64,000 nt of DNA from Arcobacter venerupis (GTDB lineage: Bacteria > Campylobacterota > Campylobacteria > Campylobacterales > Arcobacteraceae), in assembly GCF_013201665.1 (NCBI RefSeq), contig NZ_CP053840.1, forward strand, positions 1,116,001 to 1,180,000, in the 5' to 3' direction. Below the pieces are notes generated by a model. The model was not told where the DNA came from. It saw only the letters and a list, made by a program, of their open reading frames with translations, and searched no databases. The position numbers and the translations under genes are program-made. How positions within the stretch are numbered: position 1 is the stretch's first letter; the number at the start of each line of letters is the position of its first letter. Shown one piece after another: positions 1-64,000 of this stretch.

Positions 1-183
1 GAGTTCCTAAAACAAATACATCAAAATAACTTCGAATCATTTACCTTTAGTCAAAATAAAAAAATAATCATAGGTGTAATAAGCTCAAACAATATGTCAA
101 ATCTAAAATCTAAAATTATGAATGTTTGGAAAATATATAGAGAAAATATGAATAAAAAAGAATTTTCTTTGGGGAAACAGTAA
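1..183 (+). CDS. C-terminal tail of an unidentified protein (5' partial)
   Basis: Frame 1 is open from the window edge for 60 codons and ends with TAA at 181-183. The tail is Lys/Asn-rich with a short hydrophobic strand (KKIIIGVIS). It could be the last strand and helix of a nucleotide-cyclase or receiver-like domain, but too little is present to assign a family. About 240 bases without a recognisable gene follow before the permease. That stretch is extremely AT-rich, and I see no purine riboswitch or clear terminator in it. Confidence 0.5.
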   Translation, partial: EFLKQIHQNNFESFTFSQNKKIIIGVISSNNMSNLKSKIMNVWKIYRENMNKKEFSLGKQ

Positions 184-424
184 AATTCATATAAATTTTA
201 ATATTCTTATTTTTTTTTAAATCTTTATAATAAATATAGAATATATTATGCTTACAATGTATATAATATGCTCATAAATAGTACAATAATTATTAATTTT
301 ATTAAAAATCCACTTCTCCTTGAAAATTATTTTTAAAATTGAGCAAATAGTATACGATGATATTATTCAAAAACTGTATGCAATTATGTACTATTCCAAT
401 ATATTTGATTTTAAGGATAAAAGG

Positions 425-1717
425 ATGGGTTTTTTTAAACTAAAAGAACACAATACAAAAGTAGGAACTGAGTTTTCAGCTGGATTTACTACTTTTTTAA
501 CAATGATGTATATAGTTCCAGTAAATGGATTTGTACTTTCTGATGCTGGACTTCCTATGGATGCTGTTGTTACTGCAACTGCATTAATTACTATTTTAGC
601 AACACTTTTTTCAGGACTTTGGTCTAATACTCCAATTGCAATGAGTGTTGGTATGGGATTAAATGCATACTTTTCTTATGGATTAGTTTTAGGAATGAAT
701 ATTCCTTGGCAAACAGCTTTAGGTATTGTATTTTTATCAGGGATTTTATTTGTGATTTTATCACTAACTGAGTTTAGAGTTTGGGTTATGACTTCAATTC
801 CTATGAATTTAAGACGAGCAATTAGTGCTGGTATTGGTGCTTTTATTGCATTTATTGGTCTTAAACAAATGGGAATGATTGTGGCAAATAAAGCTACTTT
901 AGTATCTCTTGGTGATTTTTCAAATCCAAATGTTCTTCTTGGTGTTTTAGGACTTATTCTTTGTTTTATCTTTTATGCTTACAAAGTTAAAGCTTCATTT
1001 ATTTTATCAATAGCAATAACTTCAATTGTAGCTTGGATTTTTGGATTAGGAAGTTTACCTGAATCAGTGTTATCAATGCCTGCATCTATTGCTCCAATTT
1101 ACCTTAAATTAGATATTTTTAGTGCTATGACTTTATCTTTATTACCTGTAATTATTACTTTTTTAATTACAGATATGTTTGATACTTTAGGAACTTTGAC
1201 AGGAGTTGGAACAAGAGCAAATCTTTTCCAAGAAAATAATAAAGAAGATAAATCACTACAAAGAACACTTGAAGCTGATGCTCTTGCAACAACTGCTGGA
1301 AGTTTATTAGGAGTTTCAACAACAACTTCATTTGTTGAAAGTGCAGCAGGAGTTGAAGCAGGTGGAAGAACTGGATTAACAGCTGTATTTACCGCAATGT
1401 TTTTTGTTACAACTTTGTTTATGTTACCACTTTTTAAATCAATTCCCTCAAATGCAATTTATCCTGTTTTAGTTGTTGTTGGAGTTTTAATGTTTACTGA
1501 ACTTGGGAAAATAGATTTTAAAGAGTCAGATTTAGCTACAAGTGCAGCATCATTTTTAATTGTTATATTAATGCCATTGACATTTTCAATTACAAATGGG
1601 ATATCAGCAGGATTTTTAGTATATACAATTATTAAACTAGCAAAAAGAGAATTTAAAGATTTAAATATCGGGATTCTTGTTATTACTCTTATTAGTATTT
1701 TGGCATTTATTTTATAA
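425..1717 (+). CDS. NCS2-family purine permease (AzgA/GhxP-like)
   Basis: Polytopic inner-membrane permease of the nucleobase-cation symporter-2 superfamily, AzgA branch, which imports hypoxanthine, guanine or adenine with protons. The N-terminal motif EFSAGFTTFLTMMYI-PVN, the stretch GMGLNAYFSYG, and the later DMFDTLGTLTGVG and GSLLGVSTTTSFVESAAGV segments are diagnostic of this branch. The frame is open upstream to 320, but I choose ATG at 425. It has AAGGA eight bases upstream, gives a normal family length of 430 residues, and the 35 residues before it do not look like permease sequence. It lies just before the allantoin/urease genes, which suggests purine or ureide nitrogen use. Specificity among purines cannot be read from the sequence. 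Confidence 0.88.
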   Translation: MGFFKLKEHNTKVGTEFSAGFTTFLTMMYIVPVNGFVLSDAGLPMDAVVTATALITILATLFSGLWSNTPIAMSVGMGLNAYFSYGLVLGMNIPWQTALGIVFLSGILFVILSLTEFRVWVMTSIPMNLRRAISAGIGAFIAFIGLKQMGMIVANKATLVSLGDFSNPNVLLGVLGLILCFIFYAYKVKASFILSIAITSIVAWIFGLGSLPESVLSMPASIAPIYLKLDIFSAMTLSLLPVIITFLITDMFDTLGTLTGVGTRANLFQENNKEDKSLQRTLEADALATTAGSLLGVSTTTSFVESAAGVEAGGRTGLTAVFTAMFFVTTLFMLPLFKSIPSNAIYPVLVVVGVLMFTELGKIDFKESDLATSAASFLIVILMPLTFSITNGISAGFLVYTIIKLAKREFKDLNIGILVITLISILAFIL

Positions 1718-1737
1718 GTAAAAATATTAAAAAAGAG

Positions 1738-1767
1738 TTATTTTTAGGGATTGTTCCCTAAAAATAA
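1738..1767. terminator. Bidirectional terminator between convergent permease and ABC genes
   Basis: Perfect 13-bp arms (1738-1750 and 1755-1767) around a TTGT loop. The stem has an AGGGA/TCCCT core flanked by T and A runs, so it can act in both directions. It sits between the stop of the permease and the stop of the minus-strand ATPase gene. Confidence 0.85.
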
Positions 1768-1769
1768 AA

Positions 1770-2498
1770 TTATAAAACAGAAGATAAAAAATTTTGAAGT
1801 TCTGGTGTTTTAGGATTTGCAAATACTTCGTCACTAGGACCTGTTTCCCAAACTTTACCTTGGTGCATAAATACAACTCTATCCCCAATATCTCTTGCAA
1901 AATTCATTTCGTGAGTTACTAAAATAAGTGTCATTCCCTCTTTAGCAAGATTTTCTAATACTTTTAAAACTTCACCAACAAGTTCTGGGTCAAGTGCAGA
2001 TGTAATCTCATCACACAATAAAATTTTTGGAGACATAGCAAGTGATCTAGCTATTGCAACACGTTGTTTTTGTCCACCTGATAAGCTGTTTGGATATTGG
2101 TTAAACATCTGTTCCATTCCTACTTTTTCAAGACATTGCATTGCTAGTTCTTTACACTCTTTATCAGTTTTATTTAAAACCAATTTTGGAGATAACATTA
2201 CATTTTCACCAGCTGTTTTATGTGGATATAGATTAAAGCCTTGAAAAATCATTCCACATATTTTACTAAGTCTTAATAATTGAACTTCATTTGCTGTAAC
2301 TTCTAAATTACCAACTAAAACATTTCCCTCTTGGTGTTCTTCAAGACCATTAATACATCTTAAAAGCGTACTTTTTCCTGAACCAGATCTACCAATAATA
2401 GAGATTACTTCTCCTGCATTAACTTTTAAATTAATGCCTTTTAAGACATGTTTATCTCCATAATATTTATGAACATTTTCAATACTAACTAGAGGCAT
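1770..2498 (-). CDS. ABC transporter ATP-binding protein, polar amino acid (GlnQ) type
   Basis: Cytoplasmic ATPase of a family-3 importer, 242 residues, normal for GlnQ/HisP. Walker A GRSGSGKST is at residues 36-44, the Q-loop glutamine at 86, signature LSGGQ at 139-143, Walker B ILLCDE at 159-164 and the H-loop His at 196. It is the last gene of a minus-strand operon (binding protein, two permeases, ATPase). Its start overlaps the preceding permease by 14 bases, which suggests translational coupling. Annotation transfer would call it a glutamine or amino-acid transporter, but the context next to allantoin genes leaves the substrate open. Confidence 0.93.
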   Translation of the reverse strand: MPLVSIENVHKYYGDKHVLKGINLKVNAGEVISIIGRSGSGKSTLLRCINGLEEHQEGNVLVGNLEVTANEVQLLRLSKICGMIFQGFNLYPHKTAGENVMLSPKLVLNKTDKECKELAMQCLEKVGMEQMFNQYPNSLSGGQKQRVAIARSLAMSPKILLCDEITSALDPELVGEVLKVLENLAKEGMTLILVTHEMNFARDIGDRVVFMHQGKVWETGPSDEVFANPKTPELQNFLSSVL

Positions 2499-3135
2499 TT
2501 AATTTCCTTTCTAAATATTTACTATATCTTGTTAGTGGATAGCAAATTAAAAAATATAATAAAGCAACCATTGCGAACACTTTAAATGGTTCAAATGTTG
2601 CATTATTTAACATAGTTCCAGCTTTTGTAAGTTCAACAAAACCAATTATTGAAGCTAGAGCTGTTCCTTTTACAACTTGTACTGAAAAGCCAACAGTTGG
2701 TGCAGTGGCTACTCTTATTGATTGGGGAATTATTACATGAAATATTGTTTGATAATAGTTCAATCCCATTGTTTTACAAGCTTCCCATTGTCCTTTTGGA
2801 ACAGAATCTAAACATCCTCTCCAAATTTCGCATAAAAATGCACTTGTAAATAGTGTTAAAGCCAATGAAGCAGCAGCCCAAGCTCCAATATCTAAACCTA
2901 ATAATGACAAACCAAAAAAAGCTAGGAATAACTGCATTAATAAAGGAATACCTTGAAATATTTCAACATATAAATTTATACAAAATGAGATAATTGGATT
3001 ATTCATCATTCGTAAAATACTTAATATTCCAGCAACAACTCCACCACCAATAAATGCAATTAAAGATAATAATATTGTCCATCTAGCTGCCAATAAAAGA
3101 TTTTGAAATATATCCATATTTGTAAATTGTTCCAT
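2485..3135 (-). CDS. ABC importer permease 2, HisM/GlnP family
   Basis: Inner-membrane subunit of 216 residues with about five hydrophobic segments. The EAA-type cytoplasmic loop (QWEACKTMGLNYYQTIFHVI-PQSIR) contacts the ATPase. It belongs to the His/Glu/Gln/Arg/opine permease family. It lies between the other permease (13-base gap) and the ATPase (overlap), so the transporter is probably a heterodimer in the membrane. Confidence 0.92.
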   Translation of the reverse strand: MEQFTNMDIFQNLLLAARWTILLSLIAFIGGGVVAGILSILRMMNNPIISFCINLYVEIFQGIPLLMQLFLAFFGLSLLGLDIGAWAAASLALTLFTSAFLCEIWRGCLDSVPKGQWEACKTMGLNYYQTIFHVIIPQSIRVATAPTVGFSVQVVKGTALASIIGFVELTKAGTMLNNATFEPFKVFAMVALLYFLICYPLTRYSKYLERKLNASS

Positions 3136-3148
3136 TATAAAATCCTTT

Positions 3149-3817
3149 TTACATTAGATGAGATTTAAATATTTTTTTACTTGCAAAGTTCAAAATAAAC
3201 CGTAATAAAACTGCAAGAATTAAATAAATAAAAGTAACAACAAAATAAGATTCAAAACTCAAAAATGTTCTTGATTGAATAAAGTTAGCAGTAAATGTTA
3301 ACTCTTCAACAGAAATTTGTGATAAAACAGATGAACCTAACATAACTATAATACATTGACTAATTAAAGCAGGAGATATTTTGTTAAAAGCTTGGGGTAA
3401 AACAATATGGAAAAAAATTTGTGACCATTTTAATCCTAATGTTTTTCCAGCTTCCCATTGACCTTTGTCTGTGGCTTCAACTCCTGCTCGTATAATCTCT
3501 GTTGAATAAGCACCTAAATTTATAATCATAGCAATCATTCCAGCTTCAAGTGCTGTTAACTTAAAGCCAAGAGTTGGTAAACCAAAAAATATAAAAAATA
3601 GTTGAACTATAAAAGGTGTATTTCTAATAACTTCTACAAAACCTCCAACAAGATTTTGTAAAAAAGTATTTTTCCCTACTCTTGAAGCAGCACCTAAAAC
3701 TCCTAAGAATACACCAAAAATAGTTGTCGCTGCAGTGATTTGAATAGTTAATATTACACCATTTATAAGCTCTTTATAATATGGTGTTAATCCTACAAAA
3801 TCCAATTGATAATTCAT
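3149..3817 (-). CDS. ABC importer permease 1, HisQ/GlnP family
   Basis: Inner-membrane subunit of 222 residues. The EAA loop QWEAGKTLGLKWSQIFFHIV-PQAF is near residues 119-142, and the stretch RNTPFIVQLFFIFFGLP (about 65-81) is typical of the family. It starts 12 bases after the binding-protein stop and is co-transcribed with it. It pairs with the neighbouring 216-residue permease. Confidence 0.92.
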   Translation of the reverse strand: MNYQLDFVGLTPYYKELINGVILTIQITAATTIFGVFLGVLGAASRVGKNTFLQNLVGGFVEVIRNTPFIVQLFFIFFGLPTLGFKLTALEAGMIAMIINLGAYSTEIIRAGVEATDKGQWEAGKTLGLKWSQIFFHIVLPQAFNKISPALISQCIIVMLGSSVLSQISVEELTFTANFIQSRTFLSFESYFVVTFIYLILAVLLRFILNFASKKIFKSHLM

Positions 3818-3829
3818 AAAAATCCTTTA

Positions 3830-4606
3830 TTATAAATCTTTTGGTAAATCAGCTTTTAACCATTTTAATGATGTTTTATTAAGTTCCCCATTTTCTTTTA
3901 ATTCACTAATTAAATCATTAATAAATTGTTTTAATTCTGCTTGATCTTTTTTCATACCAATAAAACAAGGAGAGTTTTTAATTGCAAATTTAGCTTCAGG
4001 TGCACTATTTGGATGTTTTGTTGCAATGTCACTTACGATAACATTTCCAGTTGCTATTAATTTAACTTGTCCAGAAATATAAGCAGAAATCGTTGTATTG
4101 TTATCTTCAAATCTTTTAACATTTACACTTGAATCAACTAATTTACTTAATTCAATATCTTCAACAGAACCTCTTGTAACACCAATAGTTTTTCCACTTA
4201 ATTCAGCTGCATTTGAAACACTTACATCTTTACTTCCAAAAACACCTAAGAAAAATGGTGCATAAGTATTTGAGAAATCAATAGCTTTTTCTCTTTCTGG
4301 ATTTTTTCCTAAACTTGAAATAATCAAATCAACTTTTCCTGTTTGTAAATAAGGAATTCTATTTGCACTTGTAACGGGAACTAATTGAAGTTTTACATCT
4401 AATTTTTTAGCAATAAAATTTGCCATATCAATATCATAACCTTGAACACTCATATCTTTACTAACTGAACCAAATGGAGGAAAGTCTTGAGGTACTGCAA
4501 TTTTTATTGTTTTTGCCTCTTTAATAGAATCTAAATCTCCTGCATATGCAAACTGACTAGCAAGAATTGCACCAACTGTAAACGCTTTAACTAATTTTTT
4601 TAACAT
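3830..4606 (-). CDS. Periplasmic substrate-binding protein, family 3 (possible ureide or amino-acid binder)
   Basis: Exported receptor of the importer, 258 residues, with an N-terminal signal peptide ending near ASQFAYA. The family-3 signature GYDIDMANFIAKKL is at about 57-69. The Arg that binds the ligand carboxylate in amino-acid receptors is kept (NPEREKAIDF, R105). By my manual alignment, the Asp that normally binds the alpha-amino group (within a G-x-x-D-A-x-x-x-D segment) is replaced in GQVKLIATGN, residues 179-188. This suggests a carboxylate ligand without a standard alpha-amino group, such as a ureide. The gene heads the minus-strand operon and is divergent from the GntR regulator of the allantoin genes. 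Substrate is inference only. Confidence 0.88.
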   Translation of the reverse strand: MLKKLVKAFTVGAILASQFAYAGDLDSIKEAKTIKIAVPQDFPPFGSVSKDMSVQGYDIDMANFIAKKLDVKLQLVPVTSANRIPYLQTGKVDLIISSLGKNPEREKAIDFSNTYAPFFLGVFGSKDVSVSNAAELSGKTIGVTRGSVEDIELSKLVDSSVNVKRFEDNNTTISAYISGQVKLIATGNVIVSDIATKHPNSAPEAKFAIKNSPCFIGMKKDQAELKQFINDLISELKENGELNKTSLKWLKADLPKDL

Positions 4607-4639
4607 CTTTTATCCTTTTGAATTATTGTTGACACTTTA

Positions 4640-4654
4640 TGTAGATTATCTACA
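4640..4654. promoter_or_regulatory. Palindromic operator candidate for the GntR/FCD regulator
   Basis: The 15-bp site TGTAGATTATCTACA is a perfect inverted repeat (arms 4640-4646 and 4648-4654) about 34 bases upstream of the binding-protein start on the minus strand. FadR/FCD regulators commonly bind short palindromes with GT and AC half-sites. It shares TTGTAGA-like half-sites with the two elements beside the GntR start. Confidence 0.5.
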
Positions 4655-4823
4655 ATAGTAAATAATATGTATCAATCATTTTCACAATTCTAAGATATGA
4701 TTTGTATTTAGTCAACACAATATCTGTTTATAAAATAAACATTTAACTATTTTAAATTTAAGACAAATATAATTTATAAATATAATCATAAAAATGTATA
4801 TTTTATGTACAGAAAAACTGAAA

Positions 4824-4860
4824 TATAATTGTAGACAATAATATATAATTGTAGAACATA
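4824..4860 (+). promoter_or_regulatory. Tandem TATAATTGTAGA repeats in front of the GntR gene
   Basis: Two near-identical 17-base units start at 4824 and 4844. The first contains the perfect inverted repeat ATTGT-AG-ACAAT (4828-4839) and the second the related ATTGTAGAACAT. Spacing is exactly 20 bases, about two helical turns. They overlap the likely core promoter and ribosome-binding region of the regulator gene, consistent with autoregulation. Confidence 0.5.
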
Positions 4861-4875
4861 TTTGATGGAGTATTT

Positions 4876-5565
4876 ATGAATAATAGTGAATTAGCAGTTG
4901 ATGAAGTAATTATAAATTATATATTTGATGAAATATTTGATAAACGATTTCACCCTGGAATGAAATTATCTGAAAGTGTTTTTGCACAAAAATTTGATGT
5001 AAGTCGAGATACCGTGAGAAAAGCTTTTAGTCAATTACAAAGTATGGGAATCGTTATATATAAAAAGAATCAAGGTTTTAATCTAAAATGGCTAACAGAA
5101 GATGATACAAAAAAAGTATATCAAGCCAGAAATATTATTGAAGCGGGAATTATTACATTAGTGACTCAAAGATATACTTTAGGATTAATTGACTTATCAG
5201 TATTAAAAAATGAAGTTGAAACAGAAAAATATTTAAAAACAACATTTAGAAATGGTGAGTATGTTAAAACATCTTGTGATTTTCATCTAAATCTTGCACT
5301 TTTAAGTGAGAATGAATTTTTGATAAATGCCTTAACTCCTCTAATTCCTTTAAGTATTTTAGCTGGATTAGTTTATGAAGATTGTAACTCTTGTTTTTGT
5401 TCTTATGATGAACATAATGATTTAATAAAAGCAATTAAATCAAATGATGTTGATTATGCAAAAAGTATTATGAATCATCATTTGCACCATTGTGTGGAAG
5501 CGTTAAATTTTAATAAAACAATTGTAGATAAAACTCCAACTGCAAATTTTAGAGAAACAATATGA
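4876..5565 (+). CDS. GntR-family transcriptional regulator, FadR/FCD subfamily (allantoin cluster)
   Basis: Cytoplasmic DNA-binding regulator, 229 residues. An N-terminal winged helix (about 10-70; ESVFAQKFDVSRDTVRKAF recognition region) is followed by an all-helical FCD ligand domain (about 78-215) with His residues in CDFHLNLALLSE and in the final NHHLHH helix that may bind a metal. The stop overlaps the allantoinase start (ATGA), so the regulator is co-transcribed with the catabolic genes. A ureide or related metabolite is a likely effector, which is inference. Palindromic sites lie on both sides of the divergent promoter region. Confidence 0.9.
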   Translation: MNNSELAVDEVIINYIFDEIFDKRFHPGMKLSESVFAQKFDVSRDTVRKAFSQLQSMGIVIYKKNQGFNLKWLTEDDTKKVYQARNIIEAGIITLVTQRYTLGLIDLSVLKNEVETEKYLKTTFRNGEYVKTSCDFHLNLALLSENEFLINALTPLIPLSILAGLVYEDCNSCFCSYDEHNDLIKAIKSNDVDYAKSIMNHHLHHCVEALNFNKTIVDKTPTANFRETI

Positions 5566-6488
5566 ACTTTGAAATAGAAAACTACCCAAGAGATTTAATT
5601 GGTTATGCAAATGAACCAATAAATCCAAAATGGCCAAATAATGCTAAAGTAGCTTTACAATTTGTTTTAAATTATGAAGAGGGAGCAGAAAACTGCATAC
5701 TTCATGGAGATAAATCATCTGAGATTTTTTTATCTGATATGATAAATCCAGAAGCTTTTGTAGGACAAAGACATAAATCAATTGAATCGCTTTATGAGTA
5801 TGGTTCAAGGGTTGGAGTATGGAGAATTTTAGAGCTTTTTAAAGAGTTTGATATTCCAGTTACTATTTTTGCAGTTGCAATGGCAGTTGCTAGAAATCCA
5901 AAACTAGCAGAATATCTTGCAAAACATGATTATGACATCTGTTCTCATGGATATAGATGGATAAATTATCAGAAAATTGAGGAATCAATAGAAAGAGAAC
6001 ATTTATATAAAAGTATAGAAGTTTTAACAAAAATGATAGGTAAAAGACCACTTGGTTGGTACACAGGACGAGATAGTGAAAATACACGAAAATTAGTTGT
6101 AGAAGAGGGTGGATTTTTATACGATAGTGATGCTTATAATGATGATTTACCATATTTTGCTCCTGAAATAACTACAAAACAACATCTTGTAATTCCATAT
6201 ACTATGGACAATAACGATATGAGATTTTTACCAAATGGTTTTTCTTATAGTGAGCAATTTTTTAACTATTTAAAAGATAGTTTTGATGTTTTATATGATG
6301 AGGGTAAAACAAATCCTAAAATGATGTCAATTGGTATGCATTGCAGAATTTTAGGACATCCTGGAAAAATTATGGCTATGAGAAGATTTTTGGAATATGT
6401 AAGAAAATTTGATGATGTTTGGTTTTGTAAAAGAGCTGATATAGCAAATCATTGGATAAAAAATTTTAAAAATAATAAGGAAAAATGA
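5562..6488 (+). CDS. puuE: Allantoinase, PuuE type (NodB-fold)
   Basis: Cytosolic hydrolase of 308 residues that opens the hydantoin ring of allantoin to allantoate. The family is a metal-independent member of the polysaccharide-deacetylase (NodB) fold. Diagnostic stretches are YPRDLIGY (9-16), VALQFVLNYEEGAE (28-41), the DICSHGYRW core and the C-terminal GMHCRILGHPGK. It overlaps the regulator by four bases upstream and the allantoicase by four bases downstream, so the three are translationally coupled. The context with allantoicase and ureidoglycolate lyase supports allantoinase over a sugar deacetylase. Confidence 0.9.
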   Translation: MNFEIENYPRDLIGYANEPINPKWPNNAKVALQFVLNYEEGAENCILHGDKSSEIFLSDMINPEAFVGQRHKSIESLYEYGSRVGVWRILELFKEFDIPVTIFAVAMAVARNPKLAEYLAKHDYDICSHGYRWINYQKIEESIEREHLYKSIEVLTKMIGKRPLGWYTGRDSENTRKLVVEEGGFLYDSDAYNDDLPYFAPEITTKQHLVIPYTMDNNDMRFLPNGFSYSEQFFNYLKDSFDVLYDEGKTNPKMMSIGMHCRILGHPGKIMAMRRFLEYVRKFDDVWFCKRADIANHWIKNFKNNKEK

Positions 6489-7486
6489 TGATAAATGTAG
6501 CAAGTATTGAACTTGGAAGTAAAGTAATTTTTACAACTGATGAATTTTTTGCAAGTGCAGATAGAATGCTTCAAGAAAGTGAAGCTGTATTTAAAGAAGA
6601 GTTCGATGAAAATGGTCATTGGATGGATGGTTGGGAAACACGAAGACGAAGAAATGGTGGGAATGACTATTGTATTATTAAACTAGGAACCATGTCAAAA
6701 ATCAACTCTTTTTTAGTTGATACATCTTTTTTTAGGGGAAATTATCCCTTAGCTATTTCTATTAAAGCATATAATGCAAAAGATATGAAAGATGAAGAAT
6801 TTTTAGAAAAATATGAAAGCTTAGAGAGTTTTGAACTTTTAGCTCAAAGTGATTTACAAGGACATAATAAACACTCTTTTGATTCAAGTTTTACAAGTGA
6901 AATTACTCACTTAAAAGTTGATATTTTTCCAGATGGAGGAATTGCAAGATTTAAAGCTTTTGGCGAAATTTGTTTTGATGAAAAGCTTTATGAACAAGAA
7001 AATATAAATGTTATTTCTATGAGAAATGGAGCAAGAGATATTTATACAAACAATGAGTTTTATGGTTCATTAAAAAATATTTTAAAAGATGAAGATGCTT
7101 TAAATATGGGTGATGGTTGGGAAACAAGAAGAAGAAGAGAACCAGGATTTGACTGGGGAATTATTGAACTTGCAAAACCAGCAATTATTGATAATATTAT
7201 GATTGACACAAAGTTTTTTAAAGGAAATTTTGCAGATTCTTTTTCTATTTGTGCTGCATATTTAGAAAATACAACAGATAATTCAGTAATTACGCAAAGT
7301 ATGTTTTGGGAAGAGTTAATCCCAAAACAAAAATTAACAATGAATAATAAACACTATTTTGATGAGACTTTTTTACTTCATAAAAAACCAATTACTCACA
7401 TAAGAATCAATATTTTTCCAGATGGTGGAATTTCAAGATTAAAACTATTTGGAAAATTTATTAGAGTTGAAGAGCTTGGAAAATAA
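6485..7486 (+). CDS. alc: Allantoicase
   Basis: Hydrolyses allantoate to ureidoglycolate and urea. The 333-residue protein is the usual internal duplication of two jelly-roll domains. DGWETRRRR occurs at the start of both halves (near residues 49 and 215), and IFPDGGI(A/S)R near the end of both. The start overlaps the allantoinase stop (ATGATG). It supplies the first of two ureas released from allantoin, linking it to the urease genes downstream. Confidence 0.93.
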   Translation: MMINVASIELGSKVIFTTDEFFASADRMLQESEAVFKEEFDENGHWMDGWETRRRRNGGNDYCIIKLGTMSKINSFLVDTSFFRGNYPLAISIKAYNAKDMKDEEFLEKYESLESFELLAQSDLQGHNKHSFDSSFTSEITHLKVDIFPDGGIARFKAFGEICFDEKLYEQENINVISMRNGARDIYTNNEFYGSLKNILKDEDALNMGDGWETRRRREPGFDWGIIELAKPAIIDNIMIDTKFFKGNFADSFSICAAYLENTTDNSVITQSMFWEELIPKQKLTMNNKHYFDETFLLHKKPITHIRINIFPDGGISRLKLFGKFIRVEELGK

Positions 7487-7488
7487 GT

Positions 7489-8001
7489 ATGAAAAAAGTT
7501 TTAAAACCTATTGCTTTAACTTGTGAAAATTTTGAAGCATATGGAAAAGTATTAAGTGTAGAGCAAAGTGAATCAATTGTTATAAATAATGGTTTTGCCA
7601 ATAAACATTATAATCTATGTAATATGGATTGTAATGATTTTGGAGGAGTTGCTACTTTTCATTTATATGTTGGTAAAAAAAGAGAGTTTCCTCTAAAAAT
7701 AAATATGATGGAAAAACATCCATATTTCTCACAAACATTTATGCCAAGAAGTACAAAACCATTTTTATTAGTAGTTGCCCTTGGTGATGAAAAACCTGAT
7801 TTAAATACATTAAAAGTTTTTAAAACAAATGGAAATCAAGGTGTCTTTTACAAAAAAGCAATCTGGCATTTTCCTTTGATTAGTTTAGAAGATAATGAAC
7901 AATTTATTGTAATAGATAGAAGTGATTTGGGAAAGAGTGAGAATAAAGTTGTTGATTGTATAGAGTTAGAACTAAGTGAAGATATTGAAATTTTGAAGTA
8001 G
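7489..8001 (+). CDS. allA: Ureidoglycolate lyase
   Basis: Splits ureidoglycolate into glyoxylate and urea. It is 170 residues, normal for AllA, a cupin-fold enzyme. Recognisable stretches are the N-terminal FEAYGKVL, the strand TFHLYVGKKREFP, MEKHPYFSQTF-MP and GVFYKKAIWHFPLI near residue 119. It starts two bases after the allantoicase stop. Together with the two preceding genes it completes allantoin breakdown to glyoxylate plus two urea. Confidence 0.9.
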   Translation: MKKVLKPIALTCENFEAYGKVLSVEQSESIVINNGFANKHYNLCNMDCNDFGGVATFHLYVGKKREFPLKINMMEKHPYFSQTFMPRSTKPFLLVVALGDEKPDLNTLKVFKTNGNQGVFYKKAIWHFPLISLEDNEQFIVIDRSDLGKSENKVVDCIELELSEDIEILK

Positions 8002-8112
8002 AAATTATATGCTTAATAAATATACAGGTGCAAAAATAATAATCGTTTTAAATTTGATAAACTAATACTGAAATTTTTAATATATATAATAATTTTAAAA
8101 GGAGATAATAAG

Positions 8113-8790
8113 ATGTTTCTTACAAATCGTGAACAAGAAAAACTAATGCTTTATACAGCTTCATGTCTAGCACATGAGAGAAAAAATAGAGGTTTAAAAC
8201 TAAACTTTCCAGAAGCTACAGCAATTTTGAGCTCATATATAATTGAAGGTGCAAGGGATGGAAAAAGTGTTGCCCAACTTATGGTTGATGCTACAAAAGT
8301 TCTAAAAGAAGAGCATGTTATGGATGGAGTGGCTTCCATGATGCATATGGTTCAAGTGGAAGCTACTTTTGATGATGGAACAAAACTTGTTACTGTTCAT
8401 AATCCAATCCCTTATAAAAATAGTTCAGATTTACCAGGTGCTTATTTAATAGACGAGGGTGAAATAGAATTAAATGCAAATAAACAAGTTATTACTATTG
8501 AAGTTGAAAACAAAGGTGATAGACCAGTTCAAATAGGTTCACATTATCACTTCTTTGAAGTAAATAGTGCTTTAGATTTTGATAGAAGCCAAGCTTATGG
8601 AAAAAGACTTGATGTTGCAGCTGGAACTTCTGTACGGTTTGAGCCGGGTTCTATAAAAAGTATTAACTTAATAGATTTTAGTGGAAGAAGATATGTGAGT
8701 GGATTTAATGGTTTGGTTGAGGGCTTTTTAGATGATGAAAATGTAAAAGCCAAAGCAATGCAAAATCTAAATAAGTTTTTAGGAGTATAA
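8113..8790 (+). CDS. ureAB: Urease fused gamma/beta subunit (UreA-UreB)
   Basis: Structural urease subunit of 225 residues in which the gamma domain (about 1-100; [22 protein letters not shown]) and beta domain (about 108-220; [26 protein letters not shown]) are one chain, as in Helicobacter and Arcobacter ureases. The SD AAAGGAGA lies about ten bases before the ATG. A TATAAT-like box at 8085-8090 in the 111-base gap after allA may be a separate promoter. ureD, which leads this operon in some relatives, is not present here. Confidence 0.95.
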
Positions 8791-8791
8791 G

Positions 8792-10495
8792 ATGAAGATG
8801 TCAAAAGAAAAATATGCTTCAATGTATGGACCAACTGTTGGTGATAGATTTAGACTTGCCGATACTTCGTTGATTGCTAAAATAGAAAAAGATTATACAA
8901 CTTATGGTGAAGAGAGTAAATTTGGTGGTGGAAAAACTATTCGTGATGGAATGGCTCAAAGTCCAACTGCTGTTGAAGTTGCTGACTTGATTATCACAAA
9001 TGCAATAATCATTGACTATACAGGTATTTACAAAGCTGATATTGGAATCAAAGATGGAATTATTCTTGCCATTGGAAAATCAGGAAATCCAAATCTATGT
9101 GATGGAATAACACATGGTTTAGAAATTGGAGCAAATACTGAAATACTTTCTGCTGAGGGGAAAATTATCACAGCTGGTGGAATTGACACACATATTCATT
9201 TTATAAGTCCGGGTCAAATAGATGAAGCCTTAGCTAGTGGAGTAACAACCATGATTGGTGGAGGAACAGGACCAAATACTGGAACAAATGCAACAACTTG
9301 TACACCTGGGGCTTGGAATATTGCAAAAATGATTCAAAGTGTGGATGATTTACCTTTAAACTTTGGATTTATGGGAAAAGGAAATAGCTCAAGCAAAGAA
9401 GCTTTAGAAGTTCAAATAAAAGCAGGAGCTATGGGGCTAAAACTCCATGAGGATTGGGGAAGTACTCCAAATGCCATAGATACTTGTTTAAGTGTAGCAG
9501 ATAAGTATGATGTACAAGTTGCAATTCATACAGATACACTTAATGAATCAGGATTTGTGGAAACAACTGTTGGAAGTTTTAAAAATAGAACAATTCACAC
9601 TTTCCATAGTGAAGGTGCTGGTGGTGGACATGCCCCTGATATTATAAAAGTTGCTGGACTTGCAAATGTACTTCCAGCAAGTACGAATCCCACTTTACCA
9701 TACACAAAAAATACAATAGAAGAACACCTTGATATGCTTATGGTTTGTCACCATTTAAGTCCAAAAATTCCAGAAGATGTAAGTTTTGCCGAATCAAGAA
9801 TCAGAGGAAAAACAATAGCAGCAGAAGATGTACTTCATGATATGGGTGCAATTTCAATCACAAGTTCAGATTCACAAGCAATGGGAAGAGTTGGAGAAGT
9901 TCTAATACGAACTTGGCAAGTGGCAGACTCTATGAAACAACAGCGGGGAATTTTGGAGGGTGATGATGAAAAAAGTGATAACAATAGAATCAAAAGATAT
10001 ATAGCAAAATATACAATAAACCCAGCAATCGCTTCAGGAATTGATGAATATGTTGGAAGTGTAGAAGTTGGAAAAATGGCCGATTTAGTTTTATGGAATA
10101 GAGCATTTTTTGGAGTAAAACCTGAAATTATCATCAAAGGTGGATTTATAGCACTTGCTTTAATGGGTGATTCAAACGCTTCAATTCCAACACCAGAACC
10201 AAGTATGTATAGAAAAATGTTTGGAAGTTTAGGTAAAGCAAGTGCAAAAACAAGTGTAATATTCACTTCAAAAGTAGCCCTTGAAGATGATTTAGATGTA
10301 AAACTTGGAATCAGTAAATCAATGTTAGCCGTTAAAAACACAAGAAATATAGGTAAAAAAGATATGAAGTTAAATGACTTTATAGGAGATATAAAAGTAG
10401 ATCCAGAAACTTATGATGTAACAGTAAATGGTGAACTAATAGAGTCAAACTATGTATCAGTAGTTCCAATGGCTAAAAAATATTTTATGTTTTAA
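8792..10495 (+). CDS. ureC: Urease alpha (catalytic) subunit
   Basis: Cytoplasmic di-nickel urea amidohydrolase, 567 residues. All nickel and catalytic residues are present at canonical positions: H134 and H136 (DTHIHF), K217 to be carbamylated (GLKLHEDWG), H219, H246, H272, flap C319-H320 (VCHHLSP), R336 and D360 (SSDSQAMGR). The ATG at 8792 follows AGGAG at 8781-8785; an alternative ATG lies two codons downstream. It starts one base after the ureAB stop. The enzyme should be functional if nickel and accessory proteins are available. Confidence 0.97.
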
Positions 10496-10504
10496 GGAAT
10501 CGTT

Positions 10505-10951
10505 TTGACATTTAGCGTAATAAAAAAAGTAATAGAGATAAAAAAAGACATTGTTGCAAACGATGAGGTTGAACTCTCTTGGTTTGATATGCAAAAACCA
10601 AACTTAACAGCTGTTAGTAAAAAAAATATAAATTTAATAGTAAAAGCGAAATTTACTCACCTGCATGAAAATGATGTTTTAGTTTGTGAAGATGGATATG
10701 CAATCAAAGTAAAAAGAAGTGAAGATGAAATTTTTACTTTAGAGTTTAGTGATGCTTTGTCATTTGCAAAAACTGCTTATGAGATTGGAAATAGACATCA
10801 ACCAGTGATGATTGAAGAGTTTAAAATTATTGTTTTAGATGATATTTCACTTGCTGATATTATCAAAGATTGTTATGCAAATACAGCTGTAAAGTGTGAG
10901 AAAACAAAAGGCTACTTTAAACCAAATGGTAAAGCGCACCACAGCCACTAA
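10505..10951 (+). CDS. ureE: Urease accessory protein UreE (nickel metallochaperone)
   Basis: Delivers nickel to the urease activation complex. The 148-residue protein has the N-terminal peptide-binding-like domain (EVELSWFDMQKPNL) and the C-terminal metal domain with GNRHQPVMIEEFKIIVL. The tail has only a short His cluster (HHSH) rather than a long His-rich extension. The start is TTG at 10505, supported by AAGGA at 10494-10498 and by family length. It follows ureC by nine bases. Confidence 0.9.
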   Translation: MTFSVIKKVIEIKKDIVANDEVELSWFDMQKPNLTAVSKKNINLIVKAKFTHLHENDVLVCEDGYAIKVKRSEDEIFTLEFSDALSFAKTAYEIGNRHQPVMIEEFKIIVLDDISLADIIKDCYANTAVKCEKTKGYFKPNGKAHHSH

Positions 10952-10952
10952 A

Positions 10953-11642
10953 ATGCAAAAAAGAACAAAACTAAAAAGCCTAAGCAGATTTTTACAAATA
11001 CTTGATGGAACATTTCCCTCAGGTGTTTTTGTGCACTCTTTTGGACTTGAACCACATATTATAAAAGAGAATGTAAAAGATATAGATGGTTTAAAAATTT
11101 ATCTAAAAAATCTAATCATTGACCAATACTCAAAAATGGAGTTCGTTTATATAAAAAAAGTTTTTGAAGCTTTAGAAAATAACAAACTAAATTTAGTAAA
11201 AAAACTTGATAACCAATATGCTTCATATCTTACTTTTGAGTATGCAAAAGCTTCTAAAAATATGGGAGATAACTATTTCGCTCAAATAAAAAATCTGGCT
11301 TCAAAAGATATTGTAAAAGAGTATTTTCAAGCCATAGAAGAAAAAAAATCTGAATCAAATGAGATAATAGTTTTAAGTGCTTTGGCTTATGATTTAGATA
11401 TTTATATGGAAGATTTTATAGTGATGTGGACGAAAAAGAATCTAATAAATATAGCAGCAACAACACTTAAAATATCAAGAATAAAACCCTCACAAATACA
11501 ACAAATGTTGTTTGAATTTGATGAGATTTTAGAAGATTTAGGATTTGAAAATATAGAGAATAAAATCACAAATTTTAATCCACTATTCGAGGAAATTATT
11601 TTTTCTCATAAAAATCTAGAACCAAAGATGTTTACAACATAA
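10953..11642 (+). CDS. ureF: Urease accessory protein UreF
   Basis: Part of the UreD-UreF-UreG complex that inserts nickel into apo-urease; all-helical. It has the N-terminal signature FLQILDGTFPSGVFVHSFGLE and is about 229 residues from ATG 10953, one base after the ureE stop. The frame is open upstream to a GTG at 10896 inside ureE, but those residues do not match the family, so I prefer 10953. No good ribosome-binding site is seen, so translation probably depends on coupling to ureE. Confidence 0.88.
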   Translation: MQKRTKLKSLSRFLQILDGTFPSGVFVHSFGLEPHIIKENVKDIDGLKIYLKNLIIDQYSKMEFVYIKKVFEALENNKLNLVKKLDNQYASYLTFEYAKASKNMGDNYFAQIKNLASKDIVKEYFQAIEEKKSESNEIIVLSALAYDLDIYMEDFIVMWTKKNLINIAATTLKISRIKPSQIQQMLFEFDEILEDLGFENIENKITNFNPLFEEIIFSHKNLEPKMFTT

Positions 11643-11746
11643 CTCGATTTTCTTTTTATCCTATTTCAGCGTTAAAAATTAACTCATTTACTAATAGTAA
11701 ACTTCGTTAATTTTTGCCTTGAATTAGAATAAAAATCTTAATCGAG
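11643..11746. repeat. Large imperfect hairpin element between ureF and ureG
   Basis: A 104-base inverted repeat fills most of the gap between two urease genes. The ends are CTCGAT (11643-11648) and ATCGAG (11741-11746). The middle pairs TTTTTATCCTA with TAGAATAAAAA. The inner stem is AAAAATTAAC (11674-11683) with GTTAATTTTT (11706-11715), and the tip is TTTAC-TAATA-GTAAA (11687-11701). The symmetry and CTCGAT ends suggest a dispersed palindromic or MITE-like element, or an RNA-processing or attenuation hairpin. No other copy is in this window. Confidence 0.75.
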
Positions 11747-11767
11747 AATATTAAAAAGGAGTAATAA

Positions 11768-12355
11768 ATGGCACTAAAAATAGGAATAGCAGGACCAGTT
11801 GGAAGTGGAAAAACTTCTTTGATTGAAAGCATAACAAATATCCTAAAAGACAAATACTCTTTAGGAATTGTAACAAATGATATTTATACAACAGAAGATG
11901 CAAACTATCTAAAACAGCACCTTGATTTGGATGAAAATAGAATCATTGGAGTTGAAACTGGAGGTTGTCCACATACTGCAATCAGAGATGATATTTCTAT
12001 GAATCAACGAGCTGTAATTGAGCTTGAAGAGAAGTTTAATCCTGATATTGTTTTTGTGGAAAGTGGTGGAGATAATCTTAGTGCTACTTTTTCTTATGAG
12101 TTGATTGATTATTATATGTATATAATTGATGTGGCTCAAGGTGCTGATATTCCTCGAAAAAAAGGAGCTGGTTTACTATTTTCAGATTTGCTAGTGGTAA
12201 ATAAAATAGATTTAGCACCATATGTGGATGTGGATTTAGAACTAATGAGAAGTGATGTATCAAATAATAGAAAAAATAAACCTTCTGTTTTTATCTCAAA
12301 AAAAGATAAAGAGAGTTTAAATCAAGTAGTTTCATGGATAGAGGCTTTAATATAA
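11768..12355 (+). CDS. ureG: Urease accessory GTPase UreG
   Basis: SIMIBI-class GTPase that powers nickel insertion, 195 residues. The P-loop GPVGSGKTS is at 9-17. Also visible are TNDIYTTEDA, the nickel-binding motif GVETGGCPHTAIRDD, VFVESGGDNL and the guanine-specificity motif VNKIDLA. SD AAAAAGGAG precedes the ATG. It is the last urease gene: a terminator overlaps its stop and an opposite-strand gene follows, so no ureD/ureH lies downstream. Confidence 0.96.
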   Translation: MALKIGIAGPVGSGKTSLIESITNILKDKYSLGIVTNDIYTTEDANYLKQHLDLDENRIIGVETGGCPHTAIRDDISMNQRAVIELEEKFNPDIVFVESGGDNLSATFSYELIDYYMYIIDVAQGADIPRKKGAGLLFSDLLVVNKIDLAPYVDVDLELMRSDVSNNRKNKPSVFISKKDKESLNQVVSWIEALI

Positions 12356-12364
12356 GCCTTTTAT
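12342..12364. terminator. Terminator at the end of the urease operon
   Basis: AGGCTT (12342-12347), loop TAATAT, AAGCCT (12354-12359), then TTTATTC. It overlaps the ureG stop codon and the stop of the convergent response-regulator gene. Confidence 0.7.
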
Positions 12365-13608
12365 TCAGTTAACTCTTTGATTTTTGCTTCAAGTGATTTT
12401 ATAACATCGGTTAGGTCATAAATCTTTTTAATTTTTTCTTCATTTGTTTTCATTAAAAGAGCCAACTCTTTTTTTGTAGCGATTATTTCGCCATTGGCAT
12501 CTCTAAATTTTTCTGCAAGTAGATTTTTTTCTTGTTTTATCATTGCAAGTGTTCTTGCATATTCTTCAGCTTCTTTTGCTTTTACAGTCATAGTTCCATA
12601 ATATTTCTCATCTACATTGTGCATTTGCATTTCATAGTGGTCTAATTGTCTTTGTCTATTTGCTGTTTTTGCTTTTTGTTCTTCTAATTCCTCTTCTAAT
12701 CTTGGAATATAAGATTCTACTTGTGAGAGTTTATCTGTTAATTCTTGGATATTCTTTTTATAAGTGAACTCTTTTTTATTAAATTCTTGAATAGTTTTTA
12801 TAACTTTTTTTTGAAATTCTCTTTTTTCATTATTCTCTTTTGTTGTTGAAAATCCAATTGTTATATATTCTATTCTTGAATCAGTTTTTTGTTTGAAAAT
12901 TGTATTTTTCAGATAAAAAGCTTCATTGTCTTTTCCAAGAAACTTTGTATTTCCTGTCCAAGGTTCATCATTTTTTAAAGTTTTCCATGTCTCTTCTAAA
13001 TAATCTTTTGGAATATCTGGATGAATTAAACCATAAAATCCTATCTCTTTTATCTCTTCTAGTGTATATTTTGAAGTCTCTAACATACTTTTATTTGCGA
13101 ATAAAATATTTCCATTTTCATCCATTTTATAAATCACTGCTACACTATCAACTGCATCTAAATATTTTTGAAGTTCTTTTTGTTTATCTTGAAGTTCTGT
13201 TTCAAAAAAAGTTTTTTCACAAACTTCAGTTATTTTTTTTATAAGAATTGTTGTATCAATAGGTTTGATAATATAGTTGCTTACATTTAAATCAATAGCT
13301 TTTAATATATTTTCTGATTCACTTCTGGCAGTTGTAAAAATTGTAGGAACAAAATAATCTATTTCTCTAATTTTTTCTAACATATCAAGGCCATTCATAA
13401 TTGGCATATTAATATCAGAGATGATTAAATCAATTTTTTCATCTGTAAGTTTAGATTTTTCAAATTTGTTTAAACCTTCAAGGCCATTTGAAGCTAATAC
13501 AACTTCTTTAAATAGTTTACTTAAGAGTTTAGCTAGTTTTTCTCTAGCTAACTCTTCATCTTCTACAAACAGTACTCTTTGGTTTTTTAAAAAATCTGGT
13601 GTGAACAT
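12361..13608 (-). CDS. Response regulator with PAS domain and C-terminal coiled coil
   Basis: Cytoplasmic signalling protein of 415 residues. It has a receiver domain at 9-130 (acidic E16/D17, phospho-acceptor D65 in LIISDINMP, K115), a PAS domain at about 145-260 (AVIYKMDENGNILFANKSM; YYGLIHPD-like segment), and a charged coiled coil to the C-terminus at about 265-415. There is no kinase, GGDEF, EAL or DNA-binding module, so output is probably by protein interaction. It lies 11 bases downstream of the unknown gene at 13620-14366 and is probably co-transcribed with it. No partner kinase is adjacent. Confidence 0.85.
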   Translation of the reverse strand: MFTPDFLKNQRVLFVEDEELAREKLAKLLSKLFKEVVLASNGLEGLNKFEKSKLTDEKIDLIISDINMPIMNGLDMLEKIREIDYFVPTIFTTARSESENILKAIDLNVSNYIIKPIDTTILIKKITEVCEKTFFETELQDKQKELQKYLDAVDSVAVIYKMDENGNILFANKSMLETSKYTLEEIKEIGFYGLIHPDIPKDYLEETWKTLKNDEPWTGNTKFLGKDNEAFYLKNTIFKQKTDSRIEYITIGFSTTKENNEKREFQKKVIKTIQEFNKKEFTYKKNIQELTDKLSQVESYIPRLEEELEEQKAKTANRQRQLDHYEMQMHNVDEKYYGTMTVKAKEAEEYARTLAMIKQEKNLLAEKFRDANGEIIATKKELALLMKTNEEKIKKIYDLTDVIKSLEAKIKELTE

Positions 13609-13619
13609 TATTCTACCTT

Positions 13620-14366
13620 TTATTCGTAAGGAGTAACCGATGGAGGAAACTCTTCAAAAGCCTTTTTAATTGAATTTATTATTGAATTTTTATATTTATA
13701 ATTTTGCATTGGATTTGAAAATTGTAGATAATCAACAGCTCCTTGTTGAGTTTTCTCTTTCTTATAAACAAAAACAACTTTTTTACCAAGTTTTACGCTG
13801 TTTTCATAAAGAAGTCTTGCATAATCATTTATATAAGGAAACTCTTTTTCTTTGATTTTATCTCCCCAACAAAAAAACACAAATTTACCACTAGGTATTA
13901 AATTTGCTGCGTCTAAATACATAATATCTCTGTCAAATTGAGTTGTTTGAAAAGAGTTATAACTCTCTAAATCACTATTAAATTTTTCTAAAAGCACAGG
14001 AATATCAATACTTCTTTCTATTAGATTAAATAGATTTCTAATCTCTACAATTTTACCAGCACAATGTTCTCTCATAGCTTGTTTAAAAACTGTAATATAT
14101 CCTTCACCTTTTAATTCAATCATTTTTCCAAAGTCTTCAAAGTCTTGTTCTAGTAAATATTTATTTGAATCAAATCCAACTGGAGTTACCATTGGACTGT
14201 ATAAAAATACAGTTCCAATTATATTTTTCTTTTTATCTTTTGCTGTTTTTATTTTTTCTTTTAACTCTTTAACTGTTATCTCTTCATCTTCTGCATTAAA
14301 ATACATATAACTTTGCGTTAAAAAAATCTCTTCATATTTAGTTTCAATTGTTCCAAAATACTGCAT
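13620..14366 (-). CDS. Unknown protein, possibly DUF1643-like in its C-terminal half
   Basis: 248-residue soluble protein. The N-terminal half (YMYFNAEDEEITVKELKEKI and following) resembles nothing I recognise. The C-terminal half has GKFVFFCWGDKI, a hydrophobic strand, KVVFVYKK and then FSNPMQNYKYKN, which loosely recalls the WG and final G-x-P-x-H patterns of DUF1643 proteins. That match is weak. The start ATG at 14366 is the only good candidate. It is upstream of, and likely in one transcript with, the PAS response regulator. Confidence 0.65.
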   Translation of the reverse strand: MQYFGTIETKYEEIFLTQSYMYFNAEDEEITVKELKEKIKTAKDKKKNIIGTVFLYSPMVTPVGFDSNKYLLEQDFEDFGKMIELKGEGYITVFKQAMREHCAGKIVEIRNLFNLIERSIDIPVLLEKFNSDLESYNSFQTTQFDRDIMYLDAANLIPSGKFVFFCWGDKIKEKEFPYINDYARLLYENSVKLGKKVVFVYKKEKTQQGAVDYLQFSNPMQNYKYKNSIINSIKKAFEEFPPSVTPYE

Positions 14367-14432
14367 TAAATTCCCTTGTTTATTATTAAATATATATTAT
14401 CAAATATTCCTAAATACCTTGCTTATAATTAT

Positions 14433-16574
14433 TTATTTTGATTTTTGATAAATTCTAAGATTTGCACACTCTTTTATAATCTCATTGTAATATTTAGTGT
14501 TACTATAATCTTTTTTTAACATATCAAAATATTTTCCATAATTATTTTGGATATAAGAGTTATAAACTTTTTCATTGTTATAAAACCAATATCTCTCAAG
14601 TTCAAATCTGCTTAAATCTTTGTTGTAATAATCCTGAGTTTTTGTTGAATAATTTATATCATATAAAGCTAATTCAGCTTTTGCTAACATATAAGTTATT
14701 TTGGCTTTAAACTCTTTTTCTTTTGCTTCTTCTTGGGCTTTTGTATAATATTTTATTGCTAAATCAATTTTCTCTTTTTGTAAATCTTTATCATTAAAAG
14801 AGTAAACACTTCTATAAACTGTTGTTAAAATATTTGAGTTTCCAAAATAACTAAGATTATATAAAGCATTAGCAAAAAGATAGTTATCCATTACGCTATT
14901 TGGATTTTTTTCAAGCTCTTTTTTTATTAGAATAGTTTTTTCTAAAAACTCTTTTACACTCATAACATCTTGTTTTCCACTTCTGTTATTTCCTCTAATT
15001 AAGCCATTAAAAGGATTAAACTGAACAAGAGTGCTTAAATAATTAGAGTTTAACTCTAAAGCTTCTTCAAATTTTAGATTATTTATTAGAAGTTTTGTTT
15101 TTGCTTCTTGTAGATTATCATTTAAAACAAATTGATTGTTTTGTTTTTTTAATAAATTTTGTTCTAAATATTTTTTTGCAAAATGTTCTTGAATTTTTGA
15201 TTGTTTTGGCTCTTGCATAAAAATTCTGAATTTTTCTAATAATGCTAAATCAAAAGAAGCTTCATCTAAATAGTTAATATTAGAAGCTAAAAAAGCATAA
15301 AATTTGTCATTTTGTTTTAGATATAGTTTTTTTAATACAACAAAAGTATAATCATGAATAGCACTTGAAGTTGTTTCCTCTTTGATTAGTTTTTCCATTT
15401 TGTCATAAATTATATTTTCAGTTTCTCTGTCAATTTTTTCTAATTTTTGAAGATATAAAATATAAGAAAAAGTTTGAACTTCATGTGAATTTGGGTATTT
15501 ATTTAATAAGTCTTTTTCAATAGTTGAAGCTTCAGCAAAATTATTTTCATATAAATTAAAATATCCTAAAGATAAATTAACTAAATACATATCATCTTTA
15601 TTTATAGTTTTTAAATAATCTACATATTTTTTAAATGGAAAATTTCTTTCAATTTCATTATTTTGATCAAAAAAATGTTGAGTATTTAAAAGCTCTCTAT
15701 AAAGTGTAAAATCAAACCATTTTGAATTTTTATCAATAGTATAAATATTTTGTAACTCTTCCATTACATTACTATTTTCATTTAAAGCTCTAAGGGCATA
15801 AAATTTTGTTTTTTCTTCATTATTTTGTGCTAATTTTAGTAATTCATTCCATTGTTCATTTGTTTTTATATGATGAAAATTGTAGTAACTTAAATGCCAA
15901 TTTATTCTGTTTTCATCAAATAATTTAGTAAATTCATAAACTCCTTTTACAGTTTGTGCATTTTTAACCAATGCACCAGCGTATAAACCTTGAATCCAAT
16001 CTTTTACAATAGTATTATTTTTTGAATCTAATAGATATTTATATTTTTCATATAAAGCCAAAGGTTCTTGATTTTTAAAGTGGGCAAGTCTTAGAGCTAA
16101 ATAAAAGTATCTTAGTTTTAAATATGGTGAATTTACTGTATCTATTTTTGCAACAGCTTCTTTTATTAAAAGATTAAAATCTTTTAAATTTTTTAGTTCA
16201 TCATTTGAATAATATCCATCACTTACATGTTTTTCTTGTTCACTAACAAAAATCAAATAATCTTTAATCTCTTTGTCTTTTATCAAGTTTAAGTCTTTTC
16301 TTTTGTAAACAAAATCTTCAATCTGTTTTGCAGAAAAACTATCATTTAGTTGTTTCATCCACTCTTGAATATTTTTTTCTTTATTGTTTTTTTCATAACT
16401 CCAATAAATTGTATTATAAACATTTGCAGATTTTATCTCTTCTGCAATATTTGAAAAGGGTTGATTTCTATGTTCTAAAAATACAAACTCTTTTTCGTTA
16501 TAATCCCAACCATCAGCGCAGGCAAGTAGGGAAATGTTTAAAATCAGGCTTAAAATAAATGCTTTTAAAATCAT
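14433..16574 (-). CDS. Large exported protein with helical (TPR/SLR-like) repeats, unknown function
   Basis: 713 residues. The N-terminal signal sequence ends in LLAC at 16-19, so it may be a lipoprotein, though the lipobox is imperfect. The rest is rich in Tyr, Asn, Lys and Leu with many paired helices resembling tetratricopeptide repeats (for example ASTIEKDLLNKYPNSHEVQTF near 360). The start overlaps the stop of the 314-residue upstream gene by four bases, a strong sign that the two act together. I do not recognise the family. A periplasmic or outer-membrane scaffold role is plausible. Confidence 0.75.
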   Translation of the reverse strand: MILKAFILSLILNISLLACADGWDYNEKEFVFLEHRNQPFSNIAEEIKSANVYNTIYWSYEKNNKEKNIQEWMKQLNDSFSAKQIEDFVYKRKDLNLIKDKEIKDYLIFVSEQEKHVSDGYYSNDELKNLKDFNLLIKEAVAKIDTVNSPYLKLRYFYLALRLAHFKNQEPLALYEKYKYLLDSKNNTIVKDWIQGLYAGALVKNAQTVKGVYEFTKLFDENRINWHLSYYNFHHIKTNEQWNELLKLAQNNEEKTKFYALRALNENSNVMEELQNIYTIDKNSKWFDFTLYRELLNTQHFFDQNNEIERNFPFKKYVDYLKTINKDDMYLVNLSLGYFNLYENNFAEASTIEKDLLNKYPNSHEVQTFSYILYLQKLEKIDRETENIIYDKMEKLIKEETTSSAIHDYTFVVLKKLYLKQNDKFYAFLASNINYLDEASFDLALLEKFRIFMQEPKQSKIQEHFAKKYLEQNLLKKQNNQFVLNDNLQEAKTKLLINNLKFEEALELNSNYLSTLVQFNPFNGLIRGNNRSGKQDVMSVKEFLEKTILIKKELEKNPNSVMDNYLFANALYNLSYFGNSNILTTVYRSVYSFNDKDLQKEKIDLAIKYYTKAQEEAKEKEFKAKITYMLAKAELALYDINYSTKTQDYYNKDLSRFELERYWFYNNEKVYNSYIQNNYGKYFDMLKKDYSNTKYYNEIIKECANLRIYQKSK

Positions 16575-17515
16575 TGTTTTCCTTTTATTAGTTTTTCTAA
16601 ATCATATTTATTTTCATATTTTAAAGTGTAAAAAATCACTTCATTAAATCTATTTTTTGATATTTTAAAAAAATCATCAAAAGCTATTTTTATATCTTCT
16701 TTTTCTGAGTCTTCAAATCTAAAAATATCACCTTTATAAACATATCTACCTTTAAAATAAGTACTATTTATAACTTCATATTTATTGTTATCTAAAGCTT
16801 TAAAATTTTCATCAAAATCTTTTTTTTCTGCTCCTTCAAAAATATCTAAAGCTTTGTTTTCTCTAAATTGGATAGCTTGAGAATAAAGTGGAAGTGCAAG
16901 TTTTAATTTTAATTTATAACTATCAAAATTATAGTGATATTTTTTTGCAATGTCATTATCTAATATAGAATTTTTTGTGTTTATATCTGATATATCAGAC
17001 ATATTGTAATACATCAAAACTCCATAATCAACAGGAGGAATTCCTGTTTTTACATAATACTTTATTTGATGAAGTCGAATAGTTGCACTTAAAGTTTTGT
17101 TTAGTTTTATTTTTAAATCTTCAAGAAGTTTAAAATAATTTGACTGAGTACTACTTGACCAATCACAATCTATTTGTAACTCTTCAAAACTTAAATTAGT
17201 GGATTTTAGGTTTCTGATAATTTGATTACTAATAATCGAATAATCTACATTTTTCATAGTATCGTTTGTGATATAAACAACAGGAACAAAAATATCATTT
17301 GCTTTTGTTTGAAAAATCGTGTTTATAACTTCAATTTTTGAAGAGTAAGAAATATCTAAAACTTTTACATAAACTTTTTGTTTTATCTCTTTTTGATTAT
17401 AACTATTTTCCCAATGATAAAAAGATATGTTTATTGGTTCTTCTTTTTTATTTTGAATAAAAATAAAACTAACAATCAAAAATACAGCACTTAATAATAG
17501 TAAAACTATTCTCAT
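16571..17515 (-). CDS. Membrane-anchored, TIM-barrel-like protein of unknown function
   Basis: 314 residues. One N-terminal hydrophobic helix (4-21) acts as an uncleaved anchor or signal. The body has features of glycoside-hydrolase-like barrels: FYHWENSYN (32-40), the strand LQIDCDWSS (about 138-146), SATIRLHQIKYY and YGVLMYYNMSD. These loosely resemble DUF3142-type proteins, and the assignment is tentative. It is nine bases downstream of the helicase gene and overlaps the 713-residue gene by four bases, forming a three-gene minus-strand unit. Confidence 0.7.
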   Translation of the reverse strand: MRIVLLLLSAVFLIVSFIFIQNKKEEPINISFYHWENSYNQKEIKQKVYVKVLDISYSSKIEVINTIFQTKANDIFVPVVYITNDTMKNVDYSIISNQIIRNLKSTNLSFEELQIDCDWSSSTQSNYFKLLEDLKIKLNKTLSATIRLHQIKYYVKTGIPPVDYGVLMYYNMSDISDINTKNSILDNDIAKKYHYNFDSYKLKLKLALPLYSQAIQFRENKALDIFEGAEKKDFDENFKALDNNKYEVINSTYFKGRYVYKGDIFRFEDSEKEDIKIAFDDFFKISKNRFNEVIFYTLKYENKYDLEKLIKGKQ

Positions 17516-17524
17516 GAAAATCCT

Positions 17525-19150
17525 TTAAAATGCGTTTATTTTATTCGCTCTATTATTTTTCAACCACTCTTCTTGCAGTTCTTTACTTTTTTTATTATCT
17601 GCTCGTTTGCTTATAAATCTAGATTTTACATGGGTTGTTGTTTCATCATTTTCATTGTAAGTATATGTTAGATTTAAATCAGCTAGTTGTACGGCATCTT
17701 TGGCTCTTGTTGCTGCTACATAATAGATATTTAACTCTTCATTTACTCTTAGATATGAGAGTTTATTTTTTGTATTTACTATCTCTTTTTTTGAGATAAA
17801 ATCATCAGCCATTATTACTTGTTCATATTCCAAGCCCTTTGATTTATGGGTAGTTGTAAAAATAATATCAGCTTGATTTTTATCAGTTACTAAAAATTCT
17901 TTTATTTTTTTGTTTATCTCAAAAATATTATCTCCGTAAGTATTGATAAACTTGATAATATTTAGATAATCTTGATTTTTTGTATCTTTTGCAAACTGTT
18001 CAAGCTCACTTATTGTTTCAAAATCTTTTATTTCATCTATTGTGATTTTGTCATTTTTTTTCTGTTTTAGATAAAAAATAGAATAAACAGTTTGGTTCAT
18101 AAATGAATAAGAGTTATATCCACCCTCAAAATAAACCTTTTTTTTATCGTGGATAAAATAGACTAATTGTTGGATTAATCCAAAAGTACTTCGAGCTATC
18201 ACACAAAACTGTTTAGAAAAATCAATATGATTTTTTCCCATCAAAGTGGTTTTCTCTATTCCTGAAATTTTTAGAGGTTTTGAGGAATTTATCTCATATA
18301 AACTATTTAGATTATTTTGTAAAACCTTGGCAAAGTTATCTCCAAATCTAAAACTTTGTGTTAAATCATAAGAAGGTAAATCTATTTTATTTAAGGCATT
18401 TGTGGCAAATCTAAAGGTATAAATTTGTTGAAATGAATCTCCAACATAAATTCGTCTACAACTTTGATTTTCAACAATTCCAATCATTACATCACTAATA
18501 TCCTGAGCTTCATCAACTAAAATCAAATCATAAGGCAGATTTGTTGATACTTTTTTATTTAGATAAAACATCTTTAGATAAAAATCGTGAGTTGCATCTA
18601 TGATTTTGTTTTTCATGGCACTTAAAATTGTTTTTAGATGCTCAATTACTCTTGTTTCATTTTTATTTATTAGTTCAAGTATTTTTGCACCTAGTTCAGA
18701 TTGTTTTTTGTAAGACTCAATTAGTTTTGAGTCAAGTGCGATTAAAGAAGAGTTACAATAAAAATTTACTAAATCTTTTATCAAAGCTACATATTCAGGA
18801 ATAGGATAATAGGCTTTTTGATTTATTGTAAGTTCATGTTTAATTAGCAAATTTTCTATAATTTGATTTTTTAAATCATGGGCAAGAGTGTAGTTATAAG
18901 CTTCAATTTTATTATATGCTAATGAGTGAATAGTACTTATATGCATAAAAGGCAAATTGTAATCTTTGAGTTTATCTTGTAGTGAAGTTTGCAAAGATTT
19001 GTTATATGCTAAATATAAAATCTTTAAATGTGAATTTTTTTTCGCATACTCAAGTAGTGTTGTTGTTTTCCCACTTCCAGCAACGGCATTGATTTTAAAT
19101 GAGAGTTTATCGCTATTGATTATCTCTTCTTGTTCTTTGGTTAATATCAT
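17525..19150 (-). CDS. UvrD/Rep-like superfamily 1 DNA helicase
   Basis: Cytoplasmic ATP-dependent 3'-5' helicase, 541 residues, shorter than UvrD/Rep (about 650-720). Motifs in order: Q motif (TKEQEEII, 4-11), Walker A AVAGSGKTT (22-30), Ia (HISTIHSLAY), Walker B LILVDEAQD, motif III GDSFQQIYTFR, motif V TTHKSKGLEYEQVI and motif VI YYVAATRAKD. The spacing is closer to small Fbh1/PcrA-like helicases than to RecB. It is the first gene of a probable operon with two exported unknown proteins, which is unusual company for a helicase. Confidence 0.9.
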   Translation of the reverse strand: MILTKEQEEIINSDKLSFKINAVAGSGKTTTLLEYAKKNSHLKILYLAYNKSLQTSLQDKLKDYNLPFMHISTIHSLAYNKIEAYNYTLAHDLKNQIIENLLIKHELTINQKAYYPIPEYVALIKDLVNFYCNSSLIALDSKLIESYKKQSELGAKILELINKNETRVIEHLKTILSAMKNKIIDATHDFYLKMFYLNKKVSTNLPYDLILVDEAQDISDVMIGIVENQSCRRIYVGDSFQQIYTFRFATNALNKIDLPSYDLTQSFRFGDNFAKVLQNNLNSLYEINSSKPLKISGIEKTTLMGKNHIDFSKQFCVIARSTFGLIQQLVYFIHDKKKVYFEGGYNSYSFMNQTVYSIFYLKQKKNDKITIDEIKDFETISELEQFAKDTKNQDYLNIIKFINTYGDNIFEINKKIKEFLVTDKNQADIIFTTTHKSKGLEYEQVIMADDFISKKEIVNTKNKLSYLRVNEELNIYYVAATRAKDAVQLADLNLTYTYNENDETTTHVKSRFISKRADNKKSKELQEEWLKNNRANKINAF

Positions 19151-19227
19151 CTTGGAATTGTAGCAATACAGACTAAATTGCCGATAAAAAAGTCGATTGA
19201 GAGAAAAAGATTTTAAATTTATTTTTA

Positions 19228-19266
19228 CTCAGATTGCTCAGATTATATAAGTAAATTACTCAGATT
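19228..19266 (+). repeat. Three CTCAGATT repeats upstream of a chemoreceptor gene
   Basis: CTCAGATT occurs at 19228-19235, 19237-19244 and 19259-19266. A TAGAAT box at 19274-19279 could be the -10 element of the chemoreceptor promoter, which places the repeats where an activator would bind. No known factor is recognised. Confidence 0.45.
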
Positions 19267-19308
19267 GTTATGTTAGAATAGTAATAATAAATATACAGGG
19301 GAAATCAA

Positions 19309-21330
19309 ATGAGTATAAGAAATAAAATTGTTATGGCATTTTTGGTATTGTTGATGTTATCAATATCATCAAGTGTTTATGTTTCGTATAATATATCAAG
19401 TATGAAATCAAATGTTAATGAGCTTGCAGATGTGAATTTCTCTGGAATTACATTTTTACTCGAAGCTGATAGGGATTCATATCAGTCAAATGTGGCATTA
19501 ATTCAGATTATGAATTTAGATGATAACGAAAAAATAAATAAGTTAATTACTAAAGGTGTAAATGATAATGTATTACAAGTTTTTCAAAGATATGAGAAAT
19601 TTAAAGCAAGATTAGCTGATAAATTATCTGCTAATAAAGATAAATTTGATGAATTTGAAAAATACTATGCATTAACAAAAGCTAACACAGAAAAGATTGT
19701 GAGTTTCGTAAATAGTAAAAATATTACTGAAGCAAAAAGTTTTTATTTTACTACTTATCTTAAAGATTATGAATCTATGAGAGATTTAATTGATTTCTTT
19801 ACAGAAGAAACTTATAAAATTATTGATTCAAATAAAAAAGATACAAGTGATTTAATTGAAGTTTCTTTAACTGTATTTTTAGTAATTGCATTATTAACAA
19901 TTTTTATAACGATTTTATTTTCATATTTATTAGGTAAAAATATTAATAGTTCTATTAAAAAATTACAAGATGGACTTTTAGGATTTTTTGCTTTCTTAAA
20001 TAAAGAAACAAAAGATGTAGCAATGCTTGATACAAGTTCAAATGATGAAATTAGTAAAATTTCAGAAGTTGTAAACTTTAATATTGATAAAACAAAAAAA
20101 TCTATAAGTGAAGATGAACATTTAATTGCAGATGTTAAAAAAGTAGTTGAAGTTGTTAAAACTGGTAATTTAAGTACTAAAGTAAATGCAAATACACAAA
20201 ATGAATCTCTTGAAGAGTTAAAAGTAATTTTTAATGAAATGTTAAAAGTTATAGCCCAAAAAGTTTCAACTGATATAAACAAAATTGAAGGTGCTTTAAC
20301 TCACTTCCAAAATATGAATTTTGCTTATAGAATTCCTGATGCAACAGGTCAAACAGCTATTGGATTAAACTCTTTAGCAAAAGTTATAAGTGATATGTTG
20401 GTTTTAAATAAAACAAATGGATTATCACTACAAGATAGTGCAGATTATCTTTTAACAAATGTTGATAAATTAAGTAGAGCATCAACACAAGCAGCAGCTA
20501 GTATTGAAGAAACAGCGGCAGCTTTAGAAGAAATAACAAGTAACATGTCAAGCAATACGCAAAATGTAATGCAAATGGTTACTTATGCAAATGAACTTAC
20601 TAATTCTGCAAATGAAGGACAAAAACTTGCAAGTGAAACAACAGTTTCAATGGATGAGATAAATACACAAGTTAATGCAATAAATGAAGCAATAACAGTA
20701 ATTGACCAAATTGCATTCCAAACAAATATTCTCTCATTAAATGCAGCCGTAGAAGCAGCAACAGCAGGAGAAGCTGGAAAAGGATTTGCGGTAGTTGCAG
20801 CAGAAGTAAGAAATCTTGCAAGTAGAAGTGCAGAAGCAGCAAAAGAGATAAAAACATTAGTAGAAAATGCAACAGGAAAAGCAAATAATGGTAAAAAAAT
20901 TGCTGATAAAATGATTCTAGGATATGGTGGATTAACTGAAAATATTTCTAAAACAATGCAATTAATTAAAAGTGTAGAGGTTGTTATTAAAGAACAACAA
21001 CAAGGAATTGCCCAAATTAATAATGCGATTAATTCATTAGACCAACAAACACAAGCAAATGCAATAGTTGCTAGTCAAACAAAAGATATAGCAAATGAAA
21101 CACAAAGTATTGCTTCAATTATTGTTGCTGATGCAAATGAAAAAGAGTTTGAAGGTAAACATGAGGTTAAAGCAAAAAAATCTAATAATACAAAAGCAGT
21201 TGAAATAAAACAAACTACAACTCCAAAAGTTCAAGCTAAGAAAGTTGAATCACATAGCACTCCAAAAGTTGAAGTTAAAAAAACAGTAACTTCAAATGTA
21301 AAAGATAATGACGAGTGGGAGAGTTTTTAA
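19309..21330 (+). CDS. Methyl-accepting chemotaxis protein
   Basis: Transmembrane chemoreceptor of 673 residues. TM1 is at about 8-28, a periplasmic helical bundle of about 150 residues follows, TM2 is at about 185-208, then HAMP-like linkers and the signalling domain. The hairpin tip is [19 protein letters not shown] with methylation helices on either side. The C-terminus ends DEWESF after a basic/Thr linker, resembling the NWETF tether that recruits CheR. The ligand is unknown. It is probably monocistronic, with its own AT-rich promoter and a terminator overlapping its stop codon. Confidence 0.95.
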
Positions 21331-21342
21331 AACTCTCCTTTT
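21318..21342 (+). terminator. Intrinsic terminator of the chemoreceptor gene
   Basis: GGAGAGTT (21318-21325), loop TTTAA, AACTCTCC (21331-21338), followed by TTTT. The stop codon lies in the loop. Confidence 0.8.
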
Positions 21343-21398
21343 AAAGTAATTTTGTTATAATTAGAACTATTTAATACCATTGAATATTAGGAAAAGAA

Positions 21399-21950
21399 AT
21401 GAAAAAAATAGTTTTAAGTTTATTAGTTTTAGTCGCTTTAGTAGGTACAATATTTTTTGTTAACAAACCTGCAACTTCAAATGATTTAACTCAAAATAAT
21501 TCAGAACAAAACAATTCACAGCAAAGTGCTACAGATTCAAATAATTCTGAACAAACACCTCCAATTACTTCTGAACAAAATAGCTCAGAACAAACAGCTC
21601 CTGTTCAAAATATTGAAACAAATAAGGGGAAACCTAAGTTAATGGGTTTAAAAGAAAAAGCCCTAAAAGGTGATCCAAAAGCTCAAAATGACTTAGGTAA
21701 TATGTACGCAAATGGTTCTGCGATAGGTCAATCTGATAAAGAAGCATTAAAATGGTTTGAACAATCAGCAAATCAAGGATATGCAGAAGCTCAATACAAT
21801 CTTGGAACTATGTATCAAAATGCAATAGGCGTAGATCAAGATTTAAAAAAAGCTGCTATGTATTATCGATTAGCTGCTAATCAAGGACATAAAGAAGCTA
21901 AAGTTAATCTTGAAGTATTATGCCAACAAGACTCTACTTTATGTAACTAA
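21399..21950 (+). CDS. Exported Sel1-repeat protein
   Basis: 183 residues. An N-terminal hydrophobic signal or anchor (4-20) is followed by a low-complexity linker of Asn, Ser, Gln, Glu and Thr (about 28-75) and then two Sel1-like repeats (KGDPKAQNDLGNMYANG and QGYAEAQYNLGTMYQNA, plus a partial third, QGHKEAKVNLE). A C-terminal pair of cysteines may form a disulfide. Proteins of this kind usually mediate protein interactions in the periplasm. No specific role can be read. Confidence 0.8.
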   Translation: MKKIVLSLLVLVALVGTIFFVNKPATSNDLTQNNSEQNNSQQSATDSNNSEQTPPITSEQNSSEQTAPVQNIETNKGKPKLMGLKEKALKGDPKAQNDLGNMYANGSAIGQSDKEALKWFEQSANQGYAEAQYNLGTMYQNAIGVDQDLKKAAMYYRLAANQGHKEAKVNLEVLCQQDSTLCN

Positions 21951-21953
21951 TTT

Positions 21954-21979
21954 TAGGAAAAAGTTATATCTTTTTCCTA
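21954..21979. terminator. Hairpin after the Sel1-repeat gene
   Basis: TAGGAAAAAG (21954-21963), loop TTATAT, CTTTTTCCTA (21970-21979). The arms are perfect. The T-run is inside the right arm, so termination could be weak or bidirectional. Confidence 0.65.
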
Positions 21980-22131
21980 CTGCACTCTAAATTATCACCT
22001 TTATTTATTAAATCAAACAAAAAAAATATAAGAGTTATTTATTCTAATAAAATAATCACAAAGTAAATTTTAAAAGCCATTAAAACTACTTTTACTACAA
22101 AAAATCTATAGCAAAAATATCTAAATAAGTC

Positions 22132-22160
22132 TTGACAATTTAAAAAAAAAATAATACTAT
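22132..22160 (+). promoter_or_regulatory. Sigma70-type promoter of the TetR-efflux operon
   Basis: TTGACA at 22132-22137, 17 bases, TACTAT at 22155-22160. This is the closest match to a canonical -35/-10 promoter that I see in the window. It is followed directly by the palindromic operator. Confidence 0.75.
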
Positions 22161-22193
22161 TTCATAAATGACTGACGGTCATTCATTTATGAA
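22161..22193. promoter_or_regulatory. 33-bp palindromic TetR operator
   Basis: A near-perfect inverted repeat centred on 22177, with core TGACGGTCA and outer arms TTCATAAATGA and TCATTTATGAA. Only one off-centre base pair is mismatched. It starts right after the -10 box and ends nine bases before the tetR start codon, so bound repressor would block initiation. Autoregulation of the whole operon is the natural reading. Confidence 0.8.
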
Positions 22194-22202
22194 AGGCGTT
22201 TT

Positions 22203-22814
22203 ATGGCAAGAATTATAGATAAAGATGAAAAAAGATGTGATATAGCACTATCATCAATAAAACTTTTTTGTGATAAGGGAATACAACAAACAAGTATTGA
22301 TGAAATAGCTAAAAGTGCAGGAGTCGCAAAAGGAACAATATATCTCTATTTTAAAAATAAAGAAGAAATTATATTTACTATTTGGGATTTAATCGTACAA
22401 CAACACGATATATTATTTAATCAAAGAATCAATCCAAACATGAGTGCAAAAGAGAAAATCCTAGAATATTATGATTTTACACAATGTTTAGGGGATTATG
22501 ATCAAGAGCAAATACTTATTCTTTTCCAGCAATTTATTAGTTCATTACTTATTGATAAAACTAATATTTATTCAGAATATTTCGACAATTTTTTTAAATT
22601 AGATTATGATTTTATTTCTACGTGTTTACAAGAAGGTGTTGATAAAGGCGAATTTTTTATTGATGATATTGATACCTTATCACACACAATTATAATGCTT
22701 TTAAAAGGTTCAATTGTTAAATCAAAAGCTTCTAATATGAGTTTTAATGATTCCCAACTAATGCTAACTAAATATATAAGTTATTTACTAGAACATTGTA
22801 CAAAGGAAAAATGA
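22203..22814 (+). CDS. TetR/AcrR-family repressor of the efflux operon
   Basis: 203 residues. The N-terminal TetR helix-turn-helix lies at about 12-55 (TSIDEIAKSAGVAKGTIYLYF), followed by a helical ligand domain. A 33-bp palindrome overlaps its promoter and its stop codon overlaps the TolC-like gene start (ATGATG), so it should repress itself and the three efflux genes. The inducer is not identifiable. Confidence 0.92.
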   Translation: MARIIDKDEKRCDIALSSIKLFCDKGIQQTSIDEIAKSAGVAKGTIYLYFKNKEEIIFTIWDLIVQQHDILFNQRINPNMSAKEKILEYYDFTQCLGDYDQEQILILFQQFISSLLIDKTNIYSEYFDNFFKLDYDFISTCLQEGVDKGEFFIDDIDTLSHTIIMLLKGSIVKSKASNMSFNDSQLMLTKYISYLLEHCTKEK

Positions 22815-24037
22815 TGAAAAAATCAATAATTTTATACTTTTTGCCACTATTTTGTTTTGCAGGGAATTTAACAGAACTTTTAAATCTAGCAGAACAAAAT
22901 AAACAAGTAGAATCTTCTCGTTATAGTTTAGAATCAACAAAAGAAAAAGAGTACGCAACAAAAAGTGGATATATGCCAAATCTAACTTTAGGCGCAAATC
23001 AAACTTTTAATAAAGATAGTAATGCCTCAACACCAGATAAAAGTACTACAGGATCAGCGACACTTTCATTTACTATTTATGATGGAGGAAAAAGAGAAGC
23101 ATCTTTTGAACAACAACAAGCACTTATTAAATCTGCAACTTTTACTTTAGCTTCTGTGCAAAATAATATTTCATTAGATGTTATTTATAACTATTATAAC
23201 TATTTAAGTACACTTGCTAGTAAAGAATCAACATTGAAAAAAATGGAACAACTTGAATCTGAACGTTATCGTTTAGAAAAATATTTATCAGTTGGCACAA
23301 TTACTGTTGATGAATTACAAAAGATTGTTTCATCTCTTGAGCAAACAAAAGTTGATTTATTAACATTAGATAACTCATTAAACAACATTTCTAATACTTT
23401 GGAGTATTTAACAGGAGCAGAAGTTTCTGTCGAAAAAGGTTCTTCAATTGTTTATAATGATTCAAATATAGAAGAAGGAAAACGTCTTGATATATTAGCT
23501 CTTGAAGAGAGTGTACAAAGTAATAAAGCAGAAATAAAAATTGCAAAAGCACCTAATAAGCCAACAATTACACTTCAAGATACATATTCTAAATATGATT
23601 TTGATTATCCACTTGCAACAGAAAGTTTGGATCAACAAAATAGTGTTCAATTATCAATGGAATGGAAAATTTTTGATTTTGGTTCTACAAATGCTAATGC
23701 CCAAGCTGCATATTTAAACTATTTATCTAAAAATAGTGACTTAGCTTATGAAAAACAAAAAGCAAAAGCTAGTTTAAAAAGTGCACAAAATAGTTATAAA
23801 ACTTCTTTGGCAAAAATTGAAGCAGCAAGAGCACAACTTCAAGCTTCAGAAATGACTTATGAATTAATTAAAAAGAAATTCCAACAAGGTATTGTGGATA
23901 ATGTTAGTTATCTTGACGCACTTAGTGATAAATTTAATTCAAATTCTCAACTTCAAACAGCCCTAAATGAAGTTGAATATCAAAAAGCAGTATTGCTTTA
24001 TGAAATGGGCGAAAATATTAAAGGAGCTATTCAATGA
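22814..24037 (+). CDS. TolC-family outer-membrane efflux protein
   Basis: Outer-membrane channel of a tripartite pump, 407 residues. The signal peptide ends near LFCFAG. Two OEP repeats with long coiled-coil helices are visible (SYKTSLAKIEAARAQLQASE in the second), and the conserved YDGG near 80 and FDFG near 285 mark the beta-barrel strands. I start at ATG 22814 because AAGGA at 22803-22807 is six bases away; ATG 22811 is an alternative. The stop overlaps the next gene by four bases. Confidence 0.9.
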   Translation: MKKSIILYFLPLFCFAGNLTELLNLAEQNKQVESSRYSLESTKEKEYATKSGYMPNLTLGANQTFNKDSNASTPDKSTTGSATLSFTIYDGGKREASFEQQQALIKSATFTLASVQNNISLDVIYNYYNYLSTLASKESTLKKMEQLESERYRLEKYLSVGTITVDELQKIVSSLEQTKVDLLTLDNSLNNISNTLEYLTGAEVSVEKGSSIVYNDSNIEEGKRLDILALEESVQSNKAEIKIAKAPNKPTITLQDTYSKYDFDYPLATESLDQQNSVQLSMEWKIFDFGSTNANAQAAYLNYLSKNSDLAYEKQKAKASLKSAQNSYKTSLAKIEAARAQLQASEMTYELIKKKFQQGIVDNVSYLDALSDKFNSNSQLQTALNEVEYQKAVLLYEMGENIKGAIQ

Positions 24038-24732
24038 AAAAGATTTTTATACTTATATTATTTATGTTTCAAGCCTTATTTGCAGAAGAAATTTATGCAA
24101 CATTTGATGTTGTTAGTGAAAAAGAATCACAACTTGGACTATCTACATCTGGAATTGTAGCAACATTAAATGTAAATGTTGGAGATAAGATTACAAAAGG
24201 AGCTTTACTTCTTTCTTTAAATAATTCACAAGAAAGAAATGAATACGAAACTGCAAAAAAACAAGCAGAACACTCTTATAAAACTTATGCAAGATATGCA
24301 AAAATATCTGATGTTATAGATAAAGAAACGATGGATAATTACATTTATGATAAAGACATTACTCAATTAAATGCACAAAATAAAGAGATAATTCTGAGAA
24401 AAACTGAATTAAGAGCGCCATATGATTTAGTTGTTACTAAAAAAAATATAGATTTAGGTGCTATTGTATTAGCTTCTCAAACAAATCTTTTAGATGTTAT
24501 ATCTTTAGATGATGTAAAACTTGTATTGAAATTTGATGAGAAATATTGGCAAAAAGTTAAAATTGGACAAAAATTTGTATATAAAGTTGATGGAAGTGAA
24601 AAAACATATGAAGGAAAAATCACAAAAATTTATCCAAAAATTTTAAATGAAACAAGACAAATGGAAGCTGAAGTAAAAGCTACAAATCTTATGCCAGGCC
24701 TTTTTGGTAATGGCTCAATTAAAGCAGAATAA
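24034..24732 (+). CDS. Membrane-fusion (periplasmic adaptor) protein of the RND pump
   Basis: 232 residues, short for the HlyD/AcrA family (usually about 350-400). A signal peptide is followed by a biotinyl-lipoyl-like half (GIVATLNVNVGDKITKGALLLSLN), a short helical hairpin (about 70-125), the second lipoyl half (LRAPYDLVVTKKNIDLGAIV) and a beta-barrel. The family's C-terminal membrane-proximal domain is largely absent. The gene is coupled to the TolC-like gene and three bases from the RND gene. Confidence 0.87.
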   Translation: MKKIFILILFMFQALFAEEIYATFDVVSEKESQLGLSTSGIVATLNVNVGDKITKGALLLSLNNSQERNEYETAKKQAEHSYKTYARYAKISDVIDKETMDNYIYDKDITQLNAQNKEIILRKTELRAPYDLVVTKKNIDLGAIVLASQTNLLDVISLDDVKLVLKFDEKYWQKVKIGQKFVYKVDGSEKTYEGKITKIYPKILNETRQMEAEVKATNLMPGLFGNGSIKAE

Positions 24733-24735
24733 ATC

Positions 24736-27700
24736 ATGTATAAATTAGCTATAAATCGCCCAATTACAACATTAATGGGCGTTTTGACATTTATTGTTTT
24801 TGGATTAATGTCATATAACACAATGCCAATTAATCTTTTCCCAAATGTAGATTTCCCAGTTGTTACAATAGAAACAACTTACAAAGGTGCAGATCCCTCA
24901 ACTGTTGAAACAAAAGTAACAGATAAAATAGAAGAAGCAGTTTCTGGTGTTGATGGAATTGATAAACTTATGTCAACAAGTTATGATGGTTTTAGTTCGG
25001 TAACGGTTCAATTTAAACTAACAAAAGATTTAGATGAAGCGACAAATGATGTACGTGATAAAATTGGTGCATTAGATTTACCCTCAGAAGTTGATAAACC
25101 TATTGTTAAAAAACTAGGTGGTGGAGGAGCTGTTATAAGCCTTTTTATTGCTTCAAGTGGAACTGACACAATATCTTTAATGAGACTTGCTGATGAAAAA
25201 ATCAAACCTCAATTACAACGGATTAAAGGAGTTGGTGAAGTTAATATTTTGGGTTATCAAGATAGAGAAATTCGTATTTTTATAGACCCTTTTTTACTTA
25301 ATAAATATAATCTAAGCTCAGCTGATGTTAGTAGTATTATTAAAAAACAAAATATAAAAGAAGGGGTTGGAAAACTTGTTAATCAAAATCAAGAAATTAT
25401 TCTTAAAGCCCAAGGAGATGCTCAAAGTATCGAAGATGTAGGTAATTTATTAGTAAAATCTGGTGTTAAATTAAAAGATATTGCAACAATTAAAGATGGA
25501 TTAAGTGATGCAAAAAGTTTTTCCTCTTTTAATGGACAACAAGGTGTTACTTTAGAAGTAAAAAAAATAGCTGGTGAAAATGTATTAAATATTATTACAG
25601 AAGTGAAAAAAATACTTCCTAAACTTCAAACATTATCAGGTGAAAAAAGCCAAATAAAAATATTAGAAGATCAATCTGAAAAAATCATGGTTAATATTGA
25701 TAATGTACAATTTGACCTTATTTTTGGTGCATTTCTTGCTATTGTTATTGTTTTTCTTTTTTTACGAAATGTTACAGCTACAATTGTTTCAGCATTAGCA
25801 ATTCCAACATCAGTTATTGGTACTTTTGCTATCATTGACGCCTTAGGTTATGATTTAAATCGTTTAACTCTAATTGGGCTTACCCTTGCAATTGGAATAT
25901 TTATTGATGATGCAATTGTTGTTATTGAAAATATTATGAAAAAAATGGAAGCTGGCATATCTCCATTTCAAGCCTCTTTTGAAGGTGCAAAAGAAGTTGC
26001 ATTTTCTGTTTTAGCAATTTCATCAGTTTTATTGGCTGTTTTTATACCTGTTGCTTTTATGGATGGAATAGTTGGAATGTTTTTTAACTCTTTTGCAATG
26101 ACCGTAGCTTCTGGTATTGTAATTTCATACCTTGTTGCAATTATGTTTATACCAAGTATTGCAGCACGAGTTTTAAGTTCAAAAGAAAGCAGTTTTTATC
26201 ATAAAACAGAACCTATTTTAAAAGCTATTGACAAAGGATATGTTTGGTTACTTAAGCCTTTGATTCGATATAAAACATTGACAATTATTGTTACTATTTC
26301 TCTTCTTATTGCATCAACAACTTTAAAAGTTGGTATGTCATTTTTGCCAATGGAAGATAATGCAGAATTTCAAGTATTGATTAAAGCACCTGTTGGAGTT
26401 AATTTAGAATCAATGAAAGATAAAATAACTCCTTTAGATGATATATTGAAAGAAGATAAAGATATTTTATATTCAATTTCATCAATTGGTTATAACTCTG
26501 CAAAAGAATTACATAAAGCTAGAATCTATGTAAAACTAAAAAAACTTGGTGAACGAAAAAAAACACAAGAAGCAATTATTCAATATTATAGAGATAAATT
26601 TTCTTCAATAAAGGGCTTAATAATATCTGTTGATAAGATTGATGACTTTAATACAGGAGATTCAACATCACCAATTCAAGTAGTTATTACAGGTGATAAT
26701 TTAGCTGAACTAGATGCCACATCTTTAAAACTAATGACAATATTAAAAGATACATCTGGTATTGTTGATGTTGATAGAGATTTTGAAAATGGAAAACCTG
26801 AAATCAAAATTGGTATTTTAAGAGAAAATGCTCAAAGAGTAGGAGTTAGTGTTGAAGATATAGCTTCAATTTTAAGCTCAGCTTATTCAAGTGAAAGTGC
26901 AGTTTCTTATTATGAAGATAATGGAAGACAGTTTGATATAACAGTAAGATTAAAAGACGATTATAGAAGTTCATTAGATGATTTGAAAAAATTACAAGTT
27001 CGTAATTCAAGTGGACAATTTGTTGCCCTTGAGGGATTAATAGAAATTAAAGAAAGTTTAGGAAATGCTTCAATTAATAGATTTGATAGGGAGAGAAAAG
27101 TACTTGTAACTGCGAATATTTTTAATACTTCCCTTGATAAAATTGTTGCAGTAATTAACTCTAAAATGCCTGAAATTCTTCCAAAGGGTTATAATTATCG
27201 GTTCACAGGTGACGTTGAAAATATGGAAGATACAAGTAAAGCTTTTGCAGGAGCAGTTCTTTTAGCTGTAATTTTAATTTATCTTATATTAGCTGCATTA
27301 TATGAATCTATAATACAGCCATTTATTATTATGATTTCTATGCCACTTTCTTTTACAGGAATAATGGTTGCCCTTTATGCAACAGGTAATTCATTTAGTT
27401 TGTTTGTTATGATAGGTATTATTTTACTTTTAGGAATGGTTGGTAAAAATGCAATTTTAGTTGTTGACTTTGCAAATCGTGCTATTAAAGATGGAAAAAG
27501 TATTGATGATGCACTTTTAGAAGCTGGAGAAAAAAGGTTAAGACCAATTCTAATGACAACATTTGCCATGATAGGAGCAATGATTCCCCTTGCATTTGGA
27601 AGTGGAGCAGGGCATGAAAGTAACGCTCCAATGGCTTTAGCAATTATTGGAGGACTTGTTAGTTCAACTATTTTAACGCTTCTTGTTGTACCTGCTATTT

Positions 27701-27765
27701 ATAAATTTATTTATCCATTTGATGTATGGTTACGAAAATGGTATGAAAAAGGCTTAGTTAAATAA
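24736..27765 (+). CDS. RND-family efflux transporter, AcrB/MexB superfamily
   Basis: Inner-membrane proton-driven pump of 1009 residues and about 12 transmembrane helices: TM1 at 11-29, two large periplasmic loops, TM2-6 from about 330, TM7 at about 513, TM8-12 from about 835. Signature stretches are NLFPNVDFPVVTIETTYKGADP at the N-terminus and GIFIDDAIVVIENI in TM4, which carries the paired Asp residues of the proton relay. The C-terminal half has GMVGKNAILVVDFAN. It completes a TetR/TolC/MFP/RND operon likely to export toxic hydrophobic compounds. Substrate range is unknown. Confidence 0.94.
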   Translation: MYKLAINRPITTLMGVLTFIVFGLMSYNTMPINLFPNVDFPVVTIETTYKGADPSTVETKVTDKIEEAVSGVDGIDKLMSTSYDGFSSVTVQFKLTKDLDEATNDVRDKIGALDLPSEVDKPIVKKLGGGGAVISLFIASSGTDTISLMRLADEKIKPQLQRIKGVGEVNILGYQDREIRIFIDPFLLNKYNLSSADVSSIIKKQNIKEGVGKLVNQNQEIILKAQGDAQSIEDVGNLLVKSGVKLKDIATIKDGLSDAKSFSSFNGQQGVTLEVKKIAGENVLNIITEVKKILPKLQTLSGEKSQIKILEDQSEKIMVNIDNVQFDLIFGAFLAIVIVFLFLRNVTATIVSALAIPTSVIGTFAIIDALGYDLNRLTLIGLTLAIGIFIDDAIVVIENIMKKMEAGISPFQASFEGAKEVAFSVLAISSVLLAVFIPVAFMDGIVGMFFNSFAMTVASGIVISYLVAIMFIPSIAARVLSSKESSFYHKTEPILKAIDKGYVWLLKPLIRYKTLTIIVTISLLIASTTLKVGMSFLPMEDNAEFQVLIKAPVGVNLESMKDKITPLDDILKEDKDILYSISSIGYNSAKELHKARIYVKLKKLGERKKTQEAIIQYYRDKFSSIKGLIISVDKIDDFNTGDSTSPIQVVITGDNLAELDATSLKLMTILKDTSGIVDVDRDFENGKPEIKIGILRENAQRVGVSVEDIASILSSAYSSESAVSYYEDNGRQFDITVRLKDDYRSSLDDLKKLQVRNSSGQFVALEGLIEIKESLGNASINRFDRERKVLVTANIFNTSLDKIVAVINSKMPEILPKGYNYRFTGDVENMEDTSKAFAGAVLLAVILIYLILAALYESIIQPFIIMISMPLSFTGIMVALYATGNSFSLFVMIGIILLLGMVGKNAILVVDFANRAIKDGKSIDDALLEAGEKRLRPILMTTFAMIGAMIPLAFGSGAGHESNAPMALAIIGGLVSSTILTLLVVPAIYKFIYPFDVWLRKWYEKGLVK

Positions 27766-27773
27766 TTTGATTT

Positions 27774-27794
27774 AAAGGGAGTTTTACTCCCTTT
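27774..27794. terminator. Terminator of the efflux operon
   Basis: AAAGGGAG (27774-27781), loop TTTTA, CTCCCTTT (27787-27794), just after the RND stop codon. Confidence 0.8.
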
Positions 27795-27821
27795 ATCCTT
27801 ACAAAAAAAAGGTAAAAGAGA

Positions 27822-28262
27822 GTGAATTTAGAAGAGATACAAAAAAAATTAATAAATGATTTTGATTTTGATAAAGTTTTGGAGATACTTACAAAATTAG
27901 GAGAAAATTATTCTAAAAATGATTTGATAGAGAATGCAAAAGGTCTAATTAAAATGACATATACATCAAGAGAAATGGATGATGTATTCTTTAATGCAGC
28001 TTATCTTATGGCTTCAAGATCTTATATTGACCAAAGAGAAGTTCACTATAGTTTAAATTTTTTAATAGATATTCAATCAACTGTAAATTTTGATTTGAAA
28101 GAGACTTTCAAACATAGAATTGTAAGTGAAAAAGAGTTTATTCTAAGAGAGGAACTACGAAATTTACTGGAGTTAAATAAAACTAAATATGAAGAAAATA
28201 AAGATGAATTTTCAGAAGCTAATATCTTTAAAATAGAAGAGATTTTACAGATATTGGATTAA
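27822..28262 (+). CDS. Small soluble protein of unknown function
   Basis: 146 residues, acidic and mostly helical, with no signal peptide or membrane segment. It starts with GTG at 27822 behind a weak GAGAG. The repeated leucine/isoleucine heptads (FDKVLEILTKLGENY, LREELRNLLELN) suggest a helical-bundle interaction protein. I do not recognise a family. It stands alone after the efflux terminator and 168 bases before the TPR gene, so it could lead that unit. Confidence 0.7.
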   Translation: MNLEEIQKKLINDFDFDKVLEILTKLGENYSKNDLIENAKGLIKMTYTSREMDDVFFNAAYLMASRSYIDQREVHYSLNFLIDIQSTVNFDLKETFKHRIVSEKEFILREELRNLLELNKTKYEENKDEFSEANIFKIEEILQILD

Positions 28263-28430
28263 TTTTTTATTTCCCTATATCTTCAATTATTTTTGTCAAA
28301 ATATTTTCAAATTATCATCATAATCAAAATAAATACCTAATTTAGAGCTTATATAAATAATAATATAATTGTAATATTTTAAAAGATATAATCGCAAAAT
28401 ATTATAAAAAACTTAAAGTCTTGAGTAACA

Positions 28431-29738
28431 ATGATTGAAGAAGAAGCATTTATAGAAAAAATACACTATTTGTACGACCTAAAAAGATATAAACAGGTTA
28501 TAGAGTTATGTATGAAATATCTTTATACAGAAAATGAATATATTGAGTATTTGTATAGCAAAATTATTGAATCTAATTTAGAATTAAAACTATTGGATAA
28601 AGCAGAAAAATTTGTAAATGAAGCACTTGAAAAATTCCCCAATAACAGTTATTATCATGCATTATTAACGAGAGTTTATTTGGAAAGAATGAATTATACA
28701 AAAGCATTAAAAGAGGTTAATATTGCTCTTAGTTTATATCCTAATGATGCTTATTTATTTTATTTAAAAGCAGTGGTATTTAATGATAGATATGATTTTA
28801 TAGATGCAGAGAGAATGATTATGAAGGCATTGGAACAAGATAGTAGTAATATCAGTTATATGTCTTTATATGCAAGAGTGCTATATAATTTAGGTAATAA
28901 AAAATACAAAGAAATCTTAGATAATATCCTTTCTATTGATCCTAATAATAGTGATGCCATTTACTTTATGAGTACAATAGATAATAAATCGTTAAAAAAA
29001 CAAAAAAAAGGTTTTCTAAAAGCTCTTAAACTAAACCCTTTCAGTGAAACTTATCAATCAGCTCTTAAAACAAATAAAAGAGATTTAATTTTATTTTTTC
29101 TTTCAATTTTTGCAATAGTAGTTGAGATTTTTTTGACATTTCAAGTAAGTGTACCAAATGTAGTGAAAAATACATTAATTATTTTTATCATTATATCTAT
29201 AATTCATTTGTCATATTATTCTTTAGAAGCATATTTGTTAACAGCTTTTGCAATATTTCCATTTTTCATAGATGAAAAAAAAGATATTAGTCTGATAATC
29301 ATATCTATTTTTATAAGCCTATTTTTTGCTTATTTTTTAAGGAATATTGCAACTTTTTTTAAATCAATAATTATATCGCTTGTTGAAGCAATGCAAGAAA
29401 CAAAAAGTACAATAAAATATTTAACCATCAAAGATTTACCTGAATTATTAAAAGTAAATATTTTAGAAATTATTTTATTGATTCTTTCTGTAGTGGCTTT
29501 TTTGAATGAATTAGCAATTTCTATTTCAATGATTTTTATTATTCCTTTTTTTGTATTAATTATGAAAAAACAATTTAGCTTTTCTTTTTTGCTTAAAGCA
29601 TTTGTATTATTATATTTATTGAAAATTATATCCGTGTTAATACTTCCTGCAATAAATATTTATCCATCATTCTCACCTTGGATTTTAGCTTTATTTATGG
29701 GAATTATATATACGCAAACTGTTAGGAGAATCATATGA
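28431..29738 (+). CDS. TPR protein with C-terminal multi-pass membrane domain
   Basis: 435 residues. Residues 1-200 form about five tetratricopeptide-like helix pairs facing the cytoplasm (LDKAEKFVNEALEKFPNNSYY; YTKALKEVNIALSLYPNDAYL). From about 217 to the end there are roughly seven to eight transmembrane helices (RDLILFFLSIFAIVVEIFL and following). The stop overlaps the AAA+ ATPase start (ATGAG), so the two are probably made in fixed ratio. I infer that the TPR part docks the ATPase or its substrates at the inner membrane. No named family is recognised. Confidence 0.82.
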   Translation: MIEEEAFIEKIHYLYDLKRYKQVIELCMKYLYTENEYIEYLYSKIIESNLELKLLDKAEKFVNEALEKFPNNSYYHALLTRVYLERMNYTKALKEVNIALSLYPNDAYLFYLKAVVFNDRYDFIDAERMIMKALEQDSSNISYMSLYARVLYNLGNKKYKEILDNILSIDPNNSDAIYFMSTIDNKSLKKQKKGFLKALKLNPFSETYQSALKTNKRDLILFFLSIFAIVVEIFLTFQVSVPNVVKNTLIIFIIISIIHLSYYSLEAYLLTAFAIFPFFIDEKKDISLIIISIFISLFFAYFLRNIATFFKSIIISLVEAMQETKSTIKYLTIKDLPELLKVNILEIILLILSVVAFLNELAISISMIFIIPFFVLIMKKQFSFSFLLKAFVLLYLLKIISVLILPAINIYPSFSPWILALFMGIIYTQTVRRII

Positions 29739-30694
29739 GTGAAATATTATCTAATAAAGAAGAGACATTAGAAGATAATTTGAAAGAAACTTTTTTATTT
29801 GAAAAAGATTTAAATATAACATTTGATGAGGTGGCAGGGCTTGATACTTTAAAGAAAAAAGCAAATATGAAAATTATTATGCCATTTCAAAAACCAGAAC
29901 TTTTTAAAAAATATAATAAAAAAATTGGTGGTGGCATTTTAATGTATGGCCCTCCTGGATGTGGTAAAACTCATTTTGCAAAAGCCATTGCTGGTGAATG
30001 TAAAGCTTCCTTTTTCCATGTAGGCATAGACCAGATACTTGATAAGTGGCTAGGGAATAGTGAAAAAAATATTGCTGGATTATTTAAAGAAGCTAGAGCA
30101 CATAAACCTGCGATTATTTTTATTGATGAAATTGATGCACTTGGAAGAAAAAGAGAGTTATTAAAACACTCTAGTAGTTCAAGTGTAATTAATACATTTT
30201 TATCACAATTAGATGGTTTTGATTCAGATAATGAGGGCATTTTAATAATTGGAGCAACAAATGCTCCTTGGGATGTAGATAGTGCTTTTAAACGTACAGG
30301 ACGATTTGATACTTTATTTTTTGTTCCTCCTCCTGATGATAATGCAAGAGAATCAATGTTCAAACTTTTATTAAAAGATATTCCAATATATAAAATAGAC
30401 TATAAAAAATTAGCAAGTGAAACGAATTTCTATTCTGGTGCAGATATAAAAGGAATTGTAGATTCAGCTATTGAAATAGCTTTAGATGAGATTCTTGAAA
30501 CAGGAAATGAACGTGATATTGTTACTGAGGATATTTTAGCTAGCATTGCCACAAATAAACCTACTGTAACTGAATGGTTTGATTTAGTTAATAATGTATT
30601 AGAATATGCAAATGAATCAGGAGAATATAATGATGTAGCTGAATATCTTGCTTTTAATAAACCTAAAAAAAAGAAAATTATGGGGTTTTTATAA
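29735..30694 (+). CDS. AAA+ ATPase, FtsH/Cdc48/Vps4-like, without protease domain
   Basis: 319 residues with one AAA module. Walker A GPPGCGKT is at 72-79, a pore loop DKWLGNSEKN at 103-112 (aromatic-hydrophobic, as in Vps4 or katanin), Walker B IIFIDEID at 127-134, sensor-1 N176 in IIGATN, and arginine fingers R187 and R190 in FKRTGRFD. There is no zinc-protease motif and no own membrane segment. Overlap with the TPR-membrane gene suggests a split FtsH-like machine in which the partner supplies membrane anchoring and substrate choice. It ends one base before the stop of a convergent gene. Confidence 0.9.
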   Translation: MSEILSNKEETLEDNLKETFLFEKDLNITFDEVAGLDTLKKKANMKIIMPFQKPELFKKYNKKIGGGILMYGPPGCGKTHFAKAIAGECKASFFHVGIDQILDKWLGNSEKNIAGLFKEARAHKPAIIFIDEIDALGRKRELLKHSSSSSVINTFLSQLDGFDSDNEGILIIGATNAPWDVDSAFKRTGRFDTLFFVPPPDDNARESMFKLLLKDIPIYKIDYKKLASETNFYSGADIKGIVDSAIEIALDEILETGNERDIVTEDILASIATNKPTVTEWFDLVNNVLEYANESGEYNDVAEYLAFNKPKKKKIMGFL

Positions 30695-30695
30695 A

Positions 30696-31358
30696 TTATA
30701 AATTCTCCAAAGCACTTTCATTAAATCTATAAGTTTTATGTTGTACTTTTGTAAGGATATTTTTTTCTGCTAAATCTTTGAAAAGTTTTATAAGAGTTGG
30801 TTTAGAAATTGAAAAGTTATCCATTATATCTGTATACGAAGCTGTGAAAAGGTTTTCATTGTCTAGATTATTTATAATATGTTTTACTATTTCAACTTGT
30901 TTCCCATCTGATATTGCTGAAATTGTTTTAATTACATTATTGTTTTTTTGAATCTCTTTTTTTTGAATAATGGGAAGTAAAATAGTATGTAAACTATTAA
31001 GTAGCTCTTTGATATTTATAGGTTTTATTATGTAGTTTTCTACTTTTAATTTTATTGCATCAAGTAAATATTGAGTATCTGTATGTGCAGTTGTTAAAAT
31101 TATTGGAGTATTTATATTTTTATTTTTAATATGTTTTAAAAAATCAATTCCATTTTCATTTTTTAATAAAATATCACAAATAATTACATCTACTTTTTTA
31201 TGCAATAAAATATCTAAAGCTTCAGTTGAAGTTTTAACAGCATAGGTATTATTTACAAAATCTTCTAAAATATCTCTCGTGTGTTTTAATAAGTCTTCAT
31301 CATCTTCAAGATATAAAACATTAAAATTGTGTAATATATTTAAATCATTATTTGTCAT
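30696..31358 (-). CDS. Response regulator with C-terminal winged-helix-like output
   Basis: About 220 residues. Receiver: acidic pair in LYLEDDED, phospho-acceptor Asp in DVIICDILL (residue 62 from this start), Thr in LTTAHTD and Lys in NYIIKPIN. The C-terminal 70 residues (DIMDNFSISKPTLIKLFKDL, then a basic wing) look like a helix-turn-helix of the RepL/winged type, so it is probably a DNA-binding regulator. An alternative ATG at 31379 adds seven residues; neither start has a good ribosome-binding site, and I prefer the one with the shorter overlap with the kinase gene. Its targets may include the divergent formate dehydrogenase operon. Confidence 0.87.
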   Translation of the reverse strand: MTNNDLNILHNFNVLYLEDDEDLLKHTRDILEDFVNNTYAVKTSTEALDILLHKKVDVIICDILLKNENGIDFLKHIKNKNINTPIILTTAHTDTQYLLDAIKLKVENYIIKPINIKELLNSLHTILLPIIQKKEIQKNNNVIKTISAISDGKQVEIVKHIINNLDNENLFTASYTDIMDNFSISKPTLIKLFKDLAEKNILTKVQHKTYRFNESALENL

Positions 31359-32940
31359 TTGTATTTTCGCTACTTTCATCTTGTATTGGTATTTTTATTG
31401 TAAATAGGGTGCAATTAAATGCTTTTTTGTTTTTCATTTTATGAGATATATTTCTGCAAAAGATTACCCCATTCATATGTTTTTCAATTATCTGTTTTGA
31501 CATATAAAGTCCAATACCAGTACCGGCACTTTTATATTTTGTGGTGTAATATGGCTCGAAAATTTTTGGCAAAATATCTTCAGGGATTCCTCCACCATTA
31601 TCAAGCATATTTACAACAAGATGATTTTTATATTTATGTACAATTATTTTGATAATTCTATCATTTTTGTCAACATTAGAACATAAAGCATCTTTTGAAT
31701 TTGAAATTATATTTAAAAATACATGAGATAATTCATTGTAATAACTATTTATTTCCATATCTTTTCTAATTTTCACTTTTACTTCAATACTTTCTTGAAG
31801 TAGCAAATATTTTGATAATTCAATAGAGTGTTCAATACAATTTTTTATACTAAATTTACTTTTTATTTTATTTGGTGAAAAGAAATTTTTAAAATCTTCT
31901 AGGGTATTTGACATGTTATTTGCCAAAAGTAGGGCATCATTTACTTTTTCATCTACAAAAGTAGGAGTTAATTTTCCTAATGACATTTTTGTTTGAAAAC
32001 TTTGAATTATCATAGTAATTGAACCTAATGGTTGTCTCCATTGATGGGCAATATTATTAAGCATTTCTCCAAGACTTGCAAACCTTGCTTGTTGAAACAT
32101 GATAATGTCTTTTTTTCTATTTTGTACAACTTCTTTTGAAATTTTTATCTCAAGATAATTGTTTATCTCTTGAAGTTCTTTTGTTTTTTCATTTACTTTT
32201 TGTTCTAAAGAGTTATGCAATTTTTTAAAATTATTAATTATAAATAAAGACAAAATTACAGAAAAGAAAAATACTATAAAAATAAAAATTATAGAAAAAA
32301 TAAAAATAATATTAAAAATCTTATCGGTGTTTCTTTTTTCATTTATGGCAAGGGATAAATCATAATTAATCAAACTTGTAAGATAGATAGAAATTGCATT
32401 TATTTCAAGATTCATATTTGCAAAATACTCATCAGAGTTTAATATCTTAATTAAATCAATTTCATCTTTAATTAACTCTCGTTTTTTATTTATATTTTCC
32501 ATTATAGATTGTTTTAAAGCTTTGTTTTCGTAATAATTTTCTTCATTTATAATAAATTTTTTTATGAATATTGTTAAAAATTCTTTGTTTCTTAGTTTAA
32601 TTTGTTCTTTGTATAAAGACCAATTTCTATCTATTATTTCTTGAGCTAATTTCAGAATTTCTATGCTTTGTTGATATGTGATTTGTTTTCTTTCAAAATC
32701 AAATAACGTATCTTGAATATTTACTTTGTAAGAGTCTTTTATATGTTCAAGTTGCATTAAACTTTTTGTTCTTTTTTCAAATAAAATATCGAAATCATGT
32801 TTCATTGTAAAAATAGATATTTGAGACAAAATAATAATACAAATCATTCCACCAGCAATGATAAAAACTAAAAATGATGTTTTATATTTAAAATCTAAAC
32901 TATCAAAATATGAGATTAAAAAATTAAATTTATTTTTCAT
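31348..32940 (-). CDS. Sensor histidine kinase with two transmembrane helices
   Basis: 530 residues. TM1 at about 22-43, a helical periplasmic sensor at about 44-207, TM2 at about 210-236, a coiled coil to 290, the phospho-accepting His at 299 in NIAHQWRQPL, the N box (NIISNSKDAL), the G1 box (DNGGGIP) and the G2 region (GTGIGLYMSKQII). The HQWRQPL type is common in Campylobacterota. It overlaps the binding-protein gene upstream by 11 bases and the regulator downstream, so the three form a signalling operon. It probably senses ligand-loaded binding protein. Confidence 0.92.
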   Translation of the reverse strand: MKNKFNFLISYFDSLDFKYKTSFLVFIIAGGMICIIILSQISIFTMKHDFDILFEKRTKSLMQLEHIKDSYKVNIQDTLFDFERKQITYQQSIEILKLAQEIIDRNWSLYKEQIKLRNKEFLTIFIKKFIINEENYYENKALKQSIMENINKKRELIKDEIDLIKILNSDEYFANMNLEINAISIYLTSLINYDLSLAINEKRNTDKIFNIIFIFSIIFIFIVFFFSVILSLFIINNFKKLHNSLEQKVNEKTKELQEINNYLEIKISKEVVQNRKKDIIMFQQARFASLGEMLNNIAHQWRQPLGSITMIIQSFQTKMSLGKLTPTFVDEKVNDALLLANNMSNTLEDFKNFFSPNKIKSKFSIKNCIEHSIELSKYLLLQESIEVKVKIRKDMEINSYYNELSHVFLNIISNSKDALCSNVDKNDRIIKIIVHKYKNHLVVNMLDNGGGIPEDILPKIFEPYYTTKYKSAGTGIGLYMSKQIIEKHMNGVIFCRNISHKMKNKKAFNCTLFTIKIPIQDESSENTNDK

Positions 32941-34084
32941 TTTTTAGCTCTATAAATTTATCATTTTTATATTCGAAAAGATAAGTTTTATTTAAAAGTT
33001 GTGAATTTTTATATTCCAATGAAATACCTTTTAATAAATCATTTGGAGTAGTTTTTAACATATAAAGTAGTTTTTCTCTAGTTATATCTCCTGTAATTCT
33101 TGAAATTGCGTTCACTAAAATCTTTGAAGATAAAAAAGCTTCAAGGGATAAAAAGCCAAAAGGCTCATTAGGATAATATTTTTGCATGATTTGTTGATAC
33201 TCTTTTACAGCTTCAATATTTGTGTTTTCATAACTTGGAACTACTTGTGAAAAAATTATATTTTCACTATCTGTACCCAAATTTTTCAATTCTTTTACCA
33301 TAGAATTACTATCTCCAAAAGAGATATTACAAAATATTACATCTTTTAGATTTTCATGCTCTCTTGCTTTTTTTATAAATAAAGAGTTTGTCTTATATGC
33401 TCCAATTATAAAAATTACTTCTGGAATAACATCTTTCATTTCATTAAAAGCATGATTTATTGATAAAGTATTTCTTTTATATGAACCCTCAGCAATAAGT
33501 CCTAAATCTCTTTTTTTTAATGAATTAACTAAAGAGATATAACCTTCTTCTCCATAATCATCATTTTGATAAAACACAGCAATTTTATTTAATTTCTTTT
33601 TGTTGCTCAAATAATTTATTAAAGTTTCTATTTCTTGATCATAAGAGCTTCTAAAATTTATAAAGTTTTGATTTTTATTATCTCTTAAAAAAGAAGCTCC
33701 TGTAAATGCAGAAAAAAATGGAATATCTTCATCATATAAAATAGGTAAAATTCTTTTTACTGTAGGAGTTCCAACAAAACCAAAAAGGGCAAAAACTTTA
33801 TCCTTGAAAATTAATTTTTTAGTATTTTCAAATGTTAGTTCAGGTTCATATTTATCATCATAAACTAAAAACTCAATTTTTTTGTTTTTTATCAAATTAT
33901 TTTCATTTGCATAAGTAAAATAAGCATTAACTCCACTTGATACAGACTCTCCCCAAGATTTAATAATTCCACTATTTGGAAGAGATGACCCAATAATTAA
34001 AGTTTTTTCTTTGAAAACTTCATTTTTTAAACAGATATAAAAAATAATAAATATAGATATAAAAAGTAATAATTTTTTTGACAT
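32930..34084 (-). CDS. Periplasmic LivK-type ligand-binding protein linked to a two-component system
   Basis: About 384 residues of type I periplasmic-binding fold (branched-chain amino-acid/amide receptor family): LIIGSSLPNSGIIKSWGESV near the N-terminus, ALFGFVGTPTVKRILPIL, KIAVFYQNDDYGEEGY. I start at ATG 34084 because it directly precedes a signal peptide (KKLLLFISIFIIFYI); a longer frame opens at 34126. No ABC permease or ATPase is nearby. Instead the stop overlaps the histidine kinase start, so it probably acts as a sensor accessory, like TorT, not in transport. Confidence 0.85.
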   Translation of the reverse strand: MSKKLLLFISIFIIFYICLKNEVFKEKTLIIGSSLPNSGIIKSWGESVSSGVNAYFTYANENNLIKNKKIEFLVYDDKYEPELTFENTKKLIFKDKVFALFGFVGTPTVKRILPILYDEDIPFFSAFTGASFLRDNKNQNFINFRSSYDQEIETLINYLSNKKKLNKIAVFYQNDDYGEEGYISLVNSLKKRDLGLIAEGSYKRNTLSINHAFNEMKDVIPEVIFIIGAYKTNSLFIKKAREHENLKDVIFCNISFGDSNSMVKELKNLGTDSENIIFSQVVPSYENTNIEAVKEYQQIMQKYYPNEPFGFLSLEAFLSSKILVNAISRITGDITREKLLYMLKTTPNDLLKGISLEYKNSQLLNKTYLFEYKNDKFIELKNEK

Positions 34085-34225
34085 TTGAAAGTGTACTAAA
34101 ATATAGCCAAAAAAGATTTGAATCATAATTCAAAAATGGTAAATAATAATTTATTATTTAAGCCACATTTTATTTTTATACATATAGAATTAGGTAAAAT
34201 ATTTTTTACCTAAAAGGGATAAAAT

Positions 34226-35902
34226 TTGCAAGAATTTATTTATTATAATGCTTCAGGGCTTGATTTTCCCATTAGTGAGCAGATATTTGTAACAACAAAT
34301 ATTGAAGATACTAAAAATAAAAATTTCCTCATATCTAATACATCTGAAATAAGTAGTGAAATAAGTGCACAAGAAATTGATTTTTATATAAAAAATTCAC
34401 AAGATAACTTATCAAATAAAATCAAAAATGTTTTAAAGCTCTATGAAATAGCTGCAAGTAAATATGATTTTGCTTTAGATATTCCTTATTCTGCTGAAAT
34501 CTCAAATGAAGTTTTGATAATTGTAAATTCACAAGATGAATATGATAATTTTTTATCAAATATTGAAGCAAAAGATTTTGAACTTTTCTCAATAAGTGCA
34601 GATATTTTAAAATCTATCTCTGGAAATATTGGAAATTTACAAGTTATTGTTGATGATGAAGGTGAAGAAATTACTTTAAATGTTTCTCAAATTGTTTGGT
34701 TTGATGCTAAACAAATGCAAAAAGAAAGAATAGGTATTTTTAACTCAAATTTATCAAATATTCAAGATGTGATTAAATCATTAAAACAAAATATTAACTC
34801 ATACTCTTATAAAAAATTTACAACATATGACCCAACAATTTGTCAATATAATGAAAGACGAGTTGAAATTTGTAGTAAATGTGAAGATGTTTGCCCAACC
34901 GTTGCAATTACAAAAAATGATAAAACTAAAACTTTAACATTCTCTCAAATTGATTGTTTTGGCTGTGGTGGTTGCATTTCTGTTTGTCCAAGTGGTTCTC
35001 TTGATTATGCACCTACAAATAGAGACTCTTTATTTGAAATGAGTAAATTTTATAAAGATACTCATCCTTTAATTCTTCCTTTAAAAATGAATATTCAAAA
35101 CTTAGAGCTTGAATTAAAAGATAATGTTTTACCTTTTGCAATTGAGGGTGAGAAATTTTTAGATGAATCATCACTTTTAACTTTGCTTCAACTTAGTGGT
35201 TCTCAAGTTATCTTTTATTGTGATTTCCTTTCAAAAGGTACAGCTGATTCAATTAGAATTTTAAATGATATTTATCAAAAAAGATTTGCTTTAGATGCTG
35301 TTTTAGTAGCTAGTAATGAAGAAGAATTAGCCTTAGCTTTAGAAAAAGTATCTTTTGTTGAAGACTCTTATTTTAATTTCAATCAAAGTGGTCTTAAAAA
35401 AAGAGAAGTTTTTTCTCAAAGATTACAAAAAATTGTAGGAAATGAAGATTTAGGAATAGTAACAACTGGTGAGCATATACATTATGGAACTGTAAAAGTA
35501 AATCAAGATAACTGTACTTTATGTTTATCTTGTGTGGGGGCATGTAATGTGGATGCCTTGTTTGCAAATGAGAGTGACTTTACTTTAAGAGTAAATCCAT
35601 CACTTTGTACTTCATGTGGTTATTGTGAAATTTCATGTCCAGAAATTGATTGTTTAACAATCCAAAGAGATGAAATTCAACTACAACCTATGTGGTTTAA
35701 AGAAAATATATTAGCAAAAGATAAACTTTTTGCCTGTGTTGAGTGTGGAAAAGAGTTTGCAACAACTAAAGCTATTGAAAAAATAGCTTCTATTATGGCT
35801 CCAATTTTTGCAAAATCAAGTGAAACTAAAAAAAGAACTTTGTATTGCTGTGAAGATTGTAAAGCCAAATTGATGATAAAACAAGGATTATTAGATGCAT
35901 AA
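34226..35902 (+). CDS. Multi-[4Fe-4S] ferredoxin-like protein of the formate dehydrogenase locus
   Basis: 558 residues, cytoplasmic (no signal peptide). It starts with TTG at 34226, with AAGGG about eight bases upstream. Cys clusters: C-x2-C-x3-CP near 215 (CSKCEDVCP), C-x2-C-x2-C-x3-CP near 248 (CFGCGGCISVCP), a third near 432 (CTLCLSCVGAC), a fourth near 461 (CTSCGYCEISCP), and two C-x2-C pairs near the C-terminus (CVECGKEF, CCEDCKAK). Related proteins lead FDH operons in Campylobacterota. It may pass electrons to or from FDH or a quinone partner. It overlaps the TorD-like gene by eight bases. Confidence 0.85.
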   Translation: MQEFIYYNASGLDFPISEQIFVTTNIEDTKNKNFLISNTSEISSEISAQEIDFYIKNSQDNLSNKIKNVLKLYEIAASKYDFALDIPYSAEISNEVLIIVNSQDEYDNFLSNIEAKDFELFSISADILKSISGNIGNLQVIVDDEGEEITLNVSQIVWFDAKQMQKERIGIFNSNLSNIQDVIKSLKQNINSYSYKKFTTYDPTICQYNERRVEICSKCEDVCPTVAITKNDKTKTLTFSQIDCFGCGGCISVCPSGSLDYAPTNRDSLFEMSKFYKDTHPLILPLKMNIQNLELELKDNVLPFAIEGEKFLDESSLLTLLQLSGSQVIFYCDFLSKGTADSIRILNDIYQKRFALDAVLVASNEEELALALEKVSFVEDSYFNFNQSGLKKREVFSQRLQKIVGNEDLGIVTTGEHIHYGTVKVNQDNCTLCLSCVGACNVDALFANESDFTLRVNPSLCTSCGYCEISCPEIDCLTIQRDEIQLQPMWFKENILAKDKLFACVECGKEFATTKAIEKIASIMAPIFAKSSETKKRTLYCCEDCKAKLMIKQGLLDA

Positions 35903-36506
35903 ATTAGAAATTGATAAAGCAAGACTGTTTTTATACAATATTTTATCTTTATTGTTTGTAGAAGAGTATGTAAAAAACAATGAAAAACAAATTATTAATG
36001 ATTTAGAAATTCTATCTAATAACTCTTTTGATGAAGATGTATCAGTTGCTGCAAAAAATATTTTAAATTATTTAGAAGATAAAGGTTTTGATAAATTATA
36101 TATTGATTATCAAGAACTTTTTATTGTTCCTTTTGGAACTTTTGTTTCTTTGAGTGCTTCTTGGTATCACGAACAACGAGAAGGTGGGTTTATGCAGTTA
36201 AAAGTAAAAGATGTTTTAGCAAAAACAAAAATCAGAAAAGATGAAAAAACTTTTACTGCACCAGAAGACCATTATGGATTTATTTTTACTTTAAGTGCAT
36301 ATTTAATTGAGCAACAAATCAAAAATGAGATTAAAGAAGATTTACAAAAAGAGTTATTTCAAATTGTAATTAATCCTTATTGTGAAGAGTTATTTTACAA
36401 ATTAATAGCCTCTCCCAGTGCAATTTATTCACAAGTTGGAGTTATTTTAGCAAATATTTGTAATTTTGAAAGAGCATATTTAGATATTCAAAAATTAAAA
36501 AAATAA
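35895..36506 (+). CDS. TorD/DmsD-family chaperone for formate dehydrogenase
   Basis: 203 residues, helical, with the family core near 80-130 (DYQELFIVPFGTFVSLSASWY; then PEDHYGFIFTLSAYLIEQQI, the E-P-x-D-H-like motif). TorD-type proteins bind Tat signal peptides and help load the molybdenum cofactor. It is coupled to the ferredoxin-like gene and precedes two genes with Tat signals, so FdhA is the likely client. Confidence 0.88.
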   Translation: MHKLEIDKARLFLYNILSLLFVEEYVKNNEKQIINDLEILSNNSFDEDVSVAAKNILNYLEDKGFDKLYIDYQELFIVPFGTFVSLSASWYHEQREGGFMQLKVKDVLAKTKIRKDEKTFTAPEDHYGFIFTLSAYLIEQQIKNEIKEDLQKELFQIVINPYCEELFYKLIASPSAIYSQVGVILANICNFERAYLDIQKLKK

Positions 36507-36588
36507 GAATTTTGTAAGAAAGCTGCTCTAAAAATTTAAAGGAATTTTTAAAGGGGCTTTTTACCCAAATTTAAAAGTGGAGTTAATT

Positions 36589-36813
36589 ATGGCTAATGAG
36601 TTAAACGAAAGACGTAACTTTATTAAAAGAGCCGGAATAGCAGCTTCTGTATTGGCAGGCTCTGTTGTTGCAACTGCTGCAACAAGTGAGAGTAAAGATA
36701 GAGGAGCTGGAAGTATAATCGGTAATGGTGTTGTAGTAGGCACATCAGTTAAAAAAGAAATTTTATATAAAAAAACAGCAGCTTGGGAAGAGTTTTATAG
36801 CGCTGCTAAATAA
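36589..36813 (+). CDS. Small Tat-targeted FDH-region protein (formate_TAT family)
   Basis: 74 residues with a twin-arginine signal (ERRNFIKRAGIAASVLAGSVV) and a short mature part ending AAWEEFYSAAK. It matches the known 'formate dehydrogenase region TAT target' family always found just before fdhA. ATG 36589 is chosen because GGAG (36579-36582) is six bases upstream; the frame is open to a GTG at 36577. The role is unknown. It might be a small periplasmic subunit or an export partner of FdhA. Confidence 0.88.
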   Translation: MANELNERRNFIKRAGIAASVLAGSVVATAATSESKDRGAGSIIGNGVVVGTSVKKEILYKKTAAWEEFYSAAK

Positions 36814-36832
36814 AAAATAATAGGAGGATTTA

Positions 36833-39634
36833 ATGGAAGTATTAAAAAGCTTTGGAAGAAGAAGTTTTCTTAAAATGGCTTCACTTGCAACTGCTGTAAC
36901 AGCAACTTCTGCCTTTGCAAACACTGATAAAGTATTAAGAGATGCAACTGAAGAAGAGGTAAAAAACCCATATCCAGGTTCAAAATTGATTAAAACTATT
37001 TGTATGCATTGTTCAGTTGGTTGTGGAGTAGTTGCAGAAGTTCATAATGGTGTATGGGTAAGACAAGAAGTAGCTCAAGATCACCCAATTAGTAGAGGTG
37101 GACACTGTTGTAAAGGTGCAGATATGATCGATAAGGTTAGATCTACAAACAGATTGCAATATCCAATAGAAAAAGTAGCTGGAAAATGGAATAGAGTATC
37201 ATGGGATGATGCTATGACAAAGATTTCTAATAAACTATTAGAGTTAAGAGAAAAATTTGGTCCAGATTCAGTTATGTTTTTAGGTTCAGCAAAAGTAAGT
37301 AATGAACAAGCATTTTATATTAGAAAATTTGTTTCAATGTTTGGAACAAATAATATAGATCACGTTGCTAGAATTTGTCATAGTCCAACAGTTGCCGGAG
37401 CTGCAAATACCTTTGGATATGGTGGAATGACAAATCATTTAGGTGATATGCATAACTCTAAAGCTATTTTAATAATGGGCGCAAATCCAGCAGAAGCTCA
37501 TCCAATTGCGATGCAACATATACTAAAAGCAAAAGAACAAAATGGTGCAAAAGTTATAGTTATTGATCCAAGATATACTAAAACAGCAGTGAAATCTGAC
37601 CTTTATTGTAGAATTAGAACAGGAACAGATATTGCTTTTTTATATGGTCTAATTAGGCTAATTCGTGATAATAACTGGTATAACAAAGAGTATTTAGATA
37701 ACAGAGTTTATGGAATGGAAGAGATATTCAAAGAGTGTGAAGAGTACACTCCTGAAAAAGTTGCAGATATTACAGGTTGTAAGCCTGAAGAGTTAATTCA
37801 AGTTGCTACAACATTTGCAAATTCAACTCCAGGAGCTTTGATTTGGAATCAAGGTTGGACTCACCATACTATTGGTTCGTCAAATACGCGATTAGGAGCT
37901 ATTTTACAATTATTACTTGGAAATGTTGGAGTATCAGGTGGTGGATGTAATGTTTTAAGAGGACATGATAATGTTCAAGGTTCAACTGATATGGGTTGTC
38001 TTGCTGATACATTACCTGGATATTATGGTTTAGCTGAAGGTTCATGGAAATACTTTGCAAAACAGTGGAAAGTAGATTATGAGTGGTTAAAAGGAAGATT
38101 TAAATCAAAAGAGTTAATGGAAGCAAAAGGTAATACTTTATCTTTATGGAAACATAGTGTTCTTGATGAATCAAATGCCAAATATAATGGTGGAACACCT
38201 ATAAAAGCTCTTATTTGTATAGGAAATGGAGTATCAACTGTTACCGAAACTCATAAATCAAAAGAGGCTTTAGACAAGCTGGATTTAGTTGTATTTATTG
38301 ATCCTTATGTAAATGACTCTGCTGTTATTACAACAAGAAATGATAATTTATTTTTATTACCAGCTGCTTCTCAAGTTGAGAATTCTGGTTCTGTTGTAAA
38401 TACAGGAAGAAGTACACAATGGAGAACTCAAGTTGTTAAGCCACTTTTTGAATCAAGAAAAGATCAAGAAATTTTATTTGATTTTGCAAAAAGATTAGGG
38501 TTTTATAATGAATTTGTTGCAGGTATGGGAAAAGGTGATAACTTCACTTGGCCAGAAGATGCAACAAATGAAATTGCAAGAACTTTAAAAGCTCATGGTT
38601 TGACAGGTGTTACTGCTGAAAGATTAAAAAAACATCAAGAGAATTGGCACTTATTTAACCCTTCAAACTTAAAAGGAAAAGGGATTACTGAAAAAGAGTA
38701 TTATGGATTACCATGGCCTTGTTGGAGCGAAACACACCCAGGAAGTCCAGTTTTATTTAATACAAGTTTACCTGTATCTCAAGGTGGTATGGGATTTAGA
38801 ACGAGATTTGGAACACAGAGAAATGGAGTTAGTTTACTTGCAAATGAAGGAAGTGCACCAAAAGGTTCAAGAATCAAAGGTGGATATGATGAAATTACAG
38901 CTAAAAACATTGAAGAATTAGCAGGAATTACTTTAACTGCTGAAGAAAAAGCTCTTGTTGAAGGTACAAATTGGAAAACTGATACTAGTGGAATTTTAGT
39001 AAAATATGCACTTGATGCTGGACTTACTCCTTTTGGAAATGCAAAAGCAAGAACTATAGTTTGGGAGTTTATTGATAATGTACCAAAACATAGAGAACCT
39101 TTACACTCTCCTAGAACGGATTTAGTTGCAAAATATCCAGCAACTAAAGATATACCAAATCACTTTAGAATTGATGTTAGATATGAGAGTGAACAATTAA
39201 AAGAAGATTGGGCAAAAAATTATCCTGTAAATATGATTTCAGGAAGAGTAGTTGAACACATGGGAACAGGAACAGAGACAAGAGCATCTCATTACCTTTC
39301 AGAGTTAAATCCAGAAATGTTTGGAGAGTTAAATCCTATATTAGCTGGAAGATTAGGGCTAAATGATGGTGATATGATGTGGCTTTATGGAACAGGTGGT
39401 GGAAAAATCAAAATTAAATGTAAAGTTAGTTTAAGAGTAGATGACAAATCAGTATTCTTACCTCAAAACTTCTCTGGATGGTGGAGTGGTGAAGATTTAA
39501 CAGATAGATATCCAAGTGGAACTGCACCATATGCAATGGGTGAAAATTCAAACCAAGTTACAAGTTATGGATTTGATCAACAAACAGCTTGTCCAGAAGT
39601 AAACTGTTCACTTGTAAGAATTGAAAGAGCATAG
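36833..39634 (+). CDS. fdhA: Formate dehydrogenase catalytic subunit (Mo/W-bis-MGD), Cys variant
   Basis: Periplasmic oxidoreductase of 933 residues that oxidises formate to CO2. Tat signal GRRSFLKM is at 8-15. The N-terminal [4Fe-4S] site uses C57, C60, C64 and C92. The active-site residue is C182, encoded by TGT at 37376-37378 in ARICHSPT, where E. coli FdnG and several relatives have selenocysteine. The molybdopterin domains run to the C-terminus (MGTGTETRASHYL; FSGWWSGEDL). SD AGGAGG is strong. It lies 19 bases after the small Tat gene and ten before fdhB. Confidence 0.96.
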   Translation: MEVLKSFGRRSFLKMASLATAVTATSAFANTDKVLRDATEEEVKNPYPGSKLIKTICMHCSVGCGVVAEVHNGVWVRQEVAQDHPISRGGHCCKGADMIDKVRSTNRLQYPIEKVAGKWNRVSWDDAMTKISNKLLELREKFGPDSVMFLGSAKVSNEQAFYIRKFVSMFGTNNIDHVARICHSPTVAGAANTFGYGGMTNHLGDMHNSKAILIMGANPAEAHPIAMQHILKAKEQNGAKVIVIDPRYTKTAVKSDLYCRIRTGTDIAFLYGLIRLIRDNNWYNKEYLDNRVYGMEEIFKECEEYTPEKVADITGCKPEELIQVATTFANSTPGALIWNQGWTHHTIGSSNTRLGAILQLLLGNVGVSGGGCNVLRGHDNVQGSTDMGCLADTLPGYYGLAEGSWKYFAKQWKVDYEWLKGRFKSKELMEAKGNTLSLWKHSVLDESNAKYNGGTPIKALICIGNGVSTVTETHKSKEALDKLDLVVFIDPYVNDSAVITTRNDNLFLLPAASQVENSGSVVNTGRSTQWRTQVVKPLFESRKDQEILFDFAKRLGFYNEFVAGMGKGDNFTWPEDATNEIARTLKAHGLTGVTAERLKKHQENWHLFNPSNLKGKGITEKEYYGLPWPCWSETHPGSPVLFNTSLPVSQGGMGFRTRFGTQRNGVSLLANEGSAPKGSRIKGGYDEITAKNIEELAGITLTAEEKALVEGTNWKTDTSGILVKYALDAGLTPFGNAKARTIVWEFIDNVPKHREPLHSPRTDLVAKYPATKDIPNHFRIDVRYESEQLKEDWAKNYPVNMISGRVVEHMGTGTETRASHYLSELNPEMFGELNPILAGRLGLNDGDMMWLYGTGGGKIKIKCKVSLRVDDKSVFLPQNFSGWWSGEDLTDRYPSGTAPYAMGENSNQVTSYGFDQQTACPEVNCSLVRIERA

Positions 39635-39643
39635 GAGAGTACC

Positions 39644-40237
39644 ATGAATAATAATGTAGATTTTTCAAGAATGAAATTTTATTGTGATGAAAACCTTTGT
39701 ATTGATTGTAATGGTTGTGTTGTAGCTTGTAAAGAAGCTCATGAAGTTCCAGTTGGAGTTAATAGAAGAAAAGTAATTACAGTAAATGAAGGAATAGTAG
39801 GGAAAGAGATTTCTCTTTCTATGGCTTGTATGCATTGTGCTGACGCACCTTGCCAAAAAGTTTGCCCAACAGATTGTTTTTATATTAGAACAGATGGTAT
39901 TGTTTTACATGATAAAGATAAATGCATTGGTTGTGGATATTGTTTATTTGCTTGTCCTTTTGGTGCTCCACAATTTCCAAAAAATGGTGCATTTGGAACA
40001 AAAGGGAAAATGGATAAATGTACAATGTGTGCAGGAGGTCCAGAAGAGACTAATTCTCCTGAAGAGTTCCACAAATATGGACAAAATAGAATTAGTGAAG
40101 GTAAAGTACCAATGTGTGCGTCTATGTGCTCAACTAAAGCTTTACTTGTAGGTGATGCCAATGAAGTTGCTTTAATCAAAACATATAGAGCAGCATCACA
40201 AGGTAAAGGTATCTCTACTGAATCTTATGGATGGTAG
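39644..40237 (+). CDS. fdhB: Formate dehydrogenase iron-sulfur subunit
   Basis: Electron-transfer subunit of 197 residues with Cys motifs for four [4Fe-4S] clusters: CIDCNGCVVAC (20-30), CMHCADAPCQKVCP (about 66-79), CIGCGYCLFACP (about 93-104) and CTMC plus CASMC near the C-terminus. Unlike E. coli FdnH it has no C-terminal membrane helix, so it sits between FdhA and the cytochrome b. It exits with FdhA through Tat as a complex, by family analogy. Confidence 0.94.
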   Translation: MNNNVDFSRMKFYCDENLCIDCNGCVVACKEAHEVPVGVNRRKVITVNEGIVGKEISLSMACMHCADAPCQKVCPTDCFYIRTDGIVLHDKDKCIGCGYCLFACPFGAPQFPKNGAFGTKGKMDKCTMCAGGPEETNSPEEFHKYGQNRISEGKVPMCASMCSTKALLVGDANEVALIKTYRAASQGKGISTESYGW

Positions 40238-40245
40238 GAAATAAT

Positions 40246-41199
40246 ATGGAAAATAGCTCATTTTTTTATAGAAATAAAGCGTATATTTTCACTCTTCTTG
40301 GACTATCATTAGTAGGTTTTGTATTTATTAAATTTATGATGATTATGGATTGGGAATATTTATTTAAATATACTATTCATGTAATTACAAGTGGGAGCGT
40401 GGATGGAGCAATAACTCCTCCAACTTCAACTTACAAAGCTATGGTAGATGCAGCTTTTGGCTCAAACTATGAGGCAATTGCTCCTGAAATAATAAGAGCC
40501 AGTAATGAAAGACAACTATACATTTGGTGGGTTTTTGTTGGTGAAATCGCAATATTTTGTGTAATGTATACACTTAATGGAAGAAAAAGCGCAATTATTA
40601 CAAATCCAAATGACCAAGTTCAAGTATTTTCTGCATTTCACAGAGCAGTTATTTGGTTAAATGTAATTATTATAATTACTTTGATAATTACTGGATTTAA
40701 TATTACTTGGAGTCTTAGAAGTGGAGGTGGATATATTCCTTTTATCCTAAGAGGTACACATGAAATAACAGGTCTTATTTGGTTTCCTATTTGGTTACTA
40801 ATGACTATTATTGCATTTAAAGATGTAAAATTATTTTCAAAAAACAGTTTGTTAGGAAAAATAATTCTACCTGGAAAATATAAACCAATGAAAAGAGTTA
40901 TTTTTATTGCCTTTGTATTAATGGGTGCTGGTTTACTAGCAAGTGGATTTATAATATGGTATCTTCATCCAGATGCTTATACAAATGCTCATTTAATTCA
41001 ATTTAAAAGAGCTTTACTTTATGTACATTTTGGTTCTAGTGTATTGATTATGTTTTTCTTAATGGATTTTGTATATTCAGTTTTAATTGCTGTAAAAGGT
41101 AACTTAAAAGGTTTAATTACAGGTAAATATCCAAGGGAACATTTAGAACAATTAGCTCCTGATATATTAGCTGATATTGAAAAAGGAAAAGTGGCATGA
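40246..41199 (+). CDS. fdhC: Formate dehydrogenase cytochrome b subunit
   Basis: Inner-membrane quinone-reducing subunit of 317 residues with four transmembrane helices and His residues for two b haems (HRAVIWLNV, RGTHEITGLIW, YVHFGSSVLI). A periplasmic segment of about 75 residues after TM1 (PPTSTYKAMVDAAFGSNYEA) is typical of Campylobacterota FdhC. I start at ATG 40246 with AGGAA six bases upstream instead of the in-frame ATG at 40231, which overlaps fdhB. It overlaps fdhD by four bases. Confidence 0.93.
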   Translation: MENSSFFYRNKAYIFTLLGLSLVGFVFIKFMMIMDWEYLFKYTIHVITSGSVDGAITPPTSTYKAMVDAAFGSNYEAIAPEIIRASNERQLYIWWVFVGEIAIFCVMYTLNGRKSAIITNPNDQVQVFSAFHRAVIWLNVIIIITLIITGFNITWSLRSGGGYIPFILRGTHEITGLIWFPIWLLMTIIAFKDVKLFSKNSLLGKIILPGKYKPMKRVIFIAFVLMGAGLLASGFIIWYLHPDAYTNAHLIQFKRALLYVHFGSSVLIMFFLMDFVYSVLIAVKGNLKGLITGKYPREHLEQLAPDILADIEKGKVA

Positions 41200-42026
41200 C
41201 AAAGCCTATGAGAAGTGAAAACTTCTCCCTTTCTTATACTAATTCAAATAAATATATTAAAGAGATAATTATTGAAAAAGTTGATGAGAATGGGATTGAA
41301 AGCCTTGAAGATTATGTTATAAAAGAAGATAAAGTTGAATTTTATTTAAATGGAAAAAAACTTTTATCAGTTATGAGTATAGCTCAATATCAAGATGCAC
41401 ATATTGTTGGATTTTTGTTAAGTGAAGCAGTAATAAAAGATTTTTCAGACATAAAAACGATAACTATAAGTAACGATGGATTAAAAGTTGAGGTTTTTGC
41501 AAATGTTAGCCCTGAGGGTTATGAAAATCTTTTTAAAGAAAAAACATTAACTTCTGGTTGTTGCGTAGGAGTTACAGGAAATGCAGAAAAAGTATTTGAT
41601 TGTGCATTTGTAAGCACAGATTATAGTGTTCATGCAAAAGATATTTTAGCAAATATGAGAGAATTTAATAGACACTCAGACCTTTTTGATAATACAGGAT
41701 GTGTTCATAAAGCTGAACTTATTTTAGAAGATGGTACAATTTTCGTCGCTGAAGATATAGGGCGACATAATGCAATTGATAAGGTTATTGGACTTGCAAG
41801 TATGAATAAAAAAGATGTTAAAAAATCAGTTTTATATGCAACTGGACGATTATCTATGGAAATGGTTGTGAAATGTGTAATGCATAAAATCCCAATCGTT
41901 GTTTCAAAAGCAGCCGTTACTTTTCAAGGTGTAAAATCAGCAAACGAACATGGAATTACACTTGTAGGATTTGCAAGGGGTAATAAAATGAACGTATATA
42001 CTCACTCAGGAAGAATAAATGTCTAA
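41196..42026 (+). CDS. fdhD: FdhD sulfurtransferase for formate dehydrogenase
   Basis: Cytoplasmic protein of 276 residues that moves sulfur from a cysteine desulfurase to the molybdenum cofactor of FDH. Family stretches are LSVMSIAQYQDAHIVGFLLSEAVI, FDNTGCVHKAEL, AEDIGRHNAIDKVIG and ATGRLSMEMV. The usual C-x-x-C loop is replaced by adjacent cysteines C122-C123 (TSGCCVGVTG). It is translationally coupled to fdhC and overlaps the next gene by eight bases. A desulfurase-like gene follows two positions downstream. Confidence 0.93.
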   Translation: MTKPMRSENFSLSYTNSNKYIKEIIIEKVDENGIESLEDYVIKEDKVEFYLNGKKLLSVMSIAQYQDAHIVGFLLSEAVIKDFSDIKTITISNDGLKVEVFANVSPEGYENLFKEKTLTSGCCVGVTGNAEKVFDCAFVSTDYSVHAKDILANMREFNRHSDLFDNTGCVHKAELILEDGTIFVAEDIGRHNAIDKVIGLASMNKKDVKKSVLYATGRLSMEMVVKCVMHKIPIVVSKAAVTFQGVKSANEHGITLVGFARGNKMNVYTHSGRINV

Positions 42027-42441
42027 AAATGAAGATAGCGTCGGTGTAGAGTTGGATAATATCCAAAAAGAATTTTTATTGACAAACTTAGATGAAGATG
42101 GAAAATTATCTTGTTTAAAAGCTTTTAAAGTTGCAAGATTAATAGGAAGAAAACCCATTGAAATGAATTCAATTATCCAAAGCATGGGGCTTGAAATCAC
42201 AAATTGTGAACTTGGTGTTTTTGGAAAACTAAAATTTAAAGACCCAAATATTCAAGTTTATAATAGACTAAAACAGAACTATATGGGACATGAAACTTTA
42301 GAATGTAGAGTTTTATGGGATGAAGCAAAACGTTCAAATCTCAAAACAGTTGGTTCAACTGTAAAAAATAGTGATATAAAAGTAAGCCATTGTCAGCTTG
42401 GTTGTTTTAGAAGCAGAAATGGAAAAAAAGAGCTTGGTTAA
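42019..42441 (+). CDS. FDH-associated protein with two C-x-L-G-x-F motifs, unknown
   Basis: 140-residue soluble protein I cannot assign. The N-terminal half is helical (DGKLSCLKAFKVARLIGRKPIEM). The motifs NCELGVFGKLKF (about 64-75) and HCQLGCFRSRNG (about 126-137) look like an internal repeat, each preceded by a hydrophobic strand (GLEIT, DIKVS). It overlaps fdhD by eight bases and the desulfurase-like gene by about 23, so it belongs to the FDH maturation unit. A sulfur- or cofactor-handling role or a ModE-like regulatory role are both possible and unproven. Confidence 0.75.
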   Translation: MSKNEDSVGVELDNIQKEFLLTNLDEDGKLSCLKAFKVARLIGRKPIEMNSIIQSMGLEITNCELGVFGKLKFKDPNIQVYNRLKQNYMGHETLECRVLWDEAKRSNLKTVGSTVKNSDIKVSHCQLGCFRSRNGKKELG

Positions 42442-43414
42442 ACTAAATGTTTTACAATACAATCCAATAAAATTAGATTTATCAAATGAAAACTATTCAA
42501 TAGATAGTTTAGTTACAAACACTGATTTTGAAAACTTATGTAAAAACTATAAACAGAAGTTTGCCTATTCCAAATTAAAAACTTTTTCTTTTTCAAAAGA
42601 GGGATTTTTAGGACTTTTTTTAGAGTTAAAAGGAAATATTGCCATAAGTGTTGGTGAATGTGAAGCTTTAATAAATGCTGCAAAATTATATGAAAACTTA
42701 GGTTTTGAAATATTATGGATAAGTTTAAATAAAGATGGAAAAGTAAATCTAAAGAAAATAGAAAATGAAAATATAGATTTTCTTTTTTTATCTTCTTATG
42801 TTATGGATACCTTTGTAATAACTTCTTTACAAGAAGCCAAAAAACTAACAAATGCAAAAATCATCTCAAATGCAAGTGCAAATTTTTCAATATTAAGTGA
42901 TGCTGTTTATTTTGATAATTATAAACTAACAGGTTATAACCTCTCAGGAGTTTTACTTTTTGAAGATGAAAACTTATTTGAACTTTTAAATATAGGATTT
43001 ATAGATACTTTAGCTGTAAAATACTGCTTTGAAGCCCTAGAAAATCAAAAGTTTAACTATGAAATGAAAGATAAATTTTTACAAAAACTAAAAGAAAAGT
43101 TCAAAGATGATTTATATTTTTTCGTAAATCCAGCTGATACCTTACCTTACTCACTTCATATCGCACTAAAAGGCATAAAAGCCAGAGAACTAATAAGAAC
43201 ACTAGCTTTAAATAAAATCTTCCTAACAAATGGTGAGGGGTGTTCTTTGGGACTTTCAAAACCCTCACGAATTATCCAAAATATGGGATATGATGATCAA
43301 ACAAGCAGAAACTCAATACAACTAGCTTTTAACCAAACTTTTAGTGAGGAAGAAATAGAAAAGTTAGTGAATGCTATTTATTTGAAATATAAACAGATAA
43401 AGTCGTTTTCGTAA
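42419..43414 (+). CDS. Divergent cysteine desulfurase-like PLP enzyme (FdhD partner candidate)
   Basis: 331 residues from ATG 42419 (an in-frame TTG lies at 42398). It is fold-type I class V aminotransferase-like. The PLP lysine is likely K169 in YKLTGYNLSGVLLF. The catalytic Cys is likely C275 in NGEGCSLGLSKPS, and the typical NifS ending with MG, then NSIQLAFNQTFSEEEIEKLV, follows. The N-terminal domain is shortened relative to NifS/IscS (about 390-400 residues). Its place after fdhD suggests it supplies persulfide sulfur for FDH maturation, a job IscS does in E. coli. Confidence 0.82.
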   Translation: MEKKSLVKLNVLQYNPIKLDLSNENYSIDSLVTNTDFENLCKNYKQKFAYSKLKTFSFSKEGFLGLFLELKGNIAISVGECEALINAAKLYENLGFEILWISLNKDGKVNLKKIENENIDFLFLSSYVMDTFVITSLQEAKKLTNAKIISNASANFSILSDAVYFDNYKLTGYNLSGVLLFEDENLFELLNIGFIDTLAVKYCFEALENQKFNYEMKDKFLQKLKEKFKDDLYFFVNPADTLPYSLHIALKGIKARELIRTLALNKIFLTNGEGCSLGLSKPSRIIQNMGYDDQTSRNSIQLAFNQTFSEEEIEKLVNAIYLKYKQIKSFS

Positions 43415-43479
43415 GTTTTTATTTCATAATTTCACTTTTTTTAGCTATCTTGTTTACATAAAATAAAAAAGGAATAAAA

Positions 43480-43719
43480 ATGAAAAAAATTACATTATAT
43501 TTATTGGTTGCCACTTCGACACTATTTGCTTCAAATGGTTTTGAGGGTTGTAAAGAGTTAAAATTAAGTGAATCAAAAAGTATGATCTCTTGTCCTAGTG
43601 GAGATTATGAGGTTACTTATGAAACAAAAAGGGAACAAAGGGATTTAGTTGCTGCTCCAACTGTGGTAAAAGTTGGCGAAGCTCCTAAACAAATCATTCA
43701 ATACATCACAAATAAATAA
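43480..43719 (+). CDS. Small exported protein, unknown
   Basis: 79 residues with a signal peptide (KKITLYLLVATSTLFASNG) and a mature part of about 60 residues containing two cysteines (FEGCKEL, ISCPSGDY) that may form a disulfide. SD AAGGA precedes the ATG. It is conserved-looking but unassigned. It may be transcribed alone, as a hairpin terminator overlaps its stop codon. Confidence 0.75.
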   Translation: MKKITLYLLVATSTLFASNGFEGCKELKLSESKSMISCPSGDYEVTYETKREQRDLVAAPTVVKVGEAPKQIIQYITNK

Positions 43720-43741
43720 GCCAAAAAGGCTTGTTTATTTT
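43718..43741 (+). terminator. Terminator after the small exported protein
   Basis: AAGCC (43718-43722), loop AAAAA, GGCTT (43728-43732), then GTTTATTTT. Confidence 0.75.
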
Positions 43742-43849
43742 CTGCTTTTAAATAAAATATTACAATTTGACATATTATAAATAGAAACTTTTTTAATAAA
43801 GTATACTTCCTCATTCAATTATAAAAATCCTATAAAATAAAGTTTTTAA

Positions 43850-45121
43850 ATGTTCCTACACCTAGACCTTGATTGTTTTTTTGTTTCTGCTCATAGAACT
43901 ATCGATGATAGTTTATTTCATATTCCAGTTGCGGTTGGAGGAAGAAGTAATCTTAATATTTTTTCTTCAAAAAAAGAAATTAGAAAAATATCTTCAAACA
44001 GTGGAGCATTTGTGAGTTCCATTCTTACAAATGAGGGAATGAAGAGTTTCAAAGAGTATTTTGTAGATGAAAATGGGAAAATAAGAGGAATAATAACAAC
44101 ATCATCTTATGAAGCCAGAGCTTTTGGAGTAAAAACTGCAATGAGTGTAAATGAAGCTTTGACTTTGTGTCCACACTTAAAAATGCTACCGCCAAACTAT
44201 CCTTTGTATCACGATTTATCAACAAAATTAAAAGAGCTTTTAATAAAAGAGATTCCTTTGGTTGAACAGTATTCAATAGATGAATTTTTTGGAGATGTAT
44301 CTGGATATATTGAAGAAGATGAGATAGTACAATTTGCTTATTATTTGAAAAAAAAGATATTTGATGAATTAAAATTGCCTATATCAATAGGAATATCAAA
44401 TACAAAATATCTTTCAAAACTAATAACAGAATACGCAAAACCAGATGGTGTAAAGTATGTAAGTGTTGATAATATTGGGAATTTTATAAAGGATATTCCA
44501 ATCAAAGAGTTCCCTGGAATTGGAAAAGCATTTCAAGAAAAACTCAAAGGTTATGGAATAAAAACACTAGGTGATATTAAAAAAAATCAAAAGCTTTTTT
44601 ATTCATGGCAAAAATCAGGAATTGATTTATACAATCGTGTTTGTGGAATACGAGATAATAAATTAACCTTTGAGAGAGAAAAAAAATCAATAGGAATAGG
44701 GCGAACCTTTGATGTTATTTTTGATAGAGAGGAACTAAAAAGAAGAGTAATGATTCTTTGTAGATATTTGTGTTTTCTAGTAAAAAAAGCAAATGTGAAT
44801 CCCCTAACTTACGCCATACAAATAAGATATGAATATAGAAGTAAATCAAAAAACTATATAAATGTAAATAGGATTTTTAATGAAATGGATTTCAAAACTG
44901 AAATGGTAAAACTCTTTGAAGAGACAGACAACCATAAAACGCACGGAGTAATACAATTAAATATCACCGTTTTAAATTTCGCTAAAGTAAATGAATACAC
45001 CTATAATCTTTTTGAATATGAAACAGACCTAAAAAAGAGAGCCTTAACAAATCAGATGCAAAAATTAAGAAGTAAATATGGCATTGATATTGTCAAGAGT
45101 GCGTTTGAGATAAAAAAATAA
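43850..45121 (+). CDS. dinB: Y-family DNA polymerase (DinB/Pol IV-like) with an insertion
   Basis: Translesion polymerase of 423 residues. Catalytic acids: D6 (HLDLDCFF) and D144-E145 (YSIDEFFGDVSGY). The fingers motif SYEARAFGVKTAMS is at 86-99, the helix-hairpin-helix PGIGKAFQEKLKGYGI at about 222-237, and a little-finger domain at about 280-415. Between VAVGGRS and GIITTSSYEAR there are about 47 extra residues (33-79) compared with E. coli DinB. No beta-clamp motif is clear at the C-terminus. It appears monocistronic with a weak ribosome site. Confidence 0.9.
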   Translation: MFLHLDLDCFFVSAHRTIDDSLFHIPVAVGGRSNLNIFSSKKEIRKISSNSGAFVSSILTNEGMKSFKEYFVDENGKIRGIITTSSYEARAFGVKTAMSVNEALTLCPHLKMLPPNYPLYHDLSTKLKELLIKEIPLVEQYSIDEFFGDVSGYIEEDEIVQFAYYLKKKIFDELKLPISIGISNTKYLSKLITEYAKPDGVKYVSVDNIGNFIKDIPIKEFPGIGKAFQEKLKGYGIKTLGDIKKNQKLFYSWQKSGIDLYNRVCGIRDNKLTFEREKKSIGIGRTFDVIFDREELKRRVMILCRYLCFLVKKANVNPLTYAIQIRYEYRSKSKNYINVNRIFNEMDFKTEMVKLFEETDNHKTHGVIQLNITVLNFAKVNEYTYNLFEYETDLKKRALTNQMQKLRSKYGIDIVKSAFEIKK

Positions 45122-45153
45122 AAGTACTTTTTAATAATAATGTAACTTATTAA

Positions 45154-45186
45154 TAGATAAAATACTTTTTTTTATTATTTTATCTA
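45154..45186. terminator. Hairpin upstream of vgrG
   Basis: Perfect 11-bp arms TAGATAAAATA (45154-45164) and TATTTTATCTA (45176-45186) around an 11-base, T-rich loop, 14 bases before the vgrG start. It may end the polymerase transcript or mask the vgrG leader. Confidence 0.55.
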
Positions 45187-45200
45187 TCAAAGAGAACAAT

Positions 45201-47177
45201 ATGTTAACTGAATTAACTAAAAACTTAAATATTTTAAAAGATTTAAGAAGTCAAATAAATCAAGATATAAAGTGTAGAGTAAATCTTTTAAACTATAAAA
45301 ATAATCAAACATTTGGTGTTAGTGATGGGAATTATAGTGTTTATACTTTAAGTGGTGAAAGTAAAATAAACTCTCCTTATGTATTTGATTTAGTTTTTAT
45401 AAGTGATGAATTTATATATGTTGAAGATATAGTGGATACGGATGTAAATATCATATTAGAAGATAATATAGATTTAAGCGTAAATAAAAAAATCTTTGGA
45501 AAAATATTTGAGGCTAGTGAACATAGTATTGTTGCAAAAAAGTACCTTTATAGTATAAAAGTAGTATCAGTTTTAGCTTATTTAAATATGACAAATAAAT
45601 ATGAAATTTTTCATGATAAAAAAGTAAGCGATGTAATATTAACAATTATAAATAGATATAAAGAACTCTTAAATTTAAATCTTGAAATCAAAATAGATTT
45701 ATTAAATGAACCAAGAAGAGAATACTTAACTCAATATAATCAAAGTGATTTAGAGTTTATTCAAATACTTTGTGAAGAAGAGGGCTATAGTTTAATAATA
45801 GATTACTCATCTAATAATCCATATAATATTGTTCTTTGTGAATTAAACGAACATTCAATAGTAAAAACATACTCTTCAACTTGCAGTTTTAATCAAAAAA
45901 AAGAGTTTAAAACAAGCCATTTACTCCAAGATTTTTATGATAAAGATAATCCCTCAACAGAATATAAAAGTTCTTATGGAATGAACATAAATTCAAGTAT
46001 AAAAGATAATGATAGTACAAAACAATTAAGAACGGATTTGATAAAAGAGAAGTTTAGAGATAAGTTAAATCTATTTAATGAGAGTTATTATAAAGATTTA
46101 AATAGATATATAAAAATCGATTCCCAAAGAGAATATGTCCAATCTAATACAATATTTGGTAAATCACAAGAATTAAATATTCAAGATGCCTTGTGTATAA
46201 GTTTAGAAGATGAAAAAGCAAATAAAAAAGTTGATTCTATTATCCTAAAAGTGAAATATCAAGGATATTTTCCAAATGCTTTGGATGAATATAAACAAGA
46301 TAATAATGAAAATAAAAAAATGCAATATGAAGTAGAGTTTGAAGCTATTCCCAAAGATATAAGTTATAAACCTCCAATTAGTATAAAAAAAACAAAAATA
46401 AATTCAATATTAACCGCAATTGTTTCAAATACAAATTCTAATACAAAAGATTATGCAAACACAATAGATGTTGATGATAAAGGAAGAGTAAAAGTATTGT
46501 TTAGTTTTGAAAGAAACAAAACAACTTCTTGTTATTTACGAGTATCAACCTTTTTTGCAGGAAATAAATATGGAAGTCAATTTTTACCAAGAGTAAATAG
46601 TGAAGTAATAGTAAGCTTTGTAAATGGTGATCCAGATTATCCAATAATAATTGGAAACTTACATAATGGTGAAAATAAAAATCCCTATGATTTACCACAG
46701 AATAAAACTAAGTCATTTATCAAAACTTATTCGATTCCTCAATATGAGAATAAATTAGGATACAACGAAATACTTTTTGAAGATAAAAAAGCAAATGAAG
46801 AACTAAATCTTAGAGCTCAAAAAGATATGAATATTTTAGTGTTAAATGATAAATCAACTCATGTATTAAATAACTCAAAAACAATAATAGATAATAAAAA
46901 AGAAGAGATAGTAGAATCAAACTCAAAACAAACAATAAATAAAAACTATACCCAAAGAATAAACCAAAACCAAATAAATACAGTGTCAAAGGAAAAGCTA
47001 ACAACTGTAAAAGGTAATTATGAAATCACTGTAAAAAAAGATTTAAATACTGTTGTTAAAAATGATATTAAAACAATTGTAGAAAATAATTATAAGTTAA
47101 AAGTAAATGGTAAAAAAACAACCTATGTAGAAAATGATGCAAAAGAGAAATATTTAATAAACCTTTTTCTCAAGTAG
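45201..47177 (+). CDS. vgrG: VgrG type VI secretion spike protein, 3' frameshifted
   Basis: 658 residues in this frame. The gp27-like hub domain (about 1-370) includes REYLTQYNQSDLEFIQILCEEEGYSL, a VgrG hallmark. A gp5-like OB domain follows at about 415-490 (GRVKVLFSFERNKTTSCYLRVSTFFAG; NGDPDYPIIIGNLHNGEN), then a beta-helix spike with repeating K/N/T units. The frame ends in YLINLFLK at 47177, while typical VgrG sequence continues in another frame to 47449. A single missing base near 47153-47156 would explain this. Other T6SS core genes are outside the window. Confidence 0.9.
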   Translation: MLTELTKNLNILKDLRSQINQDIKCRVNLLNYKNNQTFGVSDGNYSVYTLSGESKINSPYVFDLVFISDEFIYVEDIVDTDVNIILEDNIDLSVNKKIFGKIFEASEHSIVAKKYLYSIKVVSVLAYLNMTNKYEIFHDKKVSDVILTIINRYKELLNLNLEIKIDLLNEPRREYLTQYNQSDLEFIQILCEEEGYSLIIDYSSNNPYNIVLCELNEHSIVKTYSSTCSFNQKKEFKTSHLLQDFYDKDNPSTEYKSSYGMNINSSIKDNDSTKQLRTDLIKEKFRDKLNLFNESYYKDLNRYIKIDSQREYVQSNTIFGKSQELNIQDALCISLEDEKANKKVDSIILKVKYQGYFPNALDEYKQDNNENKKMQYEVEFEAIPKDISYKPPISIKKTKINSILTAIVSNTNSNTKDYANTIDVDDKGRVKVLFSFERNKTTSCYLRVSTFFAGNKYGSQFLPRVNSEVIVSFVNGDPDYPIIIGNLHNGENKNPYDLPQNKTKSFIKTYSIPQYENKLGYNEILFEDKKANEELNLRAQKDMNILVLNDKSTHVLNNSKTIIDNKKEEIVESNSKQTINKNYTQRINQNQINTVSKEKLTTVKGNYEITVKKDLNTVVKNDIKTIVENNYKLKVNGKKTTYVENDAKEKYLINLFLK

Positions 47178-47449
47178 GTAAAAGTTTTAGACTTGATGTT
47201 CAAGAAAATTACCATCTAAAAAGTAATCATATAAAACATAATGCCTCAAATATAGAATTTGTTTCTAATAAAGCAATATCAATAAAATGTGGTGCAAATG
47301 TAATAACAGTAGATCAAAGTGGTATTCATCTAAAAGCTGCAAATATAGATACAACTTCTCCTAATGGTGGGGTTAAGGCTAAAGATGTAGGAAAAACAAT
47401 AATTAATATTATTGATAAAATAAAAACAGATGTAATTATCTCTAAATAA
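47156..47449 (+). pseudogene. vgrG: Frameshifted 3' end of vgrG
   Basis: Ninety-seven codons in a second frame, with no start of their own, encode the missing VgrG C-terminus: NKPFSQVGKSFRLDVQENYH, then KAISIKCGANVITVDQSG and HLKAANIDTTSPNGG, ending in TAA at 47447-47449. The last two stretches are standard VgrG tail sequence. With one extra base in the T-rich run near 47153 the protein would be about 750 residues and intact. Either a recent frameshift, a phase-variable tract, or a sequencing error explains it. Confidence 0.8.
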
Positions 47450-47459
47450 GGAAAAAGAA

Positions 47460-47906
47460 TTGGCATTAAATAATCAAAGAACATATATTCCAAAGTTTTC
47501 ATATCCATTTGAAGAAAATAGTTATGAAAAATATATGCAAGAGATAAGTAGTCTAGCAAAAGGTAATTATTTGTTTACAGAAAATGGTTTTTGGCATGGA
47601 GGAATACACTTTGAGGGAGCAATGTTAAGTAGATTAAAATCTCATAAGGGCATAAAATGTATAGCAGATGGAGAAATCGTAGCATATAGAATAAATGATG
47701 AATACATAAATAATACAAGAGGATTGTACTCAAGTGGATTTTTTCTTGTAAGACATTTCCTAGAATATCCTGCAAATAATAGATTGACATTTTTTTCTTT
47801 ATATATGCATACTGCAAAAAAAGAAGATTACTTTGTTAAAGTAATAGGTGAAAAACGATTTCTAAGAAAAGGCTATGAGAAAAGCTCAATTTCACCAATA
47901 ATATGA
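47460..47906 (+). CDS. N-terminal part of a VgrG-linked effector (M23-like fold), cut by TGA
   Basis: 148 residues from TTG 47460, with AAGGA just upstream overlapping the vgrG-frame stop. Features of a LytM/M23-type beta fold: GFWHGGIHFEG (H46, H50), IKCIADGEIVAYR and LYMHT. The same reading frame resumes right after TGA 47904-47906, and the fold continues there, so this is the first part of a roughly 708-residue protein and not a gene on its own. The truncated product lacks the second metal-binding strand and should be inactive. Confidence 0.75.
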   Translation: MALNNQRTYIPKFSYPFEENSYEKYMQEISSLAKGNYLFTENGFWHGGIHFEGAMLSRLKSHKGIKCIADGEIVAYRINDEYINNTRGLYSSGFFLVRHFLEYPANNRLTFFSLYMHTAKKEDYFVKVIGEKRFLRKGYEKSSISPII

Positions 47907-49586
47907 AATGAACTAGAAATTGATACAAATATAATAGTAGATGGGAATTGGAAAAAGAATAGAGCAAAAGTATTGTATGTGAAAAATCAAGAAATAGACT
48001 TGTCTCAAAATTTAACAATTCATAACTCAAATGTAAATAAAGAAGAAGAAATCAGATATTTTGAAAATATAGGTGAAATACTAAAAAGAGAAAAAATAAA
48101 TGAGATAGATATTCTAGAAATACCAATAGAGATAAAAGCAGGGGAAATAATAGGCTTAATAGGTGAATATAATATAAATAATGAAGAAAATGAAAAATGC
48201 TTGCACTTAGAAGTAATAGCAGATGATAATCTAAAAAGATACGTAGAGAATATAACAGAAGAAGAGAATGTGCCACAAAACTTAAAATGGGCGAGAATAA
48301 TAGATGTAGAATCAAAAGATAAAATATCAATATTTGAAAATCTAGAAGTAATGTATGATAATAATATAAAAGAAGATATCCAAATAAATGATATGTATAA
48401 AGAGTTGTTTGATTTGGTGGATAAAGATAATAATGGAAAATTAGAACCTTATGAGATAAAACAAGCAGTAATAAATAAAGATATAAAAGAAGTAAGCTCA
48501 AAATATATAGTAAAACATTCAAGTGAATGGGATGAGAAAATAAATATGGTCGATGAGATACAGAAGATAATAAAAAAGATAGATAATAATAGATTTGAGA
48601 ATAAAGAAGAGTATATCAAAATATTAGAAATAGAGAAAAAAAGGATAAAAAATCTAAGTTTGTTTGAAAAGTGTAAAGAAATAGAAGGATTTCCCCAAAG
48701 TGATGAAGTATTTCATATAAATGCAATTGGTTTGGTAAAAGCATTTAAAAAGTGTAAAATAACTAAAGAGATGTTAATTGCGATGGGATGTATACAAGCA
48801 AGTAATGATCAAGCTTTACTTGATGCATTAAATAAATATTGTGAACAATATGAGATAAACACTTGCCTAAGAGTTGCGCACTTTTTAGCTCAAGCTGCAC
48901 ATGAAAGTGGTGGGTTTACAAAATTTGAAGAGGGAATATATTATCAAAAAATTGCAGCAAGAGACCAAAGTGAATATAGAGTATACGAAAAAGAATTAGA
49001 AAAACTATATCCTAAAGATGAGGATGCCAATAGAAATAATATTTATTTTCCAAATAATCAAAAATATGCAGTGCAACCTGAGCTCTTCAATTTAGTTTAT
49101 GCTAATGAAAATGGTAATGGAGATGTAAATTCAGGAGATGGATATACATTTAGAGGTAGAGGAGTTATTCAAATAACAGGAAGAGATAATTACAAAAACT
49201 ACACCTTAATGCATAATAGTAAAAATCCAAATGATATAAAAGATTTTGAGAATGATGAAACACATAGAGATGAGATAAAAACAAATATGGAATATGCAGT
49301 TGAATCAGCTTGCTGGTATTGGACAACGCAAGGGAAAACAAGAGAGTATAGAAATATTAATACTCTTGCAGATTTAGGAACTACACAAGATGTACTTTAT
49401 GCAGTAAGTTTAAGTATAAATGGATGGTATATTAAAACATCTTCTGAATATTTAGAACTATCTCAGAATCAGAAAAATATTTATAATTATTTGAATTCAA
49501 CCTTTAATATATGGATGAGAGAATCAGAAGGACATTCTGATAGAACAATAAAATTTAATACAATAAAAAATTACTTAGGATTATAA
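47907..49586 (+). CDS. C-terminal part of the VgrG-linked effector: M23-like end, EF-hand loop, GH19-like lytic domain
   Basis: Open from just after the TGA; the first usable start in frame is TTG 47973, without a good ribosome site. Order of parts: the end of the M23-like fold (KAGEIIGLIGEY, then CLHLEV), an EF-hand calcium loop DKDNNGKLEPYE at 48420-48455, a helical linker, then a glycoside-hydrolase-19/lysozyme-like domain from about 48720. That domain has AHFLAQAAHESGGF (likely catalytic Glu codon at 48903) and GYTFRGRGVIQITGRDNY. It should cut peptidoglycan or a related glycan. Adjacent to vgrG, it is a probable T6SS cargo effector. Confidence 0.82.
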   Translation, partial: NELEIDTNIIVDGNWKKNRAKVLYVKNQEIDLSQNLTIHNSNVNKEEEIRYFENIGEILKREKINEIDILEIPIEIKAGEIIGLIGEYNINNEENEKCLHLEVIADDNLKRYVENITEEENVPQNLKWARIIDVESKDKISIFENLEVMYDNNIKEDIQINDMYKELFDLVDKDNNGKLEPYEIKQAVINKDIKEVSSKYIVKHSSEWDEKINMVDEIQKIIKKIDNNRFENKEEYIKILEIEKKRIKNLSLFEKCKEIEGFPQSDEVFHINAIGLVKAFKKCKITKEMLIAMGCIQASNDQALLDALNKYCEQYEINTCLRVAHFLAQAAHESGGFTKFEEGIYYQKIAARDQSEYRVYEKELEKLYPKDEDANRNNIYFPNNQKYAVQPELFNLVYANENGNGDVNSGDGYTFRGRGVIQITGRDNYKNYTLMHNSKNPNDIKDFENDETHRDEIKTNMEYAVESACWYWTTQGKTREYRNINTLADLGTTQDVLYAVSLSINGWYIKTSSEYLELSQNQKNIYNYLNSTFNIWMRESEGHSDRTIKFNTIKNYLGL

Positions 49587-49587
49587 A

Positions 49588-50646
49588 ATGAAAAAAATAT
49601 TTATAATATTATCTTTAATTACAAAAATTATCATAAATGCAAATGAATTAAATATTTCTCTATTAATTGATAATTCATATCTTAAAACAGAAAAAAAGTT
49701 ATTGCCAAGTTATACAACAAAAGATTTAGAAATAAGTTTTGAAAAGAATAATTTATGGATTAATACTGATGGTGAAGAAGATATTAAAGGTAGAATTCTC
49801 CTCAATACTCAATCATTATCAACATTTATAACTATCAATAAAAAAAAAGAATTATTATTCAAGCAAAATGAATTTAATCCTTATGGGCAAAAAGTAATTA
49901 CTTTAACTTGTAATATAGAGAGAAAAGTTTTAGTATTTGTTCAAACTCAATTTGGTAGTAATAGTAGTGTTAATCCATGGTTTATTCACTTTGAACCTTA
50001 TGTTTATGAGATAGATAATGGAATAGTTACTAAAAATTTAGAAATAGTAAATAAATATTTTTATGGTAATGAATATTTTCAAAGAGACATTGTTGATGAC
50101 CCAGATAGTAATCAATTTTCTTATCCTTACTTCAATGAAGAGAAAATCCTAAATAGACTCTATGAAACTGGGACTTGTGATAAAGAGCTAACACAAAAAG
50201 CAAATATAGAAGTATTAGTAGGAGATAAATGGATAGCACAAGAACAGAGTTGGAATATAAAAAAAGAAGAAATATCAAATACAATACAATTAAATTTAAA
50301 TGAAGTTCTAAAAAATCTAAAAGAAAAAAAAGAAACTAATCTTCCAATAGAAAATCTAAATGAAATTTTAAAAAATGAAGAACTAAATCAAAAAACAGTA
50401 CAAAAATATAACGATATAGCCTACTACCTACAACAAAAAAACGTAAATAATGAAGCAATTTTCCTTTTAGAAAAAATCATAGAAAAATTCCCAAATAGAA
50501 TAGTTGCATACCTAAATCTTGCAGATGCTTATGATGGATTAGGGAATAAAGAAAAAGCAAAAAAAAACTATGGGAAATATATAAATCTTATGAAACAAGA
50601 TAATAAAGAAGTGAAAATTCCAAAAAGAGTTTTAGAATATAAATGA
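49588..50646 (+). CDS. Exported TPR-containing protein, candidate immunity protein
   Basis: 352 residues with a signal peptide (KKIFIILSLITKIIINA). The N-terminal 200 residues are a beta-rich domain I do not recognise, with a few cysteines (LTCNIERK, TGTCDKEL). The C-terminal part has a TPR pair (NNEAIFLLEKIIEKFPNRIVAYLNLADAYDGLGNKEKA, split here). It starts one base after the effector stop. A periplasmic protein right behind a peptidoglycan-targeting effector fits a T6SS immunity role; this is position-based inference. Confidence 0.72.
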   Translation: MKKIFIILSLITKIIINANELNISLLIDNSYLKTEKKLLPSYTTKDLEISFEKNNLWINTDGEEDIKGRILLNTQSLSTFITINKKKELLFKQNEFNPYGQKVITLTCNIERKVLVFVQTQFGSNSSVNPWFIHFEPYVYEIDNGIVTKNLEIVNKYFYGNEYFQRDIVDDPDSNQFSYPYFNEEKILNRLYETGTCDKELTQKANIEVLVGDKWIAQEQSWNIKKEEISNTIQLNLNEVLKNLKEKKETNLPIENLNEILKNEELNQKTVQKYNDIAYYLQQKNVNNEAIFLLEKIIEKFPNRIVAYLNLADAYDGLGNKEKAKKNYGKYINLMKQDNKEVKIPKRVLEYK

Positions 50647-50700
50647 TTCTAAAACTTGAATATTTAACTTATTTATCAGTAATACTTACTTTAAGACTAA

Positions 50701-51348
50701 TTAATTTTTAATTTTTTTGATATATCTATATATTGAAGGTTCAGACATTTGTAGTTTATTTGCAACTTCTTGAACAGAACCTCTTATATTAAAGATACCA
50801 CAATCATTTAAAGCAGCAATTACATCAGTTTTTTCTTCTGTTGTCATTCTACTTGGCACTATATCAAATTCATTTATGATGGCATCAATTTTATTAAGTG
50901 TTAATTCTTGGGGGTCAGAATTTAGGTTTTCTTTTATATTGTTAATTGATAAAATCTTATCATCAACGTAATTTGGAAGAAGAGAAGTTAAAAATGATAA
51001 TGATTTTTTAACTTCATGATAATCTGAGTTTAAACATAAAGCTCCAACTATTTTATTTGAATTATCTCTAATAAAGTATGTTGAAGAGTATAAAAGTCTA
51101 CCTTCTATCGTTTTTGAATTATATTTAGCTATAAACTGCTTGTTTCCTTTAGATTCCGTTGCCATAAATTCTAAAACTAAGTCAGTAATTGGATCTCCAA
51201 TTTTTCTATTGCTTATATGACCATTTATTATGTAAACAATAGATTTTTTATAGTCTGTTAGGTCGTGTATTAAAATTTCTGTGTTACTTCCTAATACTTC
51301 ACCTAAAAAGTCAGCAATAGAAATAAATTTGTTAATATATTGATTCAA
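50701..51348 (-). CDS. YheO/DauR-type transcriptional regulator
   Basis: 215 residues. An N-terminal YheO-like PAS domain (about 5-115; GSNTEILIHDLTDYKKSIVYI, IRDNSNKIVGALCLN) and a C-terminal helix-turn-helix (about 165-212; FNIRGSVQEVANKLQMSEPS then IYRYIKK) match DauR, the D-arginine catabolism repressor. It is divergent from ridA-dadA and probably senses a D-amino acid or its product. An AT-rich inverted repeat lies between the two start codons. Confidence 0.88.
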   Translation of the reverse strand: MNQYINKFISIADFLGEVLGSNTEILIHDLTDYKKSIVYIINGHISNRKIGDPITDLVLEFMATESKGNKQFIAKYNSKTIEGRLLYSSTYFIRDNSNKIVGALCLNSDYHEVKKSLSFLTSLLPNYVDDKILSINNIKENLNSDPQELTLNKIDAIINEFDIVPSRMTTEEKTDVIAALNDCGIFNIRGSVQEVANKLQMSEPSIYRYIKKIKN

Positions 51349-51409
51349 AAAATATCCTTAATATCTTAATTATTTTTATTATAAGGAAATAAGATTAAAT
51401 TGTCAACTA

Positions 51410-51445
51410 CTAATAATAAATTTTTATTGTAATAATAATTTATTA
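51410..51445. promoter_or_regulatory. Inverted repeat in the DauR-like/ridA divergent promoter
   Basis: TAATAAATT (51410-51418) and AATTTATTA (51437-51445) are perfect inverted arms. The right arm is part of AATAATAATTTATTA (51431-51445), which recurs exactly upstream of alr at 54750. It is a candidate site for the DauR-like regulator, with the caution that the genome is AT-rich. Confidence 0.45.
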
Positions 51446-51528
51446 ATTTGTGATAAAAACTATTTACATTGATAAATTTTTATTATATACTACTTTTAGT
51501 GAAAGAAAATTATCATAAAAGGATTAAA

Positions 51529-51903
51529 ATGAAAGCTATTAACTCAATTAAAGCACCAAGTGCAATTGGACCATATTCACAAGCTGTAGATAAAGATGGA
51601 TTCATATTTGTATCTGGGCAATTACCAATTGATGAAACTACAGGTGCATTTGCAGGGGAAGATATAGCTTCTCAAGCAAAACAATCTTTACAAAATATTA
51701 AATATATTTTAGAAGAGGCTGGTTTAGGAATGAAAGATATTTCAAAAACTACTATTTTATTAAAAAATATTGAAGATTTTACAGTAGTAAATGAAATTTA
51801 TGGACAATTCTTTACAGCACCATATCCAGCACGAGCGACATATGAAGTATCAAGATTACCAAAAGATGCGTTGATTGAAATCGAAGCAATTGCAAAAAGA
51901 TAA
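51529..51903 (+). CDS. ridA: RidA family enamine/imine deaminase
   Basis: 124 residues from ATG 51529, with AAAGGA five bases upstream; an upstream in-frame ATG at 51469 adds residues unlike the family. RidA hydrolyses reactive 2-aminoacrylate and related imines. Present are AIGPYSQAV (12-20), VSGQLPID and the catalytic Arg 102 in YPARATYEV. It lies 32 bases ahead of the amino-acid dehydrogenase, whose imine products it would hydrolyse. Confidence 0.94.
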
Positions 51904-51935
51904 AAAGTTATTATAAATATTAATGGAGAAATGAA

Positions 51936-53174
51936 ATGAAAAAAGACGTTATTGTTGTTGGTGCTGGATGTATTGGACTTATGTCAGCATATTGTTTACA
52001 AAAAAGTGGAAGATCTGTAACTGTAATTGATAAAAATGATATTACAAATGGTACATCGTTTGGTAATGCAGGATTATTATCTGCTTTTAAAAAAGCTCCT
52101 TTAAGTGCACCAGGAGCAATTCCTGATACTATAAAACTAATGTTAAAAGGTGAATCACCTGCAAGTGTTCATCCTACATTAGATTTACATTTATACAAAT
52201 GGCTTTTAAAATTTGCAGCAAGTTCAAATCAAGATAGATTAAAAAGAACATTAGCTTTATTTGAAAGATATGGACAAATAAGTTTAGATATGTATGAATC
52301 AATGGTGAAAGAAGATGGAATGGATTTTCATTTTTGTAAAGATGGTCTTTTAATGATTTATACAGAGCAAAAAACTTTTGATGCAAAAGCTGCTCATTGT
52401 GAAGATCCTCAGGCTTATGAAATTCTTTCAAAAGAGCGAACAAAAGAGTATATGCCAATACTGAATGATAAGGTTATTGGTTCTATTTTATTAAAAGAAA
52501 ATGGACATATTGATTCTGGCGAATTTATGTTGGAATTAAAAAAATATTTACAAGAAAAAGGTGTTGAATTTCTTTTAAATGAAGAAGTAAATAAATTAGA
52601 ATTCCAAGGTTCAAAAGTTAGTAAAATTCATACTTCAAAAGGTTCATACGAAGCTGAAACATTTGTTTTATCAACTGGTGCTGATGATACTTTAGCAAAA
52701 CAAGCAAAAAACAAATTCATGATGACACCTGCAAAAGGTTACAGTATCACATTTAAAATGGATGATGCTTTAAAACCAAAAACTTCATCTTTATTTGCTG
52801 ATTTATTCATTGCAATGACTCCAAGAAGAAATACAGTTCGAATGACTTCAAAACTAGAACTTGGTACTACAAATCCTGATGTAGTAAGAAAACAAATTGA
52901 TAGCATTCATAAGAATTTAGGTATGTATACAAATGCTTTTGAAATGAGAGAACAAATTGAATGGACAGGTTTTAGACCACTTACTCCAAATGATATTCCA
53001 ATTCTTGGATTTGATGAAAACTATAACAATTTAGTTCATGCAACTGGACTTGGATGGCTCGGAATCACATTTGCTCCTGCAATTGGGAAAATAATAAGTG
53101 ATGTAATTACAATAGATAAGAGAAATGAAACAAATGTAGATGTACTATTATTTTCTGCTTTTTTTCAAGGATAG
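51936..53174 (+). CDS. dadA: D-amino-acid dehydrogenase (DadA-like flavoprotein)
   Basis: FAD-dependent oxidase-fold enzyme of 412 residues, inner-membrane associated in relatives. Rossmann motif VVGAGCIG is at 7-14. Other DadA stretches are GTSFGNAGLLSAF, LSTGADDT, KGYSITFKM and GLGWLGITFAPAIGKIISD near the end. It likely oxidises D-alanine or another D-amino acid to the keto acid and ammonia with electrons to the quinone pool. RidA upstream and the symporter and racemase downstream support a D/L-alanine route. Confidence 0.9.
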   Translation: MKKDVIVVGAGCIGLMSAYCLQKSGRSVTVIDKNDITNGTSFGNAGLLSAFKKAPLSAPGAIPDTIKLMLKGESPASVHPTLDLHLYKWLLKFAASSNQDRLKRTLALFERYGQISLDMYESMVKEDGMDFHFCKDGLLMIYTEQKTFDAKAAHCEDPQAYEILSKERTKEYMPILNDKVIGSILLKENGHIDSGEFMLELKKYLQEKGVEFLLNEEVNKLEFQGSKVSKIHTSKGSYEAETFVLSTGADDTLAKQAKNKFMMTPAKGYSITFKMDDALKPKTSSLFADLFIAMTPRRNTVRMTSKLELGTTNPDVVRKQIDSIHKNLGMYTNAFEMREQIEWTGFRPLTPNDIPILGFDENYNNLVHATGLGWLGITFAPAIGKIISDVITIDKRNETNVDVLLFSAFFQG

Positions 53175-53178
53175 TATT

Positions 53179-53202
53179 AAATGAAGAGAGATCTCTTCAT
53201 TT
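53179..53202 (+). terminator. Hairpin between dadA and the symporter gene
   Basis: AAATGAAGAGA (53179-53189) and TCTCTTCATTT (53192-53202), five bases after the dadA stop. A second small inverted repeat, ATAAACT/AGTTTAT (53271-53290), sits before the symporter start. Partial termination would lower symporter expression relative to dadA. Confidence 0.6.
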
Positions 53203-53320
53203 GATGTTTGATTATTATATTAATCATCGGATTTATATTGTAATTAAACGCTTGTTTAGTTAGCTATGTAATAAACTTTAAATAGTTTATTTTATTTTAA
53301 TATCTAAGGAGAGAAAAGAT

Positions 53321-54658
53321 ATGGAAACAATTAACAATGTAATCAGTTCACTATCATCATTTGTATGGGGACCGCCCATGCTCGTTTTATTAGTGGGAAC
53401 AGGTATATTTTTGACTATAAGATTAAGAGCATTACAAGTACGAGCTTTATTTCATGCAATAAAAATTCTTTTTAAAAAAGATGAAGATGCAAAAGGTGAT
53501 ATTTCACAATTTTCAGCATTGATGCTGTCACTTGGAGCAACTGTAGGAATTGGAAATATTGTAGGTGTTGCAACTGCAATTGCACTTGGAGGTCCTGGTG
53601 CAATATTTTGGATGTGGATTACAGGAATAGTTGGAATGGCAACAAAATATTCTGAAGCAATTTTAGCTGTGAAATATAGAGAAGAGGGAATTAATGGATA
53701 CAAAGGTGGTGCAATGTATTACATTAGTAAAGGATTGGACATGCCAAAACTTGGTATGGCATTTGCAATTTTTACAATCATAGCATCTTTTGGAACAGGA
53801 AACATGACACAAGCAAATGCTGTTTCTAGCGTACTATTAGATCAAGCTCATATTCCTACTTGGATTACAGGATTTATTTTAGTTGTGCTTACAGGTGCAG
53901 TTATCCTTGGTGGTATTAAATCTATGGGTAAATTCACTTCATACTTTTCACCAGTAATGGTTTTATTATATATTTGTACAGCTTTTTTTATTATCTTTAC
54001 TAATTTTGATAGAGTGCCTACTGCCTTTGGATTAATTTTTAGTCATGCCTTTGCACCTTTTGCAGCAGCTGGTGGTTTTGCAGGAGCAGCAGTTGCAGCT
54101 GCAATTAGAATGGGTGTTTCAAGAGGACTATTTTCTAATGAAGCTGGTTTAGGTTCAAGTGCAATAGTTGCAGCAGCAGCACAAACAAGTTGTCCAGTAA
54201 AACAAGCGTTAGTTTCAATGTTACAAACACTTATTGATACATTAATTATCTGTACAATGACAGCAACTATTATTTTAATGGCACCTGTTTGGTTAGAGGG
54301 TGGAAGTGCTGGATTATTAACATTAAAAAGTTTTGAATTTTTCTTAGGTGATACAGGAATAATTATTGTGTTTATAACAACAGTATTTTTTGCATATTCA
54401 ACATTACTTGGATGGTCATACTTTGGTGAAAAAGGATTTGAATATGCCTTTGGTGAGAAATCAGTAAAAATATATAGAGTAATGTTTTTAGTATTTGTTA
54501 TGGTAGGTTCAGTAACAGAGTTAAAAATGGTATGGAACTTCTCTGATTTGGCAAATGGTTTAATGGCAATTCCAAACTTAATAGCATTATTATTGTTATC
54601 TAAAGTAATTGTTGAAGAAACAAATAAATATTTTCATGACCCTTTAGCTAAAATTTAA
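53321..54658 (+). CDS. Alanine/glycine:cation symporter (AGCS family)
   Basis: Inner-membrane sodium symporter of 445 residues and about 10-11 helices. Signature stretches are SLGATVGIGNIVGVATAIALGGPG (split across about 70-95) and GVSRGLFSNEAGLGSSAI at about 263-280. SD AAGGAGA precedes the ATG. The family imports alanine, glycine and sometimes D-alanine or D-serine. Its place between dadA and alr points to alanine uptake for catabolism. Confidence 0.93.
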   Translation: METINNVISSLSSFVWGPPMLVLLVGTGIFLTIRLRALQVRALFHAIKILFKKDEDAKGDISQFSALMLSLGATVGIGNIVGVATAIALGGPGAIFWMWITGIVGMATKYSEAILAVKYREEGINGYKGGAMYYISKGLDMPKLGMAFAIFTIIASFGTGNMTQANAVSSVLLDQAHIPTWITGFILVVLTGAVILGGIKSMGKFTSYFSPVMVLLYICTAFFIIFTNFDRVPTAFGLIFSHAFAPFAAAGGFAGAAVAAAIRMGVSRGLFSNEAGLGSSAIVAAAAQTSCPVKQALVSMLQTLIDTLIICTMTATIILMAPVWLEGGSAGLLTLKSFEFFLGDTGIIIVFITTVFFAYSTLLGWSYFGEKGFEYAFGEKSVKIYRVMFLVFVMVGSVTELKMVWNFSDLANGLMAIPNLIALLLLSKVIVEETNKYFHDPLAKI

Positions 54659-54692
54659 TAAATCATAGGAAGTAACTCTTCCTTCTGATTTA
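54659..54692 (+). terminator. Terminator after the AGCS gene
   Basis: AGGAAG (54667-54672) pairs with CTTCCT (54678-54683) around TAACT. An outer stem TAAATC/GATTTA extends it across a small internal loop. Confidence 0.65.
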
Positions 54693-54749
54693 TCATATTT
54701 TTATAAAAGTAATAAAAAGTTGTAGTGTTCTTTTTATTACTTCTATAAG

Positions 54750-54764
54750 AATAATAATTTATTA
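54750..54764 (+). promoter_or_regulatory. Copy of AATAATAATTTATTA upstream of alr
   Basis: This 15-base string is identical to 51431-51445 in front of ridA. It lies 22 bases before the alr start codon, so bound protein could block the promoter or ribosome site. Confidence 0.4.
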
Positions 54765-54786
54765 TCTGATAATAGGAGAAATACAA

Positions 54787-55968
54787 GTGAAATTATCAAG
54801 ACCAGTATGGGCTGAAATAAATTTAGATAATTTAGCTCACAATATGAGAGAAGTAAGAAGAGTTACAAATAAAAACTCAAAAATTACAGCAGTTATCAAA
54901 GCTGATGGTTATGGTCATGGTGCTGTTGCTATTGCTGAAACATTACTTGAAAATGGTGCAGATAGATTTGCAGTTGCTACTTTATCAGAAGCAATACAAT
55001 TGAAAACTTCTTTTCCAAATATTGAAACTATGATATTAGGATATACACCTGAAAATCTTGCCAAAGAAGTTATTGAACATAATATTATTCAAACAATTTA
55101 TACAATAGAGCAAGCAAAAGAATTTTCAAATACAGCACTTTTTTTAAATAAAAAAATAGTTGTACATATTAAATTAGATAGTGGAATGAATCGTTTAGGT
55201 ATGGTTTTTAGTGAAGAAACAATAGATGAAATACTTGAAATGAGTAAGCTTGATGGTTTAGTTATTGAAGGTATTTTTACACACTTTTCAACAGCTGATG
55301 AACTTGATAAAGAATACACAAAACAACAAGTAAAAAAATATCAATATATTGTAAATAGTTTAGAACAAAGAGGTCTATATATTCCAATAAAACATGTGTC
55401 AAATAGTGCAGGAATTATAGATTTGCCTGAATTTAACTTTGATATGGTTAGAGCTGGTATCATGTTATATGGTTTATATCCCTCAAAAGAGGTAAATCAC
55501 GAAACTGTTAAATTAAAAGAAGTTATGTGTTTAAAAGCAAAAATATCTCAAGTAAAAAAACTTGCTGCTGGTAGTGGAGTTAGTTATGGTTTAAAATACA
55601 AATGTGATAAAGATTCATTAGTTGCTACTCTTCCTATAGGTTATGCAGATGGATATACAAGAATGTTATCAGGTAAAGGAAAAGTTTTAGTTAATGGTTC
55701 AATAGTTTCTGTAATTGGAAATATATGTATGGATCAATGTATTATTGATGTAACAGGTCTTGATGTTAAAATGGGAGATGAAGTAGTTTTATTTGGAGGA
55801 AATGATTCAAATGGAATTTCAATAGATAGTATTGCAGATTTATTAAATACAATTAATTATGAAATTGTTTGTATGATAGATAAACGAGTTCCTAGGTTAT
55901 ATATAAAAGATGGTAAAGAAATTTATTTTAAAGATTATGTGTTAATGATAAGTGATAAAAAAAGCTAA
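54787..55968 (+). CDS. alr: Alanine racemase
   Basis: PLP enzyme of 393 residues that interconverts L- and D-alanine. PLP lysine K38 is in AVIKADGYGHG, catalytic Tyr 267 in GSGVSYGLKYK, and HFSTADE and GNICMDQCIIDVT follow the family. It starts with GTG at 54787 behind AGGAG. In this cluster it is more likely a catabolic DadX-type enzyme feeding DadA than the sole cell-wall racemase, though the window cannot show whether a second copy exists. Confidence 0.94.
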   Translation: MKLSRPVWAEINLDNLAHNMREVRRVTNKNSKITAVIKADGYGHGAVAIAETLLENGADRFAVATLSEAIQLKTSFPNIETMILGYTPENLAKEVIEHNIIQTIYTIEQAKEFSNTALFLNKKIVVHIKLDSGMNRLGMVFSEETIDEILEMSKLDGLVIEGIFTHFSTADELDKEYTKQQVKKYQYIVNSLEQRGLYIPIKHVSNSAGIIDLPEFNFDMVRAGIMLYGLYPSKEVNHETVKLKEVMCLKAKISQVKKLAAGSGVSYGLKYKCDKDSLVATLPIGYADGYTRMLSGKGKVLVNGSIVSVIGNICMDQCIIDVTGLDVKMGDEVVLFGGNDSNGISIDSIADLLNTINYEIVCMIDKRVPRLYIKDGKEIYFKDYVLMISDKKS

Positions 55969-55990
55969 TCTATTTTAGATTAGCTTTTTT
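55958..55990. terminator. Strong bidirectional terminator after alr
   Basis: Perfect 15-bp arms (55958-55972 and 55976-55990) around a TTT loop. The GCTAATCTA stem is flanked by A6 and T6, serving both alr and the convergent aldolase-like gene. Confidence 0.9.
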
Positions 55991-56003
55991 GAGTGAATAA
56001 AAA

Positions 56004-56972
56004 CTATTCTGCAAGTAAGTTTCTGTAAAACTCTCTATATTTTGTATCTTTTTCATCCCTAGCTTTCATTGCAGCTCTTGGGTGTTCATTTAGTTGTCCA
56101 GTTAACATATATGGAATACTATATCCCCAATCTAACTCTTTTTCAAGTGGAACGATAAACTCTTCAATAAATTTTAATACAGGCATTAATTTATATTTTG
56201 GATTTTTTAAGAAACCAATTAATAATTCAAGTGGGCAGTTTCCAGCACCTCTTCCTAATCCTGAAATTGTAACATCAAGAAAACTAGCTCCATAAATCAT
56301 TGATTCTAAAGTATTAGCATAAGCTAATTGAATATTATTATGAGCATGAATTCCTATTTGTTTTCCTGAATCAACAGCCACTTTTAAATATTTTTCTGTT
56401 AATTTTTTGATTTGTTCTGGATAAAAAGAACCATAACTATCAGCAATATAAATAACATCAACAGGTGTTTTAGCAAGTTGTGCTAATACTTCATCTAGTT
56501 CATCATCAAATGATTTTGAAATAGCCATAATATTTACAGTTGTTTCATAACCTTTTGCATGGGCATCTTCAATTAGCTCAATTGCAGCTGGAAGTTGATG
56601 AATATATGTTGCAATTCTAATCATATCAACAACACTTTCAGATTTTGGTCTTAACTCTTCTTTTAAACTTCTTCCAATATCAGACATTACTGCAATTTTC
56701 ATGTTAGTATTATTGTCACCAACAATTCTTCTAATATCTTCTTCTTTACAGAAATTCCAAGGACCATACTCATTTTCACTCATAATTGTTGTAGATACAT
56801 TTTTACCAATTTCCATATAATCAACACCAGCAGCTAAACAAGCATCATAATGTGCTTTTACAAAAGCATCACTAAAATGGTAGTTATTCACTAATCCACC
56901 ATCTCTGATTGTACAATCGAAAACTTTTATATCTTCTCTAACTGTTAGTATTGAACCTTTTTTTTCAATCAT
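56004..56972 (-). CDS. HMGL-like (DRE-TIM) aldolase-family protein
   Basis: 322 residues with a TIM barrel of the HMG-CoA-lyase/homocitrate-synthase superfamily. The metal-binding start is FDCTIRDGG (R23, D24) and the late ligands are H209 and H211 in GIHAHNN; SGLGRGAGNCPLE is also typical. It resembles 4-hydroxy-2-oxovalerate aldolases such as MhpE, but there is no aromatic-degradation gene nearby, so the real substrate is open. It stands alone on the minus strand. Confidence 0.85.
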   Translation of the reverse strand: MIEKKGSILTVREDIKVFDCTIRDGGLVNNYHFSDAFVKAHYDACLAAGVDYMEIGKNVSTTIMSENEYGPWNFCKEEDIRRIVGDNNTNMKIAVMSDIGRSLKEELRPKSESVVDMIRIATYIHQLPAAIELIEDAHAKGYETTVNIMAISKSFDDELDEVLAQLAKTPVDVIYIADSYGSFYPEQIKKLTEKYLKVAVDSGKQIGIHAHNNIQLAYANTLESMIYGASFLDVTISGLGRGAGNCPLELLIGFLKNPKYKLMPVLKFIEEFIVPLEKELDWGYSIPYMLTGQLNEHPRAAMKARDEKDTKYREFYRNLLAE

Positions 56973-57037
56973 TATTGTTCCTTGTTCTTTTCTTAATAAT
57001 TACGCATATAATATCTAAAAGGCTATCAAATATATCT

Positions 57038-57859
57038 TTAATAAGATTTCATGCCTAAAACTTCATCTATTTTATTGTAAGAATAAAAAGCAAAATTCTT
57101 ATTTTTTGCTTTTATTGTATAAACAGCCATTCTATCAGCTAGTTCATTTCCCTCAACTCCTGCATGACCTTTTACATGATTTATTTCTATTTTTGCTTTT
57201 AGTTTTTCATATAATTGATGAGCCTCTTTTATTAGTTCAAGATTTTTAATCTCTCCACCTTTTTTGCTCCAGCCATTTTTTTTCCAACCATATGCCCAAA
57301 CTGTAATACAATCAATTGCATACTTTGAATCTGAAAAAATAGAGATAATATTATCACTACTTGTTTGTTTTGCAATTAATAAAGCTTGATGTAAAGCATT
57401 TAATTCTGCAATATTATTTGTTCCCTCTTCTTCGTAAGCTCCATAAAGTAAAACAGGATTTTTTTTGTTTGAATAAATAGCTAATCCACTTCCAGCATTT
57501 CCTGGATTTCCAGAACATGCTCCATCACAATAAATTCTAATATACTCATCATCTTCATTTATTTCAACTTTTTTTTCACTTATTTGCTCTTTTGGAAGTT
57601 CATAAACTGATTTTACTTTTATATTATTAAACTCTAAAACCATGTGATAATTTTTTATTATTTGCTCTTGTGCTTTTAGTGCTAAATCACCTTTTAAAAG
57701 CATAAGTAAATTCATATCATTTTTTGAAACTTCTTTATCAAAAGCCTGATTTTTCCAGTTCTCAACAGGGGGATAATCTAAACCTAGAATTTTAAATTGT
57801 TCTTTATTTAGTATATCTTTATGTGAAATTAATTGGATAAAACTATTGTCTATTTTCAT
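57038..57859 (-). CDS. rnhA: Ribonuclease HI with N-terminal extension
   Basis: 273 residues. The C-terminal RNase H domain (about 105-255) has all catalytic acids: D112 (YCDGACSGNPG), E152 (NIAELNALHQAL), D177 (FSDSKYAI) and D242 (GNELADRMA), plus the flexible-loop His 232 (VKGHAGVEGN). It removes RNA from RNA-DNA hybrids. The first 105 residues are an extra domain of unknown type, not the usual hybrid-binding domain (no YVVWKGR-like motif), and about 20 further residues follow the catalytic core. Confidence 0.93.
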   Translation of the reverse strand: MKIDNSFIQLISHKDILNKEQFKILGLDYPPVENWKNQAFDKEVSKNDMNLLMLLKGDLALKAQEQIIKNYHMVLEFNNIKVKSVYELPKEQISEKKVEINEDDEYIRIYCDGACSGNPGNAGSGLAIYSNKKNPVLLYGAYEEEGTNNIAELNALHQALLIAKQTSSDNIISIFSDSKYAIDCITVWAYGWKKNGWSKKGGEIKNLELIKEAHQLYEKLKAKIEINHVKGHAGVEGNELADRMAVYTIKAKNKNFAFYSYNKIDEVLGMKSY

Positions 57860-57950
57860 ATTTTATTTTCTTTATATTTTTTAATTTGAAAAGAATTGTA
57901 CTTAAATATACTATAACCCTTGCTTTTATTTTTTTATTCTGTTAGACTGT

Positions 57951-57990
57951 AGGCACTAAAGATGAATCGAGTTTCATCTGTTATTTGCCT
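57951..57990. ncRNA. Possible structured RNA element upstream of a small ORF
   Basis: Within 57860-58092, AGGCA (57951-57955) pairs with TGCCT (57986-57990), TAA (57957-57959) with TTA (57981-57983) and GATGAA (57961-57966) with TTCATC (57973-57978), followed by TTTTATT. A TATACTATA box near 57907 could drive a plus-strand transcript. It may be an attenuator or leader for the 47-residue ORF at 58093, or a free small RNA. It matches no RNA family I know. Confidence 0.4.
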
Positions 57991-58092
57991 TTTATTGATT
58001 ACCCACAGCGTTAATATTACTCATCTAGACAACAAGCTCATAATTTATCTTTTTAATTACTTCATTAAATTGAAGAAAAAAAAGGAAATCAT

Positions 58093-58236
58093 ATGTCAAT
58101 TACACATATAAAAACAAACAAAAAAATCGAAGTTTTATTAAGACTTTTAAAAAATAATGAAAGTTTAGAGGACGCAAGTTCAAAAGCTGGATTAAACATA
58201 GAAAAAACAAAATTAATTCTTAGTGAAAGAAAATAA
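58093..58236 (+). CDS. 47-residue protein, possible small helix-turn-helix
   Basis: ATG at 58093 has a strong AAGGA at 58082-58086 and TAA at 58234-58236. The product is basic and helical: KKIEVLLRLLKNNESLEDAS, then KAGLNIEKTKLILSERK. The pattern resembles a bare helix-turn-helix of the resolvase or sigma-like kind. No family is assigned. It lies about 100 bases before a chemoreceptor and downstream of the structured element. Confidence 0.6.
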   Translation: MSITHIKTNKKIEVLLRLLKNNESLEDASSKAGLNIEKTKLILSERK

Positions 58237-58338
58237 TATAATTATTCCGTATAACTCCCTAAAATCCTTTATTTGATATAAATCAAATTAATATAATAAC
58301 AATTATGTTACTATATTAGAAAAATTCAAGGAAAAGTA

Positions 58339-60570
58339 ATGCTCAATAAATTATCTATAAAACAAAAGTTGATTTTAATTATGATGATTCCTTTGACTGT
58401 AGTTATATTATTAGCAGCAAAGCTCGCTTTCGATTCATATTACACATCAAAGAACTTAAAAAGTTTAGATGCTGTAGTAAATCTTTCAACAAAAATTGGT
58501 GCATTAGTTCATGAAACTCAAAAAGAGCGAGGTATGACAGCAGGATTTTTAGGAAGTAAAGGTGAAAAGTTTAAATCAGAATTACCTACACAAAGAATAA
58601 GTGTAGATGAAAAAATTAAAGATTTAAATCTATTTTTAAACAAATTTAATAAAGATGCTTATAGTTCAGAGTTTAGTGAAAATCTAAATAATGGATTAAA
58701 GCAACTTTCAAACTTATCAAACATTCGAACAAATGTATCTTCTCTTTCAATTGAAACTCCTGTAGCCATTGAATATTACACAAAAGCAAACACCTTATTA
58801 TTAAATGTTATTGGAACAATCACAAAACTATCAACTAATGCAAAAGTATCTCAAGAATTAGTATCTTATATGAACTTCTTATTGTCAAAAGAAAGAGCAG
58901 GAATTGAGCGTGCAATTGGTACAAATACTTTTTCAAGAAATAATTTTGCTGCTGGTATGAAATCAAAATTTTATACATTAATTGCTGAGCAAAATGCATA
59001 TTTAGATTCTTTCTTAAAAGTGAGTGATCTAAGTGTAGTTCAGTTTTATAATGACACTATGAAAAGTGAATCAATTGCTGAAGTTGAAAGAATGAGAAAA
59101 ATAGCACTTTATAGTGATCTTGATTCAAACTTTGCAATTGAACCTCAATATTGGTTTAAAACAATCACAGAGAAAATTGACTTATTGAAAAAAGTAGAAA
59201 ATTTTATTGCAAATGATTTAATTACTACTATTGATGATGAGATGAATAGTTCACAAAATAATATGATTGTTTTTGGATTTTTAAGTGTATTTGGTATTGC
59301 TTTAACTATGATATTAGCAAGAACAATTGCTTTTACTATTTTAATAGATGTTGATTCTGTTAAGAGAGGTGTTGAAAATTTCTTTGCATTTATTAATTTT
59401 GAAAAAGATGATATTGAGTTAATTAAAGTTGATTCAGAAGATGAATTAGGAAAAATGTCGAAAATAATTAACAAAAATATTGAAAATACTAAAATAAATA
59501 TTCAAAAAGATAGAGAATTAATTGCAGATGCTATTAGAGTAACTAATGCAATTAATAAAGGTCATTTAGATAAAAAAATTGAAGTTGGCTCAAACAATCC
59601 TTCTTTAAATGAACTAAAAAATATCATTAATGAAATGCTAGGAACTTTAAATAGTAATATTTCAAATATATTAAGAGTGTTAACTTCATATTCAAAACTT
59701 GATTTTAGACCAAAATTAGCAGAAAATAATCTTGAAGGCATCCTAAAAGAACTTGAAAAAGATGTAAATATTTTAGGTGATGTTATTACTCAAACTTTAT
59801 TAGAAAATAAAAGAATAGGAATTACTTTAAGTGCTAATGCAAATCACTTAAGCAAAAATATGCAAGGAATTGCAAAAGCTGCAAATTCACAAGCAGCTTC
59901 TTTAGAAGAGACAGCTGCTTCTTTAGAAGAGATAACTTCAAATATTAAAAATAATACTCAAACTGCTATAAATATGGCTAATTATGGAATTAAAGTAAAA
60001 GAATCAATCTCTTTAGGACAAGCTTTAGCTAATAAAACAGTTCTTTCAATGGAAGATATTAATGCACAAACAAGTGCAATAAATGAAGCAATAACTGTTA
60101 TTGACCAAATTGCATTTCAAACAAATATTCTCTCATTAAATGCAGCCGTAGAAGCAGCAACAGCAGGAGAAGCTGGAAAAGGTTTTGCTGTAGTTGCAGG
60201 AGAAGTAAGAACCCTTGCAAGTAGAAGTGCAGAAGCAGCTAAACAAATTAAAGAGTTAGTTTCAAATGCACAGGTAAAAACTCAAGAGGGTAAAAATATT
60301 GCTTCTAATATGATAGAGGGATATTCTGATTTAAATAAAAATATATCTACAACTTTAGAGTTAATTGAAAATGTTACAACAGCTAGTAAAGAGCAATCAA
60401 TTGGTATGGTTCAGATAAATGATGCTGTTAATAATTTAGATCAAATTACTCAACAAAATGCACAAAATGCTTCTGAAGCTAATGAAATATCTAAAGAAAC
60501 TTTAGATATTTCAAATACAATTATTGCTCAAGCAGATGCAAAAGAGTTTAACGGCAAAAATTCATTTTAA
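58339..60570 (+). CDS. Methyl-accepting chemotaxis protein with NIT sensor domain
   Basis: 743 residues. TM1 at about 12-32, then a periplasmic NIT (nitrate/nitrite-sensing type) domain at about 45-290, marked by LVHETQKERGMTAGFLGSKG and later LLSKERAGIERAIG. TM2 at about 310-330, HAMP-like repeats, and the signalling tip [19 protein letters not shown]. The C-terminus is NGKNSF, so unlike the other two receptors here it lacks the WESF tether. Nitrate or nitrite sensing is inferred from the domain family. Confidence 0.94.
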   Translation: MLNKLSIKQKLILIMMIPLTVVILLAAKLAFDSYYTSKNLKSLDAVVNLSTKIGALVHETQKERGMTAGFLGSKGEKFKSELPTQRISVDEKIKDLNLFLNKFNKDAYSSEFSENLNNGLKQLSNLSNIRTNVSSLSIETPVAIEYYTKANTLLLNVIGTITKLSTNAKVSQELVSYMNFLLSKERAGIERAIGTNTFSRNNFAAGMKSKFYTLIAEQNAYLDSFLKVSDLSVVQFYNDTMKSESIAEVERMRKIALYSDLDSNFAIEPQYWFKTITEKIDLLKKVENFIANDLITTIDDEMNSSQNNMIVFGFLSVFGIALTMILARTIAFTILIDVDSVKRGVENFFAFINFEKDDIELIKVDSEDELGKMSKIINKNIENTKINIQKDRELIADAIRVTNAINKGHLDKKIEVGSNNPSLNELKNIINEMLGTLNSNISNILRVLTSYSKLDFRPKLAENNLEGILKELEKDVNILGDVITQTLLENKRIGITLSANANHLSKNMQGIAKAANSQAASLEETAASLEEITSNIKNNTQTAINMANYGIKVKESISLGQALANKTVLSMEDINAQTSAINEAITVIDQIAFQTNILSLNAAVEAATAGEAGKGFAVVAGEVRTLASRSAEAAKQIKELVSNAQVKTQEGKNIASNMIEGYSDLNKNISTTLELIENVTTASKEQSIGMVQINDAVNNLDQITQQNAQNASEANEISKETLDISNTIIAQADAKEFNGKNSF

Positions 60571-60576
60571 TATAAA

Positions 60577-60602
60577 AGTAAAAGAGCTTTTGCTCTTTTA
60601 CT
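60577..60602. terminator. Bidirectional terminator between chemoreceptor and rof-like gene
   Basis: AGTAAAAGAGC (60577-60587), loop TTTT, GCTCTTTTACT (60592-60602). It overlaps the stop codon of the convergent gene. Confidence 0.85.
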
Positions 60603-60828
60603 CTTCTTTATGTCGTCTTCCATTAAAAGTTAAAACAGTATCAAGTCTTATTTTCTCTTTTTTATTCATAATTAAATATTCTATTCCATCAATTACACTC
60701 ATAGTTTCAATTAACCCTTTTATAGTTTTTTTTTCATTATTTTCTAAATAAACAACAGTTGAGGGAATTTTTCTTTGCATTGCCACATTTAATTGGTCAA
60801 AAAATTCACATGAAATTGGAGTGTACAT
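60598..60828 (-). CDS. rof: Rof-like (YaeO) Rho-binding antiterminator
   Basis: 76 residues with the layout of the Rof family: Y-x-PI-x-C-x-x-x-D-x-L near the start (YTPISCEFFDQLNVAMQRK), a strand with KKTIKGLIETM, and EYLIMNKKEKIRLDTVLTFN. In E. coli Rof binds Rho and blocks its loading on RNA. Similarity is by pattern, and target and effect here are inferred. It is transcribed alone. Confidence 0.78.
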   Translation of the reverse strand: MYTPISCEFFDQLNVAMQRKIPSTVVYLENNEKKTIKGLIETMSVIDGIEYLIMNKKEKIRLDTVLTFNGRRHKEE

Positions 60829-60939
60829 ATAAAAAGCCTTATTTTCAATTTGAACGCAATTTTAGTATTTATTAAATTAATAAATGGTTTCTTATTTTAA
60901 AATGATATACTTAAGACACTCACATATAAAGGAGTTATT

Positions 60940-61290
60940 ATGATAAACAGAAAAATAGTTGGAACTAGAATGAGTAAAATTGTTGAGCATAATGGTGTTA
61001 TATATTTTGCTGGTATTGTCCCAAATGACAAAACACTTGATGTTAAAGGACAAACAAAAGAAGTATTAAATATTGCACAAGAGCTTTTTGAACAAGCCAA
61101 TACAGATAAAGAAAATATTTTAAGAGCCGAAATTTATTTAAAAGATATAGATAGGGATTTTGCAGATTTTAATGAAATTTGGGATGAATGGGTTTCAAAA
61201 GAGAATCCACCTGCACGAATTTGCGTACAAGCTAGTATGTCAACTCCTCAAACTTTAGTTGAAATCATGTTTACATCTGTGAAAAAGTAA
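60940..61290 (+). CDS. Second RidA/YjgF-family protein
   Basis: 116 residues, shorter and more divergent than the RidA at 51529. It keeps the Arg in PPARICVQASM and GVIYFAGIVPND, but the substrate-pocket start IGPYSQA is replaced by VGTRMSKIV. It fits the YjgH/YoaB-like subgroups and may act on a different imine. SD AAAGGAG precedes the ATG. Confidence 0.88.
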   Translation: MINRKIVGTRMSKIVEHNGVIYFAGIVPNDKTLDVKGQTKEVLNIAQELFEQANTDKENILRAEIYLKDIDRDFADFNEIWDEWVSKENPPARICVQASMSTPQTLVEIMFTSVKK

Positions 61291-61310
61291 AACATTTTGT
61301 TTTACTTTTT
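61282..61310. terminator. Bidirectional terminator between ridA-like and DUF2721 genes
   Basis: AAAAAGTAAAAC (61282-61293), loop ATTTT, GTTTTACTTTTT (61299-61310). It includes the stop codon of the ridA-like gene and abuts that of the other. Confidence 0.85.
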
Positions 61311-61783
61311 TATGGAATATAACTCTTTTTTGATTTAATAAAAGAGGTTGTATAGAAAATTTCTTTTAAAAATAAAATTAAAGAAGTAATCAAACAAAGC
61401 ATCGCTGAAATAAAAAGTATAACAATAAAAAAAGAGTCTTTAAACTCAAATATTGCACTTAAAAACATAGTAACAATTACTAAGGCAATTAATAAACCAG
61501 TACTTGTACAAAAAAGTATAGCAAGATTTGTATTTCTCATTCTCATGGTTAGAAATTCTCTTCTTTGCTCAATCTTTTTAATTATTTTACTATTTTTATC
61601 AAGGTGTTGATTTTCATCTTCATATTTATCTAATTTATCAACTTTATCTATAATTCTTGAAAGTCTTCCTGCAAAAACATTTAATAATCCAGCTACACCT
61701 GCTAGTAAAAATACAGGAGCAACCGAGAGTTGAATTAGTTGTGAAACGCTATTTACAGTACTTGTTTCTATCATTGTTAACAT
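61310..61783 (-). CDS. DUF2721-family membrane protein
   Basis: 157 residues with three transmembrane segments (about 16-40, 83-108, 115-140) and a charged cytoplasmic loop between the first two (LSRIIDKVDKLDKYEDENQH; RREFLTMRMRNTNLAI). The N-terminal region SVSQLIQLSVAPVFLLAGVAG is the DUF2721 hallmark. Function is unknown. It lies downstream of the DUF302 gene. Confidence 0.85.
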   Translation of the reverse strand: MLTMIETSTVNSVSQLIQLSVAPVFLLAGVAGLLNVFAGRLSRIIDKVDKLDKYEDENQHLDKNSKIIKKIEQRREFLTMRMRNTNLAILFCTSTGLLIALVIVTMFLSAIFEFKDSFFIVILFISAMLCLITSLILFLKEIFYTTSFIKSKKSYIP

Positions 61784-61795
61784 TATATTTCTTCT

Positions 61796-61900
61796 TTATT
61801 TTATATTACATTTTCCAAATTTGCATCTGAAAAATTTGATAATCATATAGATGAAAAATAAAAGAATAGCTATTTCAAATATTTTATTTAATATTTCCAA
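61796..61900 (-). CDS. Possible 34-residue membrane peptide
   Basis: Between DUF302 and DUF2721 genes a TTG-started frame encodes one hydrophobic helix (IFEIAILLFFIYMIIKFF) followed by a basic tail with two cysteines (RCKFGKCNIK). AGAG lies six bases before the start. No other explanation for the open frame is evident, but the peptide is short and the start codon rare. Confidence 0.35.
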   Translation of the reverse strand: MEILNKIFEIAILLFFIYMIIKFFRCKFGKCNIK

Positions 61901-61908
61901 AATAATCT

Positions 61909-62286
61909 CTATTTTATCTCATCAATTATTTCTAATAACTGCTCTTGAACTTCTTGTGCAATTTCGATTAAATCAGGATTTATATCATCTACTAATTGAA
62001 CTAAAGAGTTCATAGCTATTATTGTTTCACCATCTTGTGTGTAAACAGAAATTTTACAAGGCATGACAATAGAAAGTGACATATCTTCACTTAAAAATTT
62101 TTCAGCAATTATAGGATTACAAATATCAACAATTTGACACTCATTTTCTAATTCAATGCCTTTTGATTTTAAAGTTTCAGTTATATTATGAATATGTTGA
62201 ATCCCAAATTTATATTTTGGTGATATTTCTTTTAATGAATCAATAACTTCTTGAACACTTTTTGTAGTCATTTCCATATATTGCAT
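61909..62286 (-). CDS. DUF302-family protein
   Basis: 125 residues, no signal peptide. Layout is typical of DUF302: a helix with VQEVIDSLKEISPKYKFGI, a strand QIVDICNPIIAEKFLSED, then LSIVMPCKISVYTQDGETII. The conserved Cys residues C74 and C96-region (VMPCKI) may bind a metal or haem-related ligand. Function is unknown. AAGGA precedes the ATG. It heads a small minus-strand unit with the DUF2721 gene. Confidence 0.87.
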   Translation of the reverse strand: MQYMEMTTKSVQEVIDSLKEISPKYKFGIQHIHNITETLKSKGIELENECQIVDICNPIIAEKFLSEDMSLSIVMPCKISVYTQDGETIIAMNSLVQLVDDINPDLIEIAQEVQEQLLEIIDEIK

Positions 62287-62352
62287 ATAATTTCCTTTAT
62301 TGTATAAATTTTGCTGATTATAACTAATTAATTTTTATATGTTAATTTTAGA

Positions 62353-62964
62353 TTATTTTCTTTTGACTTTTTTTCTAGTAGTGTTAATTTTATATTCAGT
62401 TTTTTTCAATCTATCTATTAATTTTGAAGAAATTTTATACATATTAATTACTATCTCTTTTTTCTCATTATCAAGATTTATTTTAGTATTATCATAACAA
62501 TTTAATAACGCTAAATAATCAAAATATTTCAAATAAGGATAAAAATATGTTGATTTTTCTTCTTCTATTACCCATTCACTTAAAAGACAAATAACAACTA
62601 ATTCAGGTATCCAAAAATTTCCGTTTTTTAGTAATTTCTCTATTTCTTTTACTATAGAATCGTAATAAATCATTAATGATTCTTCTTTTTTTGCAATTAT
62701 TTTTAAAGAATTATTTTTAGAAGCATTTTCTATTAAACTTCTTAAATACGAAGAATTAATAACTGTATCTTGTAGGTTTTCTAATAATTTTTTTAACTGT
62801 GAACTAACAAAAATATTATCCTGTTCATTTCCTAATTGAAAATAAAATCCATGTTTTTCAATCTGATAAAAATAATCTTCAAGTGTAGTTCGTACAAATA
62901 CTAATAATGCTTCAGTTTTTATATCTCTTAGTAAAAGAGGTTTTACTCGATTTTTACAAGTCAT
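62353..62964 (-). CDS. Unknown soluble protein downstream of a chemoreceptor
   Basis: 203 residues, helical, with a basic tail (TTRKKVKRK) and no export signal. Stretches such as RDIKTEALLVFVRTTLEDYFYQ and NGNFWIPELVVICLLSEWVI do not match a family I know. It starts 22 bases after the chemoreceptor stop and is probably co-transcribed, so a role in signalling linked to that receptor is possible. Confidence 0.65.
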   Translation of the reverse strand: MTCKNRVKPLLLRDIKTEALLVFVRTTLEDYFYQIEKHGFYFQLGNEQDNIFVSSQLKKLLENLQDTVINSSYLRSLIENASKNNSLKIIAKKEESLMIYYDSIVKEIEKLLKNGNFWIPELVVICLLSEWVIEEEKSTYFYPYLKYFDYLALLNCYDNTKINLDNEKKEIVINMYKISSKLIDRLKKTEYKINTTRKKVKRK

Positions 62965-62986
62965 TTATATTTTTCCTAGGAAAAGT

Positions 62987-64000
62987 TTAAAAACTTTCCC
63001 ATTCCGTATCATTAGATTTATTAGAAACTATTTTTGTCTCTTGTTTTACTGGTTTTTTTACTTCAGTTTTATGTATTACTTGATTTGTTCTTGTATTAGA
63101 TGAAGAGTTTAATCTCATTTCTTTAGCTTTAACATCATTTTTACCAATAAACTCTTTTTCATTTGCATTTGAAACTATAAGTTTTGCTATTGTATCAGTA
63201 TTCATGGCAACATCATGTGTTTGTGATGCAACAGCTGCATTTTGTTGTGTTTGTTGGTCAAGACTATTTACAGCATCATTAATTTGTTCTATACCTGTAA
63301 GCTGTTCTTTACTTGACATCTCTATATCTTGAATTAAATTTATAGTATTTGTTATATTTTGATTTAACTCTTTATATCCATTTATCATATGATTTGCTAT
63401 TTCTTTACCTTGATTGGCTTTTGAAGTTGCATTTCCTACTATATTTTTTATCTCTTTTGCTGCTTCTGCACTTCTACTTGCAAGATTTCTTACTTCTGCT
63501 GCAACTACTGCAAATCCTTTTCCTGCTTCTCCTGCTGTTGCTGCTTCTACGGCTGCATTTAAAGAAAGAATATTTGTTTGAAAAGCTATTTGGTCAATTA
63601 CTGTTATTGCTTCATTGATTGAATTTACTTGAACATTTATCTCTTCCATAGCAACTGTTGTTTGGTTTGCTAAATTCTCTCCATCTTTTGCAGATTTTGT
63701 AACACTACTTGAATATGTTGCCATTTTTTGAATATTTTGCGTATTATTTCTAATATTTGATGTTATCTCTTCTAAGGCTGCTGCTGTTTCTTCTAGGCTT
63801 GCTGCTGCTTCATTTGAACTGATATTTAATTTATCTACATTTCTTAATAGAATATCTGAGCTTTCATCTAATGTTAATCCATTTGATTTATTTTCAACTA
63901 ACATATCATTTACAACATTTGCAAGACTATTTAATCCAACAGATACTTCTCCTAAATTATTTCCTGTAATTCTATGTCTAAAGTCTAATTTTTGAAAAGC
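62987..64000 (-). CDS. Methyl-accepting chemotaxis protein, 5' end outside the window
   Basis: The frame is open from the right edge (first codons read [19 protein letters not shown]) and runs 337 codons to TAA; the ATG at 63904 is internal. Present are the end of the HAMP-like linker and the complete signalling domain with tip [19 protein letters not shown], then a basic linker and the C-terminal tether DTEWESF. It lacks the sensor domain within this window, so the ligand cannot be guessed. Confidence 0.95.

What the first reader, a model, noticed from the sequence alone, without database searches (positions are those of the whole stretch)
41196..43414. FdhD with its own divergent cysteine desulfurase and a repeat-motif protein
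Downstream of fdhD two overlapping genes encode a 140-residue protein with duplicated C-x-L-G-x-F motifs and a shortened NifS-like enzyme retaining the Lys and active-site Cys. Known: FdhD receives sulfur from IscS in E. coli. Inferred: here a dedicated three-protein sulfur relay matures FDH. The middle protein is undescribed as far as I can tell.
Basis: partly seen in the sequence, partly recalled or inferred. Interest (0 to 1): 0.6.

Follow-up and report, generated by a model that had tools for sequence, protein, structure and literature searches.

The report
Formate dehydrogenase helper gene trio
Behind the genes for the enzyme formate dehydrogenase sit three helper genes: a known cofactor helper (FdhD), a worn-down relative of sulfur-supplying enzymes that always travels with it, and a small four-cysteine protein that turns out to be the front half of a Campylobacter 'repressor' known, without explanation, to be needed for formate dehydrogenase activity.

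Summary
In detail: fdhD (41196-42026), a 140-residue two-repeat protein (42019-42441) and a short NifS-like gene (start 42419 or, more likely, TTG 42434; end 43414) overlap head to tail. The 140-residue protein matches no Pfam or NCBIfam family, but it is the free-standing form of the N-terminal domain of the Campylobacter ModE-like regulator Cj1507c: published Cj1507c primers match exactly, 200 bp apart, over that domain of a fused homologue beside fdhD. Four cysteines, two per repeat, are invariant. Across Campylobacterota it is fused to a ModE-type HTH, split from it, or, as here, present with no such HTH in the genome. In C. jejuni, Cj1507c deletion abolishes FDH activity (PMC11237541), unexplained so far. 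The NifS-like protein occurs in 34/34 FdhD-positive Arcobacteraceae and has the desulfurase fold, Lys and Cys, but the PLP-stacking His and pyridine Asp are replaced and two loops deleted; the genome has canonical SufS and NifS. A dedicated desulfurase is therefore doubtful; an FdhD-docking persulfide carrier fits better. The three-protein relay is not supported as stated: sister operons lack the 140-residue protein entirely. Most likely it is an optional FDH-assembly or status-sensing module.

The parts
36833..39634 (+). fdhA, catalytic subunit, Cys form: active-site codon TGT at 37376 (HVARICHSP) where same-genus operons have TGA (Sec)
39644..40237 (+). fdhB, iron-sulfur subunit
40231..41199 (+). 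fdhC, cytochrome b subunit
41196..42026 (+). fdhD, FDH sulfurtransferase/chaperone; loop motif TSGCCVG (CC instead of CxxC)
42019..42441 (+). 140-aa four-cysteine two-repeat protein; free-standing form of the N-terminal domain of the Campylobacter ModE-like regulator Cj1507c
42088..42234 (+). repeat 1 (residues 24-72): C32 and C63 (NCELGVFG)
42280..42420 (+). repeat 2 (residues 88-134): C96 and C125 (HCQLGCF)
42434..43414 (+). NifS-like protein, desulfurase fold, PLP-site His and Asp lost; Lys codon 42923, Cys codon 43241, Asn (for Asp) codon 42869; alternative start ATG 42419
35895..36506 (+). TorD/DmsD-like chaperone gene of the same operon (probable counterpart of C. jejuni FdhM)
34226..35902 (+). 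ferredoxin-type gene conserved at the head of these fdh operons

Best explanation
The locus is a formate dehydrogenase operon carrying its own cofactor-maturation tail. FdhD binds and sulfurates the bis-MGD cofactor (established for the family). The NifS-like protein is an FdhD-dedicated, catalytically degenerate relative of cysteine desulfurases; most likely it docks on FdhD and passes on persulfide sulfur, made by one of the cell's canonical desulfurases, through its invariant mobile-loop Cys (inferred). The 140-aa protein is the detached N-terminal domain of the Cj1507c-type ModE-like regulator (shown): two Cys-pair repeats that probably bind a metal or cluster or carry thiol/persulfide, and that read or assist the state of FdhD or the FDH cofactor (inferred). 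In most Campylobacterota this module is coupled to a ModE-type HTH that controls Mo/W uptake; here, with no such HTH in the genome, it most likely acts at the protein level, as an optional FDH-assembly factor (inferred).
For: Identity of the 140-aa protein: fused homologues of 240-280 aa are this domain plus a ModE-type HTH (TIGR00637, E 1e-20); both published Cj1507c primers (PMC7011364) match exactly, 200 bp apart, at the 5' end of such a gene next to fdhD in a Campylobacter genome; C. jejuni fdhD and Cj1507c share an operon (PMC3541246). Function link: Cj1507c and fdhD deletions each abolish FDH activity, both complementable (PMC11237541). Independence from the HTH: same-genus window-type genomes with the domain have no dedicated HTH, only canonical ModE; one-clade origin of the HTH-less copies is rejected although their FdhD form one clade, so the domain entered or was exchanged into fdhD-nifS operons without its HTH (AU p 0.0013). 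Four Cys invariant in 64/64, and in 12/12 sequences not found by motif pattern. dN/dS about 0.15-0.2. NifS-like: 34/34 linkage to FdhD; IscS/Nfs1 fold, TM 0.75-0.81; Lys 29/30, Cys in all readable sequences, His and Asp lost; canonical SufS/NifS elsewhere in the genome. Not a selenium function here: no SelA, Cys-FdhA.
Against: Seven same-genus genomes, plus G292 and G358, have the operon type with fdhD and the NifS-like gene but no such domain, so it is not generally required. One complete genome (G014) keeps an intact copy with no FdhD. One operon (G401) has a decayed copy. A second paralogue in several genera sits far from fdh, beside Mla/RND/HAD genes. The C. jejuni phenotype comes from the whole protein, so it could be regulatory. 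No binding, metal content or sulfur transfer has been measured; the domain has no similar solved structure.
Confidence: 0.5

Rival explanations
1. The 140-aa protein is purely the sensory half of a Mo/W (or redox) regulator. Without its own HTH it either works with another DNA-binding partner, such as the canonical ModE, or is a relic on the way to loss.
For: Fused to, or encoded beside, a ModE-type HTH in most genomes; operons with the HTH often also carry moeA and the tungstate transporter gene tupA; C. jejuni Cj1507c represses Mo and W transport operons (PMC7011364); absent or decayed in some HTH-less operons; fused form kept in Campylobacter genomes that lack FdhD.
Against: Purifying selection in HTH-less copies (dN/dS about 0.15-0.2); HTH-less copies are not one decaying lineage; fdhD overlap kept; C. 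jejuni modE mutants lack FDH activity, which its authors judged to go beyond repression (PMC11237541).
Confidence: 0.33
2. One reading: a dedicated three-protein sulfur relay, NifS-like desulfurase to 140-aa carrier to FdhD.
For: Gene order and overlaps; invariant cysteines in both small proteins; tight FdhD linkage of the NifS-like gene; a divergent fdhD-adjacent homologue (L179) still aligns a His and an Asp at the lost PLP positions, so the ancestor may have been an active enzyme.
Against: PLP-site His and Asp lost in all 30 close orthologues, two loops deleted; NCBIfam desulfurase scores far below cut-offs (46 against 643 bits); the middle protein is missing from sister operons that keep both others.
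Confidence: 0.12
3. The trio serves selenium delivery for selenocysteine FDH rather than sulfuration of the cofactor.
For: Most relatives of the operon carry a TGA codon in fdhA, and yedF lies near many fused loci.
Against: The window's complete genome has no SelA and its FdhA has Cys, yet all three genes are kept.
Confidence: 0.05

Closest known systems
Cj1507c (ModE-like regulator) of Campylobacter jejuni
   Same: Its N-terminal half is this domain; encoded directly downstream of fdhD; required for FDH activity (PMC11237541)
   Different: Cj1507c carries a C-terminal ModE-type HTH; the window protein has none, and the genome's only ModE-type HTH found is in a canonical ModE
IscS/NifS cysteine desulfurases (E. 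coli IscS-FdhD pair; R. capsulatus NifS4-XdhC pair)
   Same: Fold, PLP lysine position, mobile-loop cysteine, and partnership with a cofactor-sulfurating chaperone
   Different: About 330 aa instead of about 400; stacking His to Ser/Cys/Thr, pyridine Asp to Asn, ATES-type and GGxxxGxRxGT loops deleted; dedicated to the fdhD operon
FdhD (E. coli FdhD, R. capsulatus FdsC)
   Same: Full-length member above the curated cut-off
   Different: CC in the loop motif (TSGCCVG) instead of CxxC; FdhD of operons with the HTH and of fused operons has a single Cys there. CC forms are known (PMC6239281)
FdhE
   Same: An accessory protein with paired cysteine motifs tied to periplasmic FDH operons (PMC10609526)
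   Different: No sequence similarity; FdhE is absent above its cut-off from all 397 Campylobacterota genomes searched. Analogy only

Membership tests
Cysteine desulfurase (IscS/NifS) | Fold type I PLP enzyme with desulfurase architecture | tested here: met
   AF2 model pLDDT 90; IscS, Nfs1 and NifS best PDB matches, E to 5e-20, TM to 0.81
Cysteine desulfurase (IscS/NifS) | PLP-binding Lys and catalytic mobile-loop Cys | tested here: met
   Lys 29/30 (Arg once), Cys 29/29 readable
Cysteine desulfurase (IscS/NifS) | His stacking on PLP | tested here: not met
   Ser 22, Cys 4, Thr 4 of 30 at the aligned position
Cysteine desulfurase (IscS/NifS) | Asp to the pyridine nitrogen | tested here: not met
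   Asn 30/30 at the aligned strand end
Cysteine desulfurase (IscS/NifS) | ATES-type loop and GGxxxGxRxGT segment | tested here: not met
   both absent in the alignment with the genome's own NifS
Cysteine desulfurase (IscS/NifS) | Curated family score | tested here: not met
   best 46 bits against 643 for IscS; Pfam Aminotran_5 21.3 against 21.5
Cysteine desulfurase (IscS/NifS) | Releases sulfur from L-cysteine | not testable with these tools
   needs an enzyme assay
FdhD | Curated equivalog score | tested here: met
   NF001943 325.7 against 269 bits
FdhD | CxxC loop (E. coli type; not universal in the family, PMC6239281) | tested here: not met
   TSGCCVG
ModE-like regulator of Cj1507c type | N-terminal two-repeat four-Cys domain encoded next to fdhD | tested here: met
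ModE-like regulator of Cj1507c type | C-terminal ModE-type HTH | tested here: not met
   absent from the protein; in the genome found only in canonical ModE
Canonical ModE | Mop/TOBE molybdate-binding domains | tested here: not met
   no Pfam or NCBIfam match of the 140-aa protein
Known sulfur carriers (TusA, SufE, rhodanese) | Pfam domain | tested here: not met
   none among the families matched by 64 members at E 0.1

The most novel reading that the evidence does not exclude
The Campylobacterota 'ModE' of the Cj1507c type is two proteins in one: its N-terminal two-repeat four-cysteine domain is a new class of FDH maturation factor (cofactor, persulfide or metal handling with FdhD), which explains why deleting a 'repressor' abolishes FDH activity; the window shows that factor standing alone.
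Probability: 0.35. Interest if true: 0.75.

Novelty: new variant of a known kind. Interest (0 to 1): 0.52.

Why it matters
A 2024 study found that the C. jejuni repressor ModE is essential for FDH activity and could not say why. Natural genomes here separate that protein into its two halves and keep only the N-terminal half beside fdhD, which tells experimenters which half to test and with which partner. The operon also shows a desulfurase-fold protein that has lost PLP-site residues yet stays tied to FdhD, a lead on how sulfur reaches FdhD when the partner is not IscS.

Tried and rejected
Known-family searches with the 140-aa protein (Pfam, NCBIfam, PDB by sequence and by fold) found nothing convincing; scattered weak Pfam hits across 64 homologues disagree with each other. 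Weak fold hits to tandem homeodomains (E 0.6 or worse) were rejected. A selenium role was rejected for this genome (no SelA, Cys-FdhA). An obligate role in every FDH operon was rejected (operons without it). A known RNA element in 34000-44000: none in Rfam. A relation to FdhE was considered as analogy only. The simple reading that the HTH was lost once from a single lineage of window-type operons was rejected by the tree test. Homologues outside Campylobacterota were not found (the 80 best loci shown are all of that phylum except one record labelled Pseudomonadaceae that groups with Aliarcobacter, probably a binning error), but the scan was pattern-based and kept 80 of 110, so absence elsewhere is not shown.

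Full report
What is there. The window lies in a complete 3.2-Mb Campylobacterota genome whose nearest relatives are Arcobacteraceae. Its fdh operon runs ferredoxin-type gene, TorD-like chaperone gene, fdhA, fdhB, fdhC, fdhD, a 140-aa gene and a NifS-like gene. fdhD and the 140-aa gene overlap by 8 bp; the same overlap occurs in 49 of 60 measured loci across the phylum. The NifS-like gene most likely starts at TTG 42434, which fits the orthologues (LVKLNVLQY...) and again gives an 8-bp overlap.

The middle protein. It has no Pfam or NCBIfam match and no PDB relative by sequence or fold. It is an internal duplication of about 47 residues: repeat-against-repeat profile alignment gives E 2.4e-14 and score 61, with the best of 30 shuffled controls at 13.8. 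Each repeat has one Cys at the start of a helix and one in C-x-L-G-x-F; the four are invariant in 64 of 64 homologues. Those homologues were fetched by patterns containing the second motif, so that part is biased; but the first Cys of each repeat lies outside the patterns, and 12 sequences found by similarity alone show all four. The AF2 model is fairly confident (pLDDT 86).

What it is related to. In other families of the phylum the domain is fused to a helix-turn-helix; the HTH is of ModE type (TIGR00637, E to 1e-20, below the curated cut-off). In most Arcobacteraceae operons seen here the two are adjacent separate genes (order fdhD, this gene, HTH gene, NifS-like gene, moeA, tupA). The fused gene is Cj1507c, the ModE-like regulator of C. 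jejuni: both published Cj1507c primers (PMC7011364) match without mismatch, 200 bp apart, over the 5' end of the fused gene downstream of fdhD in one Campylobacter genome, as expected for the 200-bp product in that paper; and the C. jejuni operon is fdhD-Cj1507c (PMC3541246). Literature: C. jejuni ModE represses Mo and W transport and lacks the usual metal-binding domain (PMC7011364). Deleting modE or fdhD abolishes FDH activity, both complementable, and the authors infer a role of ModE in FDH biogenesis beyond repression (PMC11237541).

The window's special state. Here the domain stands alone. A search with the dedicated HTH finds in this genome only a canonical ModE (HTH plus two C-terminal repeats), beside what reads as a molybdate-binding protein gene and a nitrogenase component gene (the last names are my reading of the ORFs). 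In 60 relatives, genomes with the split or fused arrangement show the dedicated HTH at E below 1e-33, while window-type genomes (G000, G004, G008, G011, G021, G022, G027, G029, G030) show only canonical-ModE-sized hits around 1e-6 to 1e-9. FdhD proteins of window type form one clade, with a CC loop motif where the others have a single Cys; its outer members lack the 140-aa gene. The 140-aa proteins of the same operons are scattered among those from HTH-bearing operons, and forcing them into one clade is rejected (log-likelihood drop 77.8, AU p 0.0013). So the domain entered, or was exchanged into, fdhD-nifS-like operons without its HTH, probably more than once. The tree rests on about 140 columns, and gain and loss cannot be told apart with certainty. 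dN/dS between window-type copies is about 0.15-0.2.

Limits on its importance. Seven same-genus genomes (G003, G006, G007, G009, G013, G024, G028; operons read in three of them) and two from another family (G292, G358) have FdhD and the NifS-like gene and no copy of the domain; in the operons read, fdhD is followed directly by the NifS-like gene. G014 has an intact copy but no FdhD. G401 has a decayed one. In 397 genomes, 123 have both FdhD and the domain, 21 the domain only, 69 FdhD only (Fisher p 1e-30; genomes are related, so this is descriptive). Most domain-only genomes are Campylobacter-group genomes with the fused form; in the one read (G138, L073) it lies beside an FDH operon.

The NifS-like protein. 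It has the desulfurase fold (best PDB matches Nfs1 and IscS, TM to 0.81). Against the genome's own NifS it keeps the PLP Lys (29/30) and the mobile-loop Cys (all readable) in an almost invariant N-G-E-G-C-S-L-G context. But the PLP-stacking His is Ser, Cys or Thr, the pyridine Asp is Asn in 30/30, and the ATES-type and GGxxxGxRxGT loops are gone. The role of those residues is established knowledge of IscS/NifS; the positions rest on sequence alignment and the model's strand ends, not on a solved structure. A distant fdhD-adjacent homologue (L179) aligns His and Asp at those places, suggesting descent from a more normal enzyme. The high-scoring subfamily (over 400 bits) occurs in 38 of 397 genomes; 37 have FdhD, and the exception is a contig edge. 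All 34 FdhD-positive Arcobacteraceae have it. The genome also has SufS-like and NifS-type desulfurases. I infer an FdhD-dedicated partner that relays persulfide, not a normal desulfurase; this is untested.

Not selenium. Close relatives carry TGA at the FdhA active site; the window has TGT at the same codon, and its complete genome has no SelA. The helper genes outlived, or never needed, the Sec machinery.

Mechanism and confidence. Shown: identity of the domain, its arrangements, the residue losses, the linkages. Known from papers: FdhD function (PMC6239281, PMC10609526) and the modE phenotype (PMC11237541). Inferred: that the domain itself carries the FDH-biogenesis role (about 0.35-0.5), that the NifS-like protein is a non-canonical carrier (about 0.45), and that the four cysteines bind a metal or carry sulfur. 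The main rival is a pure sensor role of the domain (0.33).

Noticed in passing
window 37376-37378 and L092-L096, L190: FdhA active site is TGT (Cys) here but TGA (Sec) in the same operon of close relatives; one relative (G401, L190) has tandem interrupted (Sec-type) and uninterrupted fdhA copies. The window genome lacks SelA.
   Followed up: partly
L073 (G138), L146 and about 20 genomes listed: Campylobacter-group genomes with the fused domain-HTH gene but no FdhD detected; in those read, it sits beside Sec-type fdhA and fdhB.
   Followed up: partly
L079, L080, L109, L113-L116, L119, L120, L125, L126, L130-L134: A second paralogue of the 140-aa domain at a fixed locus beside MlaA/MlaC/RND-transporter and HAD-hydrolase genes, far from fdh, with the cysteine motifs kept.
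   Followed up: partly
L179 (G366): A divergent NifS-like protein next to fdhD that aligns His and Asp at the PLP positions lost in the main subfamily; a candidate active FdhD-dedicated desulfurase.
   Followed up: partly
L061 (G014): Intact 140-aa gene (86% identical) in a complete genome without FdhD or SelA, at the syntenic place near the DNA polymerase IV-like gene.
   Followed up: partly
window 36589-36813: Small Tat-signal-like ORF between the TorD-like gene and fdhA; no NCBIfam match at E 0.001.
   Followed up: no
window 45201-49586: VgrG-like gene followed by peptidase-like and glycoside-hydrolase-like ORFs (by eye), resembling a type VI secretion cargo island.
   Followed up: no
phylum-wide: FdhE (PF04216) is not found above its cut-off in any of 397 Campylobacterota genomes searched, although many have FDH operons.
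   Followed up: partly
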